The notes below the pieces were generated by a model that had not been told where the DNA came from, did no database searches, and worked only from the letters and a program-made list of their open reading frames with translations. The translations under genes and the position numbers were made by a program. A DNA stretch of 64,000 nt from Salinivirgaceae bacterium (GTDB lineage: Bacteria > Bacteroidota > Bacteroidia > Bacteroidales > SZUA-534): the NCBI GenBank assembly GCA_017474765.1, contig JAFVGW010000025.1, forward strand, positions 1 through 64,000, read 5' to 3'. This document shows, one piece after another, positions 1-64,000 of the stretch. How positions within the stretch are numbered: the first letter of the stretch is position 1; each line of letters begins with the position of its first letter.

Positions 1-404
1 GCAGCCTCATCGTCGAAATAAACCTGAGTACCGGCAGTGTTAACCGATAGATAGTCGCTGCCCTCGCCGGCCTTTGCAGCGCGTCGTCCAGCCACTGCAA
101 AGCTCGTTGCCATTGCCTTGCCGTCCTCATCATCAATAAAGACTGTGGTACCATCGTTGTCAATGGTCAGCAGATTGGCGGCCTCACCGTCCTTTGCGGC
201 GCGGCGTCCGGCCACAGCAAAACCAGTGGCAATAGCCTTGGAGCCGTCGGCAGCCTCATCGTCGAAGTAAACCTGAGTACCGGCAGTGTTAACCGATAGA
301 TAGTCGCTGCCCTCGCCGGCCTTTGCGGCGCGTCGTCCAGCTACAGCAAAGCCCGTTGCCATTGCCTTGCCGTTCTCATCATCAATAAAGACTGTTGTGC
401 CTTC
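1..404 (-). repeat. Near-identical 249-bp internal duplication in fibre gene
   Basis: The stretch beginning at 1 recurs beginning at 250. The first roughly 155 bases match at about 94 percent, after which the copies diverge. The 249-bp period is 83 codons, equal to two GFAVAGR units, so the reading frame is kept. This points to recent in-frame amplification of a two-unit module. Confidence 0.8.
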
Positions 405-2372
405 GTTGTTGATTTTAAAATAATTACTATTGGCATTGCTGTTTTTGGCGGCGCGGCGTCCTGCAACAGCAAAACCAGTTGCCATTGCTTTCGCGTCATC
501 GTCAATGTAAACGGTTGTTCCGTCGGTGTCAATCTTCAAGATGTTCTCAGTGGCAGTGGCGCTGCCGTCTTTGGCAGCACGACGTCCTGCTACTGCAAAA
601 CCCGTTGCCATTGCCTTGCCGTCGTCAACAAAGACCTTTGTTCCTTCGGCATTTACAGAAAATATCTCGCTGTTTACACCCTCTTTGGCGGCACGGCGTC
701 CTGCCACTGCAAAACCGGTTGCTATTGGCTTGCTGCCGCCGTCTGCTTCCTCATCAACATACACTCGTACTGCATTCGGGTAAACGGCGAACACCACGTT
801 GCCATCTTTATCCTTAACCTCGAAAAGAGCTTGCTCTGAGTTTTGGTCGGCTGCTTTCACATCGAGTTTGTTCACATCGAGTTTCTGCACGGCAATCTGG
901 TCGGTGGCAACCCATGTTGTACCGTCGTGCACAAGAGTCTGGCCCTTGCTACCCGACACCTGCATTCCGTCTTCACCCTTGGGGCCTTGCTCGCCCTTCA
1001 GATTGTCCGATACATATTTGTTACCATCTGTGGTCGAAACAGTCATCACATTGTCAGTGAAAGTGACACTGGCAATGCCAACGCCGTTAGCACCATCTTC
1101 ACCCTTCGGGCCAACAGGAGCGGAGAACTCAGCCCAGTTGCTTGCATCTTCGCTCGGCTGCTTGGTTGAGGTGATGTTTGCTTGTGCAATCCACATTGAA
1201 TTTGTGTTGGCGTTGCTCTTGCTCGGTGCAAAAACATAGTCGCCTGATTTATATTGAGTTCCGCTAACCCAATTGCCGCGATTGTTTAAGCCCGTTCCTG
1301 CGTCACCTTTATCTCCTTTTTCACCTTTCAGGTTACCCGATACATATTTGTTACCATCAGTGGTCGCCACGGTCATCACATTGTCGGTGAAGGTTACGCC
1401 GGCAATTCCAGTACCAGCTGCGCCTTTCTCGCCAGTGTCGCCCTTGTCGCCTTTGTCTCCCTTATCGCCTTTTGCGCCAGTATCACCTTTGTCGCCTTTC
1501 TCACCACTTTCACCTTTTTCTCCCTTGTCACCTTTCTCACCTTTCAGATTTCCGGAAATATAGGTATTGCCATCGGTGGTGGTGATGGTCAGCACGCCGC
1601 CGTCGAAAACTGCGTTTGCAATGCCTGCACCAGCCTCGCCGGCAGGAGCAGTGAACTCAACCCAGTTGGTTGCATCGCTCTTTGGCTCTTTGGTTGATGT
1701 GAATTCGCCCTGCGCAATCCACATTGTGTTGGCATTTGCGTTCACAGCGCTTGGCGCGAACACATAATCGCCGGTCTTGTACTGCGCACCGCTTGTCCAT
1801 GCGCCGCGGTTGGTGAGGCCTGTTCCTGCGTCGCCCTTTTCACCTTTGGCTCCCTGCGGGCCCTGAGGACCAACTTCGCCCTGCTCACCTTTTTCGCCTT
1901 GTTCACCCTTTTCACCTTTCTCACCACGCTCGCCCTTCTCGCCTGGGTCGCCTTTCTCGCCCTTGCTACTCGGCGATGTGGCTGCAAAATAGGCGTAAGG
2001 CACCTTCTGCAGCTGGGTTGTGCCAAGGTCGGTGTATTCGGTTCCGCCGTTGGCGTCAATTTCAATCTTCATCAGGATGTTGCCCTGAGCCCAGTCAACT
2101 TTGGCAAAATCGCCTTTCTCGGCCGTTCCTGCGCCCACTGTCACACTCAGCACGCCATAAGCGTTGGTTGTGGCTTTGTGGGTTTCCTGATAGAGCTCTG
2201 TTGTGCCGTCGGCCGAGAGCAGAGTCAATCTTAACTGAACTTGCGAGCTGCTAATCAGTTCGCCTTGAGCGTTACGCACCACGGCTTGATATGAGAAGCC
2301 GTCGGTTTGAGCACTTGCCGCCATGGTAGTAAGCGCCATGGCCATTGCAAAAAACAGGTTTTTTACTTTCAT
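1..2372 (-). CDS. Collagen-like surface fibre protein with GFAVAGR repeats, 3' end beyond the window
   Basis: Large secreted fibre protein; 790 codons are visible and the frame is open to the left edge. The start at 2372 gives a clear signal peptide (MKVKNLFFAMAMALTTMAASA, then Q). Residues 23-133 form an N-terminal domain beginning GFSYQAVVRNAQGEL, a type common at the start of Bacteroidota tail-fibre-like proteins. Two long GXY runs rich in GEKGDKG (about 135-182 and 275-322) alternate with two W...Y..GDYVF...W segments that resemble CBM5/12-like modules (about 184-245 and 358-416). A conserved bridge (KDKDGNVVFAVYPNAVRVYV, near 516-540) leads to at least six units of about 40 residues built on GFAVAGRRAAK; one copy reads SFAVAGR. 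A paralogue lies at the right end of the window, and by analogy the missing end may hold head repeats and a chaperone domain. Role in adhesion or as a surface fibre is inference. Confidence 0.85.
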   Translation of the reverse strand, partial: MKVKNLFFAMAMALTTMAASAQTDGFSYQAVVRNAQGELISSSQVQLRLTLLSADGTTELYQETHKATTNAYGVLSVTVGAGTAEKGDFAKVDWAQGNILMKIEIDANGGTEYTDLGTTQLQKVPYAYFAATSPSSKGEKGDPGEKGERGEKGEKGEQGEKGEQGEVGPQGPQGAKGEKGDAGTGLTNRGAWTSGAQYKTGDYVFAPSAVNANANTMWIAQGEFTSTKEPKSDATNWVEFTAPAGEAGAGIANAVFDGGVLTITTTDGNTYISGNLKGEKGDKGEKGESGEKGDKGDTGAKGDKGDKGDKGDTGEKGAAGTGIAGVTFTDNVMTVATTDGNKYVSGNLKGEKGDKGDAGTGLNNRGNWVSGTQYKSGDYVFAPSKSNANTNSMWIAQANITSTKQPSEDASNWAEFSAPVGPKGEDGANGVGIASVTFTDNVMTVSTTDGNKYVSDNLKGEQGPKGEDGMQVSGSKGQTLVHDGTTWVATDQIAVQKLDVNKLDVKAADQNSEQALFEVKDKDGNVVFAVYPNAVRVYVDEEADGGSKPIATGFAVAGRRAAKEGVNSEIFSVNAEGTKVFVDDGKAMATGFAVAGRRAAKDGSATATENILKIDTDGTTVYIDDDAKAMATGFAVAGRRAAKNSNANSNYFKINNEGTTVFIDDENGKAMATGFAVAGRRAAKAGEGSDYLSVNTAGTQVYFDDEAADGSKAIATGFAVAGRRAAKDGEAANLLTIDNDGTTVFIDDEDGKAMATSFAVAGRRAAKAGEGSDYLSVNTAGTQVYFDDEA

Positions 2373-2533
2373 AATAAAATGTGTTATGGTGTTATTAATA
2401 GAAGTTTGTTTATCAGTATTTTATTATTCATCATTGTAAGCTATACTTTAGCTGTTGCGGCCTTGCCTGAGCGCCAACCGCATAATCAGCCTTCTTTAAT
2501 ACGATTTTTCGTAAGGCTTTGTTACCTAATTGA

Positions 2534-2553
2534 ATAATGAATGGGTTCATTAT
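2534..2553. promoter_or_regulatory. Perfect hairpin in fibre-gene 5' leader
   Basis: Eight-base-pair arms ATAATGAA and TTCATTAT enclose a four-base loop. The hairpin lies between the predicted promoter of the fibre gene and its start codon, close to the predicted transcript start. A role in mRNA stability or control is inference. Confidence 0.45.
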
Positions 2554-2581
2554 GCTACTCTTTTCGTTTCAAATTCTGAAT

Positions 2582-2612
2582 CAAAAGTAGGTTTTTGTGT
2601 CCATTTTGTCAA
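2582..2612 (-). promoter_or_regulatory. Promoter of the fibre gene
   Basis: On the minus strand, TTG at 2612-2610 and TACTTTTG at 2589-2582 are separated by 20 bases, matching the Bacteroidota -33/-7 consensus (TTG, TAnnTTTG). The implied 5' leader is about 200 nt, long for this genome. Confidence 0.6.
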
Positions 2613-2629
2613 TAGGTATTTATACCTAT
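2612..2629. promoter_or_regulatory. Palindrome at the -33 element of the fibre promoter
   Basis: ATAGGTA-TTTA-TACCTAT is a perfect inverted repeat touching the -33 element of the fibre-gene promoter. Its position suits an operator for an activator or repressor; that role is inferred from position only. Confidence 0.4.
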
Positions 2630-2828
2630 ATAACTTTATAAAATTGATAATCAATCTAATAAAGTTGCATGATTGTTGCTGTCTTATAGTGGCAAAGGCG
2701 TATGCGTTTGGCAAATTTCAGTCTGTCGGCACTGTGTTTTTTCCGTGCCTGAAGTGTTTTCTGAGGTTAAAAATTCGCCGATTTGCAAGATTTCTGTCAG
2801 CGTGTGGCTCCGACAATTCAAAAAAGTG

Positions 2829-2836
2829 TAAATTTG
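2829..2836 (+). promoter_or_regulatory. -7 box of the HU/SPOR gene
   Basis: TAAATTTG matches TAnnTTTG and lies 22 bases before the ATG at 2859. The -33 region upstream is only weakly matched. Confidence 0.5.
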
Positions 2837-2858
2837 TGAGTTAATCGCATTTTTACCG

Positions 2859-3824
2859 ATGTTGGATTTAAGCAACCATATAAAACGGCTTCTGCTGGTT
2901 CACGACTGCGTCATCCTGCCTGGGTTCGGCGGTTTTGTGGCCAATTATGCAAGCTCCACTCACGACGAGTCAACCCACACTTTCTCGCCGCCGTCGAAAC
3001 AGCTGCTTTTCAACAGCAGTCTGTCCAACAACGATGGCCTGCTGGTGGCTGAAGTGTCGCAGGAGCTGGGCATCACTTACAGCGAGGCCGATGCCATGGT
3101 TCGCCAGTGTATCGATGAGGCATGGATGAAACTCGAAAACGGTGAGTCGCTTGAGTTGGAAGGATTAGGCATTTTCCGCCTCACTGACGACCAGACTCTC
3201 ACTTTTACCCCAAAACTTACCGAGAACTTGCTTACCGACTCTTGCGGTCTGACGTCGTTCCGGTTTCCGCCGCTGAGCTATCAATCGAAAAACGAGCAAG
3301 TCATTAACAACGATAATATCCGCAAAATGCCCACAATCGAACCCAAAAAAGTTTTGCTTTATGCTGCCGCTTTGCTACCGATTGCCGCTCTGATAGGACT
3401 GATTCCGTTCCACAATCGCAACCAGCAGCAGGATGCGGGCGTAGTGCCGGTTTCTGTCGCCTTCGAGGACACGGTCACCGCCTCATCGTCGGTCGATTAC
3501 GCCATCAATGCGTCAACCAACAAGCGCGCGGCGCTCTTCTACAACGAAACGCCTGCACAGCCGACTCAGCCACGCACCGACGCTTCACTCTCAAACGGTA
3601 CTTATTATATAATTGGTGCCAGTTTCAAGGAGCGGTCAAATGCCGAAAAGCATGCCAAAATGTATGCAAAGGAAGGGTTCAAATCAGAAGTTGTGGAGTC
3701 GGGAAGCCTCTACCGGGTGTCGCTCGCCGTTTACACCGATAAGGTGAAGGCACTGCATGAGCTCCGCCGCATCCGTGCCAACGAGCGCTATAGCAACGCC
3801 TGGATTTACACCAAGGCCGACTGA
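2859..3824 (+). CDS. HU (CCDC81-like)/SPOR domain membrane protein
   Basis: 321 residues. The N-terminus (about 1-125) resembles the paired CCDC81-like prokaryotic HU domains seen in Bacteroidota, with LVHDCVILPGFGGFV near the start. One membrane segment follows at about 163-184 (KKVLLYAAALLPIAALIGL), then a low-complexity linker, and a C-terminal SPOR domain from about 247 (GTYYIIGASFKERSNAEKHA) that in the family binds denuded septal peptidoglycan. The topology implied is HU domains in the cytoplasm and SPOR in the periplasm. In the family this architecture suggests a link between the cytoplasm and the division site; the actual role is not established. It stands alone, with its own -7 box. 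Confidence 0.8.
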   Translation: MLDLSNHIKRLLLVHDCVILPGFGGFVANYASSTHDESTHTFSPPSKQLLFNSSLSNNDGLLVAEVSQELGITYSEADAMVRQCIDEAWMKLENGESLELEGLGIFRLTDDQTLTFTPKLTENLLTDSCGLTSFRFPPLSYQSKNEQVINNDNIRKMPTIEPKKVLLYAAALLPIAALIGLIPFHNRNQQQDAGVVPVSVAFEDTVTASSSVDYAINASTNKRAALFYNETPAQPTQPRTDASLSNGTYYIIGASFKERSNAEKHAKMYAKEGFKSEVVESGSLYRVSLAVYTDKVKALHELRRIRANERYSNAWIYTKAD

Positions 3825-3938
3825 TTGAATAACAGAATGATTGATGTCTCGACGGTTGTCGGGATGGCTTAATTTTGTTTTTAACAGATTGAGCGAATAA
3901 TCTTTCCTCTCCCCACTAAACACTCTCCGTTTCCCTTT

Positions 3939-4775
3939 TTATGCCACTTTTATGGTGATGACCGGAATTGGGGAGTGGTTGACAAGCCGTTGCTGATTTG
4001 AGACAGAGAACTGCTGCCAGCCGCTGTCGAGCCGTTCGCTTGTGGCGGCAATAAGGTCGGCGTCGTTCTCTATGGCGCAGTCAATCACCGCACGCGCCGT
4101 TTTCGATTTTTTCACTTGAAGTGTCTCTTTGCTGTATCTCACATTGTGGCGGTCGAGATAGACGGTGACGGCTTTCATGGCGTCGGCCATTTTTTTCTGT
4201 GTCGAGAACTTATTGTCGTTTCTCACATCAACAAGAATCATTTCGGCGTTGAAGTTCTTGGCAATGCGGGCCACAAACGGAATCTTCAGCCGTGTGCGTT
4301 CGGAGTTGTCAATGGGCACCACAATGCGGCGCGGCGACTGAGGCACGAAATTGTATTTGATGGTTATCACAGGGCAGATGGCGTGGCTCACAATCCGGAA
4401 AGCGTTGCTGCCTTCCCACCGCTCCTTGAAACCCGAAACGCCGTTTGTTCCGCTGATAATCATGAGCGCGTCGCCGTATTTGGCCTGGTTGCACACTTCG
4501 GTGAAAACACGCCCGTCGCGCACGCAATAGTCCATTTTGCCTTTCATCTTGCCGCTGAAGTGGGCAATAATCCGCTTGAAATTGTTTGCTGCCGACGATT
4601 TCAGCACCTCGTCGTAGTCGCTGTAATTGATGACCGGGTCGTAGTCGGCATTGCGCCGTTTGACGTGAATCATCTTGATGTCGCACTTCATGGCATTGGC
4701 ATACAGCACGGCGTGCTCCATAGCGTTTATCGAGCTTGGCGAAAAATCAACCGGAACCAGAATGTACTTGTCCAT
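3939..4775 (-). CDS. Universal stress protein, tandem Usp domains
   Basis: 278 residues from the chosen ATG at 4775 (MDKYILVPVDFS), which begins exactly at the first Usp beta strand. An in-frame ATG at 4838 would add 21 residues without family support. Two UspA domains: residues 1 to about 140, with a GTNGVSG...GSNAFRIV nucleotide-binding-type loop, and about 148-278, ending SPIPVITIK. The second domain has a less typical glycine loop (AATSERLDSG). Cytoplasmic; tandem Usp proteins bind ATP or act as stress sensors in other bacteria. Divergent from glyS. Confidence 0.85.
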   Translation of the reverse strand: MDKYILVPVDFSPSSINAMEHAVLYANAMKCDIKMIHVKRRNADYDPVINYSDYDEVLKSSAANNFKRIIAHFSGKMKGKMDYCVRDGRVFTEVCNQAKYGDALMIISGTNGVSGFKERWEGSNAFRIVSHAICPVITIKYNFVPQSPRRIVVPIDNSERTRLKIPFVARIAKNFNAEMILVDVRNDNKFSTQKKMADAMKAVTVYLDRHNVRYSKETLQVKKSKTARAVIDCAIENDADLIAATSERLDSGWQQFSVSNQQRLVNHSPIPVITIKVA

Positions 4776-4875
4776 AGCAGTGCGTTTGGCGCGCAATTTA
4801 GGGCGAATTTCGTTAAGTACCATCGTCTCCGGCGGCAAAAATATTCGCCACTTTGCAGCCGGTGAAACTTTTGCC

Positions 4876-4905
4876 TTGTACTAAACCATCAATTTTCTAC
4901 ATTTG
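4876..4905 (+). promoter_or_regulatory. glyS promoter
   Basis: TTG at 4876-4878, 19 bases, then TACATTTG at 4898-4905: a full match to the Bacteroidota consensus. It lies about 40 bases before the glyS ATG. Confidence 0.65.
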
Positions 4906-4946
4906 CAGTTTCTTAAAAACTGACACATATAAAAATAAATAGAATT

Positions 4947-6488
4947 ATGGCACAGCAAGAAGACGTTTTCAAGAAAATCGTTGCACACTGCAAGGAGTAC
5001 GGATTTGTGTTCCCCAGCAGCGAAATCTACGACGGACTTGGAGCCGTTTACGACTACGGTCAGAACGGCATTGAACTGAAAAACAACATCAAACGCTATT
5101 GGTGGGATGCAATGGTGAAGCTCAACGAGAACATCGTGGGCATCGACTCATCAATCTTTATGCACCCGACCATCTGGAAGGCTTCTGGTCACGTCGACGC
5201 CTTCAACGACCCGCTCATCGACAACAAAGACAGCAAGAAGCGCTACCGCGCCGACGTGCTGATTGAGGAGCAGATTGCCAAATACGACGAGAAGATTGAG
5301 AAAGAGGTGGCCAAAGCCGCCAAAAAATTCGGCGACGCCTTCGACAAGGAGAAATTCCTTGCCACCAGCGTTCACTGCCAGGAGCATCAGGCCAAACGCG
5401 ACGCTCTGCACGCACGCTACGCCAAGGCAATGAACGACAACAATCTGGAAGAGCTTCGCCAGATAATCATCGACGAGGAGATTGCCTGCCCCATCAGCGG
5501 CACCAAAAACTGGACCGATGTGCGCCAGTTCAACCTGATGTTCTCAACAGAGATGGGCTCAACCGCCGACGGCTCAATGAAGATTTTCCTGCGTCCCGAA
5601 ACGGCTCAGGGCATCTTTGTCAACTTCCTGAACGTGCAGAAGACCGGCCGCATGAAGATTCCGTTTGGTATTGCACAGATTGGCAAGGCTTTCCGTAACG
5701 AGATTGTGGCCCGTCAGTTCATCTTCCGCATGCGCGAGTTCGAGCAGATGGAGATGCAGTTCTTTGTTCGTCCGGGCGAGGAGCTCAAATGGTTCGAGCA
5801 TTGGAAGAAAGTGCGCCTGAACTGGCACAAGGCTCTGGGCATGGGCGACGAGAACTACCGCTATCACGACCACGACAAGCTGGCTCACTACGCCAACGCC
5901 GCCACTGACATCGAGTTCCGCATGCCGTTCGGCTTCAAGGAGGTTGAGGGCATCCACTCACGCACCAATTTCGACCTTTCGCAGCATCAGAAATATTCGG
6001 GCAAGAAAATCCAGTATTTCGACCCCGAGCTCAACGAGAACTATGTTCCGTACGTCATCGAGACATCAATCGGCGTCGACCGTATGTTCCTGAGCATCAT
6101 GTGCGGAGCCTACACCGAGGAGGTTGTTGGCGAGAACGACACCCGCGTGGTTCTGAAACTGCCCGCAGTGCTGGCGCCAGTCAAGGCAGCCATTATGCCG
6201 CTTGTGAAGAAAGACGGCCTGCCGGAGAAAGCCCGCGAGATTATCAACACTCTGAAGTACGACTTCAACGTTCAGTACGACGAGAAAGACTCAATCGGCA
6301 AGCGCTATCGCCGTCAGGATGCCATCGGCACACCGTTCTGCATCACTGTCGACCATCAGACACTCGAGGACGGCACCGTAACCATCCGCGAGCGCGACAC
6401 AATGGAGCAGGAGCGTGTTCCGTCAGCTGATTTGTACAGCATTATCAGCCAGAAGACATCGTTCTCTGAGCTGTTCAAAAAATTGTAG
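4947..6488 (+). CDS. glyS: Glycyl-tRNA synthetase (dimeric, archaeal/eukaryotic type)
   Basis: 513 residues; attaches glycine to tRNA-Gly in the cytoplasm. Class II synthetase signatures are present: motif 2 (FRNEIVARQFIFRMREFEQ, followed by MEMQFF) and motif 3 (IGVDRMFL), then an anticodon-binding domain in the last 120 residues. The single-chain type is usual in Bacteroidota, unlike the GlyQ/GlyS tetramer of E. coli. Complete and in the normal size range. Its own promoter lies upstream and an intrinsic terminator directly downstream, so it is monocistronic. Confidence 0.97.
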   Translation: MAQQEDVFKKIVAHCKEYGFVFPSSEIYDGLGAVYDYGQNGIELKNNIKRYWWDAMVKLNENIVGIDSSIFMHPTIWKASGHVDAFNDPLIDNKDSKKRYRADVLIEEQIAKYDEKIEKEVAKAAKKFGDAFDKEKFLATSVHCQEHQAKRDALHARYAKAMNDNNLEELRQIIIDEEIACPISGTKNWTDVRQFNLMFSTEMGSTADGSMKIFLRPETAQGIFVNFLNVQKTGRMKIPFGIAQIGKAFRNEIVARQFIFRMREFEQMEMQFFVRPGEELKWFEHWKKVRLNWHKALGMGDENYRYHDHDKLAHYANAATDIEFRMPFGFKEVEGIHSRTNFDLSQHQKYSGKKIQYFDPELNENYVPYVIETSIGVDRMFLSIMCGAYTEEVVGENDTRVVLKLPAVLAPVKAAIMPLVKKDGLPEKAREIINTLKYDFNVQYDEKDSIGKRYRRQDAIGTPFCITVDHQTLEDGTVTIRERDTMEQERVPSADLYSIISQKTSFSELFKKL

Positions 6489-6502
6489 TAACACAAAAAA
6501 AT

Positions 6503-6552
6503 CGGCACTTGTCAAATAAAAATGACGGAGTGCCGTTTTTTTAATACATTTA
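6503..6552 (+). terminator. Intrinsic terminator after glyS
   Basis: CGGCACT (6503-6509) pairs with AGTGCCG (6539-6545), with an additional inner GTCA/TGAC pairing, followed by seven T. Confidence 0.85.
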
Positions 6553-6572
6553 CACCCTAACTAAATCGAACT

Positions 6573-7442
6573 ATGCTTATGAAAAAATTAGCACTGATTG
6601 CATTGATGCTTATTGGCGGAATCCAGTTCGCTCAATCTCAGACAATGCCGTTTGAAATTCCTAAGGGCTACCGCTGGCAGCACCGCATCAAAGGTCCCGA
6701 GTACAAGCACAGTGAGGTGCTTGAGCTGGCTGTCGATGAATATGGAAACTACCTTGTGGCAACGTTCCGCGGTGAGAAATCGTCGTTCGTCTATCTCTAC
6801 GTATATAATCTTTACACTTGGGAAGAAAAATACAAAGTGAAGCTCAATGACAACCGTTGCGAGCTATACAACAGCTACTTCGATGAGGAAGGCGAGTATT
6901 TTTACATCAACACCGATGTGTTCCGCAACAAGTTCAAGAAAATCAACCTTGCAACAAACGAGATTGAGGAGGTTCCATGCTCGGCCACTCCAAAGGGCTG
7001 CCGCAAGCTCGAGCAGCAGTATTACCGCGTTGACGCCTACACCATCGGCGACAACTACTTCATTTTCCGCGATGAGAAACACTTGAACTACATCAAGATA
7101 TATGTGAAGAACGAACTTTACATTCCGAAAGATGAGGAGGTGGTTGTGGACCCTGCCAAGGGCGGTCTGATTTTGCTCACACCTCAGGACATCCGCGACC
7201 TTCAGGCTGGTCAGGAGATTACGAAAGGCGATATTCCAATCTTCTACGACCCGAACTCGATTGATGCTGACGGCAACGTTATTCCATTTGTGCAGGACGA
7301 ATTTTCAGCATATAAAATGCGTCTAACGCCAAATGATATGGAAAAACTGAAAAAAAAGATTAGCTTTGTATACGATAAACTTGTGGTAAAACTTGATTTG
7401 GATGCTCTGGAAGCTGAGGAGGCTCAGCAGAAAAATCAGTAA
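6573..7442 (+). CDS. Secreted protein of unknown function
   Basis: 289 residues; family not recognised. A signal peptide is clear (KKLALIALMLIGGIQFAQS, then Q). The start is ATG at 6573 or at 6579; both keep the signal. The mature part is rich in aromatic and charged residues, with alternating strand-like segments (YLYVYNLYTWEEKYKV) suggesting a beta-rich, perhaps propeller-like fold. It ends in a charged helix (LDLDALEAEEAQQKN). The next gene starts 5 bases after the stop and also encodes a secreted protein, so the two are very likely co-transcribed and act together outside the inner membrane. Confidence 0.65.
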   Translation: MLMKKLALIALMLIGGIQFAQSQTMPFEIPKGYRWQHRIKGPEYKHSEVLELAVDEYGNYLVATFRGEKSSFVYLYVYNLYTWEEKYKVKLNDNRCELYNSYFDEEGEYFYINTDVFRNKFKKINLATNEIEEVPCSATPKGCRKLEQQYYRVDAYTIGDNYFIFRDEKHLNYIKIYVKNELYIPKDEEVVVDPAKGGLILLTPQDIRDLQAGQEITKGDIPIFYDPNSIDADGNVIPFVQDEFSAYKMRLTPNDMEKLKKKISFVYDKLVVKLDLDALEAEEAQQKNQ

Positions 7443-7447
7443 TACGT

Positions 7448-7894
7448 TTGATTATGAGGAAGTTTTACATGCTATGCGTGATGTTGTTTCTGGGCGTTTG
7501 CAGCAGTTATGCCCAGTGCGACCAGGCCTTCATCGACAAATGTTCGTCAGGTGGAGGGTCATCAGTCAAATATGTAAAACATTTCCGCATCCGCTTTACC
7601 GAAGCCATGAAGGGAAAGAGCATATCGGAGGGAAAATTCTCGATTATGCTCAACAAAGGCTCGCACTATCGTTTCTACACCTGCAACGATGAGACAAAAC
7701 CAGGGCATACCGTGGTTGAGATGTCGAGCGATGTGCAGGGGCGCTGCGGTGGCAATATTAACCCGACAACCGGTGCCGAATATTCGGCATTCGACTTCAT
7801 CTGCTCAAAAACGGGTCCCTACTATCTTAAAATGTATTTCAAAGATGGCAAGGAGGGCTGCGGTGTGTGTGTGATGACATTGGTGACAGAATAG
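7448..7894 (+). CDS. Small secreted cysteine-rich protein, unknown function
   Basis: 148 residues with signal peptide (MRKFYMLCVMLFLGVCSSYA, then Q). The mature part holds CDQAFIDKC, FYTCNDE, GRCGG, FDFIC and GCGVC, an even spread of cysteines that would suit disulfides in the periplasm or at the surface. The pattern (LNKGSHYRFYTCND ... FDFICSKTGPYYLKMYFKDG) recalls a small family seen in other Bacteroidota; I know of no function. It follows the previous secreted-protein gene by 5 bases and is followed by a terminator, making a two-gene unit. Confidence 0.65.
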   Translation: MIMRKFYMLCVMLFLGVCSSYAQCDQAFIDKCSSGGGSSVKYVKHFRIRFTEAMKGKSISEGKFSIMLNKGSHYRFYTCNDETKPGHTVVEMSSDVQGRCGGNINPTTGAEYSAFDFICSKTGPYYLKMYFKDGKEGCGVCVMTLVTE

Positions 7895-7914
7895 ATTTGA
7901 TTATGATTTGATAC

Positions 7915-7942
7915 AGGGGTGGCTTGCGTGCCGCCCCTTTTT
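7915..7942 (+). terminator. Intrinsic terminator of the secreted-protein pair
   Basis: AGGGGTGGC (7915-7923) pairs with GCCGCCCCT (7930-7938), one mismatch or wobble, followed by a T run. Confidence 0.8.
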
Positions 7943-8048
7943 GTTTCATGCACTTGCGTCGCGGATAATTGTTCGCTGTTTTGCCATAATGAATCGACCA
8001 TCATTTGAATTTTGAATTTTTTAAAATTCAACTACTCAATATTTTTAC

Positions 8049-8056
8049 TACCTTTG
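8049..8056 (+). promoter_or_regulatory. -7 box of the glycogen-synthase-like gene
   Basis: TACCTTTG, an exact TAnnTTTG match 29 bases before the ATG at 8086. No good -33 element at the usual spacing. Confidence 0.5.
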
Positions 8057-8085
8057 TGGCCTAAAACTGTACATAAAATTCAGGG

Positions 8086-8889
8086 ATGGAAAAGAAAAAG
8101 GTGTTATTCGTTTCGCAGGAGATAACTCCCTATTTACCAGAGACAGAGATATCGAAAATCAGTCGCGAGCTTCCACAAGGAATACAAGAACGAGGAAAGG
8201 AAATCCGAACTTTCATGCCGCGTTATGGTTGTGTCAACGAACGCCGCAACCAGTTGCACGAGGTTATCAGGCTTACGGGAATGAACCTTATAATCGACGA
8301 CACCGACCATCCGTTGATTATCAAAGTGGCCTCGATTCAGTCGGCGCGCATGCAGATTTATTTCATCGACAACGAGGATTACTTCCAGCGCAAGGCTACT
8401 CTGAAGAATGCCGACGGCCAGTTTTTTGAGGATAACGACGAGCGTGCAATGTTCTTTGCCCGCGGCGTGCTCGAAACAGTGCAGAAACTGCGCTGGTCGC
8501 CTGATATTATCCACTGCCACGGTTGGTTCACATCGTTTGTGCCGCTCTATGTGAAGCGCACTTTCCGCGACAATCCGCTCTTCAGCAATTCAAAAGTGGT
8601 TACATCCATATATGACAATGAATTCAACGCTCCGCTCAATCCGCAATTGAAGAAGAAGCTGATTTACGATTCCATTTCAGAGAGCGATGTGGCGGGCGTT
8701 ACTGAGCCTAATTATGAGAATTTGATGCGTCTGGCTATCGATTTCTCTGATGGTGTCATCATTGGAAGCGAGAAGGTGAATGAGAAGGTTGCCGCTTATG
8801 CTGAATCAACCAGGAAGCCGATGCTGGGCTATCAGCCTGTTGAGACATATATGGACGCCTTTAACGAGTTTTACGACAGTTTGCTGTAA
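8086..8889 (+). CDS. Glycogen/starch synthase catalytic-domain protein (GT5 N-terminal domain only)
   Basis: 267 residues, against about 480 for full GlgA. It aligns over the GT5 N-terminal Rossmann half: KVLFVSQEITPYLPETE at the N-terminus, FMPRYG, DERAMFFARGVLE, and PDIIHCHGWFTSFVPLYVK. The KTGGL ADP-glucose-binding motif of GlgA is replaced here by a stretch reading LPETEISK, and the whole C-terminal nucleotide-binding half is absent. Short proteins of this kind are conserved in Bacteroidales, where annotation as glycogen synthase is by homology. Enzymatic activity is doubtful from sequence; a regulatory or altered role is possible. Single gene with its own -7 box and a shared terminator. 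Confidence 0.75.
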   Translation: MEKKKVLFVSQEITPYLPETEISKISRELPQGIQERGKEIRTFMPRYGCVNERRNQLHEVIRLTGMNLIIDDTDHPLIIKVASIQSARMQIYFIDNEDYFQRKATLKNADGQFFEDNDERAMFFARGVLETVQKLRWSPDIIHCHGWFTSFVPLYVKRTFRDNPLFSNSKVVTSIYDNEFNAPLNPQLKKKLIYDSISESDVAGVTEPNYENLMRLAIDFSDGVIIGSEKVNEKVAAYAESTRKPMLGYQPVETYMDAFNEFYDSLL

Positions 8890-8910
8890 AGAATATCCAT
8901 ATTAAAATAG

Positions 8911-8937
8911 AAAAGCCGGCTCAAAGCCGGCTTTTTT
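8911..8937. terminator. Bidirectional intrinsic terminator
   Basis: AAAAGCCGGC-TCAAA-GCCGGCTTTTTT: a strong GC stem with an A run on the left and a T run on the right. It ends the glycogen-synthase-like gene (+) and the convergent coiled-coil gene (-). Confidence 0.9.
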
Positions 8938-8970
8938 GTATCAATAACAGATTCGGTTCCCTCTCAGCCT

Positions 8971-9912
8971 CTACTTCAGCGCAATCTCGGTTGAGCCAAT
9001 CATGCTGCCGTCGCAGAAGATTTCGGTTTTGTAGGTTCCGGTTTTGAGTTCGCCCTCCTCGCATTCGTAGTAGATAATCATTTCAATCTTTTCGCCCTTG
9101 TAGTCAACCTGGCGCAAGGCGGAGAAGGTTATCTTGTCGTCTTCGAACTTGAAAGTGTCCTGCTCCTTGTTGACGAGCATCAGGCCGTCGGGATTGACAA
9201 TGCGGATATATACATTCTTGAGCCCCTGGGGTGCAATTGGGTTCTCGTCGAGAGTGAATTTGACGGCGAGGCGTTTGGCCTTTTTGGCTTTTGTGGCGGG
9301 TTTGCCCTTCGATGTGTAGCTTTCCATCGAGGCATCGATAGCCTTAATGACTGATGCTTTGGCAACCTTGTTGGCGGCCTCCTCATATTTCTTTGTCAGC
9401 TGCTTGTTCTCCTGCTTGGCGGCCGTAATCTGTTTCTTCACCTGGGTGTTCTCCTCGGTGAGTTGGATGTTGAGCGTGTTGAGCGAGTCGATTGTGTGGA
9501 CAAAGCTCTTCATCACGTCACGCAGGGTTTTCAGTTCCTTCTTCAGTTTGTTGATTTGCGCCTTGTTTTCCGATTTAGTGGCTTTCAGCTCGTCCATCAA
9601 CTCCTTGATGTGAGCCTTCTCCTGCTCCAGCTGTGCCGAAATGCTGTCGTTGCTGGTCTCGATGTTCTCGTAGTCGGCAAGCAGCAGGTGGTATTGCACT
9701 GTGAGAGAGTCTTTCTCCTCTGATACCTGATTGATGGTGATGGTCTGGATGTGGCTCGTATAGGTTTTTGTGAAATAAAGCACGCACATTACGGCAAGCA
9801 GGATGGATTCAACAACGATTATGGTAATCAGTTTCTTGTTGCTTCCTCCCGATGTTGATTCAAAATCTTTTAAGTTGTCCACGGTGATAGTTTTTTGTGT
9901 TTGACAGGGCAA
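8971..9912 (-). CDS. Coiled-coil membrane protein, unknown function
   Basis: 313 residues. A short cytoplasmic N-terminus precedes one membrane helix (about 28-47, ITIIVVESILLAVMCVLYF). A long coiled coil covers about 60-190 (LEQEKAHIKELMDELKATK and heptads after it). After a basic linker (KPATKAKKAKRLAVKF) comes a beta-rich C-terminal domain of about 100 residues (NVYIRIVNPDGLMLV ... KTEIFCDGSMIGSTEI). The C-terminal part looks like an immunoglobulin-like periplasmic domain. The protein type is recurrent in Bacteroidales but I know no function. It may be co-transcribed with the next upstream gene (18-bp gap). Confidence 0.65.
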   Translation of the reverse strand: MPCQTQKTITVDNLKDFESTSGGSNKKLITIIVVESILLAVMCVLYFTKTYTSHIQTITINQVSEEKDSLTVQYHLLLADYENIETSNDSISAQLEQEKAHIKELMDELKATKSENKAQINKLKKELKTLRDVMKSFVHTIDSLNTLNIQLTEENTQVKKQITAAKQENKQLTKKYEEAANKVAKASVIKAIDASMESYTSKGKPATKAKKAKRLAVKFTLDENPIAPQGLKNVYIRIVNPDGLMLVNKEQDTFKFEDDKITFSALRQVDYKGEKIEMIIYYECEEGELKTGTYKTEIFCDGSMIGSTEIALK

Positions 9913-9930
9913 AAGTAACGTTTGAATTTT

Positions 9931-10392
9931 TTATTCCAACGGTTTGCCGTCAGAATTAGCATATAGAATATCATAAAGAGCGTCAACCGTATCGGCGATT
10001 ATTCCAGTGCAGACAATATTGTGGTGTGCTCGCGCGTCAACCTGCTCCTTGCTGACTTTTTTCTTTAATAATTCGCCGCATTCGGCTGTGCCATAAATGT
10101 TTACAACGGCCGCATTCAAGTCTTGCACTTTTTTGTATTGGGCGAGTTTGGTGTCCATGTCTTTCGGATTATAACGTCCTGTGGCCATTCCCAGAACCAT
10201 GAAACCGCCCGTCACAGCACCACATTTGCCGCGCAGCCGTCCCATTCCGCCGCCGAAAGGAGCTGAAATCATTGTAACGGTGTCTAAATCAGCACCAAAT
10301 TCGGGCGCAAAAGTCATTGAAACCGACTGTGAGCATGCATACCCTTCTTTGAAATAGGCGAGAGCTTTGTCAATAGCCTCTTGTTTTGTCAT
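9931..10392 (-). CDS. C_GCAxxG_C_C family redox protein
   Basis: 153 residues. Cysteines at 20 (YACSQSV), 57 (GKCGAVTGGF), 105 (AECGELL) and 128 (IVCTG) reproduce the spacing of the C_GCAxxG_C_C family, including the defining GKCGAVTGG core. Family members are small, putative redox-active or metal-binding proteins; their reaction is not established. Cytoplasmic, with no signal peptide. The gene lies 18 bp upstream of the coiled-coil gene on the same strand, which may be chance co-transcription. Confidence 0.85.
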   Translation of the reverse strand: MTKQEAIDKALAYFKEGYACSQSVSMTFAPEFGADLDTVTMISAPFGGGMGRLRGKCGAVTGGFMVLGMATGRYNPKDMDTKLAQYKKVQDLNAAVVNIYGTAECGELLKKKVSKEQVDARAHHNIVCTGIIADTVDALYDILYANSDGKPLE

Positions 10393-10519
10393 AAACGGAA
10401 TGTTTTTGATTAACAGGCTGCAAGATAAATAAAATCAGAAAAAACCGTCAGTTAAATTATGTTTATCGGGTATTTTACTGATTTTTTGCCGATAACAATG
10501 ATTTTTCCAATCTCCGCAG

Positions 10520-10527
10520 TACCTTTG
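10520..10527 (+). promoter_or_regulatory. -7 box that fixes the tauE-like start
   Basis: TACCTTTG, an exact TAnnTTTG match. It lies downstream of an in-frame ATG at 10459, so that upstream start would not be on the transcript; the ATG at 10546 is therefore preferred. Confidence 0.5.
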
Positions 10528-10545
10528 CCCGCAGTGGTTCATAAT

Positions 10546-11274
10546 ATGGATTTTTCTGTAATTGTCTGGTTGATATTGTTTTGCACGGGTGCAAGTTTCG
10601 TTCAGCGGGTGAGCGGATTTGGGTTCGGCATATTCATAATGACTATGCTGCCGCACCTGATGCCGTCGTATGGCGAAGCCACCACGCTGTCGGGAATGCT
10701 GTCGGCAGCGCAGTCGCTCTATGTGATTTTCAGTTTCTACCGCTACATTAAATGGCGGGAACTGCTGCCCATTCTTGCGGCGTTTCTGGTCGTCTCGTTT
10801 TTTGCCGTTCAATACGTGTCGGCGGCAACCGATACGCACCTCAAACATCTACTTGGAGTAGTACTTATAATAGTAAGCGTTTACTTCCTGATAATCAGTG
10901 AACGTATAAAATTGAATCCGACCATGCCCGTACAGATTTCGATGGGTGCGTTGAGCGGTGTTATGGGTGGCCTGTTTGCCATGCAGGGGCCGCCAGCAGT
11001 GCTCTATTTCTCGGCCGCCGAATCTGACAAAAACTGCTACATGGCCATGACGCAAGTCTATTTCCTGATTGGCAACATCTTCATGACCGTCTATCGCTGG
11101 CAATGCGGCTTTCTCACGCCCACAGTCGGCTGGTGCTGGCTCTACACCTTGATTGGGGTTGTGGTTGGCTCGTGGCTTGGCCGCCTGGTTTTCGACAGGC
11201 TCTCGGCTCCGCTTCTGCGGAAGGTCATTTATGCCTATATGGCCGTCAGCGGGGTTATAGCGCTGATGGCATGA
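10546..11274 (+). CDS. TauE/SafE family membrane transporter
   Basis: 242 residues from the ATG at 10546, chosen because the -7 box at 10520 excludes the ATG at 10459 and because the first helix begins right after it (MDFSVIVWLILFCTGAS). About eight hydrophobic helices. The family pattern is present twice: SFVQRVSGFGFGIFIMTML near the N-terminus and GALSGVMGGLFAMQGPPAV in the middle. TauE/SafE proteins export organosulfonates or sulfite in characterised cases; the substrate here is unknown. Inner membrane. Monocistronic, ending in a short hairpin terminator. Confidence 0.85.
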   Translation: MDFSVIVWLILFCTGASFVQRVSGFGFGIFIMTMLPHLMPSYGEATTLSGMLSAAQSLYVIFSFYRYIKWRELLPILAAFLVVSFFAVQYVSAATDTHLKHLLGVVLIIVSVYFLIISERIKLNPTMPVQISMGALSGVMGGLFAMQGPPAVLYFSAAESDKNCYMAMTQVYFLIGNIFMTVYRWQCGFLTPTVGWCWLYTLIGVVVGSWLGRLVFDRLSAPLLRKVIYAYMAVSGVIALMA

Positions 11275-11277
11275 TGT

Positions 11278-11295
11278 ATCCGCAAGCGGATTTTT
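11278..11295 (+). terminator. Short intrinsic terminator after the TauE-like gene
   Basis: ATCCG-CAAG-CGGAT followed by five T. The stem is only five base pairs. Confidence 0.55.
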
Positions 11296-11346
11296 GAATT
11301 TTGGTTTTCGCTTCGCGAGAAATTGTAAGAAAATCTGAAAGAAAAT

Positions 11347-11844
11347 TTATAAAGAATTGATTTTCATGGCTGTTAATCCTGTGTATTTACTAATCAATTC
11401 AACTGACATGCCATCTGCTTTCATACGGCGGGCAATAGTTATCAAATTACTATCATCAGTGATATCACCATTATCGAGAACGGATGCCCACTCGTTCCAA
11501 TCGGTTTCAGAAATGATTTGCTCAACCTGTTGCCGCAGTGGCTTCATATCGTTGACGGCAGTGTTATATAGTTCCTTTGGGTCGATGGTCGCATAGTCGT
11601 GAACAAGCACATGCCGCATTCCCTGAACAACCTTCCACGGAATTTCAGGATGCGATTTTTTGAAGTCGCTAGTCAGCATAAAAGCCGCTTCGCCAACAAT
11701 CTCCACATTTTTAATTACCGAATAGTATGTGCGCTTGTCGGCCACGAGTTCATCGAAAGAGTAACCGTCGATGAGCATCGTCACATTATTGGAATACTCC
11801 ACAATGTCCTCCAATCGACCTTTATCTCTCGCTCGTTCTCTCAT
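11347..11844 (-). CDS. hepT: HepT-like ribonuclease toxin (DUF86) with C-terminal extension
   Basis: 165 residues. The toxin core covers about 1-115 and carries the HEPN signature RX4HXY as RHVLVHDY, with YSVIKNVEIVGEAAFMLT upstream. A further 45 residues follow the core; the last 28 (ARRMKADGMSVELISKYTGL plus eight more) resemble the small helical tail found in Rpn-type nucleases and other Bacteroidota proteins. HepT toxins cleave or block RNA and are neutralised by MntA, in one characterised system by polyadenylylation of the tyrosine in this motif. The partner gene lies directly upstream and overlaps by 23 bp, so translation is probably coupled. Confidence 0.85.
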   Translation of the reverse strand: MRERARDKGRLEDIVEYSNNVTMLIDGYSFDELVADKRTYYSVIKNVEIVGEAAFMLTSDFKKSHPEIPWKVVQGMRHVLVHDYATIDPKELYNTAVNDMKPLRQQVEQIISETDWNEWASVLDNGDITDDSNLITIARRMKADGMSVELISKYTGLTAMKINSL

Positions 11845-12130
11845 AAATCAGTTTTTTATCGCGATTGGCACTTTCAGCCGCATACGGGCGTAGCGTTCCT
11901 TCAACAACCAAATCAACTTCGCGGCCCAGCAACTCCTTCAAATCCATATACATACCTCCGTGAGTGAAAAGAGTGAAAGGCTTACCAGAATAATCAGGTA
12001 CAAAAAGAATATCGATGTCGCTTGTTGGGGTTTCTTCGCCACGAGCGAAAGAACCAAAAAGCCATGCTTTTAAAACAGGCTGCGTCTTGAAATAATCGGC
12101 AATTGTTTTTTGTATCTGATTGGTGCTCAT
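11822..12130 (-). CDS. mntA: MntA-like nucleotidyltransferase antitoxin
   Basis: 102 residues from the ATG at 12130 (MSTNQIQKTIADYF); a start at 12184 would add an unlikely 18-residue stretch. The minimal nucleotidyltransferase motif GSX10DXD is intact (GSFARGEETPTSDID), and a third acidic residue is available in EVDLVVEG. In the MntA/HepT system this enzyme transfers AMP to the toxin's RX4HXY tyrosine. Antitoxin first and toxin second, with overlapping ends, is the usual order. Type VII toxin-antitoxin by family. Confidence 0.87.
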   Translation of the reverse strand: MSTNQIQKTIADYFKTQPVLKAWLFGSFARGEETPTSDIDILFVPDYSGKPFTLFTHGGMYMDLKELLGREVDLVVEGTLRPYAAESANRDKKLIYERTSER

Positions 12131-12245
12131 GCGCGAAACGTTTTGATTATTGAACAAAGATAAACAATAATAAACAACTTTCACAATTCAGTCTATCCAA
12201 GACAAAAAAGTCTGAAAACGGAAAAAAGATTCCGAGAAGACAACC

Positions 12246-12908
12246 TTAATTCTCCAATCTCCCCACTTCATACCCAGCCACCTTCACCGCCTCAATCACC
12301 ATTTGCAGGCGCTCGGCGCTTTGAGGAAGGCGGTCGTGAAGAAGGATGATGGCACCGGGGCGCAGTTGGCGGCTGATTCGGCGCGCTATTTTGGCGTTGT
12401 TGGCACCGTTTGTGTCATAGGTGCGGATGGTCCAGCCTATGGTTTTGAGATTCAGGTTTTTGACAGCCTTGCCGATGGTTGGATTTGTAACGCCAAACGG
12501 CGGGCGGAAAAGCGTTGTTGTGCTGCCCGTGGCCTGCTCAATGGCCTGTTGACACCGACGGATGTCGGCAAGCATACGGCCGCGGCCGAAAAGCGGAAAG
12601 CCGTTTGCGTGGCTAAAACTGTGTATTCCAATCTGATGCCCTTCGTCGGCCATACGCTTGAGCAGAGCCTCGTTGCCAGCAATGCGGCTGCCGATGCAGA
12701 AGAACGTGGCTTTGGCGTTGTTGCGCTTCAACACGTCGAGCACTTGGGGTGTCTGCTCGGCGTCGGGGCCGTCGTCAAATGTCAGATACACAACCTTTTC
12801 AGCAGTCTTGACACGGCACAGAGCCTTCACATACACTTGCGATTTTATGCTGTACGAAGCGTAAAACAAGAATGCCAGAATGGCGGCGGCGGCGAGTGCG
12901 ATAATCAT
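12246..12908 (-). CDS. Polysaccharide deacetylase (NodB domain), membrane-anchored
   Basis: 220 residues. An N-terminal hydrophobic segment (about 1-20) anchors or exports the protein. The NodB domain shows all main motifs: TFDDGP (metal and base aspartates), HSFSH (metal histidines), RPPFG and LLHD. CE4 enzymes remove N- or O-acetyl groups from polysaccharide such as peptidoglycan or chitooligosaccharide. It is the last gene of the minus-strand ketosynthase operon; related genes occur in aryl-polyene-type clusters of Bacteroidota, so it may act on the glycan or lipid carrier of that product. The gap to the gene upstream is filled with repeats, so co-transcription is inferred. Confidence 0.88.
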   Translation of the reverse strand: MIIALAAAAILAFLFYASYSIKSQVYVKALCRVKTAEKVVYLTFDDGPDAEQTPQVLDVLKRNNAKATFFCIGSRIAGNEALLKRMADEGHQIGIHSFSHANGFPLFGRGRMLADIRRCQQAIEQATGSTTTLFRPPFGVTNPTIGKAVKNLNLKTIGWTIRTYDTNGANNAKIARRISRQLRPGAIILLHDRLPQSAERLQMVIEAVKVAGYEVGRLEN

Positions 12909-12919
12909 TGTTTGTTTCT

Positions 12920-13036
12920 AACCGATTTAACCCGATTTTATCCGATTTATGCGGACGCGATAAATCGCGTCCCTACCAACCCCCAACACCTAATACCCAA
13001 CACCAAAAATCCTAACTACTAATTCCTAAATCCTAA
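12920..13036. repeat. Composite of simple dispersed repeats between operon genes
   Basis: Three repeat types stand side by side: three CCGATTTa-type units (12922-12950), a GGACGCGAT palindrome (12953-12972), and C/T/A-rich units such as CCTAACTACT (12974-13036). The last type runs into the 3' end of the neighbouring ketosynthase-like gene, whose final residues GRG and stop come from it. Confidence 0.7.
12953..12972. repeat. Dispersed palindrome GGACGCGAT-aa-ATCGCGTCC
   Basis: Perfect nine-base arms with a two-base spacer. A close relative occurs at 24320-24341. Both are intergenic. This resembles REP-type palindromes. Confidence 0.75.
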
Positions 13037-13039
13037 CTA

Positions 13040-13945
13040 CTACCCCCTACCTAACAAAATCAGCGAATGGTTTATATGTTGGTAGTCGCTTATTATCAGT
13101 GTTTTATTGGCAGTGGAATTGTTTATTGCAAAATCCAGAGCCCGCGCCGAGAGTGTCGGGTAGTCGCAGGTTTTGAATTGTAACGGCTTGTTTTTCAGCG
13201 ACAAACGCTTTTTGATATTGTCGGTGGTTGCGGTGTTGCAGTTGGCCACAATGCATAAATCGCTTATTTCTATGCCATTGCGGTTGGCCGTCTCAACAAT
13301 CCATTCAATCAGTTTGTCGTCGGTCAGGCGACCGCTGCGGGTGTCGATGTCGAGCACTGCGGCACTTTTGTTGCCCGATGCGGTGGCGTTCAGAACGAAG
13401 AAGTTGGCGCCCTCGCCAAGTTCGTATTCGCGCGTCATTCCAAGGCGGCGCTGAATGTCGGCCGACGAAGCGGTAATCTCGTCAATCGCGCCAAGCAGAA
13501 CATTCTTTTTGCCCTCGTTCACCTGCATTGCAGCGTCAATCAGCGCACTCTCGAAACTCAATCCGCGGTGGGCGTAAGTAACATTGTATGAGTGAATTCC
13601 GCGCAGCAGGGCAATCTGTCCGCCAATGGTGTTGAAGGTGGACTGAATGAACGGCGTGGGGTTCAGAAGCCGCTCGCTGTTGGCTACAATCGACTCGATA
13701 AACTTTTCTGTATCAGCCAGACAGCCGAATCCAGTGGCCGTGATAATGGCGTCGATGCTTTCGGGTGTCAGTCCCTCGATGCACTTCAGGCCGCAGGCTA
13801 CGCCCATTTTCACAATTCGGCTCATACGGCGGCGCAGCGCGGGGTCGGCAATAATTTCCTTGTAATCGAGCACAGCCTCAACGCCGTCCATAACGAGTTG
13901 GTCGTTAGCAATTTGGCAGGTTCGTGTGATGTAGACAGGTTTCAT
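13040..13945 (-). CDS. Ketosynthase-like protein without active-site cysteine
   Basis: 301 residues resembling the short beta-ketoacyl-synthase N-terminal-like family (Ketoacyl-synt_2) found in aryl-polyene and flexirubin clusters. The family stretch NPTPFIQSTFNTIGGQIAL is present. Where a true ketosynthase has its nucleophilic cysteine, this protein reads SYNVTYAHRGLSFESAL, with no cysteine, and no HGTAT motif is found. A chain-length-factor-like or structural partner of the neighbouring ketosynthases is the likely role (inference). Start ATG at 13945 (MKPVYITRTCQ). Its 3' end lies in simple repeats. Confidence 0.72.
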   Translation of the reverse strand: MKPVYITRTCQIANDQLVMDGVEAVLDYKEIIADPALRRRMSRIVKMGVACGLKCIEGLTPESIDAIITATGFGCLADTEKFIESIVANSERLLNPTPFIQSTFNTIGGQIALLRGIHSYNVTYAHRGLSFESALIDAAMQVNEGKKNVLLGAIDEITASSADIQRRLGMTREYELGEGANFFVLNATASGNKSAAVLDIDTRSGRLTDDKLIEWIVETANRNGIEISDLCIVANCNTATTDNIKKRLSLKNKPLQFKTCDYPTLSARALDFAINNSTANKTLIISDYQHINHSLILLGRG

Positions 13946-13953
13946 TTTGCTTC

Positions 13954-14021
13954 TGCGTTTTCCGTCAGCGCTTGCGCTGCTTTGTATTTAATTGTTTTTC
14001 AGTGTTTCTCGTGGTTTAATG
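13954..14021. repeat. Dispersed repeat, diverged copy C
   Basis: Shares the core CCGTCaGCGCTTGCGC and a trailing GTGTTT..CGTGGTTtAA with copies A and B at 15.5-15.8 kb, but is shorter and more diverged. It fills the gap between two ketosynthase genes. Confidence 0.65.
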
Positions 14022-14028
14022 TTTTGTG

Positions 14029-15213
14029 TCAGTCGGCCCGTGAAAACACCAGCGACGTATCGTTTCCGCCGAATCCGAAAGCATTCGACAGCACGTTGCG
14101 CACGCGGCGTCCTTCGGCAAATTCGGTTTCAGGCGCAAGCCCGATGGCCTCGTCAGCCGACTTAAAGTTAAGGTTCGGATAAACGTATCCATTTTTCACT
14201 GACAGAGCCGAATATACAGCCTCAATGCCTTCCGACGCGCCCAGTGTGTGGCCGATGAACGCTTTCACCGAACTGAACGGCGGCACGCGGTCGCCGAAAA
14301 TACGGCGAATGGCGGTTGCTTCCGATAGGTCGTTGTTGGGTGTGGCTGTGCCGTGAACGTTAATGTAATCAATTTCAGACGGTTGCAGACCTGCCACCGC
14401 CATTGCTGCGCTCATTGAGCCGAAGGCGCCGTTGCCCTCGGGCGAGCAGCCCGTTTGGTGGTAGGCGTCGTTAGCGTTGGCGTAACCCGTTAAAAGACAG
14501 TAAGGTGCGTGTGCGGCGTCCTCGCTGCGCTGCAAAACAATGTAGCCCGCGCCCTCGCCAAGGTTCAGCCCCGCGCGGGTGGCGTCGAACGGGCGGCAGT
14601 GCTCTTTATCGAGAATCATTAGCGAGCCGAATCCGTTCAGCGTGAACTTGCAGAGCGCGTCGGTGCCGCCAGCCACAACAGCGTCAAGCATATTGTGCTG
14701 CAGCATTCTCGCGCCAAGCATAATGGCGTTGCCCGCCGACGAGCAGGCCGTGCTGATGGTGGTTACAAAGCCACTGATTCCCAGTTGGTTGGCTATAAAT
14801 TCGGTGCTTGCGCCGCAGTCGTGCTGACTCACAAGGCGCAGCCGTCCGCGGTTGTGGTCGGTGCGGAAATCGTTGTAGAACACCTCGCTCAAATCCATTC
14901 CGCCCACCGAAGTGGATGAAATGAAGCCCACGCGCTTTTTGCTGACGTCGATGCCAGCGTCGGCCACAGCCTCACGCGCGGCCATAAGCCCCAGCAGAGC
15001 GGTGCGCGAATAGGTGCGTTCGGCGTTGAGATTCAGGCGTTTGGCAAGTTCGGTGTTCGTCGCTTTCACTTCCGACACGGGCACGTCGAGCGTGGTTTGG
15101 AAAAACCGTGGTTTCCCCATTCCGTGCCGCCCCGTGCGCAACGACTCAATGTTTTCACTCACACCAAAGCCGATGCCCGACACCGCGCCGAGTCCCGTAA
15201 CCGCAATCCGCAT
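14029..15213 (-). CDS. Beta-ketoacyl-ACP synthase (FabF/KAS II type)
   Basis: 394 residues, full length. Condenses malonyl-ACP with a growing acyl chain. The active site is complete: Cys157 (STACSSAGNA), His287 (NVHGTATPNN) and His322 (FIGHTLGASEG). The N-terminus MRIAVTGLGAVSGIG starts directly at the first strand. It abuts the acp gene without a gap and belongs to the operon running from 18544 down to 12246. The C-terminus (NAFGFGGNDTSLVFSRAD) is typical. Fatty-acid housekeeping FabF would lie next to acpP-fabF in a different context; the paired ketosynthases and thioesterase here favour a specialised polyene or lipid product. Confidence 0.9.
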   Translation of the reverse strand: MRIAVTGLGAVSGIGFGVSENIESLRTGRHGMGKPRFFQTTLDVPVSEVKATNTELAKRLNLNAERTYSRTALLGLMAAREAVADAGIDVSKKRVGFISSTSVGGMDLSEVFYNDFRTDHNRGRLRLVSQHDCGASTEFIANQLGISGFVTTISTACSSAGNAIMLGARMLQHNMLDAVVAGGTDALCKFTLNGFGSLMILDKEHCRPFDATRAGLNLGEGAGYIVLQRSEDAAHAPYCLLTGYANANDAYHQTGCSPEGNGAFGSMSAAMAVAGLQPSEIDYINVHGTATPNNDLSEATAIRRIFGDRVPPFSSVKAFIGHTLGASEGIEAVYSALSVKNGYVYPNLNFKSADEAIGLAPETEFAEGRRVRNVLSNAFGFGGNDTSLVFSRAD

Positions 15214-15474
15214 TTATTTTTTCTGATTGGCGGTGATGTATTCGGCCAGCGTTTTCACCGAGTAGAAAATCTCTTTTCCCTGTGCGGGATTCTCAATTTT
15301 GATGCCGTAGTTGCGCTCCAGAATCAAGATAATCTCCAGTGCGTCAATCGAATCCAAGCCCAGACCGCCGTCGCCGAAAAGCGGTGCTTCAGCGTCGATG
15401 TCGGCGGGGGTTACCTCCTCAAGATTCAGTTCGGCAATCAGTTCGCCTTTAAGTTTTTCAATCAATTCTTCCAT
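15214..15474 (-). CDS. Acyl carrier protein
   Basis: 86 residues. The phosphopantetheine attachment serine is Ser42 in GLDSIDALEI. The variant DSID in place of DSLD is usual for ACPs of aryl-polyene-like clusters. Acidic, four-helix length. It carries the acyl chain for the two catalytic ketosynthases in this operon. It ends on the base before the next gene starts. Confidence 0.92.
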   Translation of the reverse strand: MEELIEKLKGELIAELNLEEVTPADIDAEAPLFGDGGLGLDSIDALEIILILERNYGIKIENPAQGKEIFYSVKTLAEYITANQKK

Positions 15475-15537
15475 TATTCCTGCGTATTATATTGAATTTT
15501 AAATAGTTATCAATCTTATATTTCTTCCTAATAGTTT

Positions 15538-15660
15538 CGTTGGCAATTTATTCATTTTTAGCGCTTTCGCGATATCAGCCCTCAAAAATCCGTGTTTTCC
15601 GTCGGCGCCTGCGCCGCTTTTAAGCATTATTTTCCGTGATTTCAGTGTTTTCCGTGGTTA
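15538..15660. repeat. Dispersed repeat, copy A
   Basis: About 123 bp containing TTTTAGCGCTTTCGCGATAT, the hairpin core GGCGCcTGCGCC and the end GTGTTTTCCGTGGTTAA. It matches copy B exactly 148 bp further right over its whole length with scattered mismatches. Confidence 0.8.
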
Positions 15661-15685
15661 AAAAATTCCGTCGTTCAAAAATCTC

Positions 15686-15808
15686 CGTTGTCAATTCATT
15701 CAATTTTAGCGCTTTCGCGATATTAGTTCTCATTTTCCGTGCCCTCCGTCGGCGCTTGCGCCGCTTTTCTTGCACTTTTTTCCGTGTTTTCTGTGTTTTC
15801 CGTGGTTA
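15686..15808. repeat. Dispersed repeat, copy B, overlapping a gene end
   Basis: Second copy of the repeat, 148 bp from copy A. Bases 15723-15808 are read as the last roughly 28 codons of the fused ketosynthase gene, and the stop codon lies inside the repeat. Confidence 0.8.
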
Positions 15809-17624
15809 ATCTCGGTTTAGTCGCTCTGCGCCGCGGCTTACGTGGTTTCTCAACTTCCGCAGCCTCCGCCGTTTCTGTCATATCTCCCTTATCTCCCTTA
15901 AAACCAGTGTTTTCCAACAGATTGAGATTCACCCTGTAGCGCGAGCCAATCAGTTCGAGCCAGCCCGTGATGCAGTAGCGCAGATTCTGACGCTCCATTG
16001 CCTTCTCAATATATTTCATTGTCACCTCGCTCTCGTGCCCCTCGCGGATGAAGAAGGTGTTTTCGCCCTTGATTTTGTAGCGGATGCAGATTTCGCCCAC
16101 CACCACGTTCGGCAGCGTGTAGACGAACACCGACGGGCTTGCCATTGCGTCGCCCTGCTCGCTGATGATGCGCTCGTGGTCAAGGTCGGTGTCGAGCGAG
16201 CCCACGGCATTCATAACGATTATGCCCATTTCTTCGGGCTTAAACTCTACATTGTTAAGCAGATAGCCAGCAGCCACATAGCCCAGTTTGCACAGATTGT
16301 CCATTTTGTAGAACTTCAGATTCTCGTCGCCGAGTTTCTTGAACGCCTCGCGGATGAACGTTCCGTATTCGGTTGATTTCGAAGAGAATACAATCCGCTT
16401 GCCGACTTTAATCTGCGAGTTGAAAACCGAAATCGACCGTATGCTCCGCAACTGTGCGGGCTGCGTTTCGAGTTCGGGTTTGGCGTATTGTGGAAGCGAC
16501 AGCACAATGGCGGCGTTGCAGCCCCCAAATCCCGACGCCGTCTTCACGCAGTGGCGCATTTTCCTGATTCGCTGATGCTCGGCCGAAACCTTGAGCGGCA
16601 TTGGCGTGCCAGGCTTTTCGTAACCGAATGTGCCAAAAACAGTTCCCATTCGCAGTTCGTGGGCGCAGACAATGGCCTCAATAATTCCCGACGCGCCCAG
16701 CGTGTGGCCGAAATACGGCTTCAGGCTTTGCACGGGGCAGTTTTGCAGTTCGGCCAGCGTCACGGCTTTCGACTCCATTTCGTCGTTGTAGACGGTGGCC
16801 GTACCGTGGGTGTTCACAAAACTGATGTCGGCGGGCTCCACGCCAGCCTCGCGCATTGCCCCGCGAATGGCCAGGTTCAGTTCGTAGCCCGTGCGCGAAG
16901 GGCCCGATATGTGGTTGGCGTCGTTACTGATGGCGCCGCCTGCCAGCAGAATGCTGTTCTCGTCGTAGTTTGGCGACAGCAGCACGGCACCCGCGCCCTC
17001 GCCAAGGTTCAGGCCGTCGCGGCGCGCGTCGAACGGCACGCAGCGTTTGGCGCTCAACGATTTGAACGACTTGAAACCGCTCGTGATGAAGTGGGTGAGC
17101 ACGTCGCAGCCCGCCACAATCACGCTCTCGTACACGCCAGCCTCAATGAGCCGCTTGCCCACAATCATTGCCGAAAGACCTGATATGCAGGCGTTTGACA
17201 CGATAATCGGACGGTTGGCCGCACCAAAATAGCGCCCGATGCGGTCCGATGTTTTCCAGAGCGACACGCGCCCGTCCTGCGACTCCGCGGTGTGGTCAAT
17301 CAGCACCGAGTTTCCTTTTGTGGTTGAAATGACAATGCCTACCGTCTTGTCTTCCAAATCGATATGCGTTTGGTCCAGAATGTCGGTGATGGCCATTATC
17401 ACCAGTCGCTCAAATTTGGTGTATTGCGATTCCAAGTCGAGAATCTTCGACTCAAGCCTGATAGAGTGGTCGTGAAACTCCGACATTACAATCGGTGTGT
17501 CCGACACGTCGGAAGTGGTGTGATTCGTGAGCCCGCTTCGGTACGAGCAGAGCGCCGCAAGGTTCTCCTGCGTGCCGAATCCTATCGGCGTTACAATCGA
17601 GTCGGCGTTTATGTAAATCTTCAT
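15723..17624 (-). CDS. Fused ketosynthase with C-terminal ketosynthase-like domain
   Basis: 633 residues from the ATG at 17624 (MKIYINADSIVTPIG), which starts at the first ketosynthase strand; a start at 17678 would add 18 unrelated residues. Residues 1 to about 380 are a complete ketosynthase: Cys146 (SNACISGLSA), His273 (NTHGTATVYN), His307 (YFGHTLGASG). Residues about 400-590 form a second domain (FYKMDNLCKLGYVAAGYLL ... FVYTLPNVVVGEICIRYKI) like the short stand-alone synthase-like proteins of aryl-polyene clusters. The last 45 residues are lysine/arginine-rich, then low complexity (TTENTENTEKS), the final part encoded by repeat copy B. Two KS-type condensing activities with one ACP fit a type II polyene pathway. 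Confidence 0.82.
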   Translation of the reverse strand: MKIYINADSIVTPIGFGTQENLAALCSYRSGLTNHTTSDVSDTPIVMSEFHDHSIRLESKILDLESQYTKFERLVIMAITDILDQTHIDLEDKTVGIVISTTKGNSVLIDHTAESQDGRVSLWKTSDRIGRYFGAANRPIIVSNACISGLSAMIVGKRLIEAGVYESVIVAGCDVLTHFITSGFKSFKSLSAKRCVPFDARRDGLNLGEGAGAVLLSPNYDENSILLAGGAISNDANHISGPSRTGYELNLAIRGAMREAGVEPADISFVNTHGTATVYNDEMESKAVTLAELQNCPVQSLKPYFGHTLGASGIIEAIVCAHELRMGTVFGTFGYEKPGTPMPLKVSAEHQRIRKMRHCVKTASGFGGCNAAIVLSLPQYAKPELETQPAQLRSIRSISVFNSQIKVGKRIVFSSKSTEYGTFIREAFKKLGDENLKFYKMDNLCKLGYVAAGYLLNNVEFKPEEMGIIVMNAVGSLDTDLDHERIISEQGDAMASPSVFVYTLPNVVVGEICIRYKIKGENTFFIREGHESEVTMKYIEKAMERQNLRYCITGWLELIGSRYRVNLNLLENTGFKGDKGDMTETAEAAEVEKPRKPRRRATKPRLTTENTENTEKSARKAAQAPTEGTENEN

Positions 17625-17650
17625 TTCTGATGTTTGCTTTTGGCTGTAGG

Positions 17651-18109
17651 TCAATCTTTTATCCAACGTTTCTGCCAATCGGCGTAGAACGGCGGGTTGT
17701 TCAGTTCAAGTTCGCGCGTTTGGGCGTTCACAAACACCTGGACCGAACTGCCCGTGGCGGCCACCGTGTTGTCCGACGCGCGGTAGATGGTGTAGTCGAA
17801 CATAATCTTCGCCGCCGCCGTGCGGATGTATCGCGTCTCAATGATGGCCTCCTCGCCAAACGTGAGCGACTGCTTGTATTGGCAGTTCAGTTCAACCATT
17901 GGCGCCAGGAATCCGCTGTTGAAAATGTCCATATATTTCAGGCCGTCGTAGTGTTTGCCAAACGACTCGCGCCCGTCCTCAAAGTATCGGATGTACTCGC
18001 CGTGCCACACCACCTGCATAGCGTCAACCTCGCTGAACCTTACGGTGATGGTCTTGCGGTCGGTGAGAACGGCTTCGCGTATTTTGTTTTTTGTCTTCAT
18101 TATCAACAA
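17651..18109 (-). CDS. Acyl-CoA/ACP thioesterase, hotdog fold (4HBT)
   Basis: 152 residues (149 if the ATG at 18100 is used). Hotdog-fold thioesterase with the 4HBT signature FSEVDAMQVVWHGEYIRYFE, in which Asp and the following VVWHGEY segment form the usual active-site region. It would release or trim the acyl chain from the ACP, or edit misloaded chains. Only 6 bp separate it from the upstream dehydratase and 26 bp from the downstream ketosynthase, so it is within the operon. Cytoplasmic. Confidence 0.85.
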   Translation of the reverse strand: MLIMKTKNKIREAVLTDRKTITVRFSEVDAMQVVWHGEYIRYFEDGRESFGKHYDGLKYMDIFNSGFLAPMVELNCQYKQSLTFGEEAIIETRYIRTAAAKIMFDYTIYRASDNTVAATGSSVQVFVNAQTRELELNNPPFYADWQKRWIKD

Positions 18110-18115
18110 TTTCCT

Positions 18116-18544
18116 TTAGTCGATTTTAAGAAAAATTTTCATTCGGCACTCGGCCACAGTTCCGTCGTTGTCTTCGGTCTTCGCCGATATGAGCGACAGT
18201 CCGCCCATTTCCTGCAGCACGCTGATTTCGGTCTGCATTTGGCTGCCCACCTTCGGCAAGTGGCTGATTGTCAGTTTATCAACCGACCCGATGAACCCCA
18301 GCGGCACCTGCTCGCCGCACTGAGTGAAAATGTAGCCCACGCGGGCCGCCGCCGATTGCGCAATGTGCTCCACAATGCCAGGCTCGCGCAGCCGTCCGCC
18401 CTTGCAGAAGATGTTGCCGTCGGCCACCGTCAACCCCGACCGCGACACACCGTCCTCAATGCCGTAAAAGGCGTCCACCATAACCATTGGCGGGCGCTGC
18501 GGAATGAGTTTCAGAATGTCGGAATAAACCGTATCGTTTTGCAC
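18116..18544 (-). CDS. 3-hydroxyacyl-ACP dehydratase-like protein (ApeP/FabZ-like)
   Basis: 142 residues, hotdog fold. LIPQRPPMVMVDAFYG at the N-terminus corresponds to FabZ's PHRYPFLLVD, but the catalytic histidine position reads Gln. REPGIVEHIAQSAAARVGY corresponds to the central helix with the catalytic glutamate. The same Gln variant is, from memory, seen in other Bacteroidota cluster dehydratases, so inactivity should not be assumed. First gene of the operon; a -7 box lies 20 bases upstream of its start codon. Confidence 0.75.
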   Translation of the reverse strand: MQNDTVYSDILKLIPQRPPMVMVDAFYGIEDGVSRSGLTVADGNIFCKGGRLREPGIVEHIAQSAAARVGYIFTQCGEQVPLGFIGSVDKLTISHLPKVGSQMQTEISVLQEMGGLSLISAKTEDNDGTVAECRMKIFLKID

Positions 18545-18563
18545 GTCGAAAATTTTTAGTGCG

Positions 18564-18571
18564 CAAAACTA
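18564..18571 (-). promoter_or_regulatory. -7 box of the ketosynthase operon
   Basis: TAGTTTTG on the minus strand. It sits in the 16-mer gcgcaaaactactaaa (18561-18576, plus strand), which recurs identically before kdsB. No clear -33 element. Confidence 0.5.
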
Positions 18572-18636
18572 CTAAATTATTGGATAAACGTTGTGGTTGA
18601 TGATTTTTGGCGAATTATCTCAAATATGGGTAATAT

Positions 18637-20244
18637 TTATTTGCTGCTTACAATCCTCTTCTTTGCAATGCGGTTGCGCTTGTTGCGGAGGCTGTCCTTG
18701 TTGAGGTTGAACATGCGGAAAATATCAACGTCGTCTTTCTTCATCAGTTTGTCGGCAACCATAAACAGTTTTTGTGAGGTGTTGAGGTTGTCGTAGCCGA
18801 ATTCGAGCGTCTCGGCAAAATCGGAGTCGAAGGTTGTGATGAAATCGAGCAGGCAGAGCGTGTCGTAATCAGACCAGTTGACAGGCGACTCGCAGCGGTT
18901 CATGCTTTCGTAGAGTTCACGGCCGTGCTGAAGATTTTTTAGCATGGCAAGCCGCTGGTTTTCAGTCTTATTTTTCAGCACCATCATCTCTTTCGAATGG
19001 CTTTGCTTTTCGGTTTCGAGTTCGGCAATGCGCCCCTCAAACAAGACCAGATTGCTCTTCAATTTCTCGTAGCGGAGTTCGCTGGCCATTCGGTTGTTCT
19101 CGGTTCGGCGGATGCGGATGCGGTGCAAAAGAAAGATAATCAAACTTATAAATGCTGTTAAACCTAATATTCCGACAAGCCCATGGATTTTTTTCTCGTA
19201 ATCGGCCCGCTGCTTTTCAAAATCGAATCTCTGCTGCAATTCAAGTAATTGGCGGTTTTCCTTATACTGTGATAATTCTGCATTCGTATTGATTAGTACA
19301 TCAGTTATCCTCTTATATTGCTTAATATCATTCTTTTGGTAGTAATATTCGGCCATAAGCCTGTAGGTCTCTTCGCGAGAGGCCAAACTAGGTTTGATTA
19401 GCAACGCTGAATCGCAATATTTCAGGGCTTCTTTGTAGTTTTTCTCCGCAGCAAATGTTTTGGCCAAATTCATATAGGCTTCAGTTTGCTTATTATACTT
19501 TAATGCGTTTGTGAAATACTGTTTCGCAGACGAGGGGTTATTCTGCATTAGTGTCTGGCCAATATAATTGTAGATATAATATTTGATTTCGCTATCGGCA
19601 TCGTCGGCCAGCGCTTCGCATTGTCGGATGTAATAGGCAACACTGTCAGTGTTGTTTGTCATATAATGATGAATAAGAGCAAGATGCATCAGTGCGGTTG
19701 TTTTGTAGTGGCTGTCGTTCAGTTTTTGGGCATAGGCAAGTTCCTTATGCGCGCACTTCAGGGCCACGTCTTTTTCGGCGAAGGTTGAGTTTGTAAATGT
19801 CAGGCCAGAATAAACCCTGTCCAGCAGGCGGTAGTCGGTTGTTTTCAGTGCGTGCTGCTCGGCGTTTTTGAACAGCGTTATCATTTCTCTTTTCAGAGAG
19901 TCTTTATTGATAAAAATTATTGATTTATAGTAATATGCGTATGCTAATTTACGAGCGTCATAGTTGTCGGTGTAGTACTGAATGCTGGCGTTGATGCCGT
20001 CGAAAGATTTAACAGGATTTTCGCCTCTGAAAGTGGCTGCTGCTTCCAAAATATTATAGTATGCAGATTCTTCCTTGCCTTTAGGCTCGATGTTTCTTAG
20101 AATTTTGAGGGCTGAATCGTTATTATGATGCCCCAAAGCCAGCGAATCGACCTCGACAAGCAGTTTGTATGTCTCACTTTTGTGTGAGCACGAAATCGTC
20201 GCCAGCAGCAGTGCAACGACTGAAAGTTTCAAAAATCTGTGCAT
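18637..20244 (-). CDS. TPR-containing lipoprotein/membrane regulator (DUF6377-like)
   Basis: 535 residues from the ATG at 20244 (MHRFLKLSVVALLLATISC); this start places a lipobox-like C at the end of the signal sequence. TPR-like helical repeats fill about 25-320 (for example AYMNLAKTFAAEKNYKEAL). A membrane helix follows at about 351-372 (GLVGILGLTAFISLIIFLL), then a cytoplasmic coiled coil, and a C-terminal helical segment (KDDVDIFRMFNLNKDSLRNK) resembling a small DNA-binding-like tail. In Bacteroidales such proteins are thought to be membrane-bound transcription regulators; that is a family-based inference. It is divergent from the LRR surface-protein gene, its most likely target. Confidence 0.75.
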   Translation of the reverse strand: MHRFLKLSVVALLLATISCSHKSETYKLLVEVDSLALGHHNNDSALKILRNIEPKGKEESAYYNILEAAATFRGENPVKSFDGINASIQYYTDNYDARKLAYAYYYKSIIFINKDSLKREMITLFKNAEQHALKTTDYRLLDRVYSGLTFTNSTFAEKDVALKCAHKELAYAQKLNDSHYKTTALMHLALIHHYMTNNTDSVAYYIRQCEALADDADSEIKYYIYNYIGQTLMQNNPSSAKQYFTNALKYNKQTEAYMNLAKTFAAEKNYKEALKYCDSALLIKPSLASREETYRLMAEYYYQKNDIKQYKRITDVLINTNAELSQYKENRQLLELQQRFDFEKQRADYEKKIHGLVGILGLTAFISLIIFLLHRIRIRRTENNRMASELRYEKLKSNLVLFEGRIAELETEKQSHSKEMMVLKNKTENQRLAMLKNLQHGRELYESMNRCESPVNWSDYDTLCLLDFITTFDSDFAETLEFGYDNLNTSQKLFMVADKLMKKDDVDIFRMFNLNKDSLRNKRNRIAKKRIVSSK

Positions 20245-20493
20245 TTGTGTCAGTTTGTAATTGCACAAAATAAGCAAAAACAATGCCCAAAAAGGTATGT
20301 TGAAGTGCCAAAAATAGCCGCAATTTCAAAAAAATCGAATCAATTTGGGGTATTGCAAAATTGTTACATGCTTGATTAACAGACAAATGACCATTTTGAA
20401 CTGATTCGCCCCATTTGCAACTAAATAATCTTTTCCCAACCTTTGTGTCATCCGAAAAGGAAATTTTGATAATACTAACTATTAAACTAAAAA

Positions 20494-23400
20494 ATGAAAA
20501 AGATTTTTATTTCAGTTTTGGGCCTTATGCTTGCTGGGCAGGTGTGGGCGCAAAAAACAGGACTTGTGGAAGACAATTCGGGATGGATTGTCGAAGGAAT
20601 CAACACTTCATCTTCAAGTTATGAATTGTACGAAGATGAAATTATCATCACCACTGCTAATTGCGAGTTTGCATGGGACACGCAATTGGCAACGCCCAGC
20701 TGGAAAAAAATCGGTAAAGTAGGCGACAGATTTAAATTGACTTTCGACGTACTTTATGAAGGTGAAGAATCCCCGGCAAAATTCAGAATTGCTTCGGGGA
20801 AAACATATCCGAACAATCCTGATTTTCAATCTTGGGATTATAGTGTTAATACTCAAATTGTTGATGCTGCAGGATTTGCACATATATATACAACCGATTG
20901 GGAAATTGACGAAGGCAAATGGACATCAGTAACCTATGATTATTTCATTGGAGCGCTGGGAGCCGATTCCATTCGGCTTGAAATAGACCATGGCTATATG
21001 CCTGGAACTTGGCACTTTAAGAATTTTGTTCTTGAAGTTGCGGGCGTGGTTAAATACGAATATCTTTTACCATCGGCCACTAACATAAACAGCATCATCA
21101 ATGGAATAAAGTATAAGATTTCCGACAGCACCGCGATTGTGATGGGCAACACTTTGGGCGATAGTGTTAAATCTATTGCCATTCCTTCAACCATAACTAT
21201 CGACAGTGTCGAATACATTGTGACTGCCATTGGCAATTCGGCATTCAGCGGTTGCTCCAATCTGTCTTCAGTAATCCTTACTGATTCAATAAAAAGCATA
21301 GGAAAATCGGCATTTAAAAGGTGCGCTAATCTAAAAGCAATAACCATTCCCAATTCGGTAACCAGTATTGGTGATGAAGCCTTCTACGGATGCGGAAGTC
21401 TGGATTCGATAACCATTCCTGATTCAGTCAAAATCATCGGTAAATCAGCATTTTATGATTGTTCGAGCCTGAAATCGGTTGTCATTTCAAAAACGGTTAC
21501 CAGCATTGGAGAGAAAACGTTTTATGGATGCTGCAGTTTGGATTCAGTAATCATTCCTGATTCGGTTAAAACAATTGGTAACTATGCATTTGCCGATTGT
21601 TTCCTGTTGGTATCAGCAGTTATCCCCGAATCGATTACCAACATTAGTGATTATGCGTTTAAAAATTGCTTCAGTTCGGTTTCGTCAACTATTACTTTCC
21701 CCAGGACAGTTACCAACATCGGTGAAGGAGCGTTCTATCAGTGCGGCGGCCTGTCATCGGTTACAATTCCTGAATCGGTTACAAGCATCAGTGATTATGC
21801 ATTCTATTATTGTACTAATCTGACATCGATAACCATTCCTAATACAGTTACCAGCATTGGTGAAGGAGCGTTTGAGGGTTGTAGCGGCCTGACATCGGTG
21901 GTTATTCCCGAATCGGTTACCAGCATTGGCAAATCGGCGTTCGCTGCTTGCGGCAACCTGAAATCGGTTGTAATCCCCGAATCGGTTACCAGCATTGGAG
22001 ATTGTGCTTTCATCGATTGTAATAATTTGACATCAATAACCATTCCGAATTCTGTGACAAGCATAGGCGACGAAGCGTTCGATGGTTGCTCTGGTTTGTC
22101 AATCTTAACTATTCCTGAAACAGTTACCAGCATTGGCAACCTTGCATTCAATGGAATACCGCTTGTAATCTATTATGGTCCAGCGGAAGGCCAGCCTTGG
22201 GGTGCGAAATTTGTTAATTCCGATATCGATGAAGATGGGTTCATTTACGATATCAGAAGCAATAGAACCAAACTTATCGGATATATGGGGCAGGGAGGAT
22301 TTGTAGTCATTCCTAATTCGGTTACTTGCATTGGTGATAAGGCGTTCTATGAGTGCGACAACTTGGAAATTTTAGGATTTTCTGATTCAGTTAAAACTAT
22401 TGGTGAATATGCATTCGCCAACTGTGAAATGCTGAAATCTGTAACAATTCCAAATTCGGTTACTAGCATGGGTGACGGTGTGTTCTATAACTGCACTGAC
22501 TTGATGGATGTTTTCATGTCCAATTCGGTTACCAGTATCGGAAAGCAGGCTTTCTTTAATTGTTATAACATCGGTTCAATAACCATCCCCAATTCGGTGA
22601 AAAGCATAGGCGACGAAGCATTCGAGGCCTGCTCAAAACTGACATCGATTACCATTCCAAATTCAGTTACCAGCGTTGGCAAAGGAGCCTTCTATGATTG
22701 CGATGGTCTGACCACGGTTGTCATTCCCGAATCTGTTACCAACATTGGTGATGAAGCGTTCGTTAGTTGCGGTAACCTGAAAACGGTTATTCTTCCAAAA
22801 TCACTGAACAAAATTGCCAATTCTTTGTTCGCAAGTTGCTACAGTCTGACATCGATTACCATTCCCGAATCGGTTACCAGCATTGGTGATGCTGCGTTCT
22901 TTGGATGCGGCAGACTGGCATCAATTACTATCCCTGAATCAGTTACAGAAATTGGTGGCGGGGCGTTCAATGGGTGCATCGCACTGACTTCAGTCACTAT
23001 TCCAAATTCAGTTGTCAGTCTTGGTGGTCAGGTGTTTGATGATTGCAGCAGCCTTAAAACGGTGACTATTTCCAATTCGATTAAAAGCATTGGTTTTGAA
23101 ATGTTCAGAGGTTGCAGCAGCCTGGAATCGATTACCATTCCAGAAACAGTTACAAGCATTGGTGCGGCAGCGTTCCTCGATTGCAGCAGTCTTGCTTCGA
23201 TTACCATTCCAAAATCAGTTTCAAGTATTGATTTGAACGCTTTCTCAGGTTGCAGCAAACTGACAATTTATTGCAAGGTAAGTTCGAAGCCTTCAGGATG
23301 GGTTGATGATTGGAATCCGGATAATTGCCCGGTTGTGTGGACTGATGAGACCACCGTCGCCGAATCGTCAGCCCTCGCCGTTAGCATCTACGCCTACGGC

Positions 23401-23571
23401 AAAACCATTGTGATTGAGAACGCTACGGACGAAATCCACGTTTACAATGCGATGGGTGTGTTGGTTGGTGCAGACGCACGGCCGTGCATCTCTACGGAAA
23501 TCCGCGTTGAGGGCACAGGCGTTTACATTGTGAAGGTTGGCAATGTTGCCAAACGTGTGATTGTGAAATGA
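20494..23571 (+). CDS. BspA-like leucine-rich-repeat surface protein with T9SS sorting domain
   Basis: 1,025 residues. Signal peptide MKKIFISVLGLMLAGQVWA then Q. Residues about 20-200 form a beta-sandwich-like N-terminal domain. From about 230 to 950 there are roughly thirty LRR_5 units of 23 residues of the type SVTSIGDEAFYGCSGLTSI. They are interrupted once at about 555-610 by a non-repeat segment (LVIYYGPAEGQPWGAKF). The last 50 residues (IHVYNAMGVLVGAD ... GTGVYIVKVGNVAKRVIVK) match a type A T9SS C-terminal sorting domain. BspA relatives bind host proteins or other bacteria; the ligand here is unknown. sprA and porQ lie just downstream. Confidence 0.9.
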   Translation: MKKIFISVLGLMLAGQVWAQKTGLVEDNSGWIVEGINTSSSSYELYEDEIIITTANCEFAWDTQLATPSWKKIGKVGDRFKLTFDVLYEGEESPAKFRIASGKTYPNNPDFQSWDYSVNTQIVDAAGFAHIYTTDWEIDEGKWTSVTYDYFIGALGADSIRLEIDHGYMPGTWHFKNFVLEVAGVVKYEYLLPSATNINSIINGIKYKISDSTAIVMGNTLGDSVKSIAIPSTITIDSVEYIVTAIGNSAFSGCSNLSSVILTDSIKSIGKSAFKRCANLKAITIPNSVTSIGDEAFYGCGSLDSITIPDSVKIIGKSAFYDCSSLKSVVISKTVTSIGEKTFYGCCSLDSVIIPDSVKTIGNYAFADCFLLVSAVIPESITNISDYAFKNCFSSVSSTITFPRTVTNIGEGAFYQCGGLSSVTIPESVTSISDYAFYYCTNLTSITIPNTVTSIGEGAFEGCSGLTSVVIPESVTSIGKSAFAACGNLKSVVIPESVTSIGDCAFIDCNNLTSITIPNSVTSIGDEAFDGCSGLSILTIPETVTSIGNLAFNGIPLVIYYGPAEGQPWGAKFVNSDIDEDGFIYDIRSNRTKLIGYMGQGGFVVIPNSVTCIGDKAFYECDNLEILGFSDSVKTIGEYAFANCEMLKSVTIPNSVTSMGDGVFYNCTDLMDVFMSNSVTSIGKQAFFNCYNIGSITIPNSVKSIGDEAFEACSKLTSITIPNSVTSVGKGAFYDCDGLTTVVIPESVTNIGDEAFVSCGNLKTVILPKSLNKIANSLFASCYSLTSITIPESVTSIGDAAFFGCGRLASITIPESVTEIGGGAFNGCIALTSVTIPNSVVSLGGQVFDDCSSLKTVTISNSIKSIGFEMFRGCSSLESITIPETVTSIGAAAFLDCSSLASITIPKSVSSIDLNAFSGCSKLTIYCKVSSKPSGWVDDWNPDNCPVVWTDETTVAESSALAVSIYAYGKTIVIENATDEIHVYNAMGVLVGADARPCISTEIRVEGTGVYIVKVGNVAKRVIVK

Positions 23572-23626
23572 AAGCGCACTAATAATTTCTCATAAACAAA
23601 CATTTCCAAACAACTAACCAATCATT

Positions 23627-23655
23627 CCGCAGGTTGCCCAAGTGGCTTCCTGCGG
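23627..23655. terminator. Hairpin after the LRR gene
   Basis: CCGCAGG (23627-23633) pairs with CCTGCGG (23649-23655), with an inner GCC/GGC pair. No T run follows, so this is a weak terminator or a processing structure. Confidence 0.4.
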
Positions 23656-23730
23656 ATTTATAAGTTTTGTGCGCACCACTGTGGTTTGCATCAGTTAAAC
23701 AACTAATAATAAACTCTTTACTAACTAACA

Positions 23731-24312
23731 ATGAAACGTCTTTTTTCAAAAACAACGCTACGAGCGTTGGCGCTCACACTATTAGTGGGCATTGCAGCCG
23801 AATCGTCGGCACAGACAACCGAGAACCAGAACCCGACAGCCGCGCCGCGCGAAGTGGTTTCGGCAGGCATTGGCATCGGCTATGAATATTGCGGCACGGG
23901 TGTCGGACTTACCTTCTATCCGCACAGGAACATCGGCGTGTTTGCCAACGGTGGCATATTTTTCGCAGGGCCGTCGTATATGGTGGGCTTGAAGGCGCGC
24001 TACATAACCTCGTCAAGCATCGACCCATATTTCTCTGTCCATTACGGCTATAGCGGTTGTGTTGCCGTAACCGACGAGGATGGCCGCTTTGACAGCAGCA
24101 AGAGCAAGGTGTTCAAACATCCCAACGTGGGGCTGGGCATCGATATTCACACACGAACGATAATTTCGATGACACTTGGCCTTTCAACATCATTGGCGCA
24201 CAGCGATATAGTTGACTACAAGCACGAACTTGAGGCCGATGGATACGATTTCGGCAACAGCATTATTCTGCCCGTCGGAATAACGTTCGGGTTGAAATGG
24301 AGGCTACGCTAA
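23731..24312 (+). CDS. Secreted protein, probable small outer-membrane beta-barrel
   Basis: 193 residues. Signal peptide (KTTLRALALTLLVGIAAESSA, then Q). The mature part alternates short amphipathic strands: VVSAGIGIGYEYCGTGVGLTF, VFANGGIFFAGPSYMVGLKAR, FGNSIILPVGITFGLKWRL. It ends on a basic-aromatic strand (GLKWRLR), which suits a barrel terminal strand. The family is not recognised. It lies between the LRR gene and ruvA, separated from both by more than 100 bp. Confidence 0.6.
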   Translation: MKRLFSKTTLRALALTLLVGIAAESSAQTTENQNPTAAPREVVSAGIGIGYEYCGTGVGLTFYPHRNIGVFANGGIFFAGPSYMVGLKARYITSSSIDPYFSVHYGYSGCVAVTDEDGRFDSSKSKVFKHPNVGLGIDIHTRTIISMTLGLSTSLAHSDIVDYKHELEADGYDFGNSIILPVGITFGLKWRLR

Positions 24313-24319
24313 CTCAAAC

Positions 24320-24341
24320 GGGACGCGAGGAATCGCGTCCC
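24320..24341. repeat. Dispersed palindrome GGGACGCGA-ggaa-TCGCGTCCC
   Basis: Perfect nine-base arms. It matches the palindrome at 12953-12972 apart from the loop. It lies 8 bases after the stop codon of the barrel-like gene and could also act as a transcript-end structure. Confidence 0.75.
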
Positions 24342-24415
24342 TTCTTCTGGTAATTAAGGGCCAGACACAATAGTCCCAAAATCTTTCCCGCAAAGGTTCA
24401 ATTCCCAAATTTTTC

Positions 24416-24423
24416 TACCTTTG
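24416..24423 (+). promoter_or_regulatory. -7 box of ruvA
   Basis: TACCTTTG, an exact TAnnTTTG match, 29 bases before the ruvA ATG. It may serve ruvA-sprA-porQ as a unit. Confidence 0.55.
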
Positions 24424-24452
24424 CACGTTTAATCTCAAAACGCTGATTTACA

Positions 24453-25034
24453 ATGTACGAATACATTCAGGGGCGGATTGCGGAACTGACACCGACGTAT
24501 GTTGTCATCGACAATGGCGGCATCGGCTATATGATTCTCATTTCGCTTAACACATACACTGCTCTTTCGGGCAAAGAACAGGCCATTATTTTTGTGCATC
24601 ACATTGTGCGAGAGGACGCCCAACTCTTCTACGGATTCGCGTCGAAGACAGAGCGCGAGGTGTTCCGCCTGCTGCTCACCGTTTCGGGCGTGGGGGCAGG
24701 CACGGCACGGATGATTCTCTCGTCGCTGAGTGCCAGCGAGTTACGCGACGCGGTGCTCACGGGCAACGTCAATATCATCAAAGGCGTGAAGGGCGTGGGA
24801 CTGAAGACGGCCGAAAGAGTGATTGTTGATTTGAAGGACAAAATCGGAAAGACCGAAGCAAACACTGATTTTTTGTTCGCTCAAAGCAATACAAACCGCG
24901 AAGAAGCGTTATCTGCTTTAGTCGCTTTGGGTTTCCAGAAGAACCTTGTCGAAAAACTGCTCGACAAGTTGCTTAAGGAAGACCCGACGATGAAGGTTGA
25001 GGATATGGTGAAGAAAGCCTTAAAATCCATATAA
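24453..25034 (+). CDS. ruvA: Holliday junction DNA helicase subunit RuvA
   Basis: 193 residues, normal length. The N-terminal OB-fold begins MYEYIQGRIAELTPTYVVID. Two helix-hairpin-helix motifs follow (LLTVSGVGAGTARMILSSL and IKGVKGVGLKTAERVIVDL). Domain III is at the C-terminus (EEALSALVALGFQKNLVEKL). RuvA binds four-way junctions and recruits the RuvB motor. In many Bacteroidota ruvA precedes sprA, as here (87-bp gap); the link is genomic, not functional. Confidence 0.97.
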   Translation: MYEYIQGRIAELTPTYVVIDNGGIGYMILISLNTYTALSGKEQAIIFVHHIVREDAQLFYGFASKTEREVFRLLLTVSGVGAGTARMILSSLSASELRDAVLTGNVNIIKGVKGVGLKTAERVIVDLKDKIGKTEANTDFLFAQSNTNREEALSALVALGFQKNLVEKLLDKLLKEDPTMKVEDMVKKALKSI

Positions 25035-25121
25035 AACATTGGACGGCAGGCAGATGCGGCCGTCCTGTTGAAAAGAGTCACGAATGGGGAAGCAACTAAG
25101 GGTCCCATATAGTTTTTTCAG

Positions 25122-28100
25122 ATGAGGTCGATGTACGGAACAAAGTTGTGTGCGTTGATAGCGGCTTTTGTTATGCTTGCCGCCAATGTCAGTGCGCAGC
25201 AGACAGGCGACACGGCCGCGCCGCGCTACCGCATTGCCAGGCCGCCGCGCACGCCCTATGAGCCTGTGCGTCCAGCATCGAACATCGGGCTGAAAGACCC
25301 GTCGAACTTCACCAACGAAGTTGAGTATGACGACGAAACCGACCAATACATCATTCACCAGAAGGTTGGTGGCGTTGATGTGAGACCGCCGTTCACAATG
25401 TCACGCGAAGAGTATGGCGACTACGACGTGAACAACTCTCTGAAAAACTACTGGCGGCAGCGCTATCGCAACGAGAGTTTCGAGCGCCAGGGCGGCTCGT
25501 TCACCAAGTTCAACGTTGATAATGAACTGTTTGAGACCATCTTCGGCAGCAATGTAATCGACATCAAGCCGCAGGGAACAGCATCGCTCAAATTCGGTCT
25601 GAAAATCACCAATACTGAGAACCCCAATATTGCGCAATCGCTCAGGCGCCAGACCATTTTCGACTTCAAAGAGAATATTCAGATGAGCGTGGCTGGAAAA
25701 ATCGGTGACAATCTTGAGATGAAAATCAGTTATGACACAGAATCACAGTTCGATTTCGACAATACCATCAACCTGAAATTCCAGGGCAAAGAGGACGACA
25801 TCATCCAGAAGATTGAGGCTGGAAACGTGTCGCTGCCGCTATCGACATCGCTCATCACGGGCAGTCAGAGTCTGTTTGGCGTGCTCACCGAGTTGAAATT
25901 TGGCAAACTGTACGTATCGACGGTCATATCGCAGCAGAAGGGCGAGTCGAAAACCATTACCACGCAGGGCGGCGCGCAGGTGAGCCAGTTCGATGTGTCG
26001 GCTGTGGATTACGACAAGAACCGCCACTTCTTCCTTTCGCACTTCTTCCGCTCGCAGTACGACAGGGCACTGAAGCAGTTGCCGCTGATTGTCACAAGCG
26101 TGCAGATTACGAAGGTTGAGGTGTGGGTGACCAATACCAAACGCTCGACAGAGAATGCACATAACATTGTGGCTTTCATGGATTTGGGCGAGGAACGCGA
26201 GGAATATCAGATGTATAACCGCAAGGACCGCGCCGTGCTGAATCCGAACATCGGCTTTATGGGCAACAGAGCGCCTGACAACAACGCCAACACGCTCTAC
26301 AAACAGATTCTGGGCGTGCCCAATGTGCGCAACATCGACCAGGTGACAAAGGCTCTGGCCGACGAAGGTCTGGCTGGCGCCCGCGACTATGAGAAGGTTG
26401 AGTACGCCCGCAAACTGAACAGCAACGAGTACACCGTGAACACGCAGTTGGGCTACATCACGCTGAACAGTGCGCTCAACGGCGATGAGGTTCTGGCCGT
26501 GGCCTATGAGTACACCGTCGACGGAATGAGTTACAAGGTGGGTGAGTTCACAAGTGACGGCATCACCAATCCCGACAACCTGATTGTCAAACTGTTGAAG
26601 GGCAGCAACTTTACACCAAAATATCCCAACTGGGACCTGATGATGAAGAACGTCTATTCGCTCGACGCCTACCAACTCAATGCTAAGGATTTTGTGCTCG
26701 AGGTTGAATACTACAACAACAAATCAAGGGTTAGGAAACTCTCGAACGCTTTTCTGAGTGAGGAAATCAAGAATGCCAAACTGCTGAACCTGATGGGTTT
26801 GGACAACTTGAACAGCAAAAACGACTACGTTGAAGGCGGCAACGGCTATTTCGACTTTATTCCTGGCGTGACGGTGAACACCACCAACGGCCGCGTCTAT
26901 TTCCCCGTGGTTGAGCCTTTCGGCGGACATCTGCATGACACTTTGGGCGGCGATTTGCAGTCGAAAGATTTTGTGTTCCAAGAACTTTACGACTCAACGC
27001 AATACAAGGCTCAGCAGATGACATCGAAGAGTAAATTCTACCTGCATGGCTCGTACAAATCGTCGGGCGGGTCGGAAATATCGCTCAACTCGTTCAACAT
27101 TCCGCAAGGCTCGGTAGTGGTGACGGCAGGCGGCATAACTCTCACAGAGAATGTCGATTACACAGTCGATTACAGCATGGGCCGCGTGAAAATCATCAAC
27201 GAGAGTTATCTGGTTTCGGGCACGCCAATCAAGGTGTCGCTAGAGAGCAATTCAACGTTCAGCCTGATGGAAAAAACGCTGCTGGGCACGCATTTGGACT
27301 ATCGCTTCAGCGACCGCTTCAACCTGGGTGCCACCGTGATGCACCTGAACGAGAAACCTACCACCACAAAGGTGAACGTGGGCGAAGACCCCATCTCGAA
27401 CACCATCTGGGGTCTGAACGGCTCGTATGAGGTTGAGTTGCCGCTGCTCACCAAATTCCTTGACTGGCTGCCACTTATCGAGACGAAAGAGAAATCGACA
27501 ATGTCGCTGCAAGGTGAATACGCACAACTGGTGCCTGGCCACAACCGCAGGGCTGTGGGTAAGTCGGGCGAGGTTTACATCGATGACTTTGAGAGCAGCG
27601 AGTCGAGTTACGATATGACCAACCGCGAGGCGTGGACGCTGGCCAGCATCCCGCAAGGCAACATTTTCCGCGAGGCCGACCTTTTCAACAACATTGAGGC
27701 GGGCTACAACCGCGCCAAAATAGCATGGTACAAGATTGACCCGCTGATGTTCCAGGCCAGTTCGCCAGTGTCGAAGGCAGAGCAGTCGCGGCTGAACGCC
27801 TACCGCGTGCCCGAACTGAACATCTACCCCAACCGCGACCAATCGTCGGGCGACGCCATCTATCTGACAACCTTCGATGTGGCCTTCGACCCGACCATCC
27901 GCGGCCCATACAACTACAGCACCGACGACTACGACCGCACGGGCCGTTTCCGCAATCCGCAGGACAAGTGGGGCGGCATTATGCGCGAAACGACAACCAA
28001 AAACTTCGAGACATCGAACATTGAATACCTTGAGTTCTGGATGATGGACCCGTTTGTTGAGGAAGACTCGCTCAACCCTGGCGGCCAACTCTATTTCAAC

Positions 28101-31100
28101 TTCGGTAATATATCAGAGGACGTGCTGAAAGACAGCCGTAAGAGTTACGAGAACGGCCTGCCGACCAACTATCCGCCCGACCCCGCAGAGTATGACGAGA
28201 CGGCGTGGGGACGCGTGCCTGCCGTGCAGAAGAGCAACATCAGTTTTGTGAACGAAGAGAGCCAGCGACGCTATCAGGACGTGGGTCTCGACGGACTGAG
28301 CAGTTCATCGTTCAGCGGCGGGCCGTCGGACGAGCAGGTGTTCTTCTCAACCTATCTCGACCGACTTGAGAGCGTTTTGGACCCCGATGTCTTTCGCGAG
28401 TTCCGCGCCGACCCGTCGGGCGATGATTATCACTATTTTAAGGGCGGCGATTATGACGAGGCTGGCTACGGAATTGTTGACCGCTATATGAACTACAACA
28501 ACCCCGAGGGCAACTCGCCTGTGAGCACTGGCTCCACATCAACCTACGCCACGTCGAAGCCTGATGTTGAGGATATTAACGGCGATTACACGCTGAGTGA
28601 GGGCGAGTCGTACTTCCAGTACCGTGTGGACCTGAACCGCGACAACATGATGGTCGGCTCGAACTATATTGTTGACGAGCGCAATGTGACCAACTCGCTG
28701 CCAAGCGGCGAGCGCAAGGCTGTGAAATGGTACTTGTTCCGCATTCCGCTCAACTCAAATGCACGCCAGCAGGTGGGCGACATCGAAGACTTTACATCAA
28801 TCCGCTTTATGCGTATGTTCCTTCACGGATGGCAGCAGAAAGTTGTTCTGCGTTTCGCCACTCTCGACCTTGTGAAGGGCGACTGGTTCACCTACGACTA
28901 CGACCTGAAGGCTGGCAACGAGGCTCTTCTGTCGAACAACGAGAACAACGACGAGTCGGCCGCATCGTTCAGCATCTCGACGGTGAACATTGAGGAAAAT
29001 GGCAGCCGTGCGCCAGTGAACTACCTGCTGCCAGTGGGCGTGACACGCGAGCAGGACCCGTCGCAGACGCAACTTGTGGAACTCAACGAGCAGAGCATGA
29101 CCATGAAGGTGACTGGTTTGGGCGACGGCTACTCGAAAGCCGTTTACAAGACGATAAACCTTGACATGCGTAACTATGAGAAACTCAAGATGTTCATCCA
29201 TGCTGAGGCTGTGGACGACGAATCATCGCTGAGCGACGACGAGATAACCTGCTTCATCCGCATCGGACAGGATTACACCGAAAACTACTACGAGTACGAG
29301 GTGCCGCTGAAGGTTACACCGTGGTGGACATCGCGCCCGTACCCCGACAATAATGACAACCGCCGTCTGGTTTGGCCTGACGATAACAGCATGGAAATTA
29401 TTTTCAGCGAGTTGGTCGATGCCAAACTTGAGCGCAATGCTGAGATAAAATCGGGCAATCCGTCGGTGTCGCAGACCATGCCCTACGTGGTGACAACGGG
29501 CAGCGGCCGCACCAAACGCAGGATTACCGTGATGGGTAACCCGAACATTGCTATCGTGAAATCGCTGATGATTGGCGTGCGCAACCCGCTGCAGAAAGAC
29601 AACGTGTTCACCAATGCCGACGACGGACAGGCAAAATCGGCTGAGATTTGGGTTAACGAGTTGAGACTCACCGATTTCAATGAGAGTGGCGGTTGGGCGG
29701 CTCAGGGCGCCGTGAACATCAAAATGGCCGATTTGGGTAACGTGAACGTGGCTGGAAGCACCACGCAGGCTGGGTTCGGCTCTATCGAGCAATCGACATC
29801 GGAACGCTCGATGGAACAGACCAACTCGGTGGACGTGGCCGCCAACATTGAGTTGGGCAAACTCTTCCCGAAAGACGCCAACGTGCGCATCCCGATGTTC
29901 ATGAGTTACTCGCGAATGGCTGTCAATCCTGAATACAATCCGTTCGACCCCGACGTGAAGATTAAGGAAGGCACCAAGGGCATGTCGCGCTCTGAACGCA
30001 AAGAGTATATGGATGGCATTCAAGACCTTACCGAACGCCGAAGCATCAGTTTCACCAACGTTGGCGTGGGTCAGCGCACAAAGAAGAAGCAGACATCGAA
30101 GGCCGATGAAGAGAACATGACGGAACGGCAGAAGAAGCGCCAGGCGAAGAAAAACAAAAACTCGAACAAGACGCACTTCTACTCACCATCGAACCTGAGC
30201 GCAAGTTACGCCTACGTCGAAGAGAAGCATTCGGACTACAGCGTGAAGTACGATAATACTACAACTCACAGTGGCTCACTCAATTACACGTTCAACAACC
30301 AGCCGAAGGCCATTGAGCCGTTCAAGAAATCTAAACTGCTCAAAAAGCCGTATCTGCGGATTGTGGGCGATATGAACTTCTATCTGGCACCAGCCCAAAT
30401 CGCATGGCGCACAGGCATGAAACGCCAGTATAACGAGACCAAACTGCGCAACATCAGCATGGGAATGACATCGGGCGGCGAAGATTACACGCCGACGTGC
30501 GACAAATCGTTCGATTGGGAACGCGAGTTCAGCATCAAATACAACCTGTCGAAGGGCATCAAGTTCACCTGGATGATGAACACCATGACAATTATTGAAG
30601 AGCCCGCAGGATTGATTGATAAGACAAACCGTACTGAGTATGAGCAGTTTAAGAAAGATGTTTGGGAATCGATTATGGAAGGCGGCCTGGCCAAAGAGCA
30701 CAATCAGAAGTTCACGGCTTCGTACACCGTGCCCATCAACAAAATTCCGCTTCTGAACTGGACATCGCTCACGGCGCGCTACGCATCGACCTACCAGTGG
30801 GACCGCGGGCCCGAAGTGAAGGACTCGTCGCTCTACACGGGCAACACCATCGGCAACACCAACCAGATAAACATCAACGCTCAGGGCAATCTCGACAACC
30901 TGTACAAGAAAGTCAAACCGCTCGATGAGTTGACAAAGAAATACAAGCAGACGCGTGAGAAACGGCTTGCGCAGAAGACGGAAACAGTGAAGGCCACCAA
31001 AGAAGGATTCAAGGCCAAAAAAGGCGCGTCCAAAGTGGTGAGCCACAACTTGCGCACGTCGGATGACATTGTGGTGAAGGTGGCGGTTGGCGGCAAAGAA

Positions 31101-32657
31101 GTGAAATCGTCATTCACGGTGCTGAACGACAATCGTGTGAAAGTGACTGTGGATGAAGATGTTGACGATGCCGTAGTGACCATCACAGGCAAGCGGTTGA
31201 CGCACGATTCGCCCGTCCGTCGGGTGATGGAAGGGGTGGGGCTGGCCATCATCGGATTCAAAAACGTGTCGTTTGCCTACACCGAGTCGAACGCCATGAC
31301 GCTCGAAGGCTACAGGCCAAACTACAGTTTTGCCGAACTGCGCAAAACACCTGGTCTGGCCTTCATCTTTGGCTATCAGGACACCGCTTTCGCTGAGCGC
31401 GAAGCCCGCCGCGGCCACCTTATCGACAACATTAACCTGATTCAGCCGTTCCTGACATCGAACCAGCGCCGCGTCGACATCAAGGCAACCTATCAGCCCG
31501 TGAAGGCTCTCAAAATCGACTTCACAGGTCAGCGCACCATCACCAAAAAAACAAGCGAGTACTACCTGATGGGCAACTACGACGCCAAACACGACCAGTA
31601 CGATGTCTATCGTTCAACGCGCATGGAATCGGGTGCTTACAACGTAACTGTGTGGACGTTGAACACAGCCTTCGGCGACCGCCCGACAGAGAAAAACACA
31701 CAGTCGAAGGCGTTTGAAGAGTACCGCCGCAATCTTCACAAATTTGCGTGGGAACAGGCCAACATGCGCCGCGGCCACGAGCCCGACTATTTCCCCGCCT
31801 ACGAGCCTATGGGCGAGTCGGACACAACAATGCCTGCGGGCTATTCAATCTCGAACCCCGACATTGCCGTGCCAGCCTTCCTGGCCGCCTACACTGGGCG
31901 CAACAACGGGCAGGACTTCACCACATGGAAAAACTTCCGCCCTGGCTGGAAAGTCAAATGGGACGGTCTGACAGCCTACAAGCCTATCAGCAAGAAAGTC
32001 AAGAACATATCGCTCTCGCACGGCTACCAGAGCACCTTCAGTGTGGGCTCGTTCATGAGCAGCAAGGGCTACAACTACGAGCAGGCACGCAATCCAGAGT
32101 ACGGCAACATGTCGTGGTCGGTGGCCGAAGTGGGCGACGGCAGACTGTTTGTGCCTTACTACGACATCACATCGTTCTCAATAACCGAAGCCTTCACACC
32201 GCTGTTCGGTGTGGATGTGACGTGGCTCAACAGCCTGAGTTCGCGGTTCGAGTACAAGCGCAGCCGCACCATGACTATGAACCTGACCAACAGCCAGATG
32301 CTCGAACTCTACAAGCGCGAGTATGTGGTTGGCGCGGGCTACCGAATCCAGGAACTTGTGCTGCCGTTCAAGAACCGTCAGGGCGAGCAGTTTGTGAGCG
32401 ACTGCAATCTGCGTGCCGACTTCACCGTCAGCGACAACATCACCGTCACCCGCGACCTTCTGCTGCGCAACGATGAAATCACATCGGGCCAGTTGGGCCT
32501 GTCGATGAACCTGTCGGCCGAATACGAACTCAACGACAAGGTGACGCTGCGGCTCTACTACGACTACGACCTGATGAGCCCCAAAACCACCAACTCGTAT
32601 AAGAACACCACGGCTGAATTCGGCTTTGAGTTGAAATTCTCATTATCAAAACTTTAG
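25122..32657 (+). CDS. sprA: T9SS outer-membrane translocon SprA (Sov)
   Basis: 2,511 residues, in the usual range for SprA. It is the giant 36-strand barrel through which T9SS substrates cross the outer membrane. Signal peptide at the N-terminus (ALIAAFVMLAANVSA, then Q); ATG at 25122 or 25131. SprA N-terminal-type segments are visible (for example TASLKFGLKITNTENPNIAQ, and TFDFKENIQMSVAGKIG-like sequence). Periplasmic plug-region motifs include YIDDFESS and DPNIAIVKSLMIGVRNPL-like stretches. The sequence ends in barrel strands (ELNDKVTLRLYYDYDLMSP, FELKFSLSKL), a typical Omp85-independent terminal strand. Complete and undisrupted. porQ begins 3 bp after its stop. Confidence 0.96.
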   Translation: MRSMYGTKLCALIAAFVMLAANVSAQQTGDTAAPRYRIARPPRTPYEPVRPASNIGLKDPSNFTNEVEYDDETDQYIIHQKVGGVDVRPPFTMSREEYGDYDVNNSLKNYWRQRYRNESFERQGGSFTKFNVDNELFETIFGSNVIDIKPQGTASLKFGLKITNTENPNIAQSLRRQTIFDFKENIQMSVAGKIGDNLEMKISYDTESQFDFDNTINLKFQGKEDDIIQKIEAGNVSLPLSTSLITGSQSLFGVLTELKFGKLYVSTVISQQKGESKTITTQGGAQVSQFDVSAVDYDKNRHFFLSHFFRSQYDRALKQLPLIVTSVQITKVEVWVTNTKRSTENAHNIVAFMDLGEEREEYQMYNRKDRAVLNPNIGFMGNRAPDNNANTLYKQILGVPNVRNIDQVTKALADEGLAGARDYEKVEYARKLNSNEYTVNTQLGYITLNSALNGDEVLAVAYEYTVDGMSYKVGEFTSDGITNPDNLIVKLLKGSNFTPKYPNWDLMMKNVYSLDAYQLNAKDFVLEVEYYNNKSRVRKLSNAFLSEEIKNAKLLNLMGLDNLNSKNDYVEGGNGYFDFIPGVTVNTTNGRVYFPVVEPFGGHLHDTLGGDLQSKDFVFQELYDSTQYKAQQMTSKSKFYLHGSYKSSGGSEISLNSFNIPQGSVVVTAGGITLTENVDYTVDYSMGRVKIINESYLVSGTPIKVSLESNSTFSLMEKTLLGTHLDYRFSDRFNLGATVMHLNEKPTTTKVNVGEDPISNTIWGLNGSYEVELPLLTKFLDWLPLIETKEKSTMSLQGEYAQLVPGHNRRAVGKSGEVYIDDFESSESSYDMTNREAWTLASIPQGNIFREADLFNNIEAGYNRAKIAWYKIDPLMFQASSPVSKAEQSRLNAYRVPELNIYPNRDQSSGDAIYLTTFDVAFDPTIRGPYNYSTDDYDRTGRFRNPQDKWGGIMRETTTKNFETSNIEYLEFWMMDPFVEEDSLNPGGQLYFNFGNISEDVLKDSRKSYENGLPTNYPPDPAEYDETAWGRVPAVQKSNISFVNEESQRRYQDVGLDGLSSSSFSGGPSDEQVFFSTYLDRLESVLDPDVFREFRADPSGDDYHYFKGGDYDEAGYGIVDRYMNYNNPEGNSPVSTGSTSTYATSKPDVEDINGDYTLSEGESYFQYRVDLNRDNMMVGSNYIVDERNVTNSLPSGERKAVKWYLFRIPLNSNARQQVGDIEDFTSIRFMRMFLHGWQQKVVLRFATLDLVKGDWFTYDYDLKAGNEALLSNNENNDESAASFSISTVNIEENGSRAPVNYLLPVGVTREQDPSQTQLVELNEQSMTMKVTGLGDGYSKAVYKTINLDMRNYEKLKMFIHAEAVDDESSLSDDEITCFIRIGQDYTENYYEYEVPLKVTPWWTSRPYPDNNDNRRLVWPDDNSMEIIFSELVDAKLERNAEIKSGNPSVSQTMPYVVTTGSGRTKRRITVMGNPNIAIVKSLMIGVRNPLQKDNVFTNADDGQAKSAEIWVNELRLTDFNESGGWAAQGAVNIKMADLGNVNVAGSTTQAGFGSIEQSTSERSMEQTNSVDVAANIELGKLFPKDANVRIPMFMSYSRMAVNPEYNPFDPDVKIKEGTKGMSRSERKEYMDGIQDLTERRSISFTNVGVGQRTKKKQTSKADEENMTERQKKRQAKKNKNSNKTHFYSPSNLSASYAYVEEKHSDYSVKYDNTTTHSGSLNYTFNNQPKAIEPFKKSKLLKKPYLRIVGDMNFYLAPAQIAWRTGMKRQYNETKLRNISMGMTSGGEDYTPTCDKSFDWEREFSIKYNLSKGIKFTWMMNTMTIIEEPAGLIDKTNRTEYEQFKKDVWESIMEGGLAKEHNQKFTASYTVPINKIPLLNWTSLTARYASTYQWDRGPEVKDSSLYTGNTIGNTNQININAQGNLDNLYKKVKPLDELTKKYKQTREKRLAQKTETVKATKEGFKAKKGASKVVSHNLRTSDDIVVKVAVGGKEVKSSFTVLNDNRVKVTVDEDVDDAVVTITGKRLTHDSPVRRVMEGVGLAIIGFKNVSFAYTESNAMTLEGYRPNYSFAELRKTPGLAFIFGYQDTAFAEREARRGHLIDNINLIQPFLTSNQRRVDIKATYQPVKALKIDFTGQRTITKKTSEYYLMGNYDAKHDQYDVYRSTRMESGAYNVTVWTLNTAFGDRPTEKNTQSKAFEEYRRNLHKFAWEQANMRRGHEPDYFPAYEPMGESDTTMPAGYSISNPDIAVPAFLAAYTGRNNGQDFTTWKNFRPGWKVKWDGLTAYKPISKKVKNISLSHGYQSTFSVGSFMSSKGYNYEQARNPEYGNMSWSVAEVGDGRLFVPYYDITSFSITEAFTPLFGVDVTWLNSLSSRFEYKRSRTMTMNLTNSQMLELYKREYVVGAGYRIQELVLPFKNRQGEQFVSDCNLRADFTVSDNITVTRDLLLRNDEITSGQLGLSMNLSAEYELNDKVTLRLYYDYDLMSPKTTNSYKNTTAEFGFELKFSLSKL

Positions 32658-32660
32658 GCG

Positions 32661-33698
32661 ATGAAGGGGTGGGGGTTTTCAATCGGTTTTTTCACTCGGT
32701 TCTGCCTTTCGGCGATGACCGCAATGCTCTGCCTGACTGCCGCCGCGCAGCCCGTTTATGAGTTTGCCGCCATTCCTGCATCGGCGCGCGTTGCCGCAAT
32801 GGGCGGCGTGCCGCTGGCCATCACTGAGCCCGATTTGGGCATTGCCGCAACAAACCCTACGTTTCTGCCTTATATTGAGAATCAGAAGGTTGCGGCTGAC
32901 TATGTGAACTATATTGCCGACATTTCAATCGGCCACGCATCGTATTGTTTTCAAGACAGCCGCGTGCCAGGCACAATGGCAGTCGGAATTCAATATTTGA
33001 ACGGTGGCAAGAACACACGCTACGATGTTTTTGGTAACGAAGCAGGTTCGTTCTCAACCAACGAGTATGCCTTCCATCTGTCGTACGGCCGCCGCTTCGA
33101 CTCGTGCCTGGCCATTGGCGCCACGTTGAAACCTGTTTTGTCGTTTGTGGCGGGCTATTCGTCAGTTGGACTGATGGCCGACATTTCAGCCAGTTACACC
33201 TTTAACGAAGGCCGTACAGCCGCATCGGCACTGCTGCGCAACGCAGGCTCGCAAATCACCGCCTACGACGAACACTACGGTCGCGTGCCATTCGATGCAT
33301 CAATAGCCGTCAGCCACCAACTTGAGCACGCGCCTTTCCGCCTGTCGCTGGTTCTGCAGCAGTTGCAGAAACCCCGCCTGAACGCCGACAGCAAAAACAC
33401 TACAGAACCAGGTTCCGAAGTTGAGCGCGACAACATCACATTGCCATCATTCGCTGATAATATCCTGCGCCACTGCGTTTTTGGAATTGAAGCCTTTCCT
33501 GGCAAACAGTTTAATTTGCGCGTGGGCTTCAACTACAACCGCCGCCAGGAACTGAAACTGAAAGACGCGCCTGGCATGGCAGGAATGTCATTAGGTTTCG
33601 GCTTGCGCCTGAAACGTTTCAGTGTCGAGTACGCCCACGCCCGCTACACACTCTCGGGCGCATCGAACCATTTTTCGGTGGTGGTGAATGTGAGGTGA
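32661..33698 (+). CDS. porQ: T9SS protein PorQ
   Basis: 345 residues, normal for PorQ. A signal peptide is present (FCLSAMTAMLCLTAAA, then Q). The mature N-terminus shows the PorQ/PorV-type pattern FAAIPASARVAAMGGVPLAI, followed by outer-membrane-barrel strands and an aromatic-rich end (ARYTLSGASNHFSVVVNVR). In P. gingivalis PorQ anchors PorZ, part of the attachment complex that transfers lipopolysaccharide to T9SS cargo. Located 3 bp after sprA, so probably co-transcribed. PorV, PorU and PorZ are not in this window. Confidence 0.92.
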   Translation: MKGWGFSIGFFTRFCLSAMTAMLCLTAAAQPVYEFAAIPASARVAAMGGVPLAITEPDLGIAATNPTFLPYIENQKVAADYVNYIADISIGHASYCFQDSRVPGTMAVGIQYLNGGKNTRYDVFGNEAGSFSTNEYAFHLSYGRRFDSCLAIGATLKPVLSFVAGYSSVGLMADISASYTFNEGRTAASALLRNAGSQITAYDEHYGRVPFDASIAVSHQLEHAPFRLSLVLQQLQKPRLNADSKNTTEPGSEVERDNITLPSFADNILRHCVFGIEAFPGKQFNLRVGFNYNRRQELKLKDAPGMAGMSLGFGLRLKRFSVEYAHARYTLSGASNHFSVVVNVR

Positions 33699-33742
33699 GA
33701 ATGTGGCTAAAAAAGCAGAATCAAAAAAATTGTGACTTTTAG

Positions 33743-33773
33743 TTTGTTAATGAAAGCCAAATTCATACTTTTG
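33743..33773 (+). promoter_or_regulatory. Promoter of tRNA-Ser(GCU)
   Basis: TTTG (33743-33746), 19 bases, TACTTTTG (33766-33773): the best match to the Bacteroidota consensus in the window. The tRNA begins 40 bases later. Confidence 0.75.
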
Positions 33774-33812
33774 CACCGCTTTGTGAAAAGCACGTTCAGC
33801 ACAGAACACTTT

Positions 33813-33903
33813 GGAGAGGTGGGTGAGTGGCTGAAACCAACAGTTTGCTAAACTGTCGTACGCGATTAGTGTACCACGAGTTCGAATCTCGTCCTCTCCG
33901 CCA
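33813..33903 (+). tRNA. tRNA-Ser, anticodon GCU, CCA encoded
   Basis: Acceptor stem GGAGAGG pairs with CCTCTCC, discriminator G, then an encoded CCA. Anticodon stem-loop ACAGT-TTGCTAA-ACTGT gives anticodon GCT, reading AGC/AGU. A long variable arm (class II tRNA) and a TTCGAAT T-loop are present. Own promoter and terminator. Confidence 0.97.
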
Positions 33904-33905
33904 AG

Positions 33906-33930
33906 CCGCCTCAAAAAAGGCGGTTTTTTT
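33906..33930 (+). terminator. Intrinsic terminator after tRNA-Ser(GCU)
   Basis: CCGCC-TCAAAAAA-GGCGG followed by seven T. It ends exactly before a possible GTG at 33931, arguing against that codon as a start for the next gene. Confidence 0.92.
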
Positions 33931-33957
33931 GTGGCCGAAACTAAAACCTTTAGCGAT

Positions 33958-34290
33958 ATGGAACTTACAATCAGTCAGGCGCAGCAGCAGGTTGACGAAT
34001 GGATAAAGACCTACGGTGTGCGCTATTTCAGCGAATTGACAAACATGGTTCTACTCACTGAAGAAGTGGGAGAACTGGCGCGAATTGTTGCGCGGACCTA
34101 CGGTGAGCAGTCTTTCAAAGAAAGTGACCGCCAGAAAAATCTTGCCGACGAGATGGCCGATGTGCTTTGGGTTCTTATTTGTCTTGCCAACCAAACTGGT
34201 ACAGACCTAACCGAGGCTTTCGCCCGCAACATCGAAAAGAAAACCCAGCGTGATAGTGGCCGGCATATCAACAATCCGAAACTACGCTGA
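33958..34290 (+). CDS. MazG-like nucleotide pyrophosphohydrolase
   Basis: 110 residues from the ATG at 33958 (MELTISQAQQQVDEW). A GTG at 33931 is in frame but touches the tRNA terminator and is rejected. The MazG fold motifs are present: LLTEEVGELARIVART (EExxE metal ligands) and ADEMADVLWVLICLANQTG (ExxxD pair). Family members hydrolyse nucleoside triphosphates to monophosphate and pyrophosphate, cleaning up abnormal nucleotides. Single-domain length is typical. Ends in a terminator. Confidence 0.9.
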   Translation: MELTISQAQQQVDEWIKTYGVRYFSELTNMVLLTEEVGELARIVARTYGEQSFKESDRQKNLADEMADVLWVLICLANQTGTDLTEAFARNIEKKTQRDSGRHINNPKLR

Positions 34291-34331
34291 AAGCAATTTC
34301 TACCATTATAATTGTTCGAAGAGAATAACCA

Positions 34332-34367
34332 AAAAAATAGAAAGGCCTCTGTCATGGAAGCCTTTTT
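34332..34367. terminator. Probable bidirectional terminator between mazG-like gene and purM
   Basis: AAAGGC (34341-34346) pairs with GCCTTT (34360-34365). An A run precedes and a T run follows, so it can serve the convergent genes on both sides. Confidence 0.65.
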
Positions 34368-34407
34368 GTTTTGTAAATAGTGTAAAATCCTGATATTCAA
34401 ACTATTC

Positions 34408-34440
34408 CCGCCTTCAATCCTTCTGTCCTTCAATCCTTGA
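34408..34440. repeat. Dispersed CCTTCAATCC-type repeat
   Basis: CCGCCTTCAATCCTTCTGTC followed by CTTCAATCCTTG. A related sequence in inverted orientation lies at 40994-41025. It directly adjoins the purM stop codon. Confidence 0.6.
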
Positions 34441-34441
34441 C

Positions 34442-35611
34442 TCAATACTCAAACTCGCCAAACTCGCTCTTGATTGTGAGCCAGGTGTGGTCCGATGGTT
34501 CGATGCGGCCGATGATTTGCGCGTCGATGCCGAACGATTTTGAGATTTCGATGACCTTCTGCGCGTCCGCTTTGTCGAGATAGACTTCCAGACGGTGGCC
34601 CATATTGAACACCTTGTACATTTCGCGCCAGTCGGTGCCGCTCTGCTCTTTGATGGTGCGGAACAGCGGCGGAACGGGGAACAGATTGTCCTTCACAACG
34701 TGCACGCCGTCAACAAAATGCAGCACTTTGGTCTGCGCGCCGCCCGAGCAGTGCACCATTCCGTGGATGGCGGGGCGCATTTCGTCCAACAGGCGCTTGA
34801 CAACGGGCGCATAGGTGCGTGTGGGCGACAGAACCAGTTTGCCAGCGTCGAGTGGCGAGCCTTCGACCTTGTCGGTGAGTTTCAGATTGCCGCTGTAAAC
34901 CAACTCGTCGGGCACGGCAGCGTCGTAACTTTCGGGGTATTTCTGCGCCAGATATTTCGCAAACACGTCGTGGCGGGCGCTTGTCAGGCCGTTGCTGCCC
35001 ATACCGCCGTTATACTCTTTCTCGTAGGTGGCCTGTCCGAACGATGCAAGGCCCACAATCACGTCGCCAGGGCGGATGTTGGCGTTGTTGATGACGTCGG
35101 CGCGGCGCATACGGCAGGTCACAGTGCTGTCCACAATGATGGTGCGCACCAGGTCGCCCACGTCGGCAGTCTCGCCGCCAGTGGCATACACACCCACGCC
35201 CATTTGGCGCAGTTCGGCAAGCAACTCGTCGGTGCCGTTGATGATGGCCGAAATCACTTCGCCAGGCACCAGCATTTTGTTGCGGCCTATGGTGCTCGAA
35301 ACCAGAATGTTATCCACTGCGCCCACACAGAGCAGGTCGTCGATGTTCATAATCAGCGCGTCCTGCGCAATGCCTTTCCAGACGCTCAAATCGCCCGTTT
35401 CCTTCCAATACAGGTAGGCCAGGCTCGACTTGGTGCCAGCGCCGTCGGCGTGCATAATGTTGCAGTAGTCGGGGTCGCCGCCCAGAATGTCGGGGATAAT
35501 CTTGCAGAAAGCCTTGGGGTACAGGCCTTTATCGATGTTTTTGATGGCATTGTGCACGTCTTCTTTCGATGCCGAAACGCCGCGCAGATTGTATCGTTCT
35601 GTATTATTCAT
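34442..35611 (-). CDS. purM: Phosphoribosylformylglycinamidine cyclo-ligase (AIR synthase)
   Basis: 389 residues. Converts FGAM and ATP to AIR in purine synthesis. Motifs of the PurM/PurL/SelD fold are seen: HADGAGTKSSLAYLY (ATP and Mg loop), DALIMNIDDLLCVGA, GGETADVGD, and GLASFGQATYEKEYNGGMG, where many bacteria have GLxSSGxHSNG. The sequence is the longer Bacteroidota form. Last gene of a minus-strand unit kdsB-purD-DUF6427-purM with gaps of 2, 3 and 9 bp. Confidence 0.93.
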   Translation of the reverse strand: MNNTERYNLRGVSASKEDVHNAIKNIDKGLYPKAFCKIIPDILGGDPDYCNIMHADGAGTKSSLAYLYWKETGDLSVWKGIAQDALIMNIDDLLCVGAVDNILVSSTIGRNKMLVPGEVISAIINGTDELLAELRQMGVGVYATGGETADVGDLVRTIIVDSTVTCRMRRADVINNANIRPGDVIVGLASFGQATYEKEYNGGMGSNGLTSARHDVFAKYLAQKYPESYDAAVPDELVYSGNLKLTDKVEGSPLDAGKLVLSPTRTYAPVVKRLLDEMRPAIHGMVHCSGGAQTKVLHFVDGVHVVKDNLFPVPPLFRTIKEQSGTDWREMYKVFNMGHRLEVYLDKADAQKVIEISKSFGIDAQIIGRIEPSDHTWLTIKSEFGEFEY

Positions 35612-35620
35612 ATCGTTAAA

Positions 35621-36598
35621 TTAGAAAAGATAAACCACTAAAAATGAACTGATTATCAGTAATAAAAAGAGAATTTCGCCCACAGCGTTACGCCTTATCT
35701 GCATAAAATAGAGCGATGTGATGAAAGCCAGCGAAATGGCCACAAAAGCCAGCATTGTCAGGCCAGCGCAAGGTATCAGGAAAAATCCCGCTACCGAAAT
35801 GATTATCAGCCAGAAAAACAGCATAAAATACTTGCGCGTCGTCACCTTGTACATACGGATGTACTGCGACATTACAACCAACTCAATCAGCACAATCAGC
35901 GCCATATAGCAGATGGCGGCTATCTGCACAATACTCAGATTCAGCGTAAAATCTTGTGTTTCAAAGAATTGTTCCATTCGGTCCCAGAACAGCCCCTGTT
36001 GGTCGGTCATAAACATTCCGAAAAGGAAGAAGCCGAAGGGCAGCACAAAACCAAGCATTGACGCAAGAAACTCGCGGATGTCGAAAAACCGCACAACAAA
36101 CTGAGTTGCAAGCACAAAGAGCAGCATTGCCGTCAGCGGCGGGTAGAGAAGTGCGCCAACGCCCAGCAGCAGGCCGCTCTCAAAGTAGTATCGTTTCTGT
36201 TCGGGCAGGTGCTCGCTGTCGAATGTCCGCATAATGGTCAGCATAAACAGAAGGTTGGCCAGCATTACGGGCAGAATGTTGTATCTTTGCGCCAACATAC
36301 TGACAATCAGCACAAAAAACAGCGGCGGCATTATCACCTTGTCTTCAACAATGATGAATTTCAGGTCGATGCGCTGAAGCATAAAGGCTTCAATCAGCAT
36401 AAGCAGAAAGGCTATCATTTGGGCCGTCCAGTAGTTGGGCAGCAGCATTTGCCGAAGGTTGTGGAACAGGATTGTGCCGTCGGTGATGGCGGGCTGCCAG
36501 TCGGTGTTGCTGATGACGGGAAGCCACAGCAGCACGGCCACGGCAACCGTGAACAGGTGCATTACGGGCGAGTTGCTCTTGAACAGTCTTAGTAGCAT
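35621..36598 (-). CDS. Integral membrane protein, DUF6427 family
   Basis: 325 residues with about ten hydrophobic helices spread over the whole length (HLFTVAVAVLLWLPVI near the N-terminus, GEILFLLLIISSFLVVYLF at the end). It matches a Bacteroidota-specific membrane family (DUF6427) of unknown function. The helix-loop pattern is vaguely like O-antigen or glycan-processing membrane proteins, but no catalytic motif is evident. It lies 3 bp after purD and 9 bp before purM, so its translation is tied to purine genes; any link to purine metabolism is unproven. Confidence 0.75.
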   Translation of the reverse strand: MLLRLFKSNSPVMHLFTVAVAVLLWLPVISNTDWQPAITDGTILFHNLRQMLLPNYWTAQMIAFLLMLIEAFMLQRIDLKFIIVEDKVIMPPLFFVLIVSMLAQRYNILPVMLANLLFMLTIMRTFDSEHLPEQKRYYFESGLLLGVGALLYPPLTAMLLFVLATQFVVRFFDIREFLASMLGFVLPFGFFLFGMFMTDQQGLFWDRMEQFFETQDFTLNLSIVQIAAICYMALIVLIELVVMSQYIRMYKVTTRKYFMLFFWLIIISVAGFFLIPCAGLTMLAFVAISLAFITSLYFMQIRRNAVGEILFLLLIISSFLVVYLF

Positions 36599-36601
36599 AA
36601 C

Positions 36602-37879
36602 TTACAGTTTTTGAAGGTCTTGATCGATGTCGCGGCGGAAGTAGGCGCCGTCGAATTTGATGCCGCTGATGCTGCGGTACGACTTGTCGAGCGCGGGTTG
36701 GATGCCGTCGGCAAGCGATGTCACGGCCAGCACGCGTCCGCCGTCGGTGAGCACGCGTCCAGAGTCGGGTTTGGTGCCTGCGTGGAACACGGTGCTCTCG
36801 GTCACGCTGTCGAGCCCCGTAATCTCAAAGCCCTTCTTGTAACTCTCGGGGTATCCGCCCGAAACCATTACAACCGTGATGGCCGTCTGCGCCTTCATTG
36901 TGGCCTTCATTCCAGCCAGGCGGCGCTCGGCGGTGGCGGCCAGCAACTCAAGCAGGTCGCAGTCCAGTCGCGGAATGACGACTTCGGTCTCGGGGTCGCC
37001 CATACGCACGTTATACTCAATCACATACGGGTCGTTGCCGCATTTTATCAGGCCGAAGAAAATGAAGCCGCGGTAGTCGATGTTGTCGTCGTGCAGGCCG
37101 CGGATTGTCGGCTCGATGATTCGGCTGATGACTTTCTGCTTGAACTCGTCGGTGCAGAACGGAACGGGCGAAACGGCGCCCATACCGCCAGTGTTCAGGC
37201 CCGTGTCGTGCTCACCAATGCGCTTGTAGTCTTTGGCTTCGGGCAGCAGAACATAGTCGCGGCCGTCGGTCAGTACAAAGAACGAGCACTCGATTCCCGA
37301 CAGGAACTCTTCAATCACAACCTTTGCCGATGCGTCGCCGAACTGTCCGTCGAGCATTGTCTCAAGGCTCTCTTGTGCTTCTTTCAAATCATTGATTATC
37401 AGCACGCCTTTGCCCGCTGCCAGACCGTCGGCCTTCAGAACGTAAGGCGCCTTCAGCGTCTCAAGGAAACGCTTGCCGTCGGCCACCGTGGCCTTTGTGA
37501 AACTGCGGTAGGCGGCCGTCGGGATGCCGTGCTTCTGCATAAACTGCTTGGCGAATTCCTTGCTGCCTTCGAGTTGCGCGCCTTCGGCCGAAGCGCCCAC
37601 CACGCCAACGTTCTTTGTGTCGGCGTTGGCGGCCAGAAAATCGGCGATGCCCTTAACCAGCGGCTCTTCGGGGCCCACAACCACAAGGTCGATGTTGTTC
37701 GACTTTACAAACTCGCCAATAGCCTGAAAATCAGTCACCTTAATAGGCACATTGGTGCCCACGGCGGCTGTTCCCGCGTTGCCAGGCGCAATGAAGAGTT
37801 TTGTCAGTTTGGGGCTTTGCGCCACTTTCCACGCAATGGCGTGCTCACGGCCACCAGAGCCAATAATCAAGACGTTCAT
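36602..37879 (-). CDS. purD: Phosphoribosylamine-glycine ligase (GAR synthetase)
   Basis: 425 residues, normal length. Joins glycine to phosphoribosylamine with ATP. N-terminal MNVLIIGSGGREHAIAWKV is diagnostic. The ATP-grasp region includes APYVLKADGLAAGKGVLII and EFLSGIECSFFVLTDG, and the metal-binding EYNVRMGDPETEVV. Complete. Second gene of the kdsB-purD-DUF6427-purM unit, 2 bp from kdsB. Confidence 0.97.
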   Translation of the reverse strand: MNVLIIGSGGREHAIAWKVAQSPKLTKLFIAPGNAGTAAVGTNVPIKVTDFQAIGEFVKSNNIDLVVVGPEEPLVKGIADFLAANADTKNVGVVGASAEGAQLEGSKEFAKQFMQKHGIPTAAYRSFTKATVADGKRFLETLKAPYVLKADGLAAGKGVLIINDLKEAQESLETMLDGQFGDASAKVVIEEFLSGIECSFFVLTDGRDYVLLPEAKDYKRIGEHDTGLNTGGMGAVSPVPFCTDEFKQKVISRIIEPTIRGLHDDNIDYRGFIFFGLIKCGNDPYVIEYNVRMGDPETEVVIPRLDCDLLELLAATAERRLAGMKATMKAQTAITVVMVSGGYPESYKKGFEITGLDSVTESTVFHAGTKPDSGRVLTDGGRVLAVTSLADGIQPALDKSYRSISGIKFDGAYFRRDIDQDLQKL

Positions 37880-37881
37880 AT

Positions 37882-38634
37882 CTATTTGTTTTTAAATAAT
37901 TTAAGAATTTGTTCAAGGTCTTCGGGGGTGTCAACCGACAGCCCTTCGTCGGTGGTGACGGCGGTCTGAATCTGATAGCCGTTCTCGAGCCAGCGCAACT
38001 GCTCAAGCGACTCGGCCGACTCAAGGCTGCTCTTGCCCAACCGTGTGATTTCCAGCAAGATGTCTTTGCGGTAGCCGTACATTCCAATGTGCTGCAGAAA
38101 CGGGTGCTTGTGCAGCCACTCTTGGGGTTCGCTTCCGCGGATGTGCGGAATGGTCTGACGGCTGAACAGCAGCGCGCGGCCGTTTTTGTCCACCACCACC
38201 TTCGGCTTGTTGGGGTTGAAGAGCGTCTGCTCGTCGTCGACGGGTTTCACAAGCGTGGCAATCTGCACATTGCTGTCGTCGAACAAGTTAGCCAGCAGGT
38301 TGATTTGCTTTTCAGCGATGAACGGCTCGTCGCCCTGAATGTTGATGACCACGTCAACCGCCTGATGATAGTCCTGCTCGAACTTGAGCACTGCTTCAGC
38401 GCAGCGGTCGGTGCCGCTCGGGTGGCGGTCCGACGTCATAACAACCTTGCCGCCGAACGCCTGCACAGCGTCGTAGATGCGTTGGTCGTCAGTTGCCACA
38501 ACCACGTGCTCAAGCGCCTTCGACGCCTGCTCAAACACGCGCTGCACCATTGGCTTGCCCGCAATGTCGGCAAGCGGTTTGCCAGGAAACCGTGTGGAAG
38601 CGTATCGGGCGGGAATTATACCTAAAATGACCAT
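37882..38634 (-). CDS. kdsB: 3-deoxy-manno-octulosonate cytidylyltransferase (CMP-Kdo synthetase)
   Basis: 250 residues. Activates Kdo with CTP for the lipid A inner core. The nucleotidyltransferase signature IPARYASTRFPGKPL and the acidic NIQGDEPFI motif are intact, as are the ligand-binding SDRHPSGTDR and the HIGMYGYRKD segment. First gene of the operon with purD, DUF6427 and purM; its -7 box lies about 20 bases upstream. Confidence 0.96.
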   Translation of the reverse strand: MVILGIIPARYASTRFPGKPLADIAGKPMVQRVFEQASKALEHVVVATDDQRIYDAVQAFGGKVVMTSDRHPSGTDRCAEAVLKFEQDYHQAVDVVINIQGDEPFIAEKQINLLANLFDDSNVQIATLVKPVDDEQTLFNPNKPKVVVDKNGRALLFSRQTIPHIRGSEPQEWLHKHPFLQHIGMYGYRKDILLEITRLGKSSLESAESLEQLRWLENGYQIQTAVTTDEGLSVDTPEDLEQILKLFKNK

Positions 38635-38654
38635 ATTTTTTCAGTTATTTGGCG

Positions 38655-38662
38655 CAAAACTA
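38655..38662 (-). promoter_or_regulatory. -7 box of kdsB operon
   Basis: TAGTTTTG on the minus strand, inside the same 16-mer (gcgcaaaactactaaa, 38652-38667) that lies before the ketosynthase operon. The 160 bp further upstream hold four loose CAGGCAnnAG words and no gene. Confidence 0.5.
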
Positions 38663-38824
38663 CTAAAAAATCAGGCAATAGGTATAAAGCGTCAGGCAAT
38701 AGTTTTCAGGCACTAGTGAACAGCAACCAGACGCAATTTTTTAGCCGCCAGGCAAAAGACACGATAGATGGCTGGGAAAGCCTCACGCCTGCCGCGCCAA
38801 TAAAAATGGTTTGTGAGGAAGAAA

Positions 38825-39544
38825 TCAACGGTTCAAATTAGAGAGAATCCCGTTCAGACCGATGGCCACAAGGTCGGGTTCAAAAAGAATGCTGACTCTT
38901 TTGTGGTCGATGAGTTCCGCATCGCCGCCCGTAACAATTACTTGAAGTCCCTCATAATGATGTCTGTATCGGCTGATGTAGCCTTCAATCTCAAATCTTA
39001 TACCATTTAAAATACCGAATTGCAGCGCCTCGTTGGTGCTTTTTCCTGTCAGTTCGGAATCAGCGGGCAGTTCAACCAGAGGCAGGCTCCTGGTGAATTG
39101 GTTCAGGGCGCGGGCGCGCATTGTTGCCCCTGGCGATATGATTCCGCCGTGGTAAATCGCTTGATTATCAACAAAATCGATGGTAATGGCAGTGCCCATG
39201 TCAATTATCAGTACATTGGTTTCGGGCAGCAGTGAATGGGCGCCAACGGCTGCGGCAATACGGTCGCGGCCAAGCGTTTCTGGTGTTTTGTAGTCGATGG
39301 TTATCGGCAGTTGGGTTTGCGCATTGAGCCGCACATGGCTGATGTGCTGCATTTCTTTGGGAAGCGCAAACTCTGCCCGTCGCGTTGATGTGCTTATTAT
39401 CTTGCTGACGTTGTGCTTATTGGCAAGGCCGAAGAGCAACTCATCGCTTATCTCCGAACCCGATTCGCGCGCCACAATTGCGTTGTTTTCAAACACATAC
39501 GCTTTGCAGCGGCTGTTTCCTTCATCAATAATAAGATTGCTCAT
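38825..39544 (-). CDS. coaX: Type III pantothenate kinase
   Basis: 239 residues. Phosphorylates pantothenate in the first step of CoA synthesis. Acetate-kinase-fold motifs: LIIDEGNSRCKAYVFEN (phosphate loop), LGRDRIAAAVGA, IDMGTAITIDFV and YHGGIISPG, and VTGGDAELI near the C-terminus. Start ATG at 39544 overlaps the upstream gene by 20 bp, implying translational coupling. Cytoplasmic. Confidence 0.94.
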   Translation of the reverse strand: MSNLIIDEGNSRCKAYVFENNAIVARESGSEISDELLFGLANKHNVSKIISTSTRRAEFALPKEMQHISHVRLNAQTQLPITIDYKTPETLGRDRIAAAVGAHSLLPETNVLIIDMGTAITIDFVDNQAIYHGGIISPGATMRARALNQFTRSLPLVELPADSELTGKSTNEALQFGILNGIRFEIEGYISRYRHHYEGLQVIVTGGDAELIDHKRVSILFEPDLVAIGLNGILSNLNR

Positions 39545-40055
39545 CTTCTCTGTTCAGCGACTCCATGAGTCTGTTGAAGAAAAATATTTTTAGAATCAGA
39601 CCTCGTTTCTCGGTGTAGGAGAGTTTGACGGCATAAACGCACTTGTCGTTGCCCACAGTCCATTGGCGTTCAAGGTCTTTCTCGGCAAACGCGCTTAAGT
39701 CGGCATCGTCCCATTCGCCTTTGCGGTCGTCATCGTAGCCGTAAACGTTGTAGAGCGAGTTGATGAGCGATTTCACCCTTGAACTGGTCACATACCGCTG
39801 ATTGGCAGGCATTGTGACATTGATATGGTTGCTGCCGTTTATATTGTTTTTGTCGTTGAACAGACGGAACACCACCTTCTCAAACATTCCCAGTTCGACA
39901 AGCGGGAATTCCTTTTCGAATTCAACCATGAAAACGCCTTCAATATCCTTGCTCTGAATCTCGCAATAGTCGTTGTCGGCAAAAAATTTTGTCAAGTCGA
40001 ACGATAGAAGTTCGAGAATGTTTTTCGGCTTGTTTGTTGCATCTAATATTGACAT
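39525..40055 (-). CDS. Protein of unknown function upstream of coaX
   Basis: 176 residues; family not recognised. No signal peptide or membrane helix. Mixed alpha/beta composition, with FEKEFPLVELGMFEKVVFRLF in the middle and an amphipathic, aromatic C-terminus (LILKIFFFNRLMESLN). It overlaps coaX by 20 bp and sits 24 bp after the GldA-like gene, suggesting one transcript gldA-like, this gene, coaX. Probably cytoplasmic. Confidence 0.6.
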   Translation of the reverse strand: MSILDATNKPKNILELLSFDLTKFFADNDYCEIQSKDIEGVFMVEFEKEFPLVELGMFEKVVFRLFNDKNNINGSNHINVTMPANQRYVTSSRVKSLINSLYNVYGYDDDRKGEWDDADLSAFAEKDLERQWTVGNDKCVYAVKLSYTEKRGLILKIFFFNRLMESLNREDEQSYY

Positions 40056-40079
40056 ATCGCATTAGTTTTTAGAGTGTTC

Positions 40080-40991
40080 CTATTCTTTTGTCAACTCATG
40101 GAAGACATCTTCAATCGTTTTTTGCCGGGCCTGCATCGACAAGACTGTCAGTCCGTGCTGTACGGCAAAATTAAAAATCTCCTGCCGTAGGTCGTTGTCC
40201 GATTCCGACTCAACAATATACGTTCGGTCTCCCGATTTGTTTACCGATACAATGTTAACAATTTGCCGCAACATTTCTTCATCAATGTCGATATTAAATT
40301 CAACTTCCACTTGTTGACGCTTTGAATCAGCAAGTTGCTGAATGTGTGCGGCGTCGCCGTCGGCCACAATTCGGCCATGATTCAGTATCACAATCTGGTG
40401 GCAGATGGCCTGCACCTCCTGCATTATGTGGGTTGAGAGCACTATTGTCTTCTCGCGGCCGAGTTCAAGAATCAGATTGCGGATTTCAACAATCTGGTTG
40501 GGGTCGAGACCGGTGGTGGGCTCATCGAGAATGAGCACCTGCGGATTGTGGATTATGGCCTGTGCCAGCCCCACGCGCTGCTTATAGCCTTTCGACAGTT
40601 CGCCGATTTTCTTCCTGCATTCGGGTGTAAGCCCTGTGCGCTCAATCACATCGGCAACAACCTGATTCACATTGCCAAGATGGTAGATGTTGGCCACATG
40701 CTCCAGATATTCACGCACATACATGTCCATGTAGAGCGGATTGTTCTCGGGCAGATAGCCTATCATCCGGCGCACGGCCACGGGATTCTCCGCCACATCA
40801 ATGCCATTCACCAGAACCTGCCCCGCCGTCGGTGAGACAAGCCCCGTTATGGTCTTCATCAGTGTTGATTTCCCGGCACCGTTCGGTCCCAAAAAGCCCA
40901 CAATTATCCCGCTGCCCACCGAGAACGACACATCGTTGAGGGCTTTCTGCTCTCCGTAGCACTTTGTTAGATTTTTAATCTCGATGGACAT
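40080..40991 (-). CDS. gldA: ABC transporter ATP-binding protein, GldA-like
   Basis: 303 residues. Complete ATPase: Walker A GPNGAGKST, signature LSKGYKQRVGLAQA, Walker B VLILDEPTTGLDP, and the H-loop STHIMQEV. The C-terminal 80 residues form the extra domain of the GldA/CcmA-like family. GldA works with GldF and GldG in gliding flavobacteria, but neither partner lies here, and this family is common in non-gliding Bacteroidales. The symbol reflects similarity, not proof of motility. A dispersed repeat lies just upstream. Confidence 0.82.
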   Translation of the reverse strand: MSIEIKNLTKCYGEQKALNDVSFSVGSGIIVGFLGPNGAGKSTLMKTITGLVSPTAGQVLVNGIDVAENPVAVRRMIGYLPENNPLYMDMYVREYLEHVANIYHLGNVNQVVADVIERTGLTPECRKKIGELSKGYKQRVGLAQAIIHNPQVLILDEPTTGLDPNQIVEIRNLILELGREKTIVLSTHIMQEVQAICHQIVILNHGRIVADGDAAHIQQLADSKRQQVEVEFNIDIDEEMLRQIVNIVSVNKSGDRTYIVESESDNDLRQEIFNFAVQHGLTVLSMQARQKTIEDVFHELTKE

Positions 40992-40993
40992 GA

Positions 40994-41025
40994 CAAGGAT
41001 TGATTAACTGAAGGACAGAATGGCG
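40994..41025. repeat. Dispersed repeat, inverted copy before the GldA-like gene
   Basis: CAAGGATTGATTAACTGAAG followed by GACAGAATGGCGG is close to the reverse complement of 34408-34440. The stretch up to 41066 contains further ATTCAATCC words and overlaps no confident gene before rpiB's stop. Confidence 0.5.
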
Positions 41026-41067
41026 GATGTTCTGCTCATTCGCACATTCAATCCTTCACACATTCAA

Positions 41068-41502
41068 TTAGTGTTTTACCGGAATTTTGTCGATGCGGCG
41101 TTGGTGGCGTCCGCCTTCGAAGCCGGTGCTCAGGAACGTGTCAACAACCTGCTTTGCCAAATCAACCGAAATGAATCGTGCCGGAATGGCGCAGATGTTG
41201 GCGTTGTTGTGCTGGCGTGCAAGCGCGGCAATCTCGGTGTTCCAGCACAAGGCCGAGCGTATGCCCTGATGCTTGTTGGCTGTGATGTTGATGCCGTTGC
41301 CGCTTCCGCAGAGCGTGATGCCCAAATCGAACTTGCCGGCCTCAACAGCCTCAGCAAGCGGGTGGGCAACATCGGGATAATCCATGCTCTCGGGCGAGTT
41401 GGTGCCGAAGTCGGTTACCGTGTGCCCTTTCGATTTAAGATATTCAACCAGAATCTGTTTGGTTTCAAAACCAGCGTGGTCGCTACCTATTGCTAAATTC
41501 AT
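41068..41502 (-). CDS. rpiB: Ribose-5-phosphate isomerase B
   Basis: 144 residues. Interconverts ribose 5-phosphate and ribulose 5-phosphate. Signature segments: IGSDHAGFETKQ at the start, LCGSGNGINITANKHQGIRS in the middle with the catalytic-type Cys, and HNNANICAIPARFI. Complete and normal in length. Preceded by a consensus promoter, so it is transcribed on its own. Confidence 0.96.
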   Translation of the reverse strand: MNLAIGSDHAGFETKQILVEYLKSKGHTVTDFGTNSPESMDYPDVAHPLAEAVEAGKFDLGITLCGSGNGINITANKHQGIRSALCWNTEIAALARQHNNANICAIPARFISVDLAKQVVDTFLSTGFEGGRHQRRIDKIPVKH

Positions 41503-41527
41503 AATCTTTATTGTTTAAAATTCCGGT

Positions 41528-41558
41528 CAAAAATACCAAACCATTATAATATGGCAAA
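41528..41558 (-). promoter_or_regulatory. rpiB promoter
   Basis: On the minus strand TTTG (41558-41555), 19 bases, TATTTTTG (41535-41528): a full consensus match, 26 bases before the rpiB start codon. Confidence 0.7.
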
Positions 41559-41725
41559 TAAAAAACACACCATATAATAAAAAGAAGAGGTTCATCCAAT
41601 GAGCCGTTTTTCATCGCCAAATTTTTCAAATTATTGATAAAAGAGAAAAAAAGAGACCGCCATCGTTTGCGTTTGATTTTTTTTGTATTTTGCCGTCCGT
41701 TTTGTATGCCTCTTTTGAGGCATTC

Positions 41726-41815
41726 GGAGAAATGGCCGAGTGGTCGAAGGCGCACGCCTGGAAAGTGTGTATACCATGTGAAATGGTATCGTGGGTTCGA
41801 ATCCCCCTTTCTCCG
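41726..41815 (+). tRNA. tRNA-Ser, anticodon GGA
   Basis: Acceptor stem GGAGAAA pairs with TTTCTCC, discriminator G; CCA is not encoded (CTT follows). Anticodon stem-loop CACGC-CTGGAAA-GTGTG gives GGA, reading UCC/UCU. A long variable arm with a TACCAT/ATGGTA stem marks a class II serine tRNA. A perfect hairpin lies four bases upstream. Confidence 0.96.
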
Positions 41816-41892
41816 CTTAAAATGAAATAAAGAGTTGATTTTTATTAACATAACAAGTAAACAAAACTGTAATAACAAAAAAAAGAAAGATT

Positions 41893-42696
41893 ATGAAAAA
41901 GTTACTCACATTGTTTGTTGTGACTATGATGCTGGGAGTGGCATCAATCAATTGCGTTAACGCGCAAGACGAAGAGTCGGCTGCAACAACCGACACTACT
42001 GCTGTTGAACAGGCTGCTCCTGCAGCCGAAGAGGTTGCCGAGGATGCCATTGAGGGCACCAGCGCACACCAGGCTATCAAACAGAAATTCATCGAGGGTG
42101 GTGTAGGCTTTATGTCGGCCGTTATCCTCTGCTTGATTCTCGGTTTGGCCATCTGCGTTGAGCGTATTCTGTTCCTCAACCTCTCATCAACCAACACCAA
42201 GAAGCTGTTGGCAAAAATTGAGGCCGCTCTTAACGAGCAAGGCGTAGAGGCAGCCAAAGAGGTTTGCCGCAACAGCCGCGGTCCGGTTGCAAGCATCTTC
42301 TATCAGGGTCTCGACCGCTACGACGCAGGTCTTGACATGGTTGAAAAAGCCGTTATCTCTTACGGCGGCGTACAAACCGGTTTGCTCGAGAAGAACCTTT
42401 CATGGATTGCCTTGTTCATCGCTCTGGCTCCTATGTTGGGATTCTTGGGAACAGTTATTGGTATGGTGCAGGCCTTCGACTCAATCAAGGTTGCTGGTGA
42501 CATCAGCCCGGCATTGGTTGCAGGTGGTATTTCAGTCGCACTTATCACAACAATGGCCGGTCTTATCGTAGCCATGATTCTTCAAGTGTTCTATAACTAC
42601 TTCGTATCAAAAATCGACAGCATTGTCAACGATATGGAAGACGCATCTATCACTCTGACTGATATGCTTTATAAGTACAACTTGAAAAACAAATAA
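41893..42696 (+). CDS. exbB: MotA/TolQ/ExbB proton channel family protein
   Basis: 267 residues. The N-terminus is a signal-like hydrophobic stretch (LLTLFVVTMMLGVASI) followed by an acidic, alanine-rich region of about 45 residues, then the three-helix ExbB core (FMSAVILCLILGLAICVERI; LSWIALFIALAPMLGFLGTV; GISVALITTMAGLIVAMIL). The core motif LGFLGTVIGMVQAFD is typical. ExbB/ExbD uses the proton gradient to energise TonB or related outer-membrane machines. First gene of a four-gene operon with two exbD genes; tonB is not nearby. Confidence 0.93.
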   Translation: MKKLLTLFVVTMMLGVASINCVNAQDEESAATTDTTAVEQAAPAAEEVAEDAIEGTSAHQAIKQKFIEGGVGFMSAVILCLILGLAICVERILFLNLSSTNTKKLLAKIEAALNEQGVEAAKEVCRNSRGPVASIFYQGLDRYDAGLDMVEKAVISYGGVQTGLLEKNLSWIALFIALAPMLGFLGTVIGMVQAFDSIKVAGDISPALVAGGISVALITTMAGLIVAMILQVFYNYFVSKIDSIVNDMEDASITLTDMLYKYNLKNK

Positions 42697-42699
42697 AAA

Positions 42700-43119
42700 A
42701 TGAATTCAGTAACATCTAAAATAATCGCCATTGTCTCCGGCGTTATGCTGGCAGTGAGCGCAGTTTCGGGTATCGTCACGTTTGCAACGGGCGAGTACAT
42801 CGACTGGCTGCTGATTTGGACATACATTCTTGTATTCGGCGCATTCTTTGTTATCATTGTGATGTCGCTGATTGGAATGCTCTCGTCGAAGAAAAGCGCT
42901 CTCACACTTCTGGGTGTGCTTGCTTTGGCTGCAGTGATCATTTTCGGCGCCCACGCTTTTGCTTCAGACACACTTCCGACATTCTTCGGAGTTGAGGATT
43001 ACAATCTGACACTTTCTGTTGCAAAATGGGTTGACACATCATTATATGTAACTTATCTTTTGTTTGGCTTGGCAATCGCCGGTTTAGGCTTTACTGCAGT
43101 CCGCGCTGCCGTTGAATAA
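42700..43119 (+). CDS. Small four-helix membrane protein in the exbBD operon
   Basis: 139 residues, almost entirely hydrophobic, with about four helices (IIAIVSGVMLAVSAVSGIV; LLIWTYILVFGAFFVIIVMS; LTLLGVLALAAVIIFGAHA; LYVTYLLFGLAIAGLGF). Family not recognised by function, but a gene of this type is often placed between exbB and exbD in Bacteroidales. Gap of 3 bp to exbB and 19 bp to exbD. A fourth component of the proton-channel complex is a reasonable inference. Confidence 0.7.
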   Translation: MNSVTSKIIAIVSGVMLAVSAVSGIVTFATGEYIDWLLIWTYILVFGAFFVIIVMSLIGMLSSKKSALTLLGVLALAAVIIFGAHAFASDTLPTFFGVEDYNLTLSVAKWVDTSLYVTYLLFGLAIAGLGFTAVRAAVE

Positions 43120-43138
43120 GAGAGTTAAATAATAAATT

Positions 43139-43717
43139 ATGGCACGTAAAACACCAGATATTCCTTCTGCATCGTTGGCCGACACAGCGTTTATGATGTT
43201 GATATTCTTCCTGGTATCAACAACAATGGACACTGACGCGGGTATCTCGCGTATGTTGCCGCCTCCGGTTCCAAAAGAGGAAATCAACGATGACCAGAAG
43301 ATTAAGGAAAGAAACGTTCTTATTGTTCTTATCAACAGGTTCGACCAGTTGATGGTTGAGAACGAACCTATGCACATCAGCGAGCTGAAGAAGAAAGCCA
43401 AAGAGTTCATTGAGAACCCTGCCGATGACCCGAATCTTCCGGAAAAGACCATCAAAGAGATACCATTCTTTGGCAACTATCCAGTTTCGAAACAGGTTAT
43501 CTCACTTCAGAACGACCGTGGCACATCATACGGCTTGTATGTTCAAGTGCAAGACGAACTTGCTGCCGCATACAACGAGTTGAGAAACGAGTTGTCGCAA
43601 AAGAAGTGGGGCAAACGCTACGATGATTTGGACAAAGAGCAACAGGATGCCATCAAGAAAATCTATCCGCAGAGTATTTCTGAGGCAGAACCTAAAAACT
43701 ATGGAGGGAAAAAATAA
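43139..43717 (+). CDS. exbD: ExbD/TolR family protein (first copy)
   Basis: 192 residues. One N-terminal membrane helix with the proton-accepting aspartate region (IPSASLADTAFMMLIFFLV), then a periplasmic domain. The aspartate in LADTAF fits the conserved ExbD position. The linker MDTDAGISRMLPPPVP follows the usual pattern. Longer than typical ExbD (about 140) owing to a C-terminal extension (KRYDDLDKEQQDAIKKIYPQ). Its stop overlaps the start of the second exbD by one base. Confidence 0.9.
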   Translation: MARKTPDIPSASLADTAFMMLIFFLVSTTMDTDAGISRMLPPPVPKEEINDDQKIKERNVLIVLINRFDQLMVENEPMHISELKKKAKEFIENPADDPNLPEKTIKEIPFFGNYPVSKQVISLQNDRGTSYGLYVQVQDELAAAYNELRNELSQKKWGKRYDDLDKEQQDAIKKIYPQSISEAEPKNYGGKK

Positions 43718-44190
43718 TGGGAAAATTTAGAGAAGGCGGCAAAAAAGAAGTGCCTGCAATTTCAACATCATCGCTTCCTGACGTGGTTTACATGTTGCTT
43801 TTCTTCTTCATGGTTTCAACCACAATGAAGGAAGTTGACCTGAAAGTCTCAATGAATGTTCCGATGGCCAGCGAGATTAAGAAACTCGAGAAGAAATCAT
43901 TGGTAAGCTACATCTACATTGGCAAACCGAAAGAAAAATTTCAAAAGGCCTATGGTAGCGAGCCTCGTATCCAACTGAACGATGCATTCGCCGATGTCAA
44001 AGACATTGCCGACTACATTGAATCGGAGCGTCAGCAGAAAGACGAGAAAGAGATTCCTTTGATGACTACTTCGCTTAAGGTTGACGAAGATACCAAGATG
44101 GGTATTGTTAGTGACGTTAAGCAGGAGTTGAGAAAGGTGAGCGCACTGAAAATCAACTATTCGACTAAAAAGAAAGTCAGAAACAATTGA
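43717..44190 (+). CDS. exbD: ExbD/TolR family protein (second copy)
   Basis: 157 residues. N-terminal helix with the conserved aspartate (ISTSSLPDVVYMLLFFFMV), then a periplasmic domain (ISEIKKLEKKSLVSYIYIG-like). Its sequence differs markedly from the first copy, suggesting heteromeric ExbD pairs rather than a recent duplication. Starts on the last base of the first exbD stop codon. A strong terminator ends the operon. Confidence 0.9.
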   Translation: MGKFREGGKKEVPAISTSSLPDVVYMLLFFFMVSTTMKEVDLKVSMNVPMASEIKKLEKKSLVSYIYIGKPKEKFQKAYGSEPRIQLNDAFADVKDIADYIESERQQKDEKEIPLMTTSLKVDEDTKMGIVSDVKQELRKVSALKINYSTKKKVRNN

Positions 44191-44211
44191 TTTAGGTGAA
44201 CTTATAAATCC

Positions 44212-44248
44212 AAAAAGATGGTTGTTGAATGGCAACCATCTTTTTTTT
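44212..44248 (+). terminator. Intrinsic terminator of the exbBD operon
   Basis: GATGGTTG pairs with CAACCATC, flanked by an A run before and eight T after. Confidence 0.9.
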
Positions 44249-44380
44249 GTTTATGCCGCTCCCAATGTGCGTAAACGGTTATTGTGTTCCGTCAAAAACA
44301 CAAAACTGCCGCGATAATTTGCATTTGTGATTCTAAATTCCTAATATTGTTTCGATTAACACAAATCGAAACATACTGTT

Positions 44381-46459
44381 ATGGGCATCAAAGGGTTTCT
44401 CGACAAAAATCCATTCGTAAGAATTATTTTTCCTTATGCTTTAGGCATAATCGTACATCTCTATGTCAAAATTCCTGGTATAGTGTGCGTTGCCGCGGTA
44501 TGTCTGTTGTCGGTGGCGGCAGTTTTCTTTTACAGAAGGCATCTTTCGATGCGGTATGGCTGGGTGACAGGGTTTGTGCTTTTTGTTACAATCGGCACAA
44601 TGGGATTTGCCACAGCAGAATTGTCAGAGAAACCGCCTGTTCCGCACGATGCCAACAACTACAAGTGCAGCTATCGCGCATGCGTCACAAACACGCCGTC
44701 AGAAGGCGAGCGAGCCTATAAAGTGGATTTGCAGGTTGAGGCAGTCAAGGTTTATGGCGAGTGGCAGAATTTCGATACAAAAATTGTTGCAACCATAATC
44801 AAGGATTCACTTGCCAGGCAGCTTAAAGCAGGACAAACCATTGTTTTCAATTCAAAAATCGACTCGCTCAACGCTCCAAAGAATCCTTTCGGGTTCGATT
44901 ATTCGCAGTATCTGCAGCTTAATGGGGTGCAAGGCAGCATTTTTCTGAATCAGGGCGAATGGCAGATTGCTAATGAATCGGTTCGGGGAATCAGGCAATA
45001 CGCCTTGAATATGCGGCAGAAGCTTGTCGACATACTTCGAAATGCCGGGCTGAGCGGTAATGAGTTTGGATTGGCGTCCACTCTGGTGCTCGGCTACAAA
45101 AACAGCATTGATGCCGAGGTGAAACAAGCGTACATGAACGCAGGTGCCATGCATGTGCTTGCGGTTTCCGGAATGCATGTGGGAATTGTCTGCGCCGTGC
45201 TTGAGTTTTTGATGACCATTCTAGGTGGCAGGGTCCTTCTTACGCTGAAGCGTTTAATCATCATCTTGCTGCTTTGGGCATACGCGTTCATCACCGGCCT
45301 TTCGCCATCAGTTCTGCGTGCAACCGTAATGTTCTCTTTTGTGATGCTGGCGCGGCTCATAAACCGCGAAATGTCCATTTACAACACACTTGCGGCATCA
45401 GCCTTTCTGCTGCTCTGTATAGACCCTTCGCTGCTCTTTAAAGCCAGTTTTCAGCTTTCGTATGCGGCAGTAACAGGAATAGTGTTCTTTCAGCCGCGAA
45501 TCACCAGATTGATTCGGGTCCGCAACAAACTTTTGAGATACATTTGGGAGCTGACAGCCGTTTCATTTGCTGCGCAGATTTCAACCTTGCCTTTCTGTCT
45601 TTACTATTTCGAACGGACCCCAGTTTATTTTTGGATGTCGAACATCATTGTCTCACCAGGTGCGGCAGTAATGATATTTCTGACTATGATGCTGCTTGCG
45701 GTATCGCCTGTGGCCAGTCTGACAAAGATTGTGGGGTTTGTTACGAGTGCATTTGCAAAAGCAATGAATTTTATGGTAATGTCCATCGCCAATCTGCCTT
45801 TTTCGACCATCGAAAACCGTTATATATCTGTTTCCCAGGCCTTGTTGATAGCCATAGCCATTATTTCCGCCACAATTTGGATCATCAAACATAAGCCGCT
45901 GGGGCTGACTGCCGCATTGTGCGCCATACTGTTATTTATCATTCCTATAAGCACCAATAAATTAAGCGCATGTAACACTCATGCCATCAGTGTTTATTAT
46001 TCGCCTAAAAATCCGTCGATACAGTTTGTTGACGGCCTCCGCTCATATTGGACGTGCAATCTGTATTCCGACAACAAAAAGATAAACACATTGGTAAAAG
46101 GCGGCAATTACTTTTGGAATTCGCTGAGTTACGATAAGGTGACACCAGAAAGCTTCGCCCCCCAGGGACAAATAAGTTTTGAAAACGGTTTTTTCAAGTT
46201 TTGTGACATCACGGGCTTGCTAATCGACAACAAAACGCAGCCGTTTAAATTCAACCAAGCTGACACTCTCGACTTGTTGATTGTAACGGGCGAGCCGGCA
46301 ATTAGAGCCAGGCAGATGCCCCATAACCTTTCTTTTAGAAAAGTGGTGATTGATGCATCAGTGCCCCCCTGGATTATTAAAGATTGGGAGCGCAGGTTTT
46401 CAAAATGTCAGATTCACAATGTAAAGAAATCCGGAGCATTCATTTGGCGTCTTGATTAA
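44381..46459 (+). CDS. comEC: ComEC/Rec2 family DNA-uptake membrane protein
   Basis: 692 residues. N-terminal helices and a soluble DUF4131-type domain (about 30-220) precede the Competence domain, with the hallmark GAMHVLAVSGMHVGIVCAVL at about 250. About nine further helices follow. The C-terminal 150 residues are soluble but show no HxHxDH metallo-beta-lactamase motif, as is usual for Bacteroidota ComEC, unlike Bacillus. ComEC forms the inner-membrane channel for single-stranded DNA in natural transformation. Monocistronic with a terminator after it. Confidence 0.87.
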   Translation: MGIKGFLDKNPFVRIIFPYALGIIVHLYVKIPGIVCVAAVCLLSVAAVFFYRRHLSMRYGWVTGFVLFVTIGTMGFATAELSEKPPVPHDANNYKCSYRACVTNTPSEGERAYKVDLQVEAVKVYGEWQNFDTKIVATIIKDSLARQLKAGQTIVFNSKIDSLNAPKNPFGFDYSQYLQLNGVQGSIFLNQGEWQIANESVRGIRQYALNMRQKLVDILRNAGLSGNEFGLASTLVLGYKNSIDAEVKQAYMNAGAMHVLAVSGMHVGIVCAVLEFLMTILGGRVLLTLKRLIIILLLWAYAFITGLSPSVLRATVMFSFVMLARLINREMSIYNTLAASAFLLLCIDPSLLFKASFQLSYAAVTGIVFFQPRITRLIRVRNKLLRYIWELTAVSFAAQISTLPFCLYYFERTPVYFWMSNIIVSPGAAVMIFLTMMLLAVSPVASLTKIVGFVTSAFAKAMNFMVMSIANLPFSTIENRYISVSQALLIAIAIISATIWIIKHKPLGLTAALCAILLFIIPISTNKLSACNTHAISVYYSPKNPSIQFVDGLRSYWTCNLYSDNKKINTLVKGGNYFWNSLSYDKVTPESFAPQGQISFENGFFKFCDITGLLIDNKTQPFKFNQADTLDLLIVTGEPAIRARQMPHNLSFRKVVIDASVPPWIIKDWERRFSKCQIHNVKKSGAFIWRLD

Positions 46460-46500
46460 TAGCGATTTGCATCTTAAGCAAGAACTGTCTGCAAACAAAA

Positions 46501-46524
46501 AAGGCGGCCTTGCGGTCGCCTTTT
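46501..46524. terminator. Bidirectional terminator between comEC and the ferredoxin gene
   Basis: GGCGGCC (46503-46509) and GGTCGCC (46514-46520) pair with one G-U, flanked by A and T runs. Confidence 0.8.
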
Positions 46525-46543
46525 GTGTCTATTCCAAAACTGA

Positions 46544-46714
46544 TTATTTATCCAATTTTGGTGCCTCAACCGGGCAAACACTTGCGCATGTTCCACACTC
46601 TGTGCACTTTTCAGGGTCGATAACATAGATATCGCCTTCTGAAATAGCCTCAACCGGGCATTCGCTCATGCAAGTGCCGCAAGCCAAGCAATCTTCTGAA
46701 ATTTTGTAAGCCAT
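46544..46714 (-). CDS. Small 2[4Fe-4S] ferredoxin
   Basis: 56 residues, too short for routine length filters. Two classical CxxCxxCxxxCP clusters are intact: CLACGTCMSECP (Cys9, 12, 15, 19) and CTECGTCASVCP (Cys37, 40, 43, 47). Sequence begins MAYKISEDCLACG. A clostridial-type low-potential electron carrier in the cytoplasm. Own transcription unit: a TATATTTA box (near-consensus) lies upstream and the bidirectional terminator downstream. Such a ferredoxin suits an anaerobe. Confidence 0.95.
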   Translation of the reverse strand: MAYKISEDCLACGTCMSECPVEAISEGDIYVIDPEKCTECGTCASVCPVEAPKLDK

Positions 46715-46815
46715 AATTTTAATTTTTAAAGTCGGTGTAAATATAAGTTATCTTCTAAAAACATCGCCAACAAACTTGATTTTGCTTTTTGGCGATATTC
46801 TTTGCTGATTATCAG

Positions 46816-47475
46816 TTATTTCTGCTCTGCGATTATGGTTTTTCTGCCCACAACTTTCTGTCCCAATGCCACTTTGACATCGTAATCGAGCGGCAGAAGC
46901 ACGTCAACACGCGAACCGAAGCGGATGAATCCCATCTCATCGCCGGCGGCGCACTGGTCATCTTCTTTCACGTAAGTGAGAATGCGGCGGGCAACGGCAC
47001 CTGCCACCTGTTTCACCATCACCGGCTCGCCTTTGGCGCGGTTCACAACCACGGCCGTGTGCTCGTTCAGGTCGGACGATTTCGGGGTTATGGCGCGGGT
47101 GAATTTGCCGTCGAAATGAATCACCTGCTTCACTATGCCGCTCACAGGAATCCAATTGATGTGCACATTCCAACACGACATGAAAATCGACACTTGGATG
47201 CGTTTGCCCATCACAATGCTCTGCTCGTCAATCTCTTCGATGGCAACAATAACGCCATCGGCAGGGCATAAAACCTGGCTGTCGGTCAGTTGCGGCTGCT
47301 TGCGGTTGGGGCAGCGGAAGAAACGCAACACAAACAAAAGCACCAATCCCGATGCTGTCAGCGATATGTATAATGCAAGGCCAACTTGCCCGAAAAAATA
47401 AACTATTGCGTTGATAACCAATAAAATGGCTAATACTTTCAATATAACCGGGAAACCGGCGCGATGAATTTTCAT
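46816..47475 (-). CDS. psd: Phosphatidylserine decarboxylase (short, pyruvoyl type)
   Basis: 219 residues. Makes phosphatidylethanolamine. Two N-terminal helices anchor it in the inner membrane (VILKVLAILLVINAIVYFFG, GLALYISLTASGLVLLFVL). The self-cleavage site is GS in IRFGSRVDVLLP near the C-terminus, where Ser becomes the pyruvoyl group. The short form is the usual one in Bacteroidota. Last gene of the operon rsfS-ftsH-DUF2007-cdsA-psd, 14 bp after cdsA, which makes the CDP-diacylglycerol used for the substrate; pssA is not here. Confidence 0.94.
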   Translation of the reverse strand: MKIHRAGFPVILKVLAILLVINAIVYFFGQVGLALYISLTASGLVLLFVLRFFRCPNRKQPQLTDSQVLCPADGVIVAIEEIDEQSIVMGKRIQVSIFMSCWNVHINWIPVSGIVKQVIHFDGKFTRAITPKSSDLNEHTAVVVNRAKGEPVMVKQVAGAVARRILTYVKEDDQCAAGDEMGFIRFGSRVDVLLPLDYDVKVALGQKVVGRKTIIAEQK

Positions 47476-47489
47476 ATCATTCAGAAGTG

Positions 47490-48299
47490 TTATGAAATAA
47501 TTTGCAAATATGCGAAAATTACCGGAATTGCCAATATGATGCTGTCAAAGCGGTCGAGAATGCCGCCGTGACCCGGCAGAATGTTGCTCGAATCCTTGAT
47601 TCCGACAGTGCGCTTGAGCTGCGATTCGGTAAGGTCGCCAAGCGTGCCGAAAACAACGGTGAGCAGCGCCGTCGCAATCCATTGCTGCTGCGTGAGCACG
47701 GGGAAGAACCGCGCCAGAAGCAGCGATGCGCCAACAGCCGCCAAAGCCCCGCCAATGAAGCCTTCCCACGTCTTTTTGGGCGATATGCGCTCAAACATCT
47801 TGTGCCGTCCGATGGTGACGCCGAAGCAGTAGGCGCCCGTGTCGTTCACCCAAATGATGATGAACATGCCAAGCACCATAATGCTTTGATATTCACCCGT
47901 GTGGAATGCTATTGGGCTGATGAGTGCGAACGGCAATGCAATGTAAAGCAGACCGTAAAAAGTGTAGGCGATGGTTGTTATTGGGTTGTCGTAGTGACCG
48001 AATAGTACAATAATGAACACTGGCGTGAGCAGAACAGCAACAATCAGCATCAGCTGGCTGCTGACAAGGCCTGCGCTCATCAGGAAACTCAAAGCAAACG
48101 CCACAAGTCCTGCGGCTGTGCCATAGACGGCAAGCGGTTTGTATCCGCCCTGACGGCCGATACGGTAGAATTCCCACAAGGCAAGCACATCAATCACGGC
48201 AAAAAGCGCCGCAAACGTCCATTGGCTAAAGATGATGCCCGAAATGAGCACTACCAGAAAAACGATTCCCGTTATCAGACGCTGCCAAAAATTACTCAT
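47490..48299 (-). CDS. cdsA: Phosphatidate cytidylyltransferase
   Basis: 269 residues from the ATG at 48299 (MSNFWQRLITGIVF). A longer start at 48371 would overlap the upstream gene deeply and is rejected. Makes CDP-diacylglycerol from phosphatidate and CTP. Eight or so helices, with the family signature at the C-terminus: ISPKKTWEGFIGGALAA, GTLGDLTESQLKRTVGIKD and PGHGGILDRFDS. Overlaps the DUF2007 gene by 8 bp, implying translational coupling, and precedes psd. Confidence 0.95.
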   Translation of the reverse strand: MSNFWQRLITGIVFLVVLISGIIFSQWTFAALFAVIDVLALWEFYRIGRQGGYKPLAVYGTAAGLVAFALSFLMSAGLVSSQLMLIVAVLLTPVFIIVLFGHYDNPITTIAYTFYGLLYIALPFALISPIAFHTGEYQSIMVLGMFIIIWVNDTGAYCFGVTIGRHKMFERISPKKTWEGFIGGALAAVGASLLLARFFPVLTQQQWIATALLTVVFGTLGDLTESQLKRTVGIKDSSNILPGHGGILDRFDSIILAIPVIFAYLQIIS

Positions 48300-48498
48300 T
48301 ATCAATGCTTTTAATGATTGTTTCGGCTTGCTCGGCCTGCTCTGGCGAAACATAGACTTCGACATCGCCAAACAGATACGACGAGTCCTGTGTGTTCATC
48401 ACAACAGGTTCAAGACCAGCCGTTTCCAAAAGTCCGCGAACCATTTCGGCTTCGTAGACCTTTTTTGTCGAAAACACTATTTGCCAGTCTTTTTCCAT
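48292..48498 (-). CDS. DUF2007 domain protein
   Basis: 68 residues. [20 protein letters not shown] through VYVSPEQAEQAETIIKSID matches the small DUF2007 (putative signal-transducing) family. The pattern of swap from a query residue to an acidic pair (YLFGDVEVYV) is standard for it. Cytoplasmic; function not established. It overlaps ftsH by one base (TAATG) and cdsA by 8 bp, so it is firmly within the operon. Confidence 0.88.
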   Translation of the reverse strand: MEKDWQIVFSTKKVYEAEMVRGLLETAGLEPVVMNTQDSSYLFGDVEVYVSPEQAEQAETIIKSIDNE

Positions 48499-50582
48499 TA
48501 TTCAGCGCTATTTTCAGTTTTATCGTTGTCAGATTCAGCATCCTTGCTTTCAGCTGGTTCGGCATTCTCAGCTTGTGGTTTGCCGTTTACTTGCTGATGC
48601 TCGTAGTACGGAGTTTTGCCGTTGGGGCGGGGGCCCAGAATCTTCTCAAGGTCTTCGGCAAACAGCACTTCACGCTCAAGCAGCAGATTGGCCAGCTGGT
48701 GGTGCTGGTCTTCGTATTTGGTCAGCACTTCCTTTGCTTTCGCGTATGCTTCGTCGATGATGCGCTTTGTCTCTTCGTCGATGGTGCGGGCCGTCTCTTC
48801 GCTGTATGGTTTGGCGAATGAGTATTCCGACTGCCCCGACGAGTCGTAGTACGACAGATTGCCCACTTTTGGACTCATGCCGTAGTAGCAGACCATTGCG
48901 TAAGCGTGCTTGGTGGTGCGTTCAAGGTCGTTGAGAGCGCCTGTTGATATGCGGCCGAAGAAGAGTTCTTCAGCGGCGCGACCGCCGAGCAAGGCCGCCA
49001 TCTCTTCCATAAGTTGCTCTTTGGTGGTGAGCTGGCGCTCTTCGGGCAGATACCAAGCGGCACCCAGAGCCTGGCCGCGCGGCACAATCGTCACCTTGAT
49101 GAGCGGATTGGCGTGCTCGAGCATCCAGCTCACAGTGGCGTGGCCTGCTTCGTGGTATGCGATGGTTTTCTTCTCTTCGGCAGAGATTATCTTGTTCTTC
49201 TTCTCGAGTCCGCCCACAATGCGGTCGATGGCATCGAGAAAATCCTGTTTTTCAACTTTCTGCTTGTCGTGACGGGCGGCGATGAGCGCGGCTTCGTTGC
49301 AGACGTTGGCAATGTCGGCGCCCGAGAAGCCAGGTGTCTGCTTTGCAAGCGATTCAGGCGTAACGTCGTTGGCCAGTTTGGTGAGCGGGCGCAGATGCAC
49401 TTTAAAAATGTCGGTGCGCTCGTTCAGGTCGGGCAGCTCAACATGAATCTGGCGGTCGAAGCGGCCGGCGCGCATCAAGGCGCGGTCAAGAATGTCGGCG
49501 CGGTTGGTGGCTGCCAGAATGATGACACCGCTGTTGGTGCCGAAACCGTCCATCTCGGTAAGCAGCTGATTAAGAGTGTTTTCGCGCTCGTCGTTGGCAC
49601 CCCAGTTGGGGTTTTTGCCACGGGCGCGGCCAATGGCGTCAATCTCGTCGATGAAGATGATGCACGGCGCTTTCTCTTTGGCCTGCTTGAACAGGTCGCG
49701 CACACGTGATGCGCCAACGCCCACAAACATCTCAACAAAATCGGAACCCGACAGCGAGAAGAACGGCACGTGCGCTTCACCGGCCACGGCTTTGGCCAGC
49801 AGTGTCTTGCCCGTTCCCGGGGGGCCCACAAGCAGGGCGCCCTTTGGAATCTTGCCGCCAAGTTGTGTGTATTTTTGCGGATTCTTCAGAAAATCAACAA
49901 TTTCCTTAATCTCAACCTTTGCTTCTTCAAGTCCGGCCACATCTTTGAAATCGACTTTGATTTCCGATGTGTCCTTGTCGAACATCTTTGCGCGCGACTT
50001 GCCGATGTTGAAAATCTGGCCGCCACCAGCGCCACCAGCCATCCGACGGAAAATGAAAATCCAGACACCAATCAGCAGCAGCGGAAATATTATCCAGTTG
50101 AAGATGGTGTTCATGTTGTTCTCACGCGTCTCGTAGCTGACGGGCACCTGCTCGCTTGGTGCGTAGTCTTTGGTTGCGTCTTCGAGTTTCTTCTCGAACA
50201 TCTCAACCGAGCCTATCGTGAAAAAATACTGTGGATTGTAGGCTCCTGGCTTTTGCTTTGCGGCATCGGCGTAGCGCGCTTCGTTCAGTTTTTCAGGTTT
50301 GATGAAAACTTCGGCCTTTTCTTTGTTGACAACCACAATGCGGCTGACATCGTGATTGCTAAGCATCTCATTCTCAAACCGTGGCCATTGAATCTCGATT
50401 GTCTCGCCACCCATTGGCGACATGAACATGAAGCCCAGCAGCACAATGGCAATGATTCCGTAAATCCAATTCATGTTGAATTTGGGCGCCTTCTTGCCAA
50501 GCGGATGCATTTCCTGCTGTTTTTCCTGCTTTTTAGGCTCTTCCTGCGCGGTTTGTTTTTCGTCTTTAACTTCGTTATCCAT
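48498..50582 (-). CDS. ftsH: ATP-dependent zinc metalloprotease FtsH
   Basis: 694 residues. Two N-terminal helices flank a periplasmic domain ([20 protein letters not shown] and [20 protein letters not shown]). The AAA core has Walker [14 protein letters not shown], Walker [17 protein letters not shown], and the second region of homology with its arginine fingers ([18 protein letters not shown]). The zinc site is HEAGH. The C-terminal 40 residues are acidic and low in complexity. Degrades misfolded and short-lived inner-membrane and cytoplasmic proteins. Confidence 0.97.
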
Positions 50583-50588
50583 AGCGGG

Positions 50589-50957
50589 TTAGTCTTCTTT
50601 TTCAATAATTTCTTTTTTGGCGTCGGCCCACAGGTCTTCGATGTTGTAGAAATGACGGATTTCTTCCTGGAATATGTGCACCACAATGTCGCCGTAGTCC
50701 ATCAGAATCCACTGCGCATTCTGCTGGCCTTCAACGTGCAGCGGATGCTCGCCCGTCTCGGTGCGCGAGAAACGCTCAACGTGGTCGGCAAGTGCATCCA
50801 CCTGTGAGTTCGAGTTTCCATGACAGATGATGTAGTAGTCGGCGATAGCCTGCTCTGTCGCTGTCAGGTCTATCACAACAATGTTGCGGCCTTTTTTCTG
50901 CTTAATTGCTTCAACTATAGCATCTTTGAGACCTAAATTGTGCTTTGTTTTTGCCAT
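50589..50957 (-). CDS. rsfS: Ribosomal silencing factor RsfS
   Basis: 122 residues. Binds uL14 and blocks subunit joining when nutrients fall. The family core is present: IADYYIICHGNSNSQVDALA, ERFSRTETGEHPLHVEG and WILMDYGDIVVHIFQEEIR. First gene of the operon, 6 bp before ftsH, a pairing common in Bacteroidota. A -7 box lies 20 bases upstream. Confidence 0.95.
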   Translation of the reverse strand: MAKTKHNLGLKDAIVEAIKQKKGRNIVVIDLTATEQAIADYYIICHGNSNSQVDALADHVERFSRTETGEHPLHVEGQQNAQWILMDYGDIVVHIFQEEIRHFYNIEDLWADAKKEIIEKED

Positions 50958-50976
50958 TCAAAATCAAATAAGACTG

Positions 50977-50984
50977 CAAATGTA
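50977..50984 (-). promoter_or_regulatory. -7 box of the rsfS-ftsH operon
   Basis: TACATTTG on the minus strand, an exact TAnnTTTG match 20 bases before the start codon. The -33 region is weak. Confidence 0.55.
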
Positions 50985-51076
50985 AATTTTTATGGCGAAT
51001 GCTAAAAACATATTATTAAAAAGAGCAACTTTGTAAAGTTTTAGGAAGATTTTGATTTTGCCAATTAAATGTGTTG

Positions 51077-51110
51077 TTTGCGTCGGTTTTCCACGTTTTT
51101 GTTATATTTG
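51077..51110 (+). promoter_or_regulatory. Promoter of the NifU-like/GGGtGRT pair
   Basis: TTTG (51077-51080) and TATATTTG (51103-51110), 22 bases apart; the -7 box is an exact match and the spacing slightly long. A leader of about 50 nt follows. Confidence 0.55.
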
Positions 51111-51167
51111 CAGCTTGGTTAGTGGAACAACAAACACTACGGTTATAAATTTTAACATATTAGTAAT

Positions 51168-51860
51168 ATGAACTTTACACACGAAGTACAAGGTATGGTT
51201 TGCGTAGCACAAGGCGCCAACCATGGCCCCGCCCCGATTCCTGAAGAGGGCAAATGGGTGAAGGCTAAAGAAATCAAAGATATCAGTGGTTTCACCCACG
51301 GTATCGGCTGGTGCGCCCCACAGCAGGGTGCCTGCAAACTCTCGTTGAACGTCAAAGAGGGTGTCATTCAAGAGGCTCTGGTTGAGACCATCGGCTGCAC
51401 CGGTATGACTCACTCGGCTGCAATGGCTGCTGAGATTCTTCCGGGCAAGACCATTCTCGAGGCTCTCAACACCGACCTGGTTTGCGACGCAATCAACACC
51501 GCAATGCGCGAGTTGTTCCTGCAGATTGTTTACGGCCGTACACAGAGCGCCTTCTCAGAGGGCGGCCTGACCATCGGCGCCGGCCTTGAGGACCTTGGCA
51601 AAGGCCTTCGCGGCATCACCGGCACACTCTACGGAACATCGGTTAAAGGACCGCGTTACCTTGAGATGGCCGAGGGCTACATCACCAAAATCGGCTTGGA
51701 CAAGAACAACGAGATTATCGGCTACCGCTTCGTTAACCTTGGCCGTATGATGGATATGATTAAGGGCGGAATGGACGCCAACGAGGCTCTTCAGAAAGCA
51801 TCTGGCAAATATGGCCGCATCGAAGAGGCTGTTAAAGAAATTGACCCACGTAAAGAATAG
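51168..51860 (+). CDS. NifU/IscU-like iron-sulfur scaffold-type protein
   Basis: 230 residues. Resembles the NifU N-terminal fold: cysteines lie in GMVCVAQGANHG, GIGWCAPQQGACKLSLNV, TIGCTGMTHSAAMAAEIL and DLVCDAIN. The TIGCTGMTHSAAM loop parallels the scaffold GCxxxxASxS segment of IscU, here GCTGMTHSA. The protein is longer than IscU (about 130) by a C-terminal helical and strand extension (GPRYLEMAEGYITKIGLDKN). It is always next to a GGGtGRT gene in the genomes I recall, and here by 12 bp. The function is not established; iron-sulfur assembly or a metal-thiol role is inference. Confidence 0.8.
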   Translation: MNFTHEVQGMVCVAQGANHGPAPIPEEGKWVKAKEIKDISGFTHGIGWCAPQQGACKLSLNVKEGVIQEALVETIGCTGMTHSAAMAAEILPGKTILEALNTDLVCDAINTAMRELFLQIVYGRTQSAFSEGGLTIGAGLEDLGKGLRGITGTLYGTSVKGPRYLEMAEGYITKIGLDKNNEIIGYRFVNLGRMMDMIKGGMDANEALQKASGKYGRIEEAVKEIDPRKE

Positions 51861-51872
51861 GAGGACACAGAT

Positions 51873-52886
51873 ATGGCAATTAGAGAAGTAAAATTCGAAA
51901 GTCAGGACCGTCGCGAGAAGCAGATTCTTGCTGCTTTGAACGCTAACGGCATTAAAAGTATCGAAGAGGCTAACCAAATCTGCGAATCTTATGGTTTGGA
52001 CCCGTACAAAACCTGCGAGGACACTCAGCCAATCTGCTTCGAGAACGCTAAATGGGCTTACGTTGTAGGCGCCGCCATCGCTCTTAAGAAGGGCTGCAAA
52101 AACGCCGCTGACGCCGCTGAGGCTATCGGCATCGGTCTGCAGTCGTTCTGCATCCCCGGCTCTGTAGCCGACGACCGCAAGGTTGGTCTGGGACACGGCA
52201 ACCTGGCAGCTCGTCTGCTTCGCGAGGAGACCAAATGCTTTGCCTTCCTGGCAGGCCACGAGTCGTTTGCAGCCGCTGAGGGCGCTATCAAAATCGCCGC
52301 AAAGGCCGACAAGGTGCGCAAAGAGCCGCTTCGCTGCATTCTGAACGGTCTGGGCAAAGACGCTGCCAAAATCATTTCGCGTATCAACGGTTTCACTTAT
52401 GTTCACACTGATTTCGACTACTTTACAGGCGAACTGAAAGTGGTTGAGGAAATCAAATACTCTGACGGCGAGCGTGCAAAAGTACGCTGCTACGGCGCCA
52501 ACGACGTTCGTGAGGGCGTGGCCATTATGTGGAAAGAGGGCGTTGACGTGTCAATCACTGGCAACTCGACCAACCCGACCCGCTTCCAACACCCGGTTGC
52601 AGGCACTTACAAGAAAGAGTGCACCGAGCGTGGCAAGAAGTATTTCTCAGTAGCATCGGGTGGCGGCACCGGCCGTACTCTGCACCCTGACAACATGGCT
52701 GCAGGTCCGGCATCGTACGGTATGACCGACACAATGGGCCGTATGCACTCTGACGCTCAATTCGCTGGTTCGTCTTCAGTTCCGGCTCACGTCGAGATGA
52801 TGGGCTTCCTCGGAATCGGCAACAACCCGATGGTTGGTGCTACCGTGGCTGTGGCCGTCGACGTTGCAACAGCACTGAACAAGTAA
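51873..52886 (+). CDS. GGGtGRT family protein, unknown function
   Basis: 337 residues. The name-giving motif is SVASGGGTGRTLHPDNMAAG near residue 270. Other conserved-looking parts are FESQDRREKQILAALNANGI at the start, FCIPGSVADDRKVGLGHGNL, GNSTNPTRFQHPVAGTYKKE and HVEMMGFLGIGNNPMVGATV at the end. Cysteines at CESYGLDPYKTC and IRC-type positions might bind a cluster. The family is known in anaerobic Firmicutes and Bacteroidota but its reaction is not. Translated 12 bp after the NifU-like gene and ended by a strong terminator, so these two genes form a dedicated unit. Cytoplasmic. Confidence 0.88.
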   Translation: MAIREVKFESQDRREKQILAALNANGIKSIEEANQICESYGLDPYKTCEDTQPICFENAKWAYVVGAAIALKKGCKNAADAAEAIGIGLQSFCIPGSVADDRKVGLGHGNLAARLLREETKCFAFLAGHESFAAAEGAIKIAAKADKVRKEPLRCILNGLGKDAAKIISRINGFTYVHTDFDYFTGELKVVEEIKYSDGERAKVRCYGANDVREGVAIMWKEGVDVSITGNSTNPTRFQHPVAGTYKKECTERGKKYFSVASGGGTGRTLHPDNMAAGPASYGMTDTMGRMHSDAQFAGSSSVPAHVEMMGFLGIGNNPMVGATVAVAVDVATALNK

Positions 52887-52909
52887 GAACATACTTTTTC
52901 ATAGAAAAG

Positions 52910-52941
52910 GCCCCGATGGATTTTTCTGTCGGGGCTTTTTT
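52910..52941 (+). terminator. Intrinsic terminator of the NifU-like/GGGtGRT pair
   Basis: GCCCCGA (52910-52916) pairs with TCGGGGC (52929-52935), followed by six T. Confidence 0.92.
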
Positions 52942-52976
52942 GTTGGAGATGGATAAAAGCGAGTCTATAGTCAGCG

Positions 52977-53008
52977 TTTGTGCTATTTTGCGTTTTTATT
53001 TATGTTTG
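52977..53008 (+). promoter_or_regulatory. Promoter of the sugar transporter/plug operon
   Basis: TTTG (52977-52980), 20 bases, TATGTTTG (53001-53008): full consensus match, 24 bases before the ATG. Confidence 0.7.
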
Positions 53009-53031
53009 CGTAAAGTTTAAAACAGCTAAAA

Positions 53032-54270
53032 ATGAATACTTCAGAACGCACCAGCATCACTGGAATGAGCACCCTGACGTTTATGTTCTTCTCGTTCGGG
53101 TTTGTGACCACAATGAACAACATCTTGATTCCGTATATGCAGACCCTTTTCAGCCTGACCAACGCGCAGGCGATGTTCATCAATATGGTCTGGTACGGGG
53201 CTTACGGCGTCGGCTCAATTCCGTCGTCGGCCATCACCGAGCGGTTCGGCTACAAGCGTGGAATGCTCATTGGGCTGATGATTTGCGCTCTGGGCGGATT
53301 TCTTTACTACCCCGCCGCACTGATGGTCAGCTACCCCTTCTTCCTGACCGCCACTTTTGTGCTGGCGCTGGGCATAACGCTGCTGCAAGTGGCTGTCAAT
53401 CCGTATGTTGTTGAGATTGGACCGCACCGCACCACCGCAATGCGGATGAACATTGTGGGCACGGCAAGCAGCACCGCCCGAATGATTGCGCCGCTTGTGG
53501 GCACGGCACTGTTTCTGGGCACCATCAGTCAGATTATCCCCGACAACACTCTGCCCGTGAGCGACGCACAACGCTCGGCACTGGCGCAGTCGCTGCAGAT
53601 GCCTTACCTGTCGATTGGCGCGGCGTTTCTGGTTTTGCTCATCATTATCAGTCTGATAAAACTGCCCGTCATCACGCACCAAACCGACGACCGCGGAACC
53701 ATCGCGAAAGCGTGGCAGCACCGCCACTTGCGCTACGGCGTGCTGGCAATCTTCATCTACGAAGGCATTGAGATTGCCATTCCGAGTTTTATGGTGCAGT
53801 ACGCTACCGACAGCAGCATTCTGGGCGTTGACGAGTCGCGGGCGGCCACATTCATCACCTTCTATTTTCTGGCGATGCTTGCAGGACGGTTCACTGGCAT
53901 TTTTGTGATGAAGCGCGTCACCGACAAGGTGGCCCTTTCGGCATACGCTGCCGCGGGAATCGTACTGGTGGCCTTTGGGCTGCTCTTCCACGGACCTGTG
54001 GCCATTGTGGCGCTCATTGCGTCGGGATTGTGCCAAAGCGTGATGTGGGGTAACATTTTCGGCCTTGCCACCCGCGGGCTCGATTATCTCACAAATAAGG
54101 CTACAAGCCTGATGCTCACCGCGATAGCAGGCGGCGGAATCATCACCGTGGCAATGGGTGCCGTAGCCGACCATTTCGGCGTCAAGGCCGCACTTTTCAT
54201 TATGATTCCGCTCTATGTTTATATGATTTGGTACGCGCGGTCGGCGGAACGGCTGGCCGAAAAACATTGA
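53032..54270 (+). CDS. Sugar MFS transporter, FucP/NagP-like
   Basis: 412 residues with twelve predicted helices. The family start SITGMSTLTFMFFSFGFVTT and the motif GVGSIPSSAITERFGYKRGM (MFS loop 2-3) place it with FucP-type sugar:proton symporters; NPYVVEIGPHRTTAMRMN is typical of that group. Substrate (fucose, N-acetylglucosamine or another hexose) cannot be read from the sequence. Inner membrane. Followed after 4 bp by the T9SS plug gene; no sugar-catabolic genes are adjacent. Confidence 0.9.
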   Translation: MNTSERTSITGMSTLTFMFFSFGFVTTMNNILIPYMQTLFSLTNAQAMFINMVWYGAYGVGSIPSSAITERFGYKRGMLIGLMICALGGFLYYPAALMVSYPFFLTATFVLALGITLLQVAVNPYVVEIGPHRTTAMRMNIVGTASSTARMIAPLVGTALFLGTISQIIPDNTLPVSDAQRSALAQSLQMPYLSIGAAFLVLLIIISLIKLPVITHQTDDRGTIAKAWQHRHLRYGVLAIFIYEGIEIAIPSFMVQYATDSSILGVDESRAATFITFYFLAMLAGRFTGIFVMKRVTDKVALSAYAAAGIVLVAFGLLFHGPVAIVALIASGLCQSVMWGNIFGLATRGLDYLTNKATSLMLTAIAGGGIITVAMGAVADHFGVKAALFIMIPLYVYMIWYARSAERLAEKH

Positions 54271-54274
54271 AACC

Positions 54275-55528
54275 ATGTTACGCTTACGGTCGATACTGAC
54301 AGCCGCATTCCTGATTCTCGGCATAACAGCAGGGGCGCAAACGCCGCTCGATTTCAGAGCGCCGCAGGTGCGAACGCTGTGCACTCACGTTGAGGGTGAC
54401 GAGACTTCGTTCCCGATTATCGGTCTCGACAGCAACGACCATATTGTGGTGGAGTTCGACTGCCTTTCCGACACTCCTGCCGACCTTGAATACAGTCTGC
54501 AGCATTGCTTCAATTGCGGCACTCCAACCGACTTATTACCAACGGAGTATATTGAAGGATTCAACGTGAATCCAGTGAGCGATTACTGGCCGTCGGTCGG
54601 CACCGTGGTGGGTTATTACAACTACCGCATCACACTGCCAAACGACAATGTGCGAATGCTGCTTTCGGGGCGCTACGTGTTGAATGTTTTCGAGGCTGGG
54701 CATCCCGAAAAGGTTGTCGCGCGAACAACTTTTCTGGTTTATGAGCAACTGGTGACCATCGACGCCGAAATCCGCAAGCCCGAGCGCAGCGACCGCACGG
54801 AGCAGGAGGTGAGGTTGAGCATCGATGCCAATGGTCTGCCGCTCAACAATGTTATGGAGGACCTGAAGGTTGACATTGTGCAGAACGGCTGTCCGTACAC
54901 ATCGCGCACAGCGCTGAAACCCAAATATATAGCGGGCGACAAACTCATTTACGCGCAGGCTGGCGACCTTCTGATTCCAGGTGGCAATGAGTTCCGCCGT
55001 TTGGATTTGCGCTATCTGCGCCAGGCGCCAATCAACTATAACACAGTTGATTTCGTCGGCGGGAATTTCCATGTCACCACACCGCCCGACGAGATTCGCG
55101 CCTTCAAGCCGTATTTTACTGAAGAAGACCAGAATGGCCAGTTTGTGGTTTACGCCAATCAGGTGAACAAGAGTTACGACGATTTCCACCGCTCGGCCGA
55201 TTATGCCTTTGCGCACCCCACGCTGACCACCGAGCCCGTGCTCGACGGCGATGTGTTTGTGTGCGGAGCGTTCAACAACTGGCTGCTCGACTCCACCAAC
55301 ATGATGCGCTACAACTTCAGCGCAAAGCGATACGAGGCCGACCTGCTGCTGAAACAGGGCGTTTACGACTACATTTACGTCTGCCGCAGTTACTACAACG
55401 GCGCCGTTGACACCGAGCGGTTTGAGGGCTCGCACTCCGAAACAGAGAACCGCTATGTTTTTCTGGTGTTCTATTATCCTGCCGCCGCCGAATATGAGCA
55501 ACTTGTGGGCGTGGCTATAATTGATTGA
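54275..55528 (+). CDS. T9SS plug protein (DUF5103)
   Basis: 417 residues. Signal peptide (ILTAAFLILGITAGA, then Q). The body shows the DUF5103 pattern: DSNDHIVVEFDCLSDTPADL, EYIEGFNVNPVSDYWPS, LNVFEAGHPEKVVARTTFLV, GNEFRRLDLRYLRQAPIN, and FVCGAFNNWLLDSTNMM. In Flavobacterium the plug closes the SprA pore on its periplasmic side when substrate is absent. The gene lies 4 bp after an unrelated sugar transporter and 20 kb from sprA. Complete and normal in length. Confidence 0.87.
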   Translation: MLRLRSILTAAFLILGITAGAQTPLDFRAPQVRTLCTHVEGDETSFPIIGLDSNDHIVVEFDCLSDTPADLEYSLQHCFNCGTPTDLLPTEYIEGFNVNPVSDYWPSVGTVVGYYNYRITLPNDNVRMLLSGRYVLNVFEAGHPEKVVARTTFLVYEQLVTIDAEIRKPERSDRTEQEVRLSIDANGLPLNNVMEDLKVDIVQNGCPYTSRTALKPKYIAGDKLIYAQAGDLLIPGGNEFRRLDLRYLRQAPINYNTVDFVGGNFHVTTPPDEIRAFKPYFTEEDQNGQFVVYANQVNKSYDDFHRSADYAFAHPTLTTEPVLDGDVFVCGAFNNWLLDSTNMMRYNFSAKRYEADLLLKQGVYDYIYVCRSYYNGAVDTERFEGSHSETENRYVFLVFYYPAAAEYEQLVGVAIID

Positions 55529-55574
55529 TGTAAAACATCAAGTAGTCTTATCTTTTGCCTTGAAAAACAACCGA

Positions 55575-57533
55575 TTATTGTTTCAGAAAGTGAAACGCAT
55601 TGAATAGTTTGATGCGGTGGCCGACATGCAGGTCTGGGGTGGGCTGCATGAGTTTTACAACGGCCTCGTAAATGTTGTCGGGTGAGTAGCCGCAAATCTC
55701 ATATAGTTCGTGCGATGCGCCGTGCTCCACAAACTTGTCGGGGATGCCCAAACGCACCACGCTTGCCGAAAAACCATGGTCGGTCATGAACTCGAGAACG
55801 GCACTGCCGAAGCCGCCTGCCAGCACGCCGTCTTCTATAGTAATGATTTTATTGAACCGCTTGAAAACGTTGAGTAACAATTCAGTATCCATTGGCTTGA
55901 CGAACCGCATGTCGTAGTGCGCATAATCGATGCCGTGAGCCAGAATCTTGTCGGCCACCTCGTTCACAAAGTTGCCTGTGTTGCCGATGGTGAGAATGGC
56001 CACATCGTTGCCCTCGCGAATGGTGCGGGCCTTGCCCACGGGAATGAGTTCAAAAGAGCCGTGCCAGTTGTCGCCAGGTGTTTTTCCGCGCGGATAGCGG
56101 ATTGAGAATGGTCCTGTGGGTTTGTGCTGGGCAGTGTACATCATGTTGCGCAACTCGTGCTCGTCCATTGGGGCGGCAATGGTCATGTTGGGGATGCTGC
56201 GCATGAAGGCAATATCAAAAGCACCGTGGTGAGTGGGGCCGTCGGCACCAACAATGCCCGCGCGGTCGAGGCAGAAGACAACGTTGAGGTTTTGTAGCGC
56301 CACATCGTGAATAATCTGATCGTAGGCACGCTGCATAAACGATGAGTAGATGTTGCAGAACGGCACCATGCCCTGCGCTGCCAGGCCCGCGGCGAAGGTT
56401 ACGGCGTGCTCTTCGGCAATGCCCACATCGAACGTGCGGTCGGGCAGTTTTTCCATCATGATGTTCATGCTGCAGCCCGTTGGCATGGCGGGAGTGATGC
56501 CCACAATCTTCGGGTTGCGCTCGGCCAGTTCAAGCAGCGTGTGGCCGAACACGTCCTGATAGCGCGGGCGGTTGTCGGTTTTGCCTTTGATGATTTCGCC
56601 CGTCCGCTTGTCGAATAAGCCTGGTGCATGCCATGTGGTCTGGTCCTGCTCGGCCTGCGGAAAGCCTTTGCCCTTCACAGTCTTGATGTGCAGCAATTTC
56701 GGGCCTGGAATGCGTTTCAGGTCTTCGAGTACGCGCGCCATGTAAATGACATCGTGGCCGTCGATGGGGCCGAAATAGCGGAAATTCAAGGCTTCGAACA
56801 GGTTGCCCTGCTTCATCAGGATGGCCTTCACGCCATGATCGATTTTCTGTATAAGCGATTGAGTGTTAGGCCCGAAGCGGTTCAGTTTGCCAAGAATGTT
56901 CCAAACCTCGTCTTTCAGTTTGTTGTAGCGCTGCGATGTCGACACATCGACCAAATAATCTTTGAACGCACCCACGCTCGGGTCGATGCCCATGTTGTTA
57001 TCGTTCAGAATGACAAGTAGATTGGTCTTTTGCACACCAGCGTTGTTCAGACCTTCAAAGGCCAGACCTCCGGTCATTGAGCCGTCGCCGATGACGGCCA
57101 CCACGTTGCGGTCGGTTTCGCCCTTGAGTTTTGCACCCATCGCCAAACCTAAAGCCGCTGATATTGAGGTTGATGCGTGTCCAGCGCCAAACGAATCGTA
57201 CTCGCTCTCGCTGCGCTTGGGGAAACCCGAAATGCCGTGCAGCAGCCGGTTCGACGGGAACTGGTCGCGGCGGCCCGTGAGAATCTTGTGCCCGTAGGCC
57301 TGATGTCCGACGTCCCACACAATCTGGTCGTAAGGCGTATTGTACACATAATGAAGGGCAACCGTGAGTTCAACTACACCTAAACTTGAACCAAAATGGC
57401 CCGGGTGCTTGCTCACAACATCGATGATGTACTGCCGCAGTTCGGCGCAAATGGCAGGCAACTCCTCGGCCTTGAATTTCTTAAGGTCGTCAGGCGAATT
57501 GATTCTCGAAAGATAGTTACCTGCGTCCGGCAT
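55575..57533 (-). CDS. dxs: 1-deoxy-D-xylulose-5-phosphate synthase
   Basis: 652 residues. Joins pyruvate and glyceraldehyde 3-phosphate to start the MEP isoprenoid pathway. Thiamine-diphosphate site: VVAVIGDGSMTGGLAFEGLN then LNDNNMGIDPSVG. N-terminal HFGSSLGVVELTVALHYVYN, central GIAEEHAVTFAAGLAAQGM (catalytic Glu) and GFSASVVRLGIPDKFVEHG at the C-terminus are typical. Start ATG at 57533 (MPDAGNYLSRI). Single gene with its own -7 box. Confidence 0.97.
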   Translation of the reverse strand: MPDAGNYLSRINSPDDLKKFKAEELPAICAELRQYIIDVVSKHPGHFGSSLGVVELTVALHYVYNTPYDQIVWDVGHQAYGHKILTGRRDQFPSNRLLHGISGFPKRSESEYDSFGAGHASTSISAALGLAMGAKLKGETDRNVVAVIGDGSMTGGLAFEGLNNAGVQKTNLLVILNDNNMGIDPSVGAFKDYLVDVSTSQRYNKLKDEVWNILGKLNRFGPNTQSLIQKIDHGVKAILMKQGNLFEALNFRYFGPIDGHDVIYMARVLEDLKRIPGPKLLHIKTVKGKGFPQAEQDQTTWHAPGLFDKRTGEIIKGKTDNRPRYQDVFGHTLLELAERNPKIVGITPAMPTGCSMNIMMEKLPDRTFDVGIAEEHAVTFAAGLAAQGMVPFCNIYSSFMQRAYDQIIHDVALQNLNVVFCLDRAGIVGADGPTHHGAFDIAFMRSIPNMTIAAPMDEHELRNMMYTAQHKPTGPFSIRYPRGKTPGDNWHGSFELIPVGKARTIREGNDVAILTIGNTGNFVNEVADKILAHGIDYAHYDMRFVKPMDTELLLNVFKRFNKIITIEDGVLAGGFGSAVLEFMTDHGFSASVVRLGIPDKFVEHGASHELYEICGYSPDNIYEAVVKLMQPTPDLHVGHRIKLFNAFHFLKQ

Positions 57534-57555
57534 TGCGTTGTTTTTAAAAATCTCG

Positions 57556-57563
57556 CAAATTTA
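57556..57563 (-). promoter_or_regulatory. -7 box of dxs
   Basis: TAAATTTG on the minus strand, 23 bases before the dxs start codon. No clear -33 element. Confidence 0.45.
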
Positions 57564-57660
57564 GTTGATTTGATGATTTGTTGTAAGGTTTTTTGATGGA
57601 GGTTTGCGTTGTTTCCCAACCTTTTCAACAGATGGTTGACCAACGTTTAAATCTGCGGCA

Positions 57661-58314
57661 TCACAACCCATCAATCAGTGCTCCGTCAATCTCAGAGAGC
57701 GAGTGCAGCACGGCGTCGGCAACGCCATATTCGCGGCGGCCGAACATCTCCTTGTCGGGCACGGCAATCACCTTCATGCGGGCGGCCTTGCCGGCAATCA
57801 CGCCGTAAATTGAGTCCTCAAGAACAAGGCACTCCTCAGGATTGGTGCCAAGGCTTTCGGCGGTTGTGAGGAAAATCTCAGGATGAGGCTTGCCATATTT
57901 CACGTTTTCAGCCGATTGCACCACACTAAAATACTGCCGCACATCGAGTTTGTCGAGCACGGCATTGATGAGCGACATGGCCGATGCCGATGCCAGAGCC
58001 ATTGAATATCCGCGCGAGGCGAACAACTGTGCCGCCTGATGAACGCCCTGCATGGGCTCACCGTGAGCCATTACAAGCCGCGTCACTTCGGCCAGAATCT
58101 CGCTGGCGCAACGCTGCTCATCGGCAATGTGGCCGGGGTAGATGCTGTTCCAGTGCGCCACAACGCCGTCCACGCGGATGCCGGTTGTGGAGCGGCACTG
58201 CTCCTCGGTGAGGCTGATGCCGTAACTGCCGAAAACGGTGCGCTCGGCCATGCGCCAAAACGGCTCAGAATCAACAATGAGGCCGTCCATATCGAAAATG
58301 ACTGATTTTATCAT
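57661..58314 (-). CDS. HAD family phosphatase (HxpB/beta-phosphoglucomutase-like)
   Basis: 217 residues from the ATG at 58314 (MIKSVIFDMDGLIVDSEPFW). The ATG at 58392 would put 26 unrelated residues before the first motif. HAD motif I is DMDGLIVDSE, motif II SAS, motif III GKPHPE, motif IV LEDSIYG. The cap domain is of the small alpha-helical type seen in hexitol phosphatase B and beta-phosphoglucomutase; which substrate is dephosphorylated is not decidable from sequence. Cytoplasmic. Confidence 0.9.
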   Translation of the reverse strand: MIKSVIFDMDGLIVDSEPFWRMAERTVFGSYGISLTEEQCRSTTGIRVDGVVAHWNSIYPGHIADEQRCASEILAEVTRLVMAHGEPMQGVHQAAQLFASRGYSMALASASAMSLINAVLDKLDVRQYFSVVQSAENVKYGKPHPEIFLTTAESLGTNPEECLVLEDSIYGVIAGKAARMKVIAVPDKEMFGRREYGVADAVLHSLSEIDGALIDGL

Positions 58315-58432
58315 CGCTCTGCTTTTGTGGCCGCAAAAGTATGATAAAGAACAATGTGTCCAAATTCGAGCGACAACAGTTAGCAAATTCAAAAAACGCG
58401 ATTACCTTTAGCCCAATAGAAAAACCGACAGA

Positions 58433-59035
58433 GTGAACAAGATTTTCAATTGTGTATCAGTGATATTTCACCCTTTGTTTGCGGTGACTTTCGGGGTGTT
58501 GTTCATCATGGGGGTGCTGCTGCCGGGGCTGAACCGGTCGCTCATTTTGCTGCTGCTTTTCTGCCTGGCCTATACGGTGGTCATGCCGCTCGTTTTTGTA
58601 GGCGTGGCATGGAAACTGGGCTTTGTGAGCCAGCTGAAGATGCGAAAACGCGCCGAACGTGTCTACGCACTGACCACCACTGCAATCTGCACCTACTTTT
58701 TCGGTCACGCTCTCGGTGGCTGGCATGCTCCTGTCACAATGCAGGTGTTTGTGATGGGTGCGGCGATAATGATGACAGTTGCCGCGCTGCTGGCGCTGTT
58801 CTCGCGCATCAGCCTGCACACCATTGGCTGGGGCGGACTCACGGCTTTGGTTTCGTACCTGTCGTTCTCTTATTCTAACCTGTCGATAGCTCTGGCTCTG
58901 ACAGTTTTGGTTTCGGGACTGGTTGCGACGGCACGCCTACGACTCGACGAGCACGCCCCTTCGCAGGTTTATGCGGGTTTTATTGTAGGATATATAACTA
59001 TTTGGATAACATTCATAATCAGTTCATTATGGTAA
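58433..59035 (+). CDS. Membrane protein, PAP2-like (remote)
   Basis: 200 residues from a GTG start (58433), five or six hydrophobic helices. Segments RISLHTIGWGGLTALVSY and RLRLDEHAPSQVYAGFIVGY echo the H-containing motifs of PAP2 phosphatases (SGH-type and SRxxxxxH-type), but the match is partial. No ATG lies in frame before the first helix (VSVIFHPLFAVTFGVLFIM). It overlaps rnr by 7 bp, so the two are coupled. Inner membrane; function uncertain. Confidence 0.6.
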   Translation: MNKIFNCVSVIFHPLFAVTFGVLFIMGVLLPGLNRSLILLLLFCLAYTVVMPLVFVGVAWKLGFVSQLKMRKRAERVYALTTTAICTYFFGHALGGWHAPVTMQVFVMGAAIMMTVAALLALFSRISLHTIGWGGLTALVSYLSFSYSNLSIALALTVLVSGLVATARLRLDEHAPSQVYAGFIVGYITIWITFIISSLW

Positions 59036-61203
59036 AGAAATCACAATCGGTCAAAAAGGCGAAGAAGCCGGCCGGCGACAACAAGAAATCGCTCAAAAAC
59101 CGTATTCTTTCAACTTTCAATCAGAACGATGGCAGACTGCTCAACTACAAGCAGTTGTCGAAGTTGATGGGCATTGCCGACGACGAGACGCGCAAACTGC
59201 TCAACACCTGCCTGAACGAACTGGCGGCCGACGGCGACCTTGACGAACCGTCGCGCGGGAAATTCCGCATGACGCAGAAATCGGCCTATGTGACTGGCAC
59301 TGTTGACTTGACATCGAGCGGCGCGGCGTTTGTGGTTTCCGATGAGTTTGAAGGCGACATCTACATTTCGGCAAGCAACCTGCACCACGCCCTGAACGGC
59401 GACACGGTGAAGGTTTTCATCTATGCCGACCGCAGCCGCAAGCATGTTGAAGGCGAAGTGATTGAGATTATCAAGCGCAAGCGCGAACTGTTTGTGGGCA
59501 TTGTCGAGACATCGAAACACTTTGCGTTCCTGGTGCCCGACCGCACGCAGATGCCGTTCGACATCTTCATCCCGCTGGACAAGATGAAGGGCGCGCAGCG
59601 CGGACAGAAAGCCACCGCACGCATTGTGGAATGGACCGAGAAACAGAAAAACCCGATTGGCGAGATTGTCGAAGTGCTGGGCAACGTGGGCGAGAACAAC
59701 ACCGAGATGCACGCCATTCTGGCCGAATACGGGCTGCCCTACCGCTTCCCGAAACGCGTTGAAGACGCCGCCGCCGAAGTGGATGAGCAGATTTCGGAAG
59801 AAGAGATTGCCCGCCGACGCGATTTCCGTCAGGTGACAACCTTCACCATCGACCCCGCCGACGCAAAGGATTTCGACGACGCCATATCGTTCCGCCGCCT
59901 GGCCGATGACCGTTTTGAAGTGGGTGTCCACATTGCCGACGTCACCTTCTACGTGCGCCCCAACACCGCTTTGGAAAAAGAAGCCTATCAGCGTGCCACA
60001 TCGGTCTATCTGGTTGACCGCACGGTGCCCATGCTGCCCGAGAAACTCTCAAACAAGGTCTGCTCGCTGCGCCCCAACGAAGAGAAACTATGCTTCTCGG
60101 CCGTGTTTGAACTCGATGCCGACGCCAATGTCCTGAGCCAATGGTTCGGCCGCACGGTCATCTGTTCCGACCACCGTTTTGCTTACGAAGACGCGCAGCA
60201 GGTGATTGAGACAAAGGAAGGTCCGCTGGCCGAAGAACTGCTTACACTCAACGGCCTGGCGCAGAAACTTCGCGAAAAGCGCTTTGCCGCAGGCGCCATA
60301 TCGTTCGAGCGCAGCGAAGTGAAATTCCAACTCGACGAAGAAGCGCGCCCCATCGGCGTCTATCTGAAAGAGCAGAAGGAAGCCAACCAACTCATTGAAG
60401 AGTTCATGCTGCTGGCCAATCGCAAGGTGGCCGAGTTTGTAGGCAAACCCGATGCGGGCAAGCCGAAGCGCACTTTCGTCTATCGAATCCACGGCGAGCC
60501 CAACAGCGACAAACTGACGGCTTTTGCGCAGTTTATCAAGCGGTTCGGCTATCAGATACAAACCAAATCGAAAAAGAAGATTGCAAGTTCGATGAACGCG
60601 CTGCTGTCAGATGTCAACGGCAAGACAGAGCAGACGGTGGTTGAGACACTGGCCATCCGCACCATGGCGCGCGCCGAATATTCCACCAAGAACATCGGGC
60701 ACTACGGCCTGGCGTTCGACTATTACACACATTTCACATCGCCCATCCGCCGCTACCCCGACATGATGGTTCACCGCCTGCTGGCGCACTATCTGGAGAA
60801 CGGCAAGAGCGTGCCTGCCGAAACCTACGAGCAGATGTGCAAGCACTCGTCGGAGATGGAGCAACTGGCCACAAGCGCCGAGCGCGCATCGATAAAATAC
60901 AAGCAGGTTGAGTTCATGAAGGACAACGTGGGCAAGATTTTCGACGGCGTGATTTCGGGCGTTACGCAGTGGGGCATCTACGTGGAACTGAACGACAGCA
61001 AGTGCGAGGGCATGGTCTCGGTGCGCTCGCTGACCGACGATTTCTACGAGTACGACGAGGCCGAATTTGCAGTCATCGGCCACCGCACAAAACGCCGCTA
61101 CACCATGGGCGACAAGGTCTCAGTGCGCGTTGTGGCCGCCAACATGGAGAAGAAGCAACTCGATTTTGAGATGGTGAGGATGGAAGTGCCGTTTAATGAT
61201 TGA
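59029..61203 (+). CDS. rnr: Ribonuclease R
   Basis: 724 residues from the ATG at 59029 (MVKKSQSVKKAKK); an upstream ATG at 59002 is less likely. Degrades structured RNA 3' to 5' in the cytoplasm. Basic N-terminus and winged-helix-like region, two cold-shock-type domains, and RNB catalytic core with FTIDPADAKDFDDAISFR (metal aspartates) and TSPIRRYPDMMVHRLL. C-terminal S1 domain: FDGVISGVTQWGIYVELN. Coupled with the PAP2-like gene upstream through a 7-bp overlap. Its last codons fall beside an ATTGAAGGACGGG word like the dispersed repeat at 34.4 kb. Confidence 0.95.
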   Translation: MVKKSQSVKKAKKPAGDNKKSLKNRILSTFNQNDGRLLNYKQLSKLMGIADDETRKLLNTCLNELAADGDLDEPSRGKFRMTQKSAYVTGTVDLTSSGAAFVVSDEFEGDIYISASNLHHALNGDTVKVFIYADRSRKHVEGEVIEIIKRKRELFVGIVETSKHFAFLVPDRTQMPFDIFIPLDKMKGAQRGQKATARIVEWTEKQKNPIGEIVEVLGNVGENNTEMHAILAEYGLPYRFPKRVEDAAAEVDEQISEEEIARRRDFRQVTTFTIDPADAKDFDDAISFRRLADDRFEVGVHIADVTFYVRPNTALEKEAYQRATSVYLVDRTVPMLPEKLSNKVCSLRPNEEKLCFSAVFELDADANVLSQWFGRTVICSDHRFAYEDAQQVIETKEGPLAEELLTLNGLAQKLREKRFAAGAISFERSEVKFQLDEEARPIGVYLKEQKEANQLIEEFMLLANRKVAEFVGKPDAGKPKRTFVYRIHGEPNSDKLTAFAQFIKRFGYQIQTKSKKKIASSMNALLSDVNGKTEQTVVETLAIRTMARAEYSTKNIGHYGLAFDYYTHFTSPIRRYPDMMVHRLLAHYLENGKSVPAETYEQMCKHSSEMEQLATSAERASIKYKQVEFMKDNVGKIFDGVISGVTQWGIYVELNDSKCEGMVSVRSLTDDFYEYDEAEFAVIGHRTKRRYTMGDKVSVRVVAANMEKKQLDFEMVRMEVPFND

Positions 61204-61253
61204 AGGACGGGCTAATGCCTTGTTAATACGGATAGGCTCTGTGTGTCTCTATC

Positions 61254-61293
61254 AAAAAAAGGAAAGGCCTCAACCTCGCGGCTGTAGCCTTTC
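61254..61293 (-). terminator. Intrinsic terminator of the right-hand fibre gene
   Basis: On the minus strand GAAAGGC (61293-61287) pairs with GCCTTTC (61268-61262), followed by a T run (61260-61254). Its T run on the plus strand is short, so it mainly serves the fibre gene. Confidence 0.75.
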
Positions 61294-61316
61294 TTCATAT
61301 TAGACAATTTCTTGTA

Positions 61317-64000
61317 TTACTTTTCCATCAAATTTTGAACCAAACGCTTCAGTTCGTCCAACTCTTTTTTCATTGCCTCGTTTTCGGCTTTGACGCTTTT
61401 CAGCTCATCAATCTCCGCCTGTTGCTCTTTGACAGCCTCAATCAGGACGGGAACGAGTTTTGAATAATCGACTGATTTGAAGCCTTTTTTGTCAGTTGCA
61501 ACAACCTCGGGCACAACCTCCTCAACCTCTTGTGCAATCACACCAATCTGCTTTGTTTCAGGATATTGGCATTTTTCATGTGTGCCAAGAACCGTTTTGA
61601 TTTCCTCTTCCGATTTCCAATAGAAGTTGACGCCGCGCATCTGCAATATCTTCTGAAGAGAGTTGTTGAGGGTTGTAACGTTGCGCTTCAATCTTAAATC
61701 GGATGTTTCAGAAATATTATTTGCCTTGATTGTTCCATTTACCTCAAGCAAATAATTAGGGGTTGAAGTACCGATGCCAATATTTCCACTTCGCAAAACT
61801 ACCATGGCGTTTCTCCAGTCAGACCAACCATAACCACATCCAATAGAGTATATTCTATCATACCCTTCATATACTGTTGAATCGTTAAATACGCCCATTA
61901 CTATTTCCCAAGGATTGTTAGACCTGATATAGTTGCCTATGGCTATAGAATTGTTTTCTCGGGCTTTGGAATGGAACCCGAGACAAAAAGAAGACTCACC
62001 CAAAGTTTCAGATGCCTCACCTATACAATAAGAAAGGTCTGCTTTTGCAGACGAACTTTTTCCTAATGCTACAGAAGCCCAACCATTGGCATCACAATCA
62101 GTGCCTATTGCGAAAGATCCGGCACCATTAGATTCCGCTGCAAAGCCGATAGCAACACCTGCATCGTTCGCCTGACAACCGCTACCTATGGCAACGGAAT
62201 TTGATCCATTGGCACTGGATGCTGATCCCATTGCAATACTGCCAGGACCATATGCATTTGCCCAATTGCCAATCGCGAACGTAAATCTTCCGACGGCGGA
62301 CGCATTGTTCCCGATTGCCATAACACCCTCTCCAAGAGCTTGCGCATTTGCACCTATTGCAAAACTACCATCTGATTCATAATCATGTGTTTCGGGACAA
62401 TCCCTGCAACCGCCAAGTACTTCATTATGTGTTACTTTTTCTGCCTTTCCTACTTTAGCGTTACTACCTATTGCCATGGCATTTCGGCCTTCGGCTTTTG
62501 CAAAATTTCCTAAAGCCAAATTCACATCACCAACAGCACTGGCGTAAGATCCTGCCGCGAACGAACCATAACCTTCCGCACTACTTCCTTGCCCTAAAGC
62601 CGTGCTATAGGCTCCTGAAGCGGTAGCATTATATCCCATCGCTGTGGAGGCCTCACCACTTGCTTCGGCAAATTGGCCTAATGCGGCAGTGTTGTCGCCG
62701 GTTGTGCCTTTTGAATCAACTGCAAATAAACTTGATTGCTCTTTGCCGTCTTTAGCAGCTCTGCGACCAGCCACCGCAAAACCAGTGGACATCGGTTTTG
62801 AGCCATCTTCATCTTCGTAAATATAAACTGTAGTGCCGTCGGGGTTTATGGTCAGGTAATCATCGCTTGTCATACCATCTTTGGCAGCCTTGCGGCCAGC
62901 CACCGCAAAACCAGTATGCATGGCTTTCGAGTCGTCGTCGTCAAAATAAACCTGCGTGCCGGCAGTGTTCACTGAGAGGTAATCAATGCCAGTATCGCCA
63001 TCTTTTGCAGCCTTGCGCCCAGCCACTGCAAAGCCAGTATGCATGGCTTTTGTGTCGTTATCATCAAAATATACTTGTGTGCCTTCGGTGTTAACCGAGA
63101 AATAATCACTTGCCAAACCATCTTTGGCAGCTTTTCGTCCTGCAACGGCAAAGCCTGTACGAATGGCTTTCGAATCGTCGTCATCAAAATAAACCTGCGT
63201 GCCATCGGTGTTAACCGAGAAATAGTCGCTTGTCAGACCATCTTTTGCCGCCTTGCGTCCTGCAACGGCAAAGCCGGTCCGCATCGCTTTATCATTCGAT
63301 GTGTCGTTATCAATAAACACCGTTGTTCCTTCGTTATTGATTTTCAGATAATTGCTATTATCTTCACCATCTTTGGCAGCCCTGCGTCCGGCTACAGCGA
63401 AACCTGTGCTCATGGCCTTTCCGTCATCGTCGATGTAAACGGTTGTGCCATCAGCATTTACAGCAAAAATATCACTGTTTGAATTGTCTTTTGCAGCCTT
63501 TCGTCCAGCTACGGCAAAGCCAGTGCGCATGGCCTTGTCATCGCTCTTTGCGTCCTCGTCAACATAGACGCGCACGGCGTTAGGATAAACGGCGAAAACC
63601 ACGTTACCATCTTTGTCTTTCACCTCAAACAGAGCCTCTTCCGCGTTTCCGCCAGTTTTCGTGTCGGCCTTCACATCGAGTTTCTTAACGGCAATTTCGT
63701 CGGTTGCCACCCATGTGGTGCCGTTGTGCACAAGTGTTTGGCCTTTGGTTCCGGCTACTTGCAGACTGACGGTGCCAGGTTCGCCTTGGGGGCCTTGCTC
63801 GCCTTTCAGATTGTCCGACTCATACGTTTTGCCGTCGGTGGTGGTGATGGTCATCACGTTGTTGTTGAAAGTGATGTTGGAAATGCCAACACCATTATCG
63901 CCCTTTTCTCCGGTTTGGCCTTGCTCACCTTTCAGATTGTAGGTGTAAGTTTGTCCGTTGGTCATGTTAAAGGTTACTGATCCGTCGGCATTCGAAACAC
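61317..64000 (-). CDS. Surface fibre paralogue with YadA-like head and endosialidase-type chaperone, 5' end beyond the window
   Basis: At least 894 codons; open to the right edge, so the N-terminus is missing. From N to C: collagen-like GXY pieces (63960-63770), the conserved bridge KDKDGNVVFAVYPNAVRVYV (63640-63560), seven GFAVAGR(K/R)AAK units (63545-62750), then YadA/Hep_Hag-type head repeats such as SGEASTAMGYNATASGAYST (62710-61910). It ends with a peptidase S74/endosialidase chaperone domain (SDLRLKRNVTTLNNSLQKIL, 61715-61450) and a C-terminal coiled coil. In phages and some surface proteins this chaperone folds a trimeric fibre and then cuts itself off, using a Ser and Asp in SDLRLK; both are present. 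Paralogue of the left-hand gene. Function as an adhesin is inference. Confidence 0.87.
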   Translation of the reverse strand, partial: VSNADGSVTFNMTNGQTYTYNLKGEQGQTGEKGDNGVGISNITFNNNVMTITTTDGKTYESDNLKGEQGPQGEPGTVSLQVAGTKGQTLVHNGTTWVATDEIAVKKLDVKADTKTGGNAEEALFEVKDKDGNVVFAVYPNAVRVYVDEDAKSDDKAMRTGFAVAGRKAAKDNSNSDIFAVNADGTTVYIDDDGKAMSTGFAVAGRRAAKDGEDNSNYLKINNEGTTVFIDNDTSNDKAMRTGFAVAGRKAAKDGLTSDYFSVNTDGTQVYFDDDDSKAIRTGFAVAGRKAAKDGLASDYFSVNTEGTQVYFDDNDTKAMHTGFAVAGRKAAKDGDTGIDYLSVNTAGTQVYFDDDDSKAMHTGFAVAGRKAAKDGMTSDDYLTINPDGTTVYIYEDEDGSKPMSTGFAVAGRRAAKDGKEQSSLFAVDSKGTTGDNTAALGQFAEASGEASTAMGYNATASGAYSTALGQGSSAEGYGSFAAGSYASAVGDVNLALGNFAKAEGRNAMAIGSNAKVGKAEKVTHNEVLGGCRDCPETHDYESDGSFAIGANAQALGEGVMAIGNNASAVGRFTFAIGNWANAYGPGSIAMGSASSANGSNSVAIGSGCQANDAGVAIGFAAESNGAGSFAIGTDCDANGWASVALGKSSSAKADLSYCIGEASETLGESSFCLGFHSKARENNSIAIGNYIRSNNPWEIVMGVFNDSTVYEGYDRIYSIGCGYGWSDWRNAMVVLRSGNIGIGTSTPNYLLEVNGTIKANNISETSDLRLKRNVTTLNNSLQKILQMRGVNFYWKSEEEIKTVLGTHEKCQYPETKQIGVIAQEVEEVVPEVVATDKKGFKSVDYSKLVPVLIEAVKEQQAEIDELKSVKAENEAMKKELDELKRLVQNLMEK

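Follow-up and report, generated by a model that had tools for sequence, protein, structure and literature searches.

The seven-gene ketosynthase operon at positions 12246-18544 of the window, the 64-kb stretch of Salinivirgaceae DNA analysed here, is most probably the central block of a Flx-type aryl-polyene gene set whose remaining members are spread over five or more additional contigs of this genome; jointly these genes likely make an outer-membrane aryl-polyene lipid, with the operon predicted to build the carbon chain of this pigment (probability roughly 0.8). This reading draws on gene families, on their places, on an order equal to the middle of a complete cluster, and on complementary dehydratase residues. 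The pathway itself is known; the novelty, as judged from sequence, is the dispersed, mosaic form of its gene set in a host whose habitat is likely the rumen.

All seven open reading frames of the operon are present in a single orientation and match the families named in the initial annotation. The features, including one intergenic element, are:

18116..18544, minus strand: DH, FabZ-like hot-dog dehydratase subunit (GTG start; NCBIfam FabZ E 2.5e-6, below the cut-off)
17651..18109, minus strand: TE, YbgC/4HBT-type thioesterase (PF13279 E 3.5e-16)
15723..17624, minus strand: KSfus, ketosynthase carrying an additional C-terminal domain (nearest solved relative ApeO 6qsp_A, E 1e-36)
15475..15722, minus strand: intergenic repeat element (CCACGGAAAACAC... 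plus GCGGCGCAGGCGCC palindrome)
15214..15474, minus strand: ACP (PRK09184 78.7 bits, cut-off 70)
14029..15213, minus strand: KSb, ketosynthase (nearest NCBIfam family PRK09185, 333 bits, below the cut-off of 407)
13040..13945, minus strand: KSlike, ketosynthase-like protein (PF13723 E 1.5e-12)
12246..12908, minus strand: DAC, polysaccharide deacetylase, a recurring cluster member (PF01522 E 6e-38)

DH, which has no Pfam match, sits in the operon where it sits in complete clusters. The KSfus frame was listed as 15723-17678 with a TTG start, and its likely start is the ATG at 17624. Measured on six genes (all but ACP), dN/dS against four congeneric genomes (G009, G002, G004, G010) is 0.06-0.26, compared with 0.02-0.07 for FabF, so these genes are under purifying selection and are not relics.

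In named Bacteroidales the recurring order is HAL-KR-KS2-ACP2-LpxL-MT-DH-TE-KSfus-ACP-KSb-KSlike-DAC-LolA-DH2-GT2-MMPL, and the window operon equals the middle of this cluster in both content and order. The kinship to aryl-polyene and flexirubin clusters that had been proposed is thereby upheld, while the description of the operon as a reduced cluster is not. Our homologue set was limited to the 80 best among 535 confirmed stretches (79 loci), which skews counts towards close relatives and towards fused ketosynthases. Among the 43 named loci with at least 9 kb on both sides, HAL is present in 31, MMPL1 in 28 and both in 25. Dispersal also occurs outside this genus, since 12 of the 17 HAL-less named loci with 7.5 kb upstream come from other groups.

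A tblastn search of the 64-kb window with pathway proteins (E 1e-3) found no ammonia-lyase, ketoreductase, FlxY-type ligase, LpxL, MMPL, GT2, methyltransferase, LolA, GHFP-type second dehydratase or FAD protein, in agreement with the earlier remark that ligase, lyase, ketoreductase, acyltransferase and exporter are absent locally. The suggestion that the other half lies elsewhere was borne out when the draft assembly (62 contigs, the operon being on C16) was searched for the partners:

C50: FlxA ammonia-lyase (tyrosine; NF053541 871 bits, cut-off 700), together with a ketosynthase (KS2), an ACP (ACP2) and an acyltransferase (LpxL)
C38: FlxB ketoreductase (406 bits, cut-off 340), a second dehydratase (DH2) and an exporter
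C3: FlxJ methyltransferase (620 bits, cut-off 560)
C28: LolA
C55: FlxY acyl-CoA ligase (NF053551 687 bits, cut-off 520), an exporter fusion (MMPL) and a glycosyltransferase (GT2)

FlxA, FlxB, FlxJ and FlxY are full-length, and each exceeds its curated NCBIfam equivalog cut-off; FlxY is one of eight AMP-binding matches in the genome. Pathway genes thus occupy C16, C50, C3, C28, C55 and C38/C22 rather than one contiguous cluster. C22 and C38, probably adjacent by synteny, carry a FabB-like ketosynthase, an ACP, dehydratase-type proteins and an exporter as a second set. Should contigs abut, as little as about 4 kb might separate some modules. A complete second cluster with its own ketosynthases, which had been named, along with no expression of this operon, as the finding that would overturn the proposal, can be rejected: of five PF00109 loci in the genome, the three outside the window are of FabF, KS2 and KS3 types, and the window's own ketosynthases have no second copy.

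The dehydratases are predicted to link the operon to its distant partners. In what we take to be the FabZ active site, with positions aligned by eye, the window DH has the Glu (EHIAQ) and lacks the His, and DH2 on C38 has the His half only. The same division runs through both families: Glu is present in 50/50 DH sequences with no His at the FabZ position, and GHFP in 34/34 DH2 sequences with a Glu at the matching place in one. Each protein keeping one half, the operon is predicted to require distant loci. A heterodimeric ApeI/ApeP dehydratase with one active site has been published (PMC8041823).

KSfus retains Cys-His-His in 32/32 aligned sequences, and its residues ~386-573 form a half-size ketosynthase-like domain followed by a tail of ~60 residues that runs through the repeat. 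The profile of this domain (A4) matches ketosynthase N-terminal halves (1e5m, E 4e-5), with ApeC not among its matches, and aligns with profile A3 (hhalign probability 77, E 2e-5); on these profiles we read the domain as a putative half-CLF. KSlike, with the active-site Cys in 0/29 aligned sequences, is predicted to be a chain-length-factor partner: its profile matches 7f28_A (3.5e-7) and ApeC 6qsp_B (7.6e-7), the latter found with the single sequence only at E 0.018. Ketosynthase and half-size partner are fused in 62 of the 79 named loci (from the best 80 of 535 stretches) and form two frames in 15, including Mucilaginibacter. By sequence, the Flx-type set of a type II ketosynthase plus half-size partner, ACPs and paired dehydratases is recognizable, and the partners would presumably pair physically.

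In the mechanism we propose, FlxA would deaminate tyrosine and FlxY would activate the product, after which KSfus and the KSb/KSlike pair would extend this starter on the ACPs. Reduction would proceed via FlxB, dehydration via a composite DH:DH2 heterodimer, and ring methylation via FlxJ; LpxL and the acyltransferase of the MMPL fusion would attach the chain to lipid, for transfer to the outer membrane by LolA and MMPL proteins. Flexirubin proper is probably not what is made, because no close DarB was found: with the G002 DarB as query (569.8 bits, cut-off 550), DarB is present in 4 of 11 genus genomes and none was detected in the window's own, where a distant DarB could be missed.

Comparison of 11 congeneric genomes, including the window's own (G000), all drafts with contamination of 0.7-8%, showed that the pathway pieces are largely kept, in differing locations. 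KSfus occurs in 11/11, the FlxB-family ketoreductase orthologue in 10/11 (identity 95-100%), MMPL1 in 11/11 (in pieces in G003, G004 and G010) and FlxA in 9/11, once as a fragment. In two genomes (G005, G007) no more than 10 kb separates FlxA from the core, the modules there having either never split or rejoined; in six it is on a different contig. G001 and G010 retain the core, with no aromatic lyase found.

Third-position differences were 0.01 for HAL against 0.21 for FabF plus Rnc (G003 vs G009), 0.05 against 0.40 (G002 vs G004), and 0.09 for KR against 0.50 (G005 vs G001). This discordant synonymous divergence suggests that modules were exchanged independently between species, the reference being two genes only, FabF and Rnc; a wider reference comparison gave a broad range that includes some unusually similar non-pathway genes, after antisense shadow frames in its list (17630-18559, 12303-13022 and 41020-41496, all plus strand) were disregarded. 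Pure codon constraint was rejected as a cause of the low divergence, since these genes reach differences of 0.20-0.53 when other pairs of genomes are compared. Genes covered below 60% were dropped, KS2 of G016 was left out, and distances are given for genomes other than G006 and G016. The genus probably descends from an ancestor with a single cluster, which would have split into modules (core; FlxA-KS2-ACP2-LpxL; MT; LolA-GT2-MMPL; FAD-KR-LolA; KS3-ACP3-DHb-DH2-MMPL2) that were afterwards apparently exchanged separately. We give about even odds to the fuller proposal that the pathway has exploded into at least five conserved unlinked modules, each a unit of horizontal exchange in the genus, with a different group of species sharing near-identical copies for each of the core, starter/KS2, ketoreductase and exporter modules, and that the set acts in trans as one synthase, with dehydratase half-sites on different contigs, making a polyene lipid without a resorcinol ester.

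The operon might instead be a self-sufficient short pathway that has nothing to do with the scattered Flx genes, yields an envelope lipid or polyene, and takes FabG and FabZ from fatty-acid synthesis. The operon is compact and under purifying selection, its KSfus occurs in all 11 congeneric genomes, and its persistence in G001 and G010 makes a FlxA-independent role possible there. We nevertheless consider this unlikely: in many named Bacteroidales the operon forms the middle of the full cluster, the window DH lacks the FabZ His, the conserved FlxB-family ketoreductase accompanies it in all but one genome, and FabG could not replace ApeQ in the in vitro aryl-polyene assay described in PMC8041823. 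The distinct short pathway first offered as an option is unsupported, the required ketoreductase and second dehydratase being encoded on other contigs.

Still less probable is that assembly or binning has separated genes that truly form one cluster. Although the assembly is a fragmented draft and in two congeners the FlxA module borders the core, the modules lie among unrelated genes with flanks conserved across separate genomes: LDcp adjoins the FlxA/KS2 module in G000, G003, G004, G009 and G010, and a RuvA-LRR flank of the core is common to G000 and G009. Even in G007, with 30 contigs, none of FlxB, MMPL1 and the KS3/MMPL2 set shares a contig with the core. Decay of a remnant after fragmentation would account for the two genomes without an aromatic lyase, absent in G010 exactly between its usual neighbours; intact reading frames, retained KSfus catalytic residues, the low dN/dS and the full-length FlxA, FlxB, FlxJ and FlxY leave this reading very improbable. 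A dispersed Flx-type aryl-polyene set agrees best with these observations.

The Chitinophaga pinensis flx cluster shares the FlxA, FlxB, FlxJ and FlxY families and, like the genome here, has several ketosynthases, dehydratases, a polysaccharide deacetylase, LolA, a glycosyltransferase and an exporter (PMC3992019), but its genes lie in a single cluster (Cpin_1853-1877) with darB/darA at a locus apart, against at least six contigs here and no close DarB. Arylpolyene clusters of Bacteroides and Parabacteroides, such as those of B. acidifaciens (L122) and P. gordonii (L130), have the same central-block genes and order, contiguous over ~20 kb; an arylpolyene-type cluster of B. xylanisolvens is described as resembling the flexirubin cluster (PMC12940132). 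The ape clusters of E. coli CFT073 and Xenorhabdus/Acinetobacter share a ketosynthase with half-size chain-length factor (ApeO-ApeC, resembled here by KSfus and KSlike), a FabB-like ketosynthase (ApeR), a heterodimeric dehydratase and LolA/RND-type export (PMC8253772; PMC8358021; PMC8041823). The E. coli cluster differs in having 18 genes in one orientation within 15.5 kb, a 4-hydroxybenzoate starter activated by ApeH instead of ammonia-lyase plus FlxY, and separate ApeO and ApeC proteins.

No report of dispersed aryl-polyene or flexirubin genes, or of such genes in rumen Salinivirgaceae, was found among the listed titles and abstract openings of the open-licence literature. Genome-mining tools seek clusters and would score a pathway scattered in this way as incomplete or miss it, much as almost happened in the initial annotation, so the aryl-polyene capacity of gut and rumen Bacteroidales may be under-counted. 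The 'selfish cluster' idea predicts that pathway genes travel together; if modules are truly traded singly, the genus therefore allows the reasons for pathway clustering in bacteria to be tested.

The CCACGG repeat found in the operon gaps has 22 matches near pathway genes and 8 away, and none in the window's genome at LpxL, MT or DH ends. Its role as a break-point mark is unsupported, most matches being orthologous copies of the same core-operon sites. Loci from around weak leads (L053-L056, L103, L110) served only for repeat and reference-gene checks. The element at 15475..15722 recurs at 13952-14018 and within the KSfus tail, and the 131 bp between DAC and KSlike contain a short direct repeat.

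Open reading frames and family matches bear out the families named in the initial annotation for the seven minus-strand genes at 12246-18544: dehydratase (DH), thioesterase (TE), ketosynthase fused to a half-size ketosynthase-like domain (KSfus), ACP, ketosynthase (KSb), ketosynthase-like protein (KSlike) and polysaccharide deacetylase (DAC). The reading frames are intact, ATG 17624 being a likelier KSfus start than TTG 17678. Against four genomes of the genus (G009, G002, G004, G010), dN/dS is 0.06-0.26 for the six genes other than the ACP gene, and 0.02-0.07 for FabF.

A KSfus profile gathered 79 named loci (best 80 of 535 stretches) from Bacteroides, Parabacteroides, Alistipes, Proteiniphilum, Mucilaginibacter and others. 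In these, the recurring Bacteroidales order is HAL-KR-KS2-ACP2-LpxL-MT-DH-TE-KSfus-ACP-KSb-KSlike-DAC-LolA-(LolB-like)-DH2-GT2-MMPL-FAD, where HAL is the ammonia-lyase FlxA, KR the ketoreductase FlxB, MT the methyltransferase FlxJ and DH2 a GHFP-type dehydratase. The window operon is the DH-to-DAC block of this order, so the proposed kinship with aryl-polyene and flexirubin clusters holds, while the description of the cluster as reduced does not. The unusual feature is that the gene set is scattered as conserved modules whose histories disagree. Among listed loci with at least 9 kb on each side, HAL occurs in 31/43, the exporter MMPL1 in 28/43 and both in 25/43. HAL is present in 43 of the 60 listed loci with at least 7.5 kb upstream; the 17 without it comprise 5 from the window's genus and 12 from other groups, indicating some dispersal, or another starter, elsewhere too. 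Five same-genus Salinivirgaceae genomes among the named loci come from yak or water buffalo (omasum, reticulum or rumen), from which we infer a rumen origin for the window's organism.

Searching with partner proteins (tblastn) found none of the missing functions in the 64-kb window, as had been noted from the sequence, and the suggestion that the other half lies elsewhere proved right: the organism's own genome (3.63 Mb, 62 contigs, numbered C) carries the partners on further contigs. The window itself corresponds to bases 1-64000 of C16.

Pathway partners in the own genome
C50 9685-11235: ammonia-lyase (FlxA)
C50 8457-9680: KS2
C50 8209-8454: ACP2
C50 7315-8199: LpxL-type acyltransferase
C3, about 102038-103123: methyltransferase
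C38, about 31552-32280: ketoreductase
C38, about 42074-42451: GHFP-type dehydratase (DH2)
C38: FAD oxidoreductase, LolA-like protein, MMPL exporter, paralogue of the window dehydratase (DHb)
C28, about 53630-54232: LolA
C55 6875-10777: MMPL-acyltransferase-methyltransferase fusion, 1300 residues
C55: GT2-DUF2062
C55, about 13017-14315: PaaK-like ligase
C22: MarR-type gene, KS3, ACP3 (ACP3 4721-4963)

By synteny with contig C2 of G007, ordered MarR-KS3-ACP3-DHb-DH2-MMPL2, C22 would join the end of C38. FlxA, FlxB, FlxJ and the ligase FlxY each score above the NCBIfam curated cut-off. FlxA, the sole aromatic-lyase match in the genome, contains ASGD, and its NQDIVSMG motif presumably fits an aromatic lyase better than a histidine lyase. 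On C55, MMPL1 and GT2 have between them a gene judged PIN-domain-like by eye.

The two dehydratase families were aligned by eye at what we take to be the FabZ active-site positions. The Glu (EHxAQ) of the window type is kept in 50/50 aligned sequences, and none has His at the FabZ His position; the GHFP of the DH2 family is kept in 34/34, with Glu at the matching place in 1/34. The window operon is thus predicted, from sequence and by analogy, to need the other loci, since its DH would supply half a site, the aryl-polyene dehydratases ApeI/ApeP are described as heterodimers with a single active site, a dedicated aryl-polyene ketoreductase is described as not replaceable by FabG in vitro (both PMC8041823), and the own-genome DH2 and ketoreductase both lie on C38.

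Among solved chains, the top match of KSfus is ApeO, and its C-terminal domain matches a ketosynthase N-terminal half; KSlike profiles match ApeC and the Acinetobacter counterpart chain 7f28_A, the active-site Cys column holding no Cys in 29/29 KSlike. These matches suggest two KS/CLF-like pairs, one as a single fused chain. Ketosynthase and partner domain are fused in 62/79 listed loci, two ORFs in 15/79 and absent in 2/79, a set biased to close relatives and the fused form as the best 80 of 535 stretches; one two-ORF locus (L135) appears interrupted.

Across the genus, KSfus and MMPL1 occur in 11/11 genomes (MMPL1 in pieces in G003, G004 and G010), FlxB orthologues in 10/11 (the exception, G006, is 82% complete) and an aromatic lyase in 9/11, once as a fragment. 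Only in G005 and G007 are the FlxA module and the core no more than 10 kb apart; the module is on a different contig in G000 (the own genome), G002, G003, G004, G008 and G009. G010, G001 and G006 carry KS2-LpxL on a contig other than the core's, and no complete FlxA was seen in them; an aromatic lyase was not found in G001. FlxB, apart from FlxA, accompanies a LolA-like gene in 10/10 genomes having it, and is linked to the FAD gene in the seven with long enough contigs (G000, G002, G003, G004, G007, G008, G010). LolA follows DAC in G001, G006, G010 and G016, accompanies GT2-MMPL1 in G002, G005 and G007, and in G000 is apart from both.

In G010 (L089 1297-3749), FlxA is absent at precisely the spot where LDcp and KS2 normally flank it; these two genes are 56 bp apart. 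The LpxL-MT-DH junction resembles an insertion hot spot, with small accessory genes, classed by eye, at L057 11629-12000 (G007) and L058 11292-11660 (G005), both four-helix-bundle type, and at L061 3855-5204 (G008), a DUF4143-type ATPase.

Third-position differences between genus genomes, counted per module, define a different set of near-identical species for each module. The core (KSfus+KSb) groups G000, G003, G005, G007 and G008 (0.05-0.10); HAL groups G000, G002, G004, G005, G007 and G008 (0.05-0.10), with a second pair, G003-G009, at 0.01, whose KS2 differ by 0.24. MMPL1 unites G000, G002, G005, G007, G008 and G009 (0.06-0.13), leaving G003 and G004 outside, and KR forms two groups: G000, G002, G003, G007, G008 (0.08-0.12) and G001, G004, G005, G009 (0.09-0.17). 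The reference FabF+Rnc gives 0.14-0.52 among the pairs listed; for G005-G001 it is 0.50, against 0.09 for KR. Constraint alone does not explain such low values, since pathway genes differ by 0.20-0.53 in other species pairs; fourfold-site counts agree in outline. Some non-pathway genes also diverge little, several adjoining pathway genes, as expected from linked transfer: NAD synthase (KR locus), a MATE-type gene (MMPL2), MarR (KS3) and LDcp (HAL, G004). An aminotransferase-type gene on C3 is one of several that are not accounted for in this way.

The product is likely an aryl-polyene acid on a membrane lipid or sugar, an attachment suggested by analogy with the E. coli aryl-polyene system, as described in PMC8253772. 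FlxA and FlxY of Chitinophaga pinensis are reported to be active on tyrosine and 4-coumarate (PMC3992019). DarB, present in 4/11 genus genomes (G002, G010, G006, G001), was not found in G000 with the G002 protein as query, so a flexirubin ester is not expected here. G010 and G001, both without an aromatic lyase match, carry DarB. In G002 (L111 4588-11672), DarB adjoins transporter-type genes and is accompanied by separate genes for ACP, ketosynthase and ketosynthase-like proteins, which makes this a resorcinol-type locus apart from the pathway modules.

Directly downstream of the deacetylase lies a HepT/MNT toxin-antitoxin-type pair (11347-12184); another HepT-MNT pair breaks up the DHb-DH2 block of G009 (L196). 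A repeat element with GCGGCGCAGGCGCC palindromes occupies operon gaps and the KSfus tail (13952-14018, 15475-15820), its consensus matching three times (two overlapping) in 64 kb versus 0.01 in shuffles. Beside the operon is a leucine-rich-repeat surface protein (20494-23571, BspA-like by eye), and a related gene (33% identity) flanks the G009 core (L063). ORFs 1-2372 and 61317-63998 extend past the edges of the window and seem to have a common N-terminal domain; the latter (start in L054) carries collagen-like GEKGDKG repeats.
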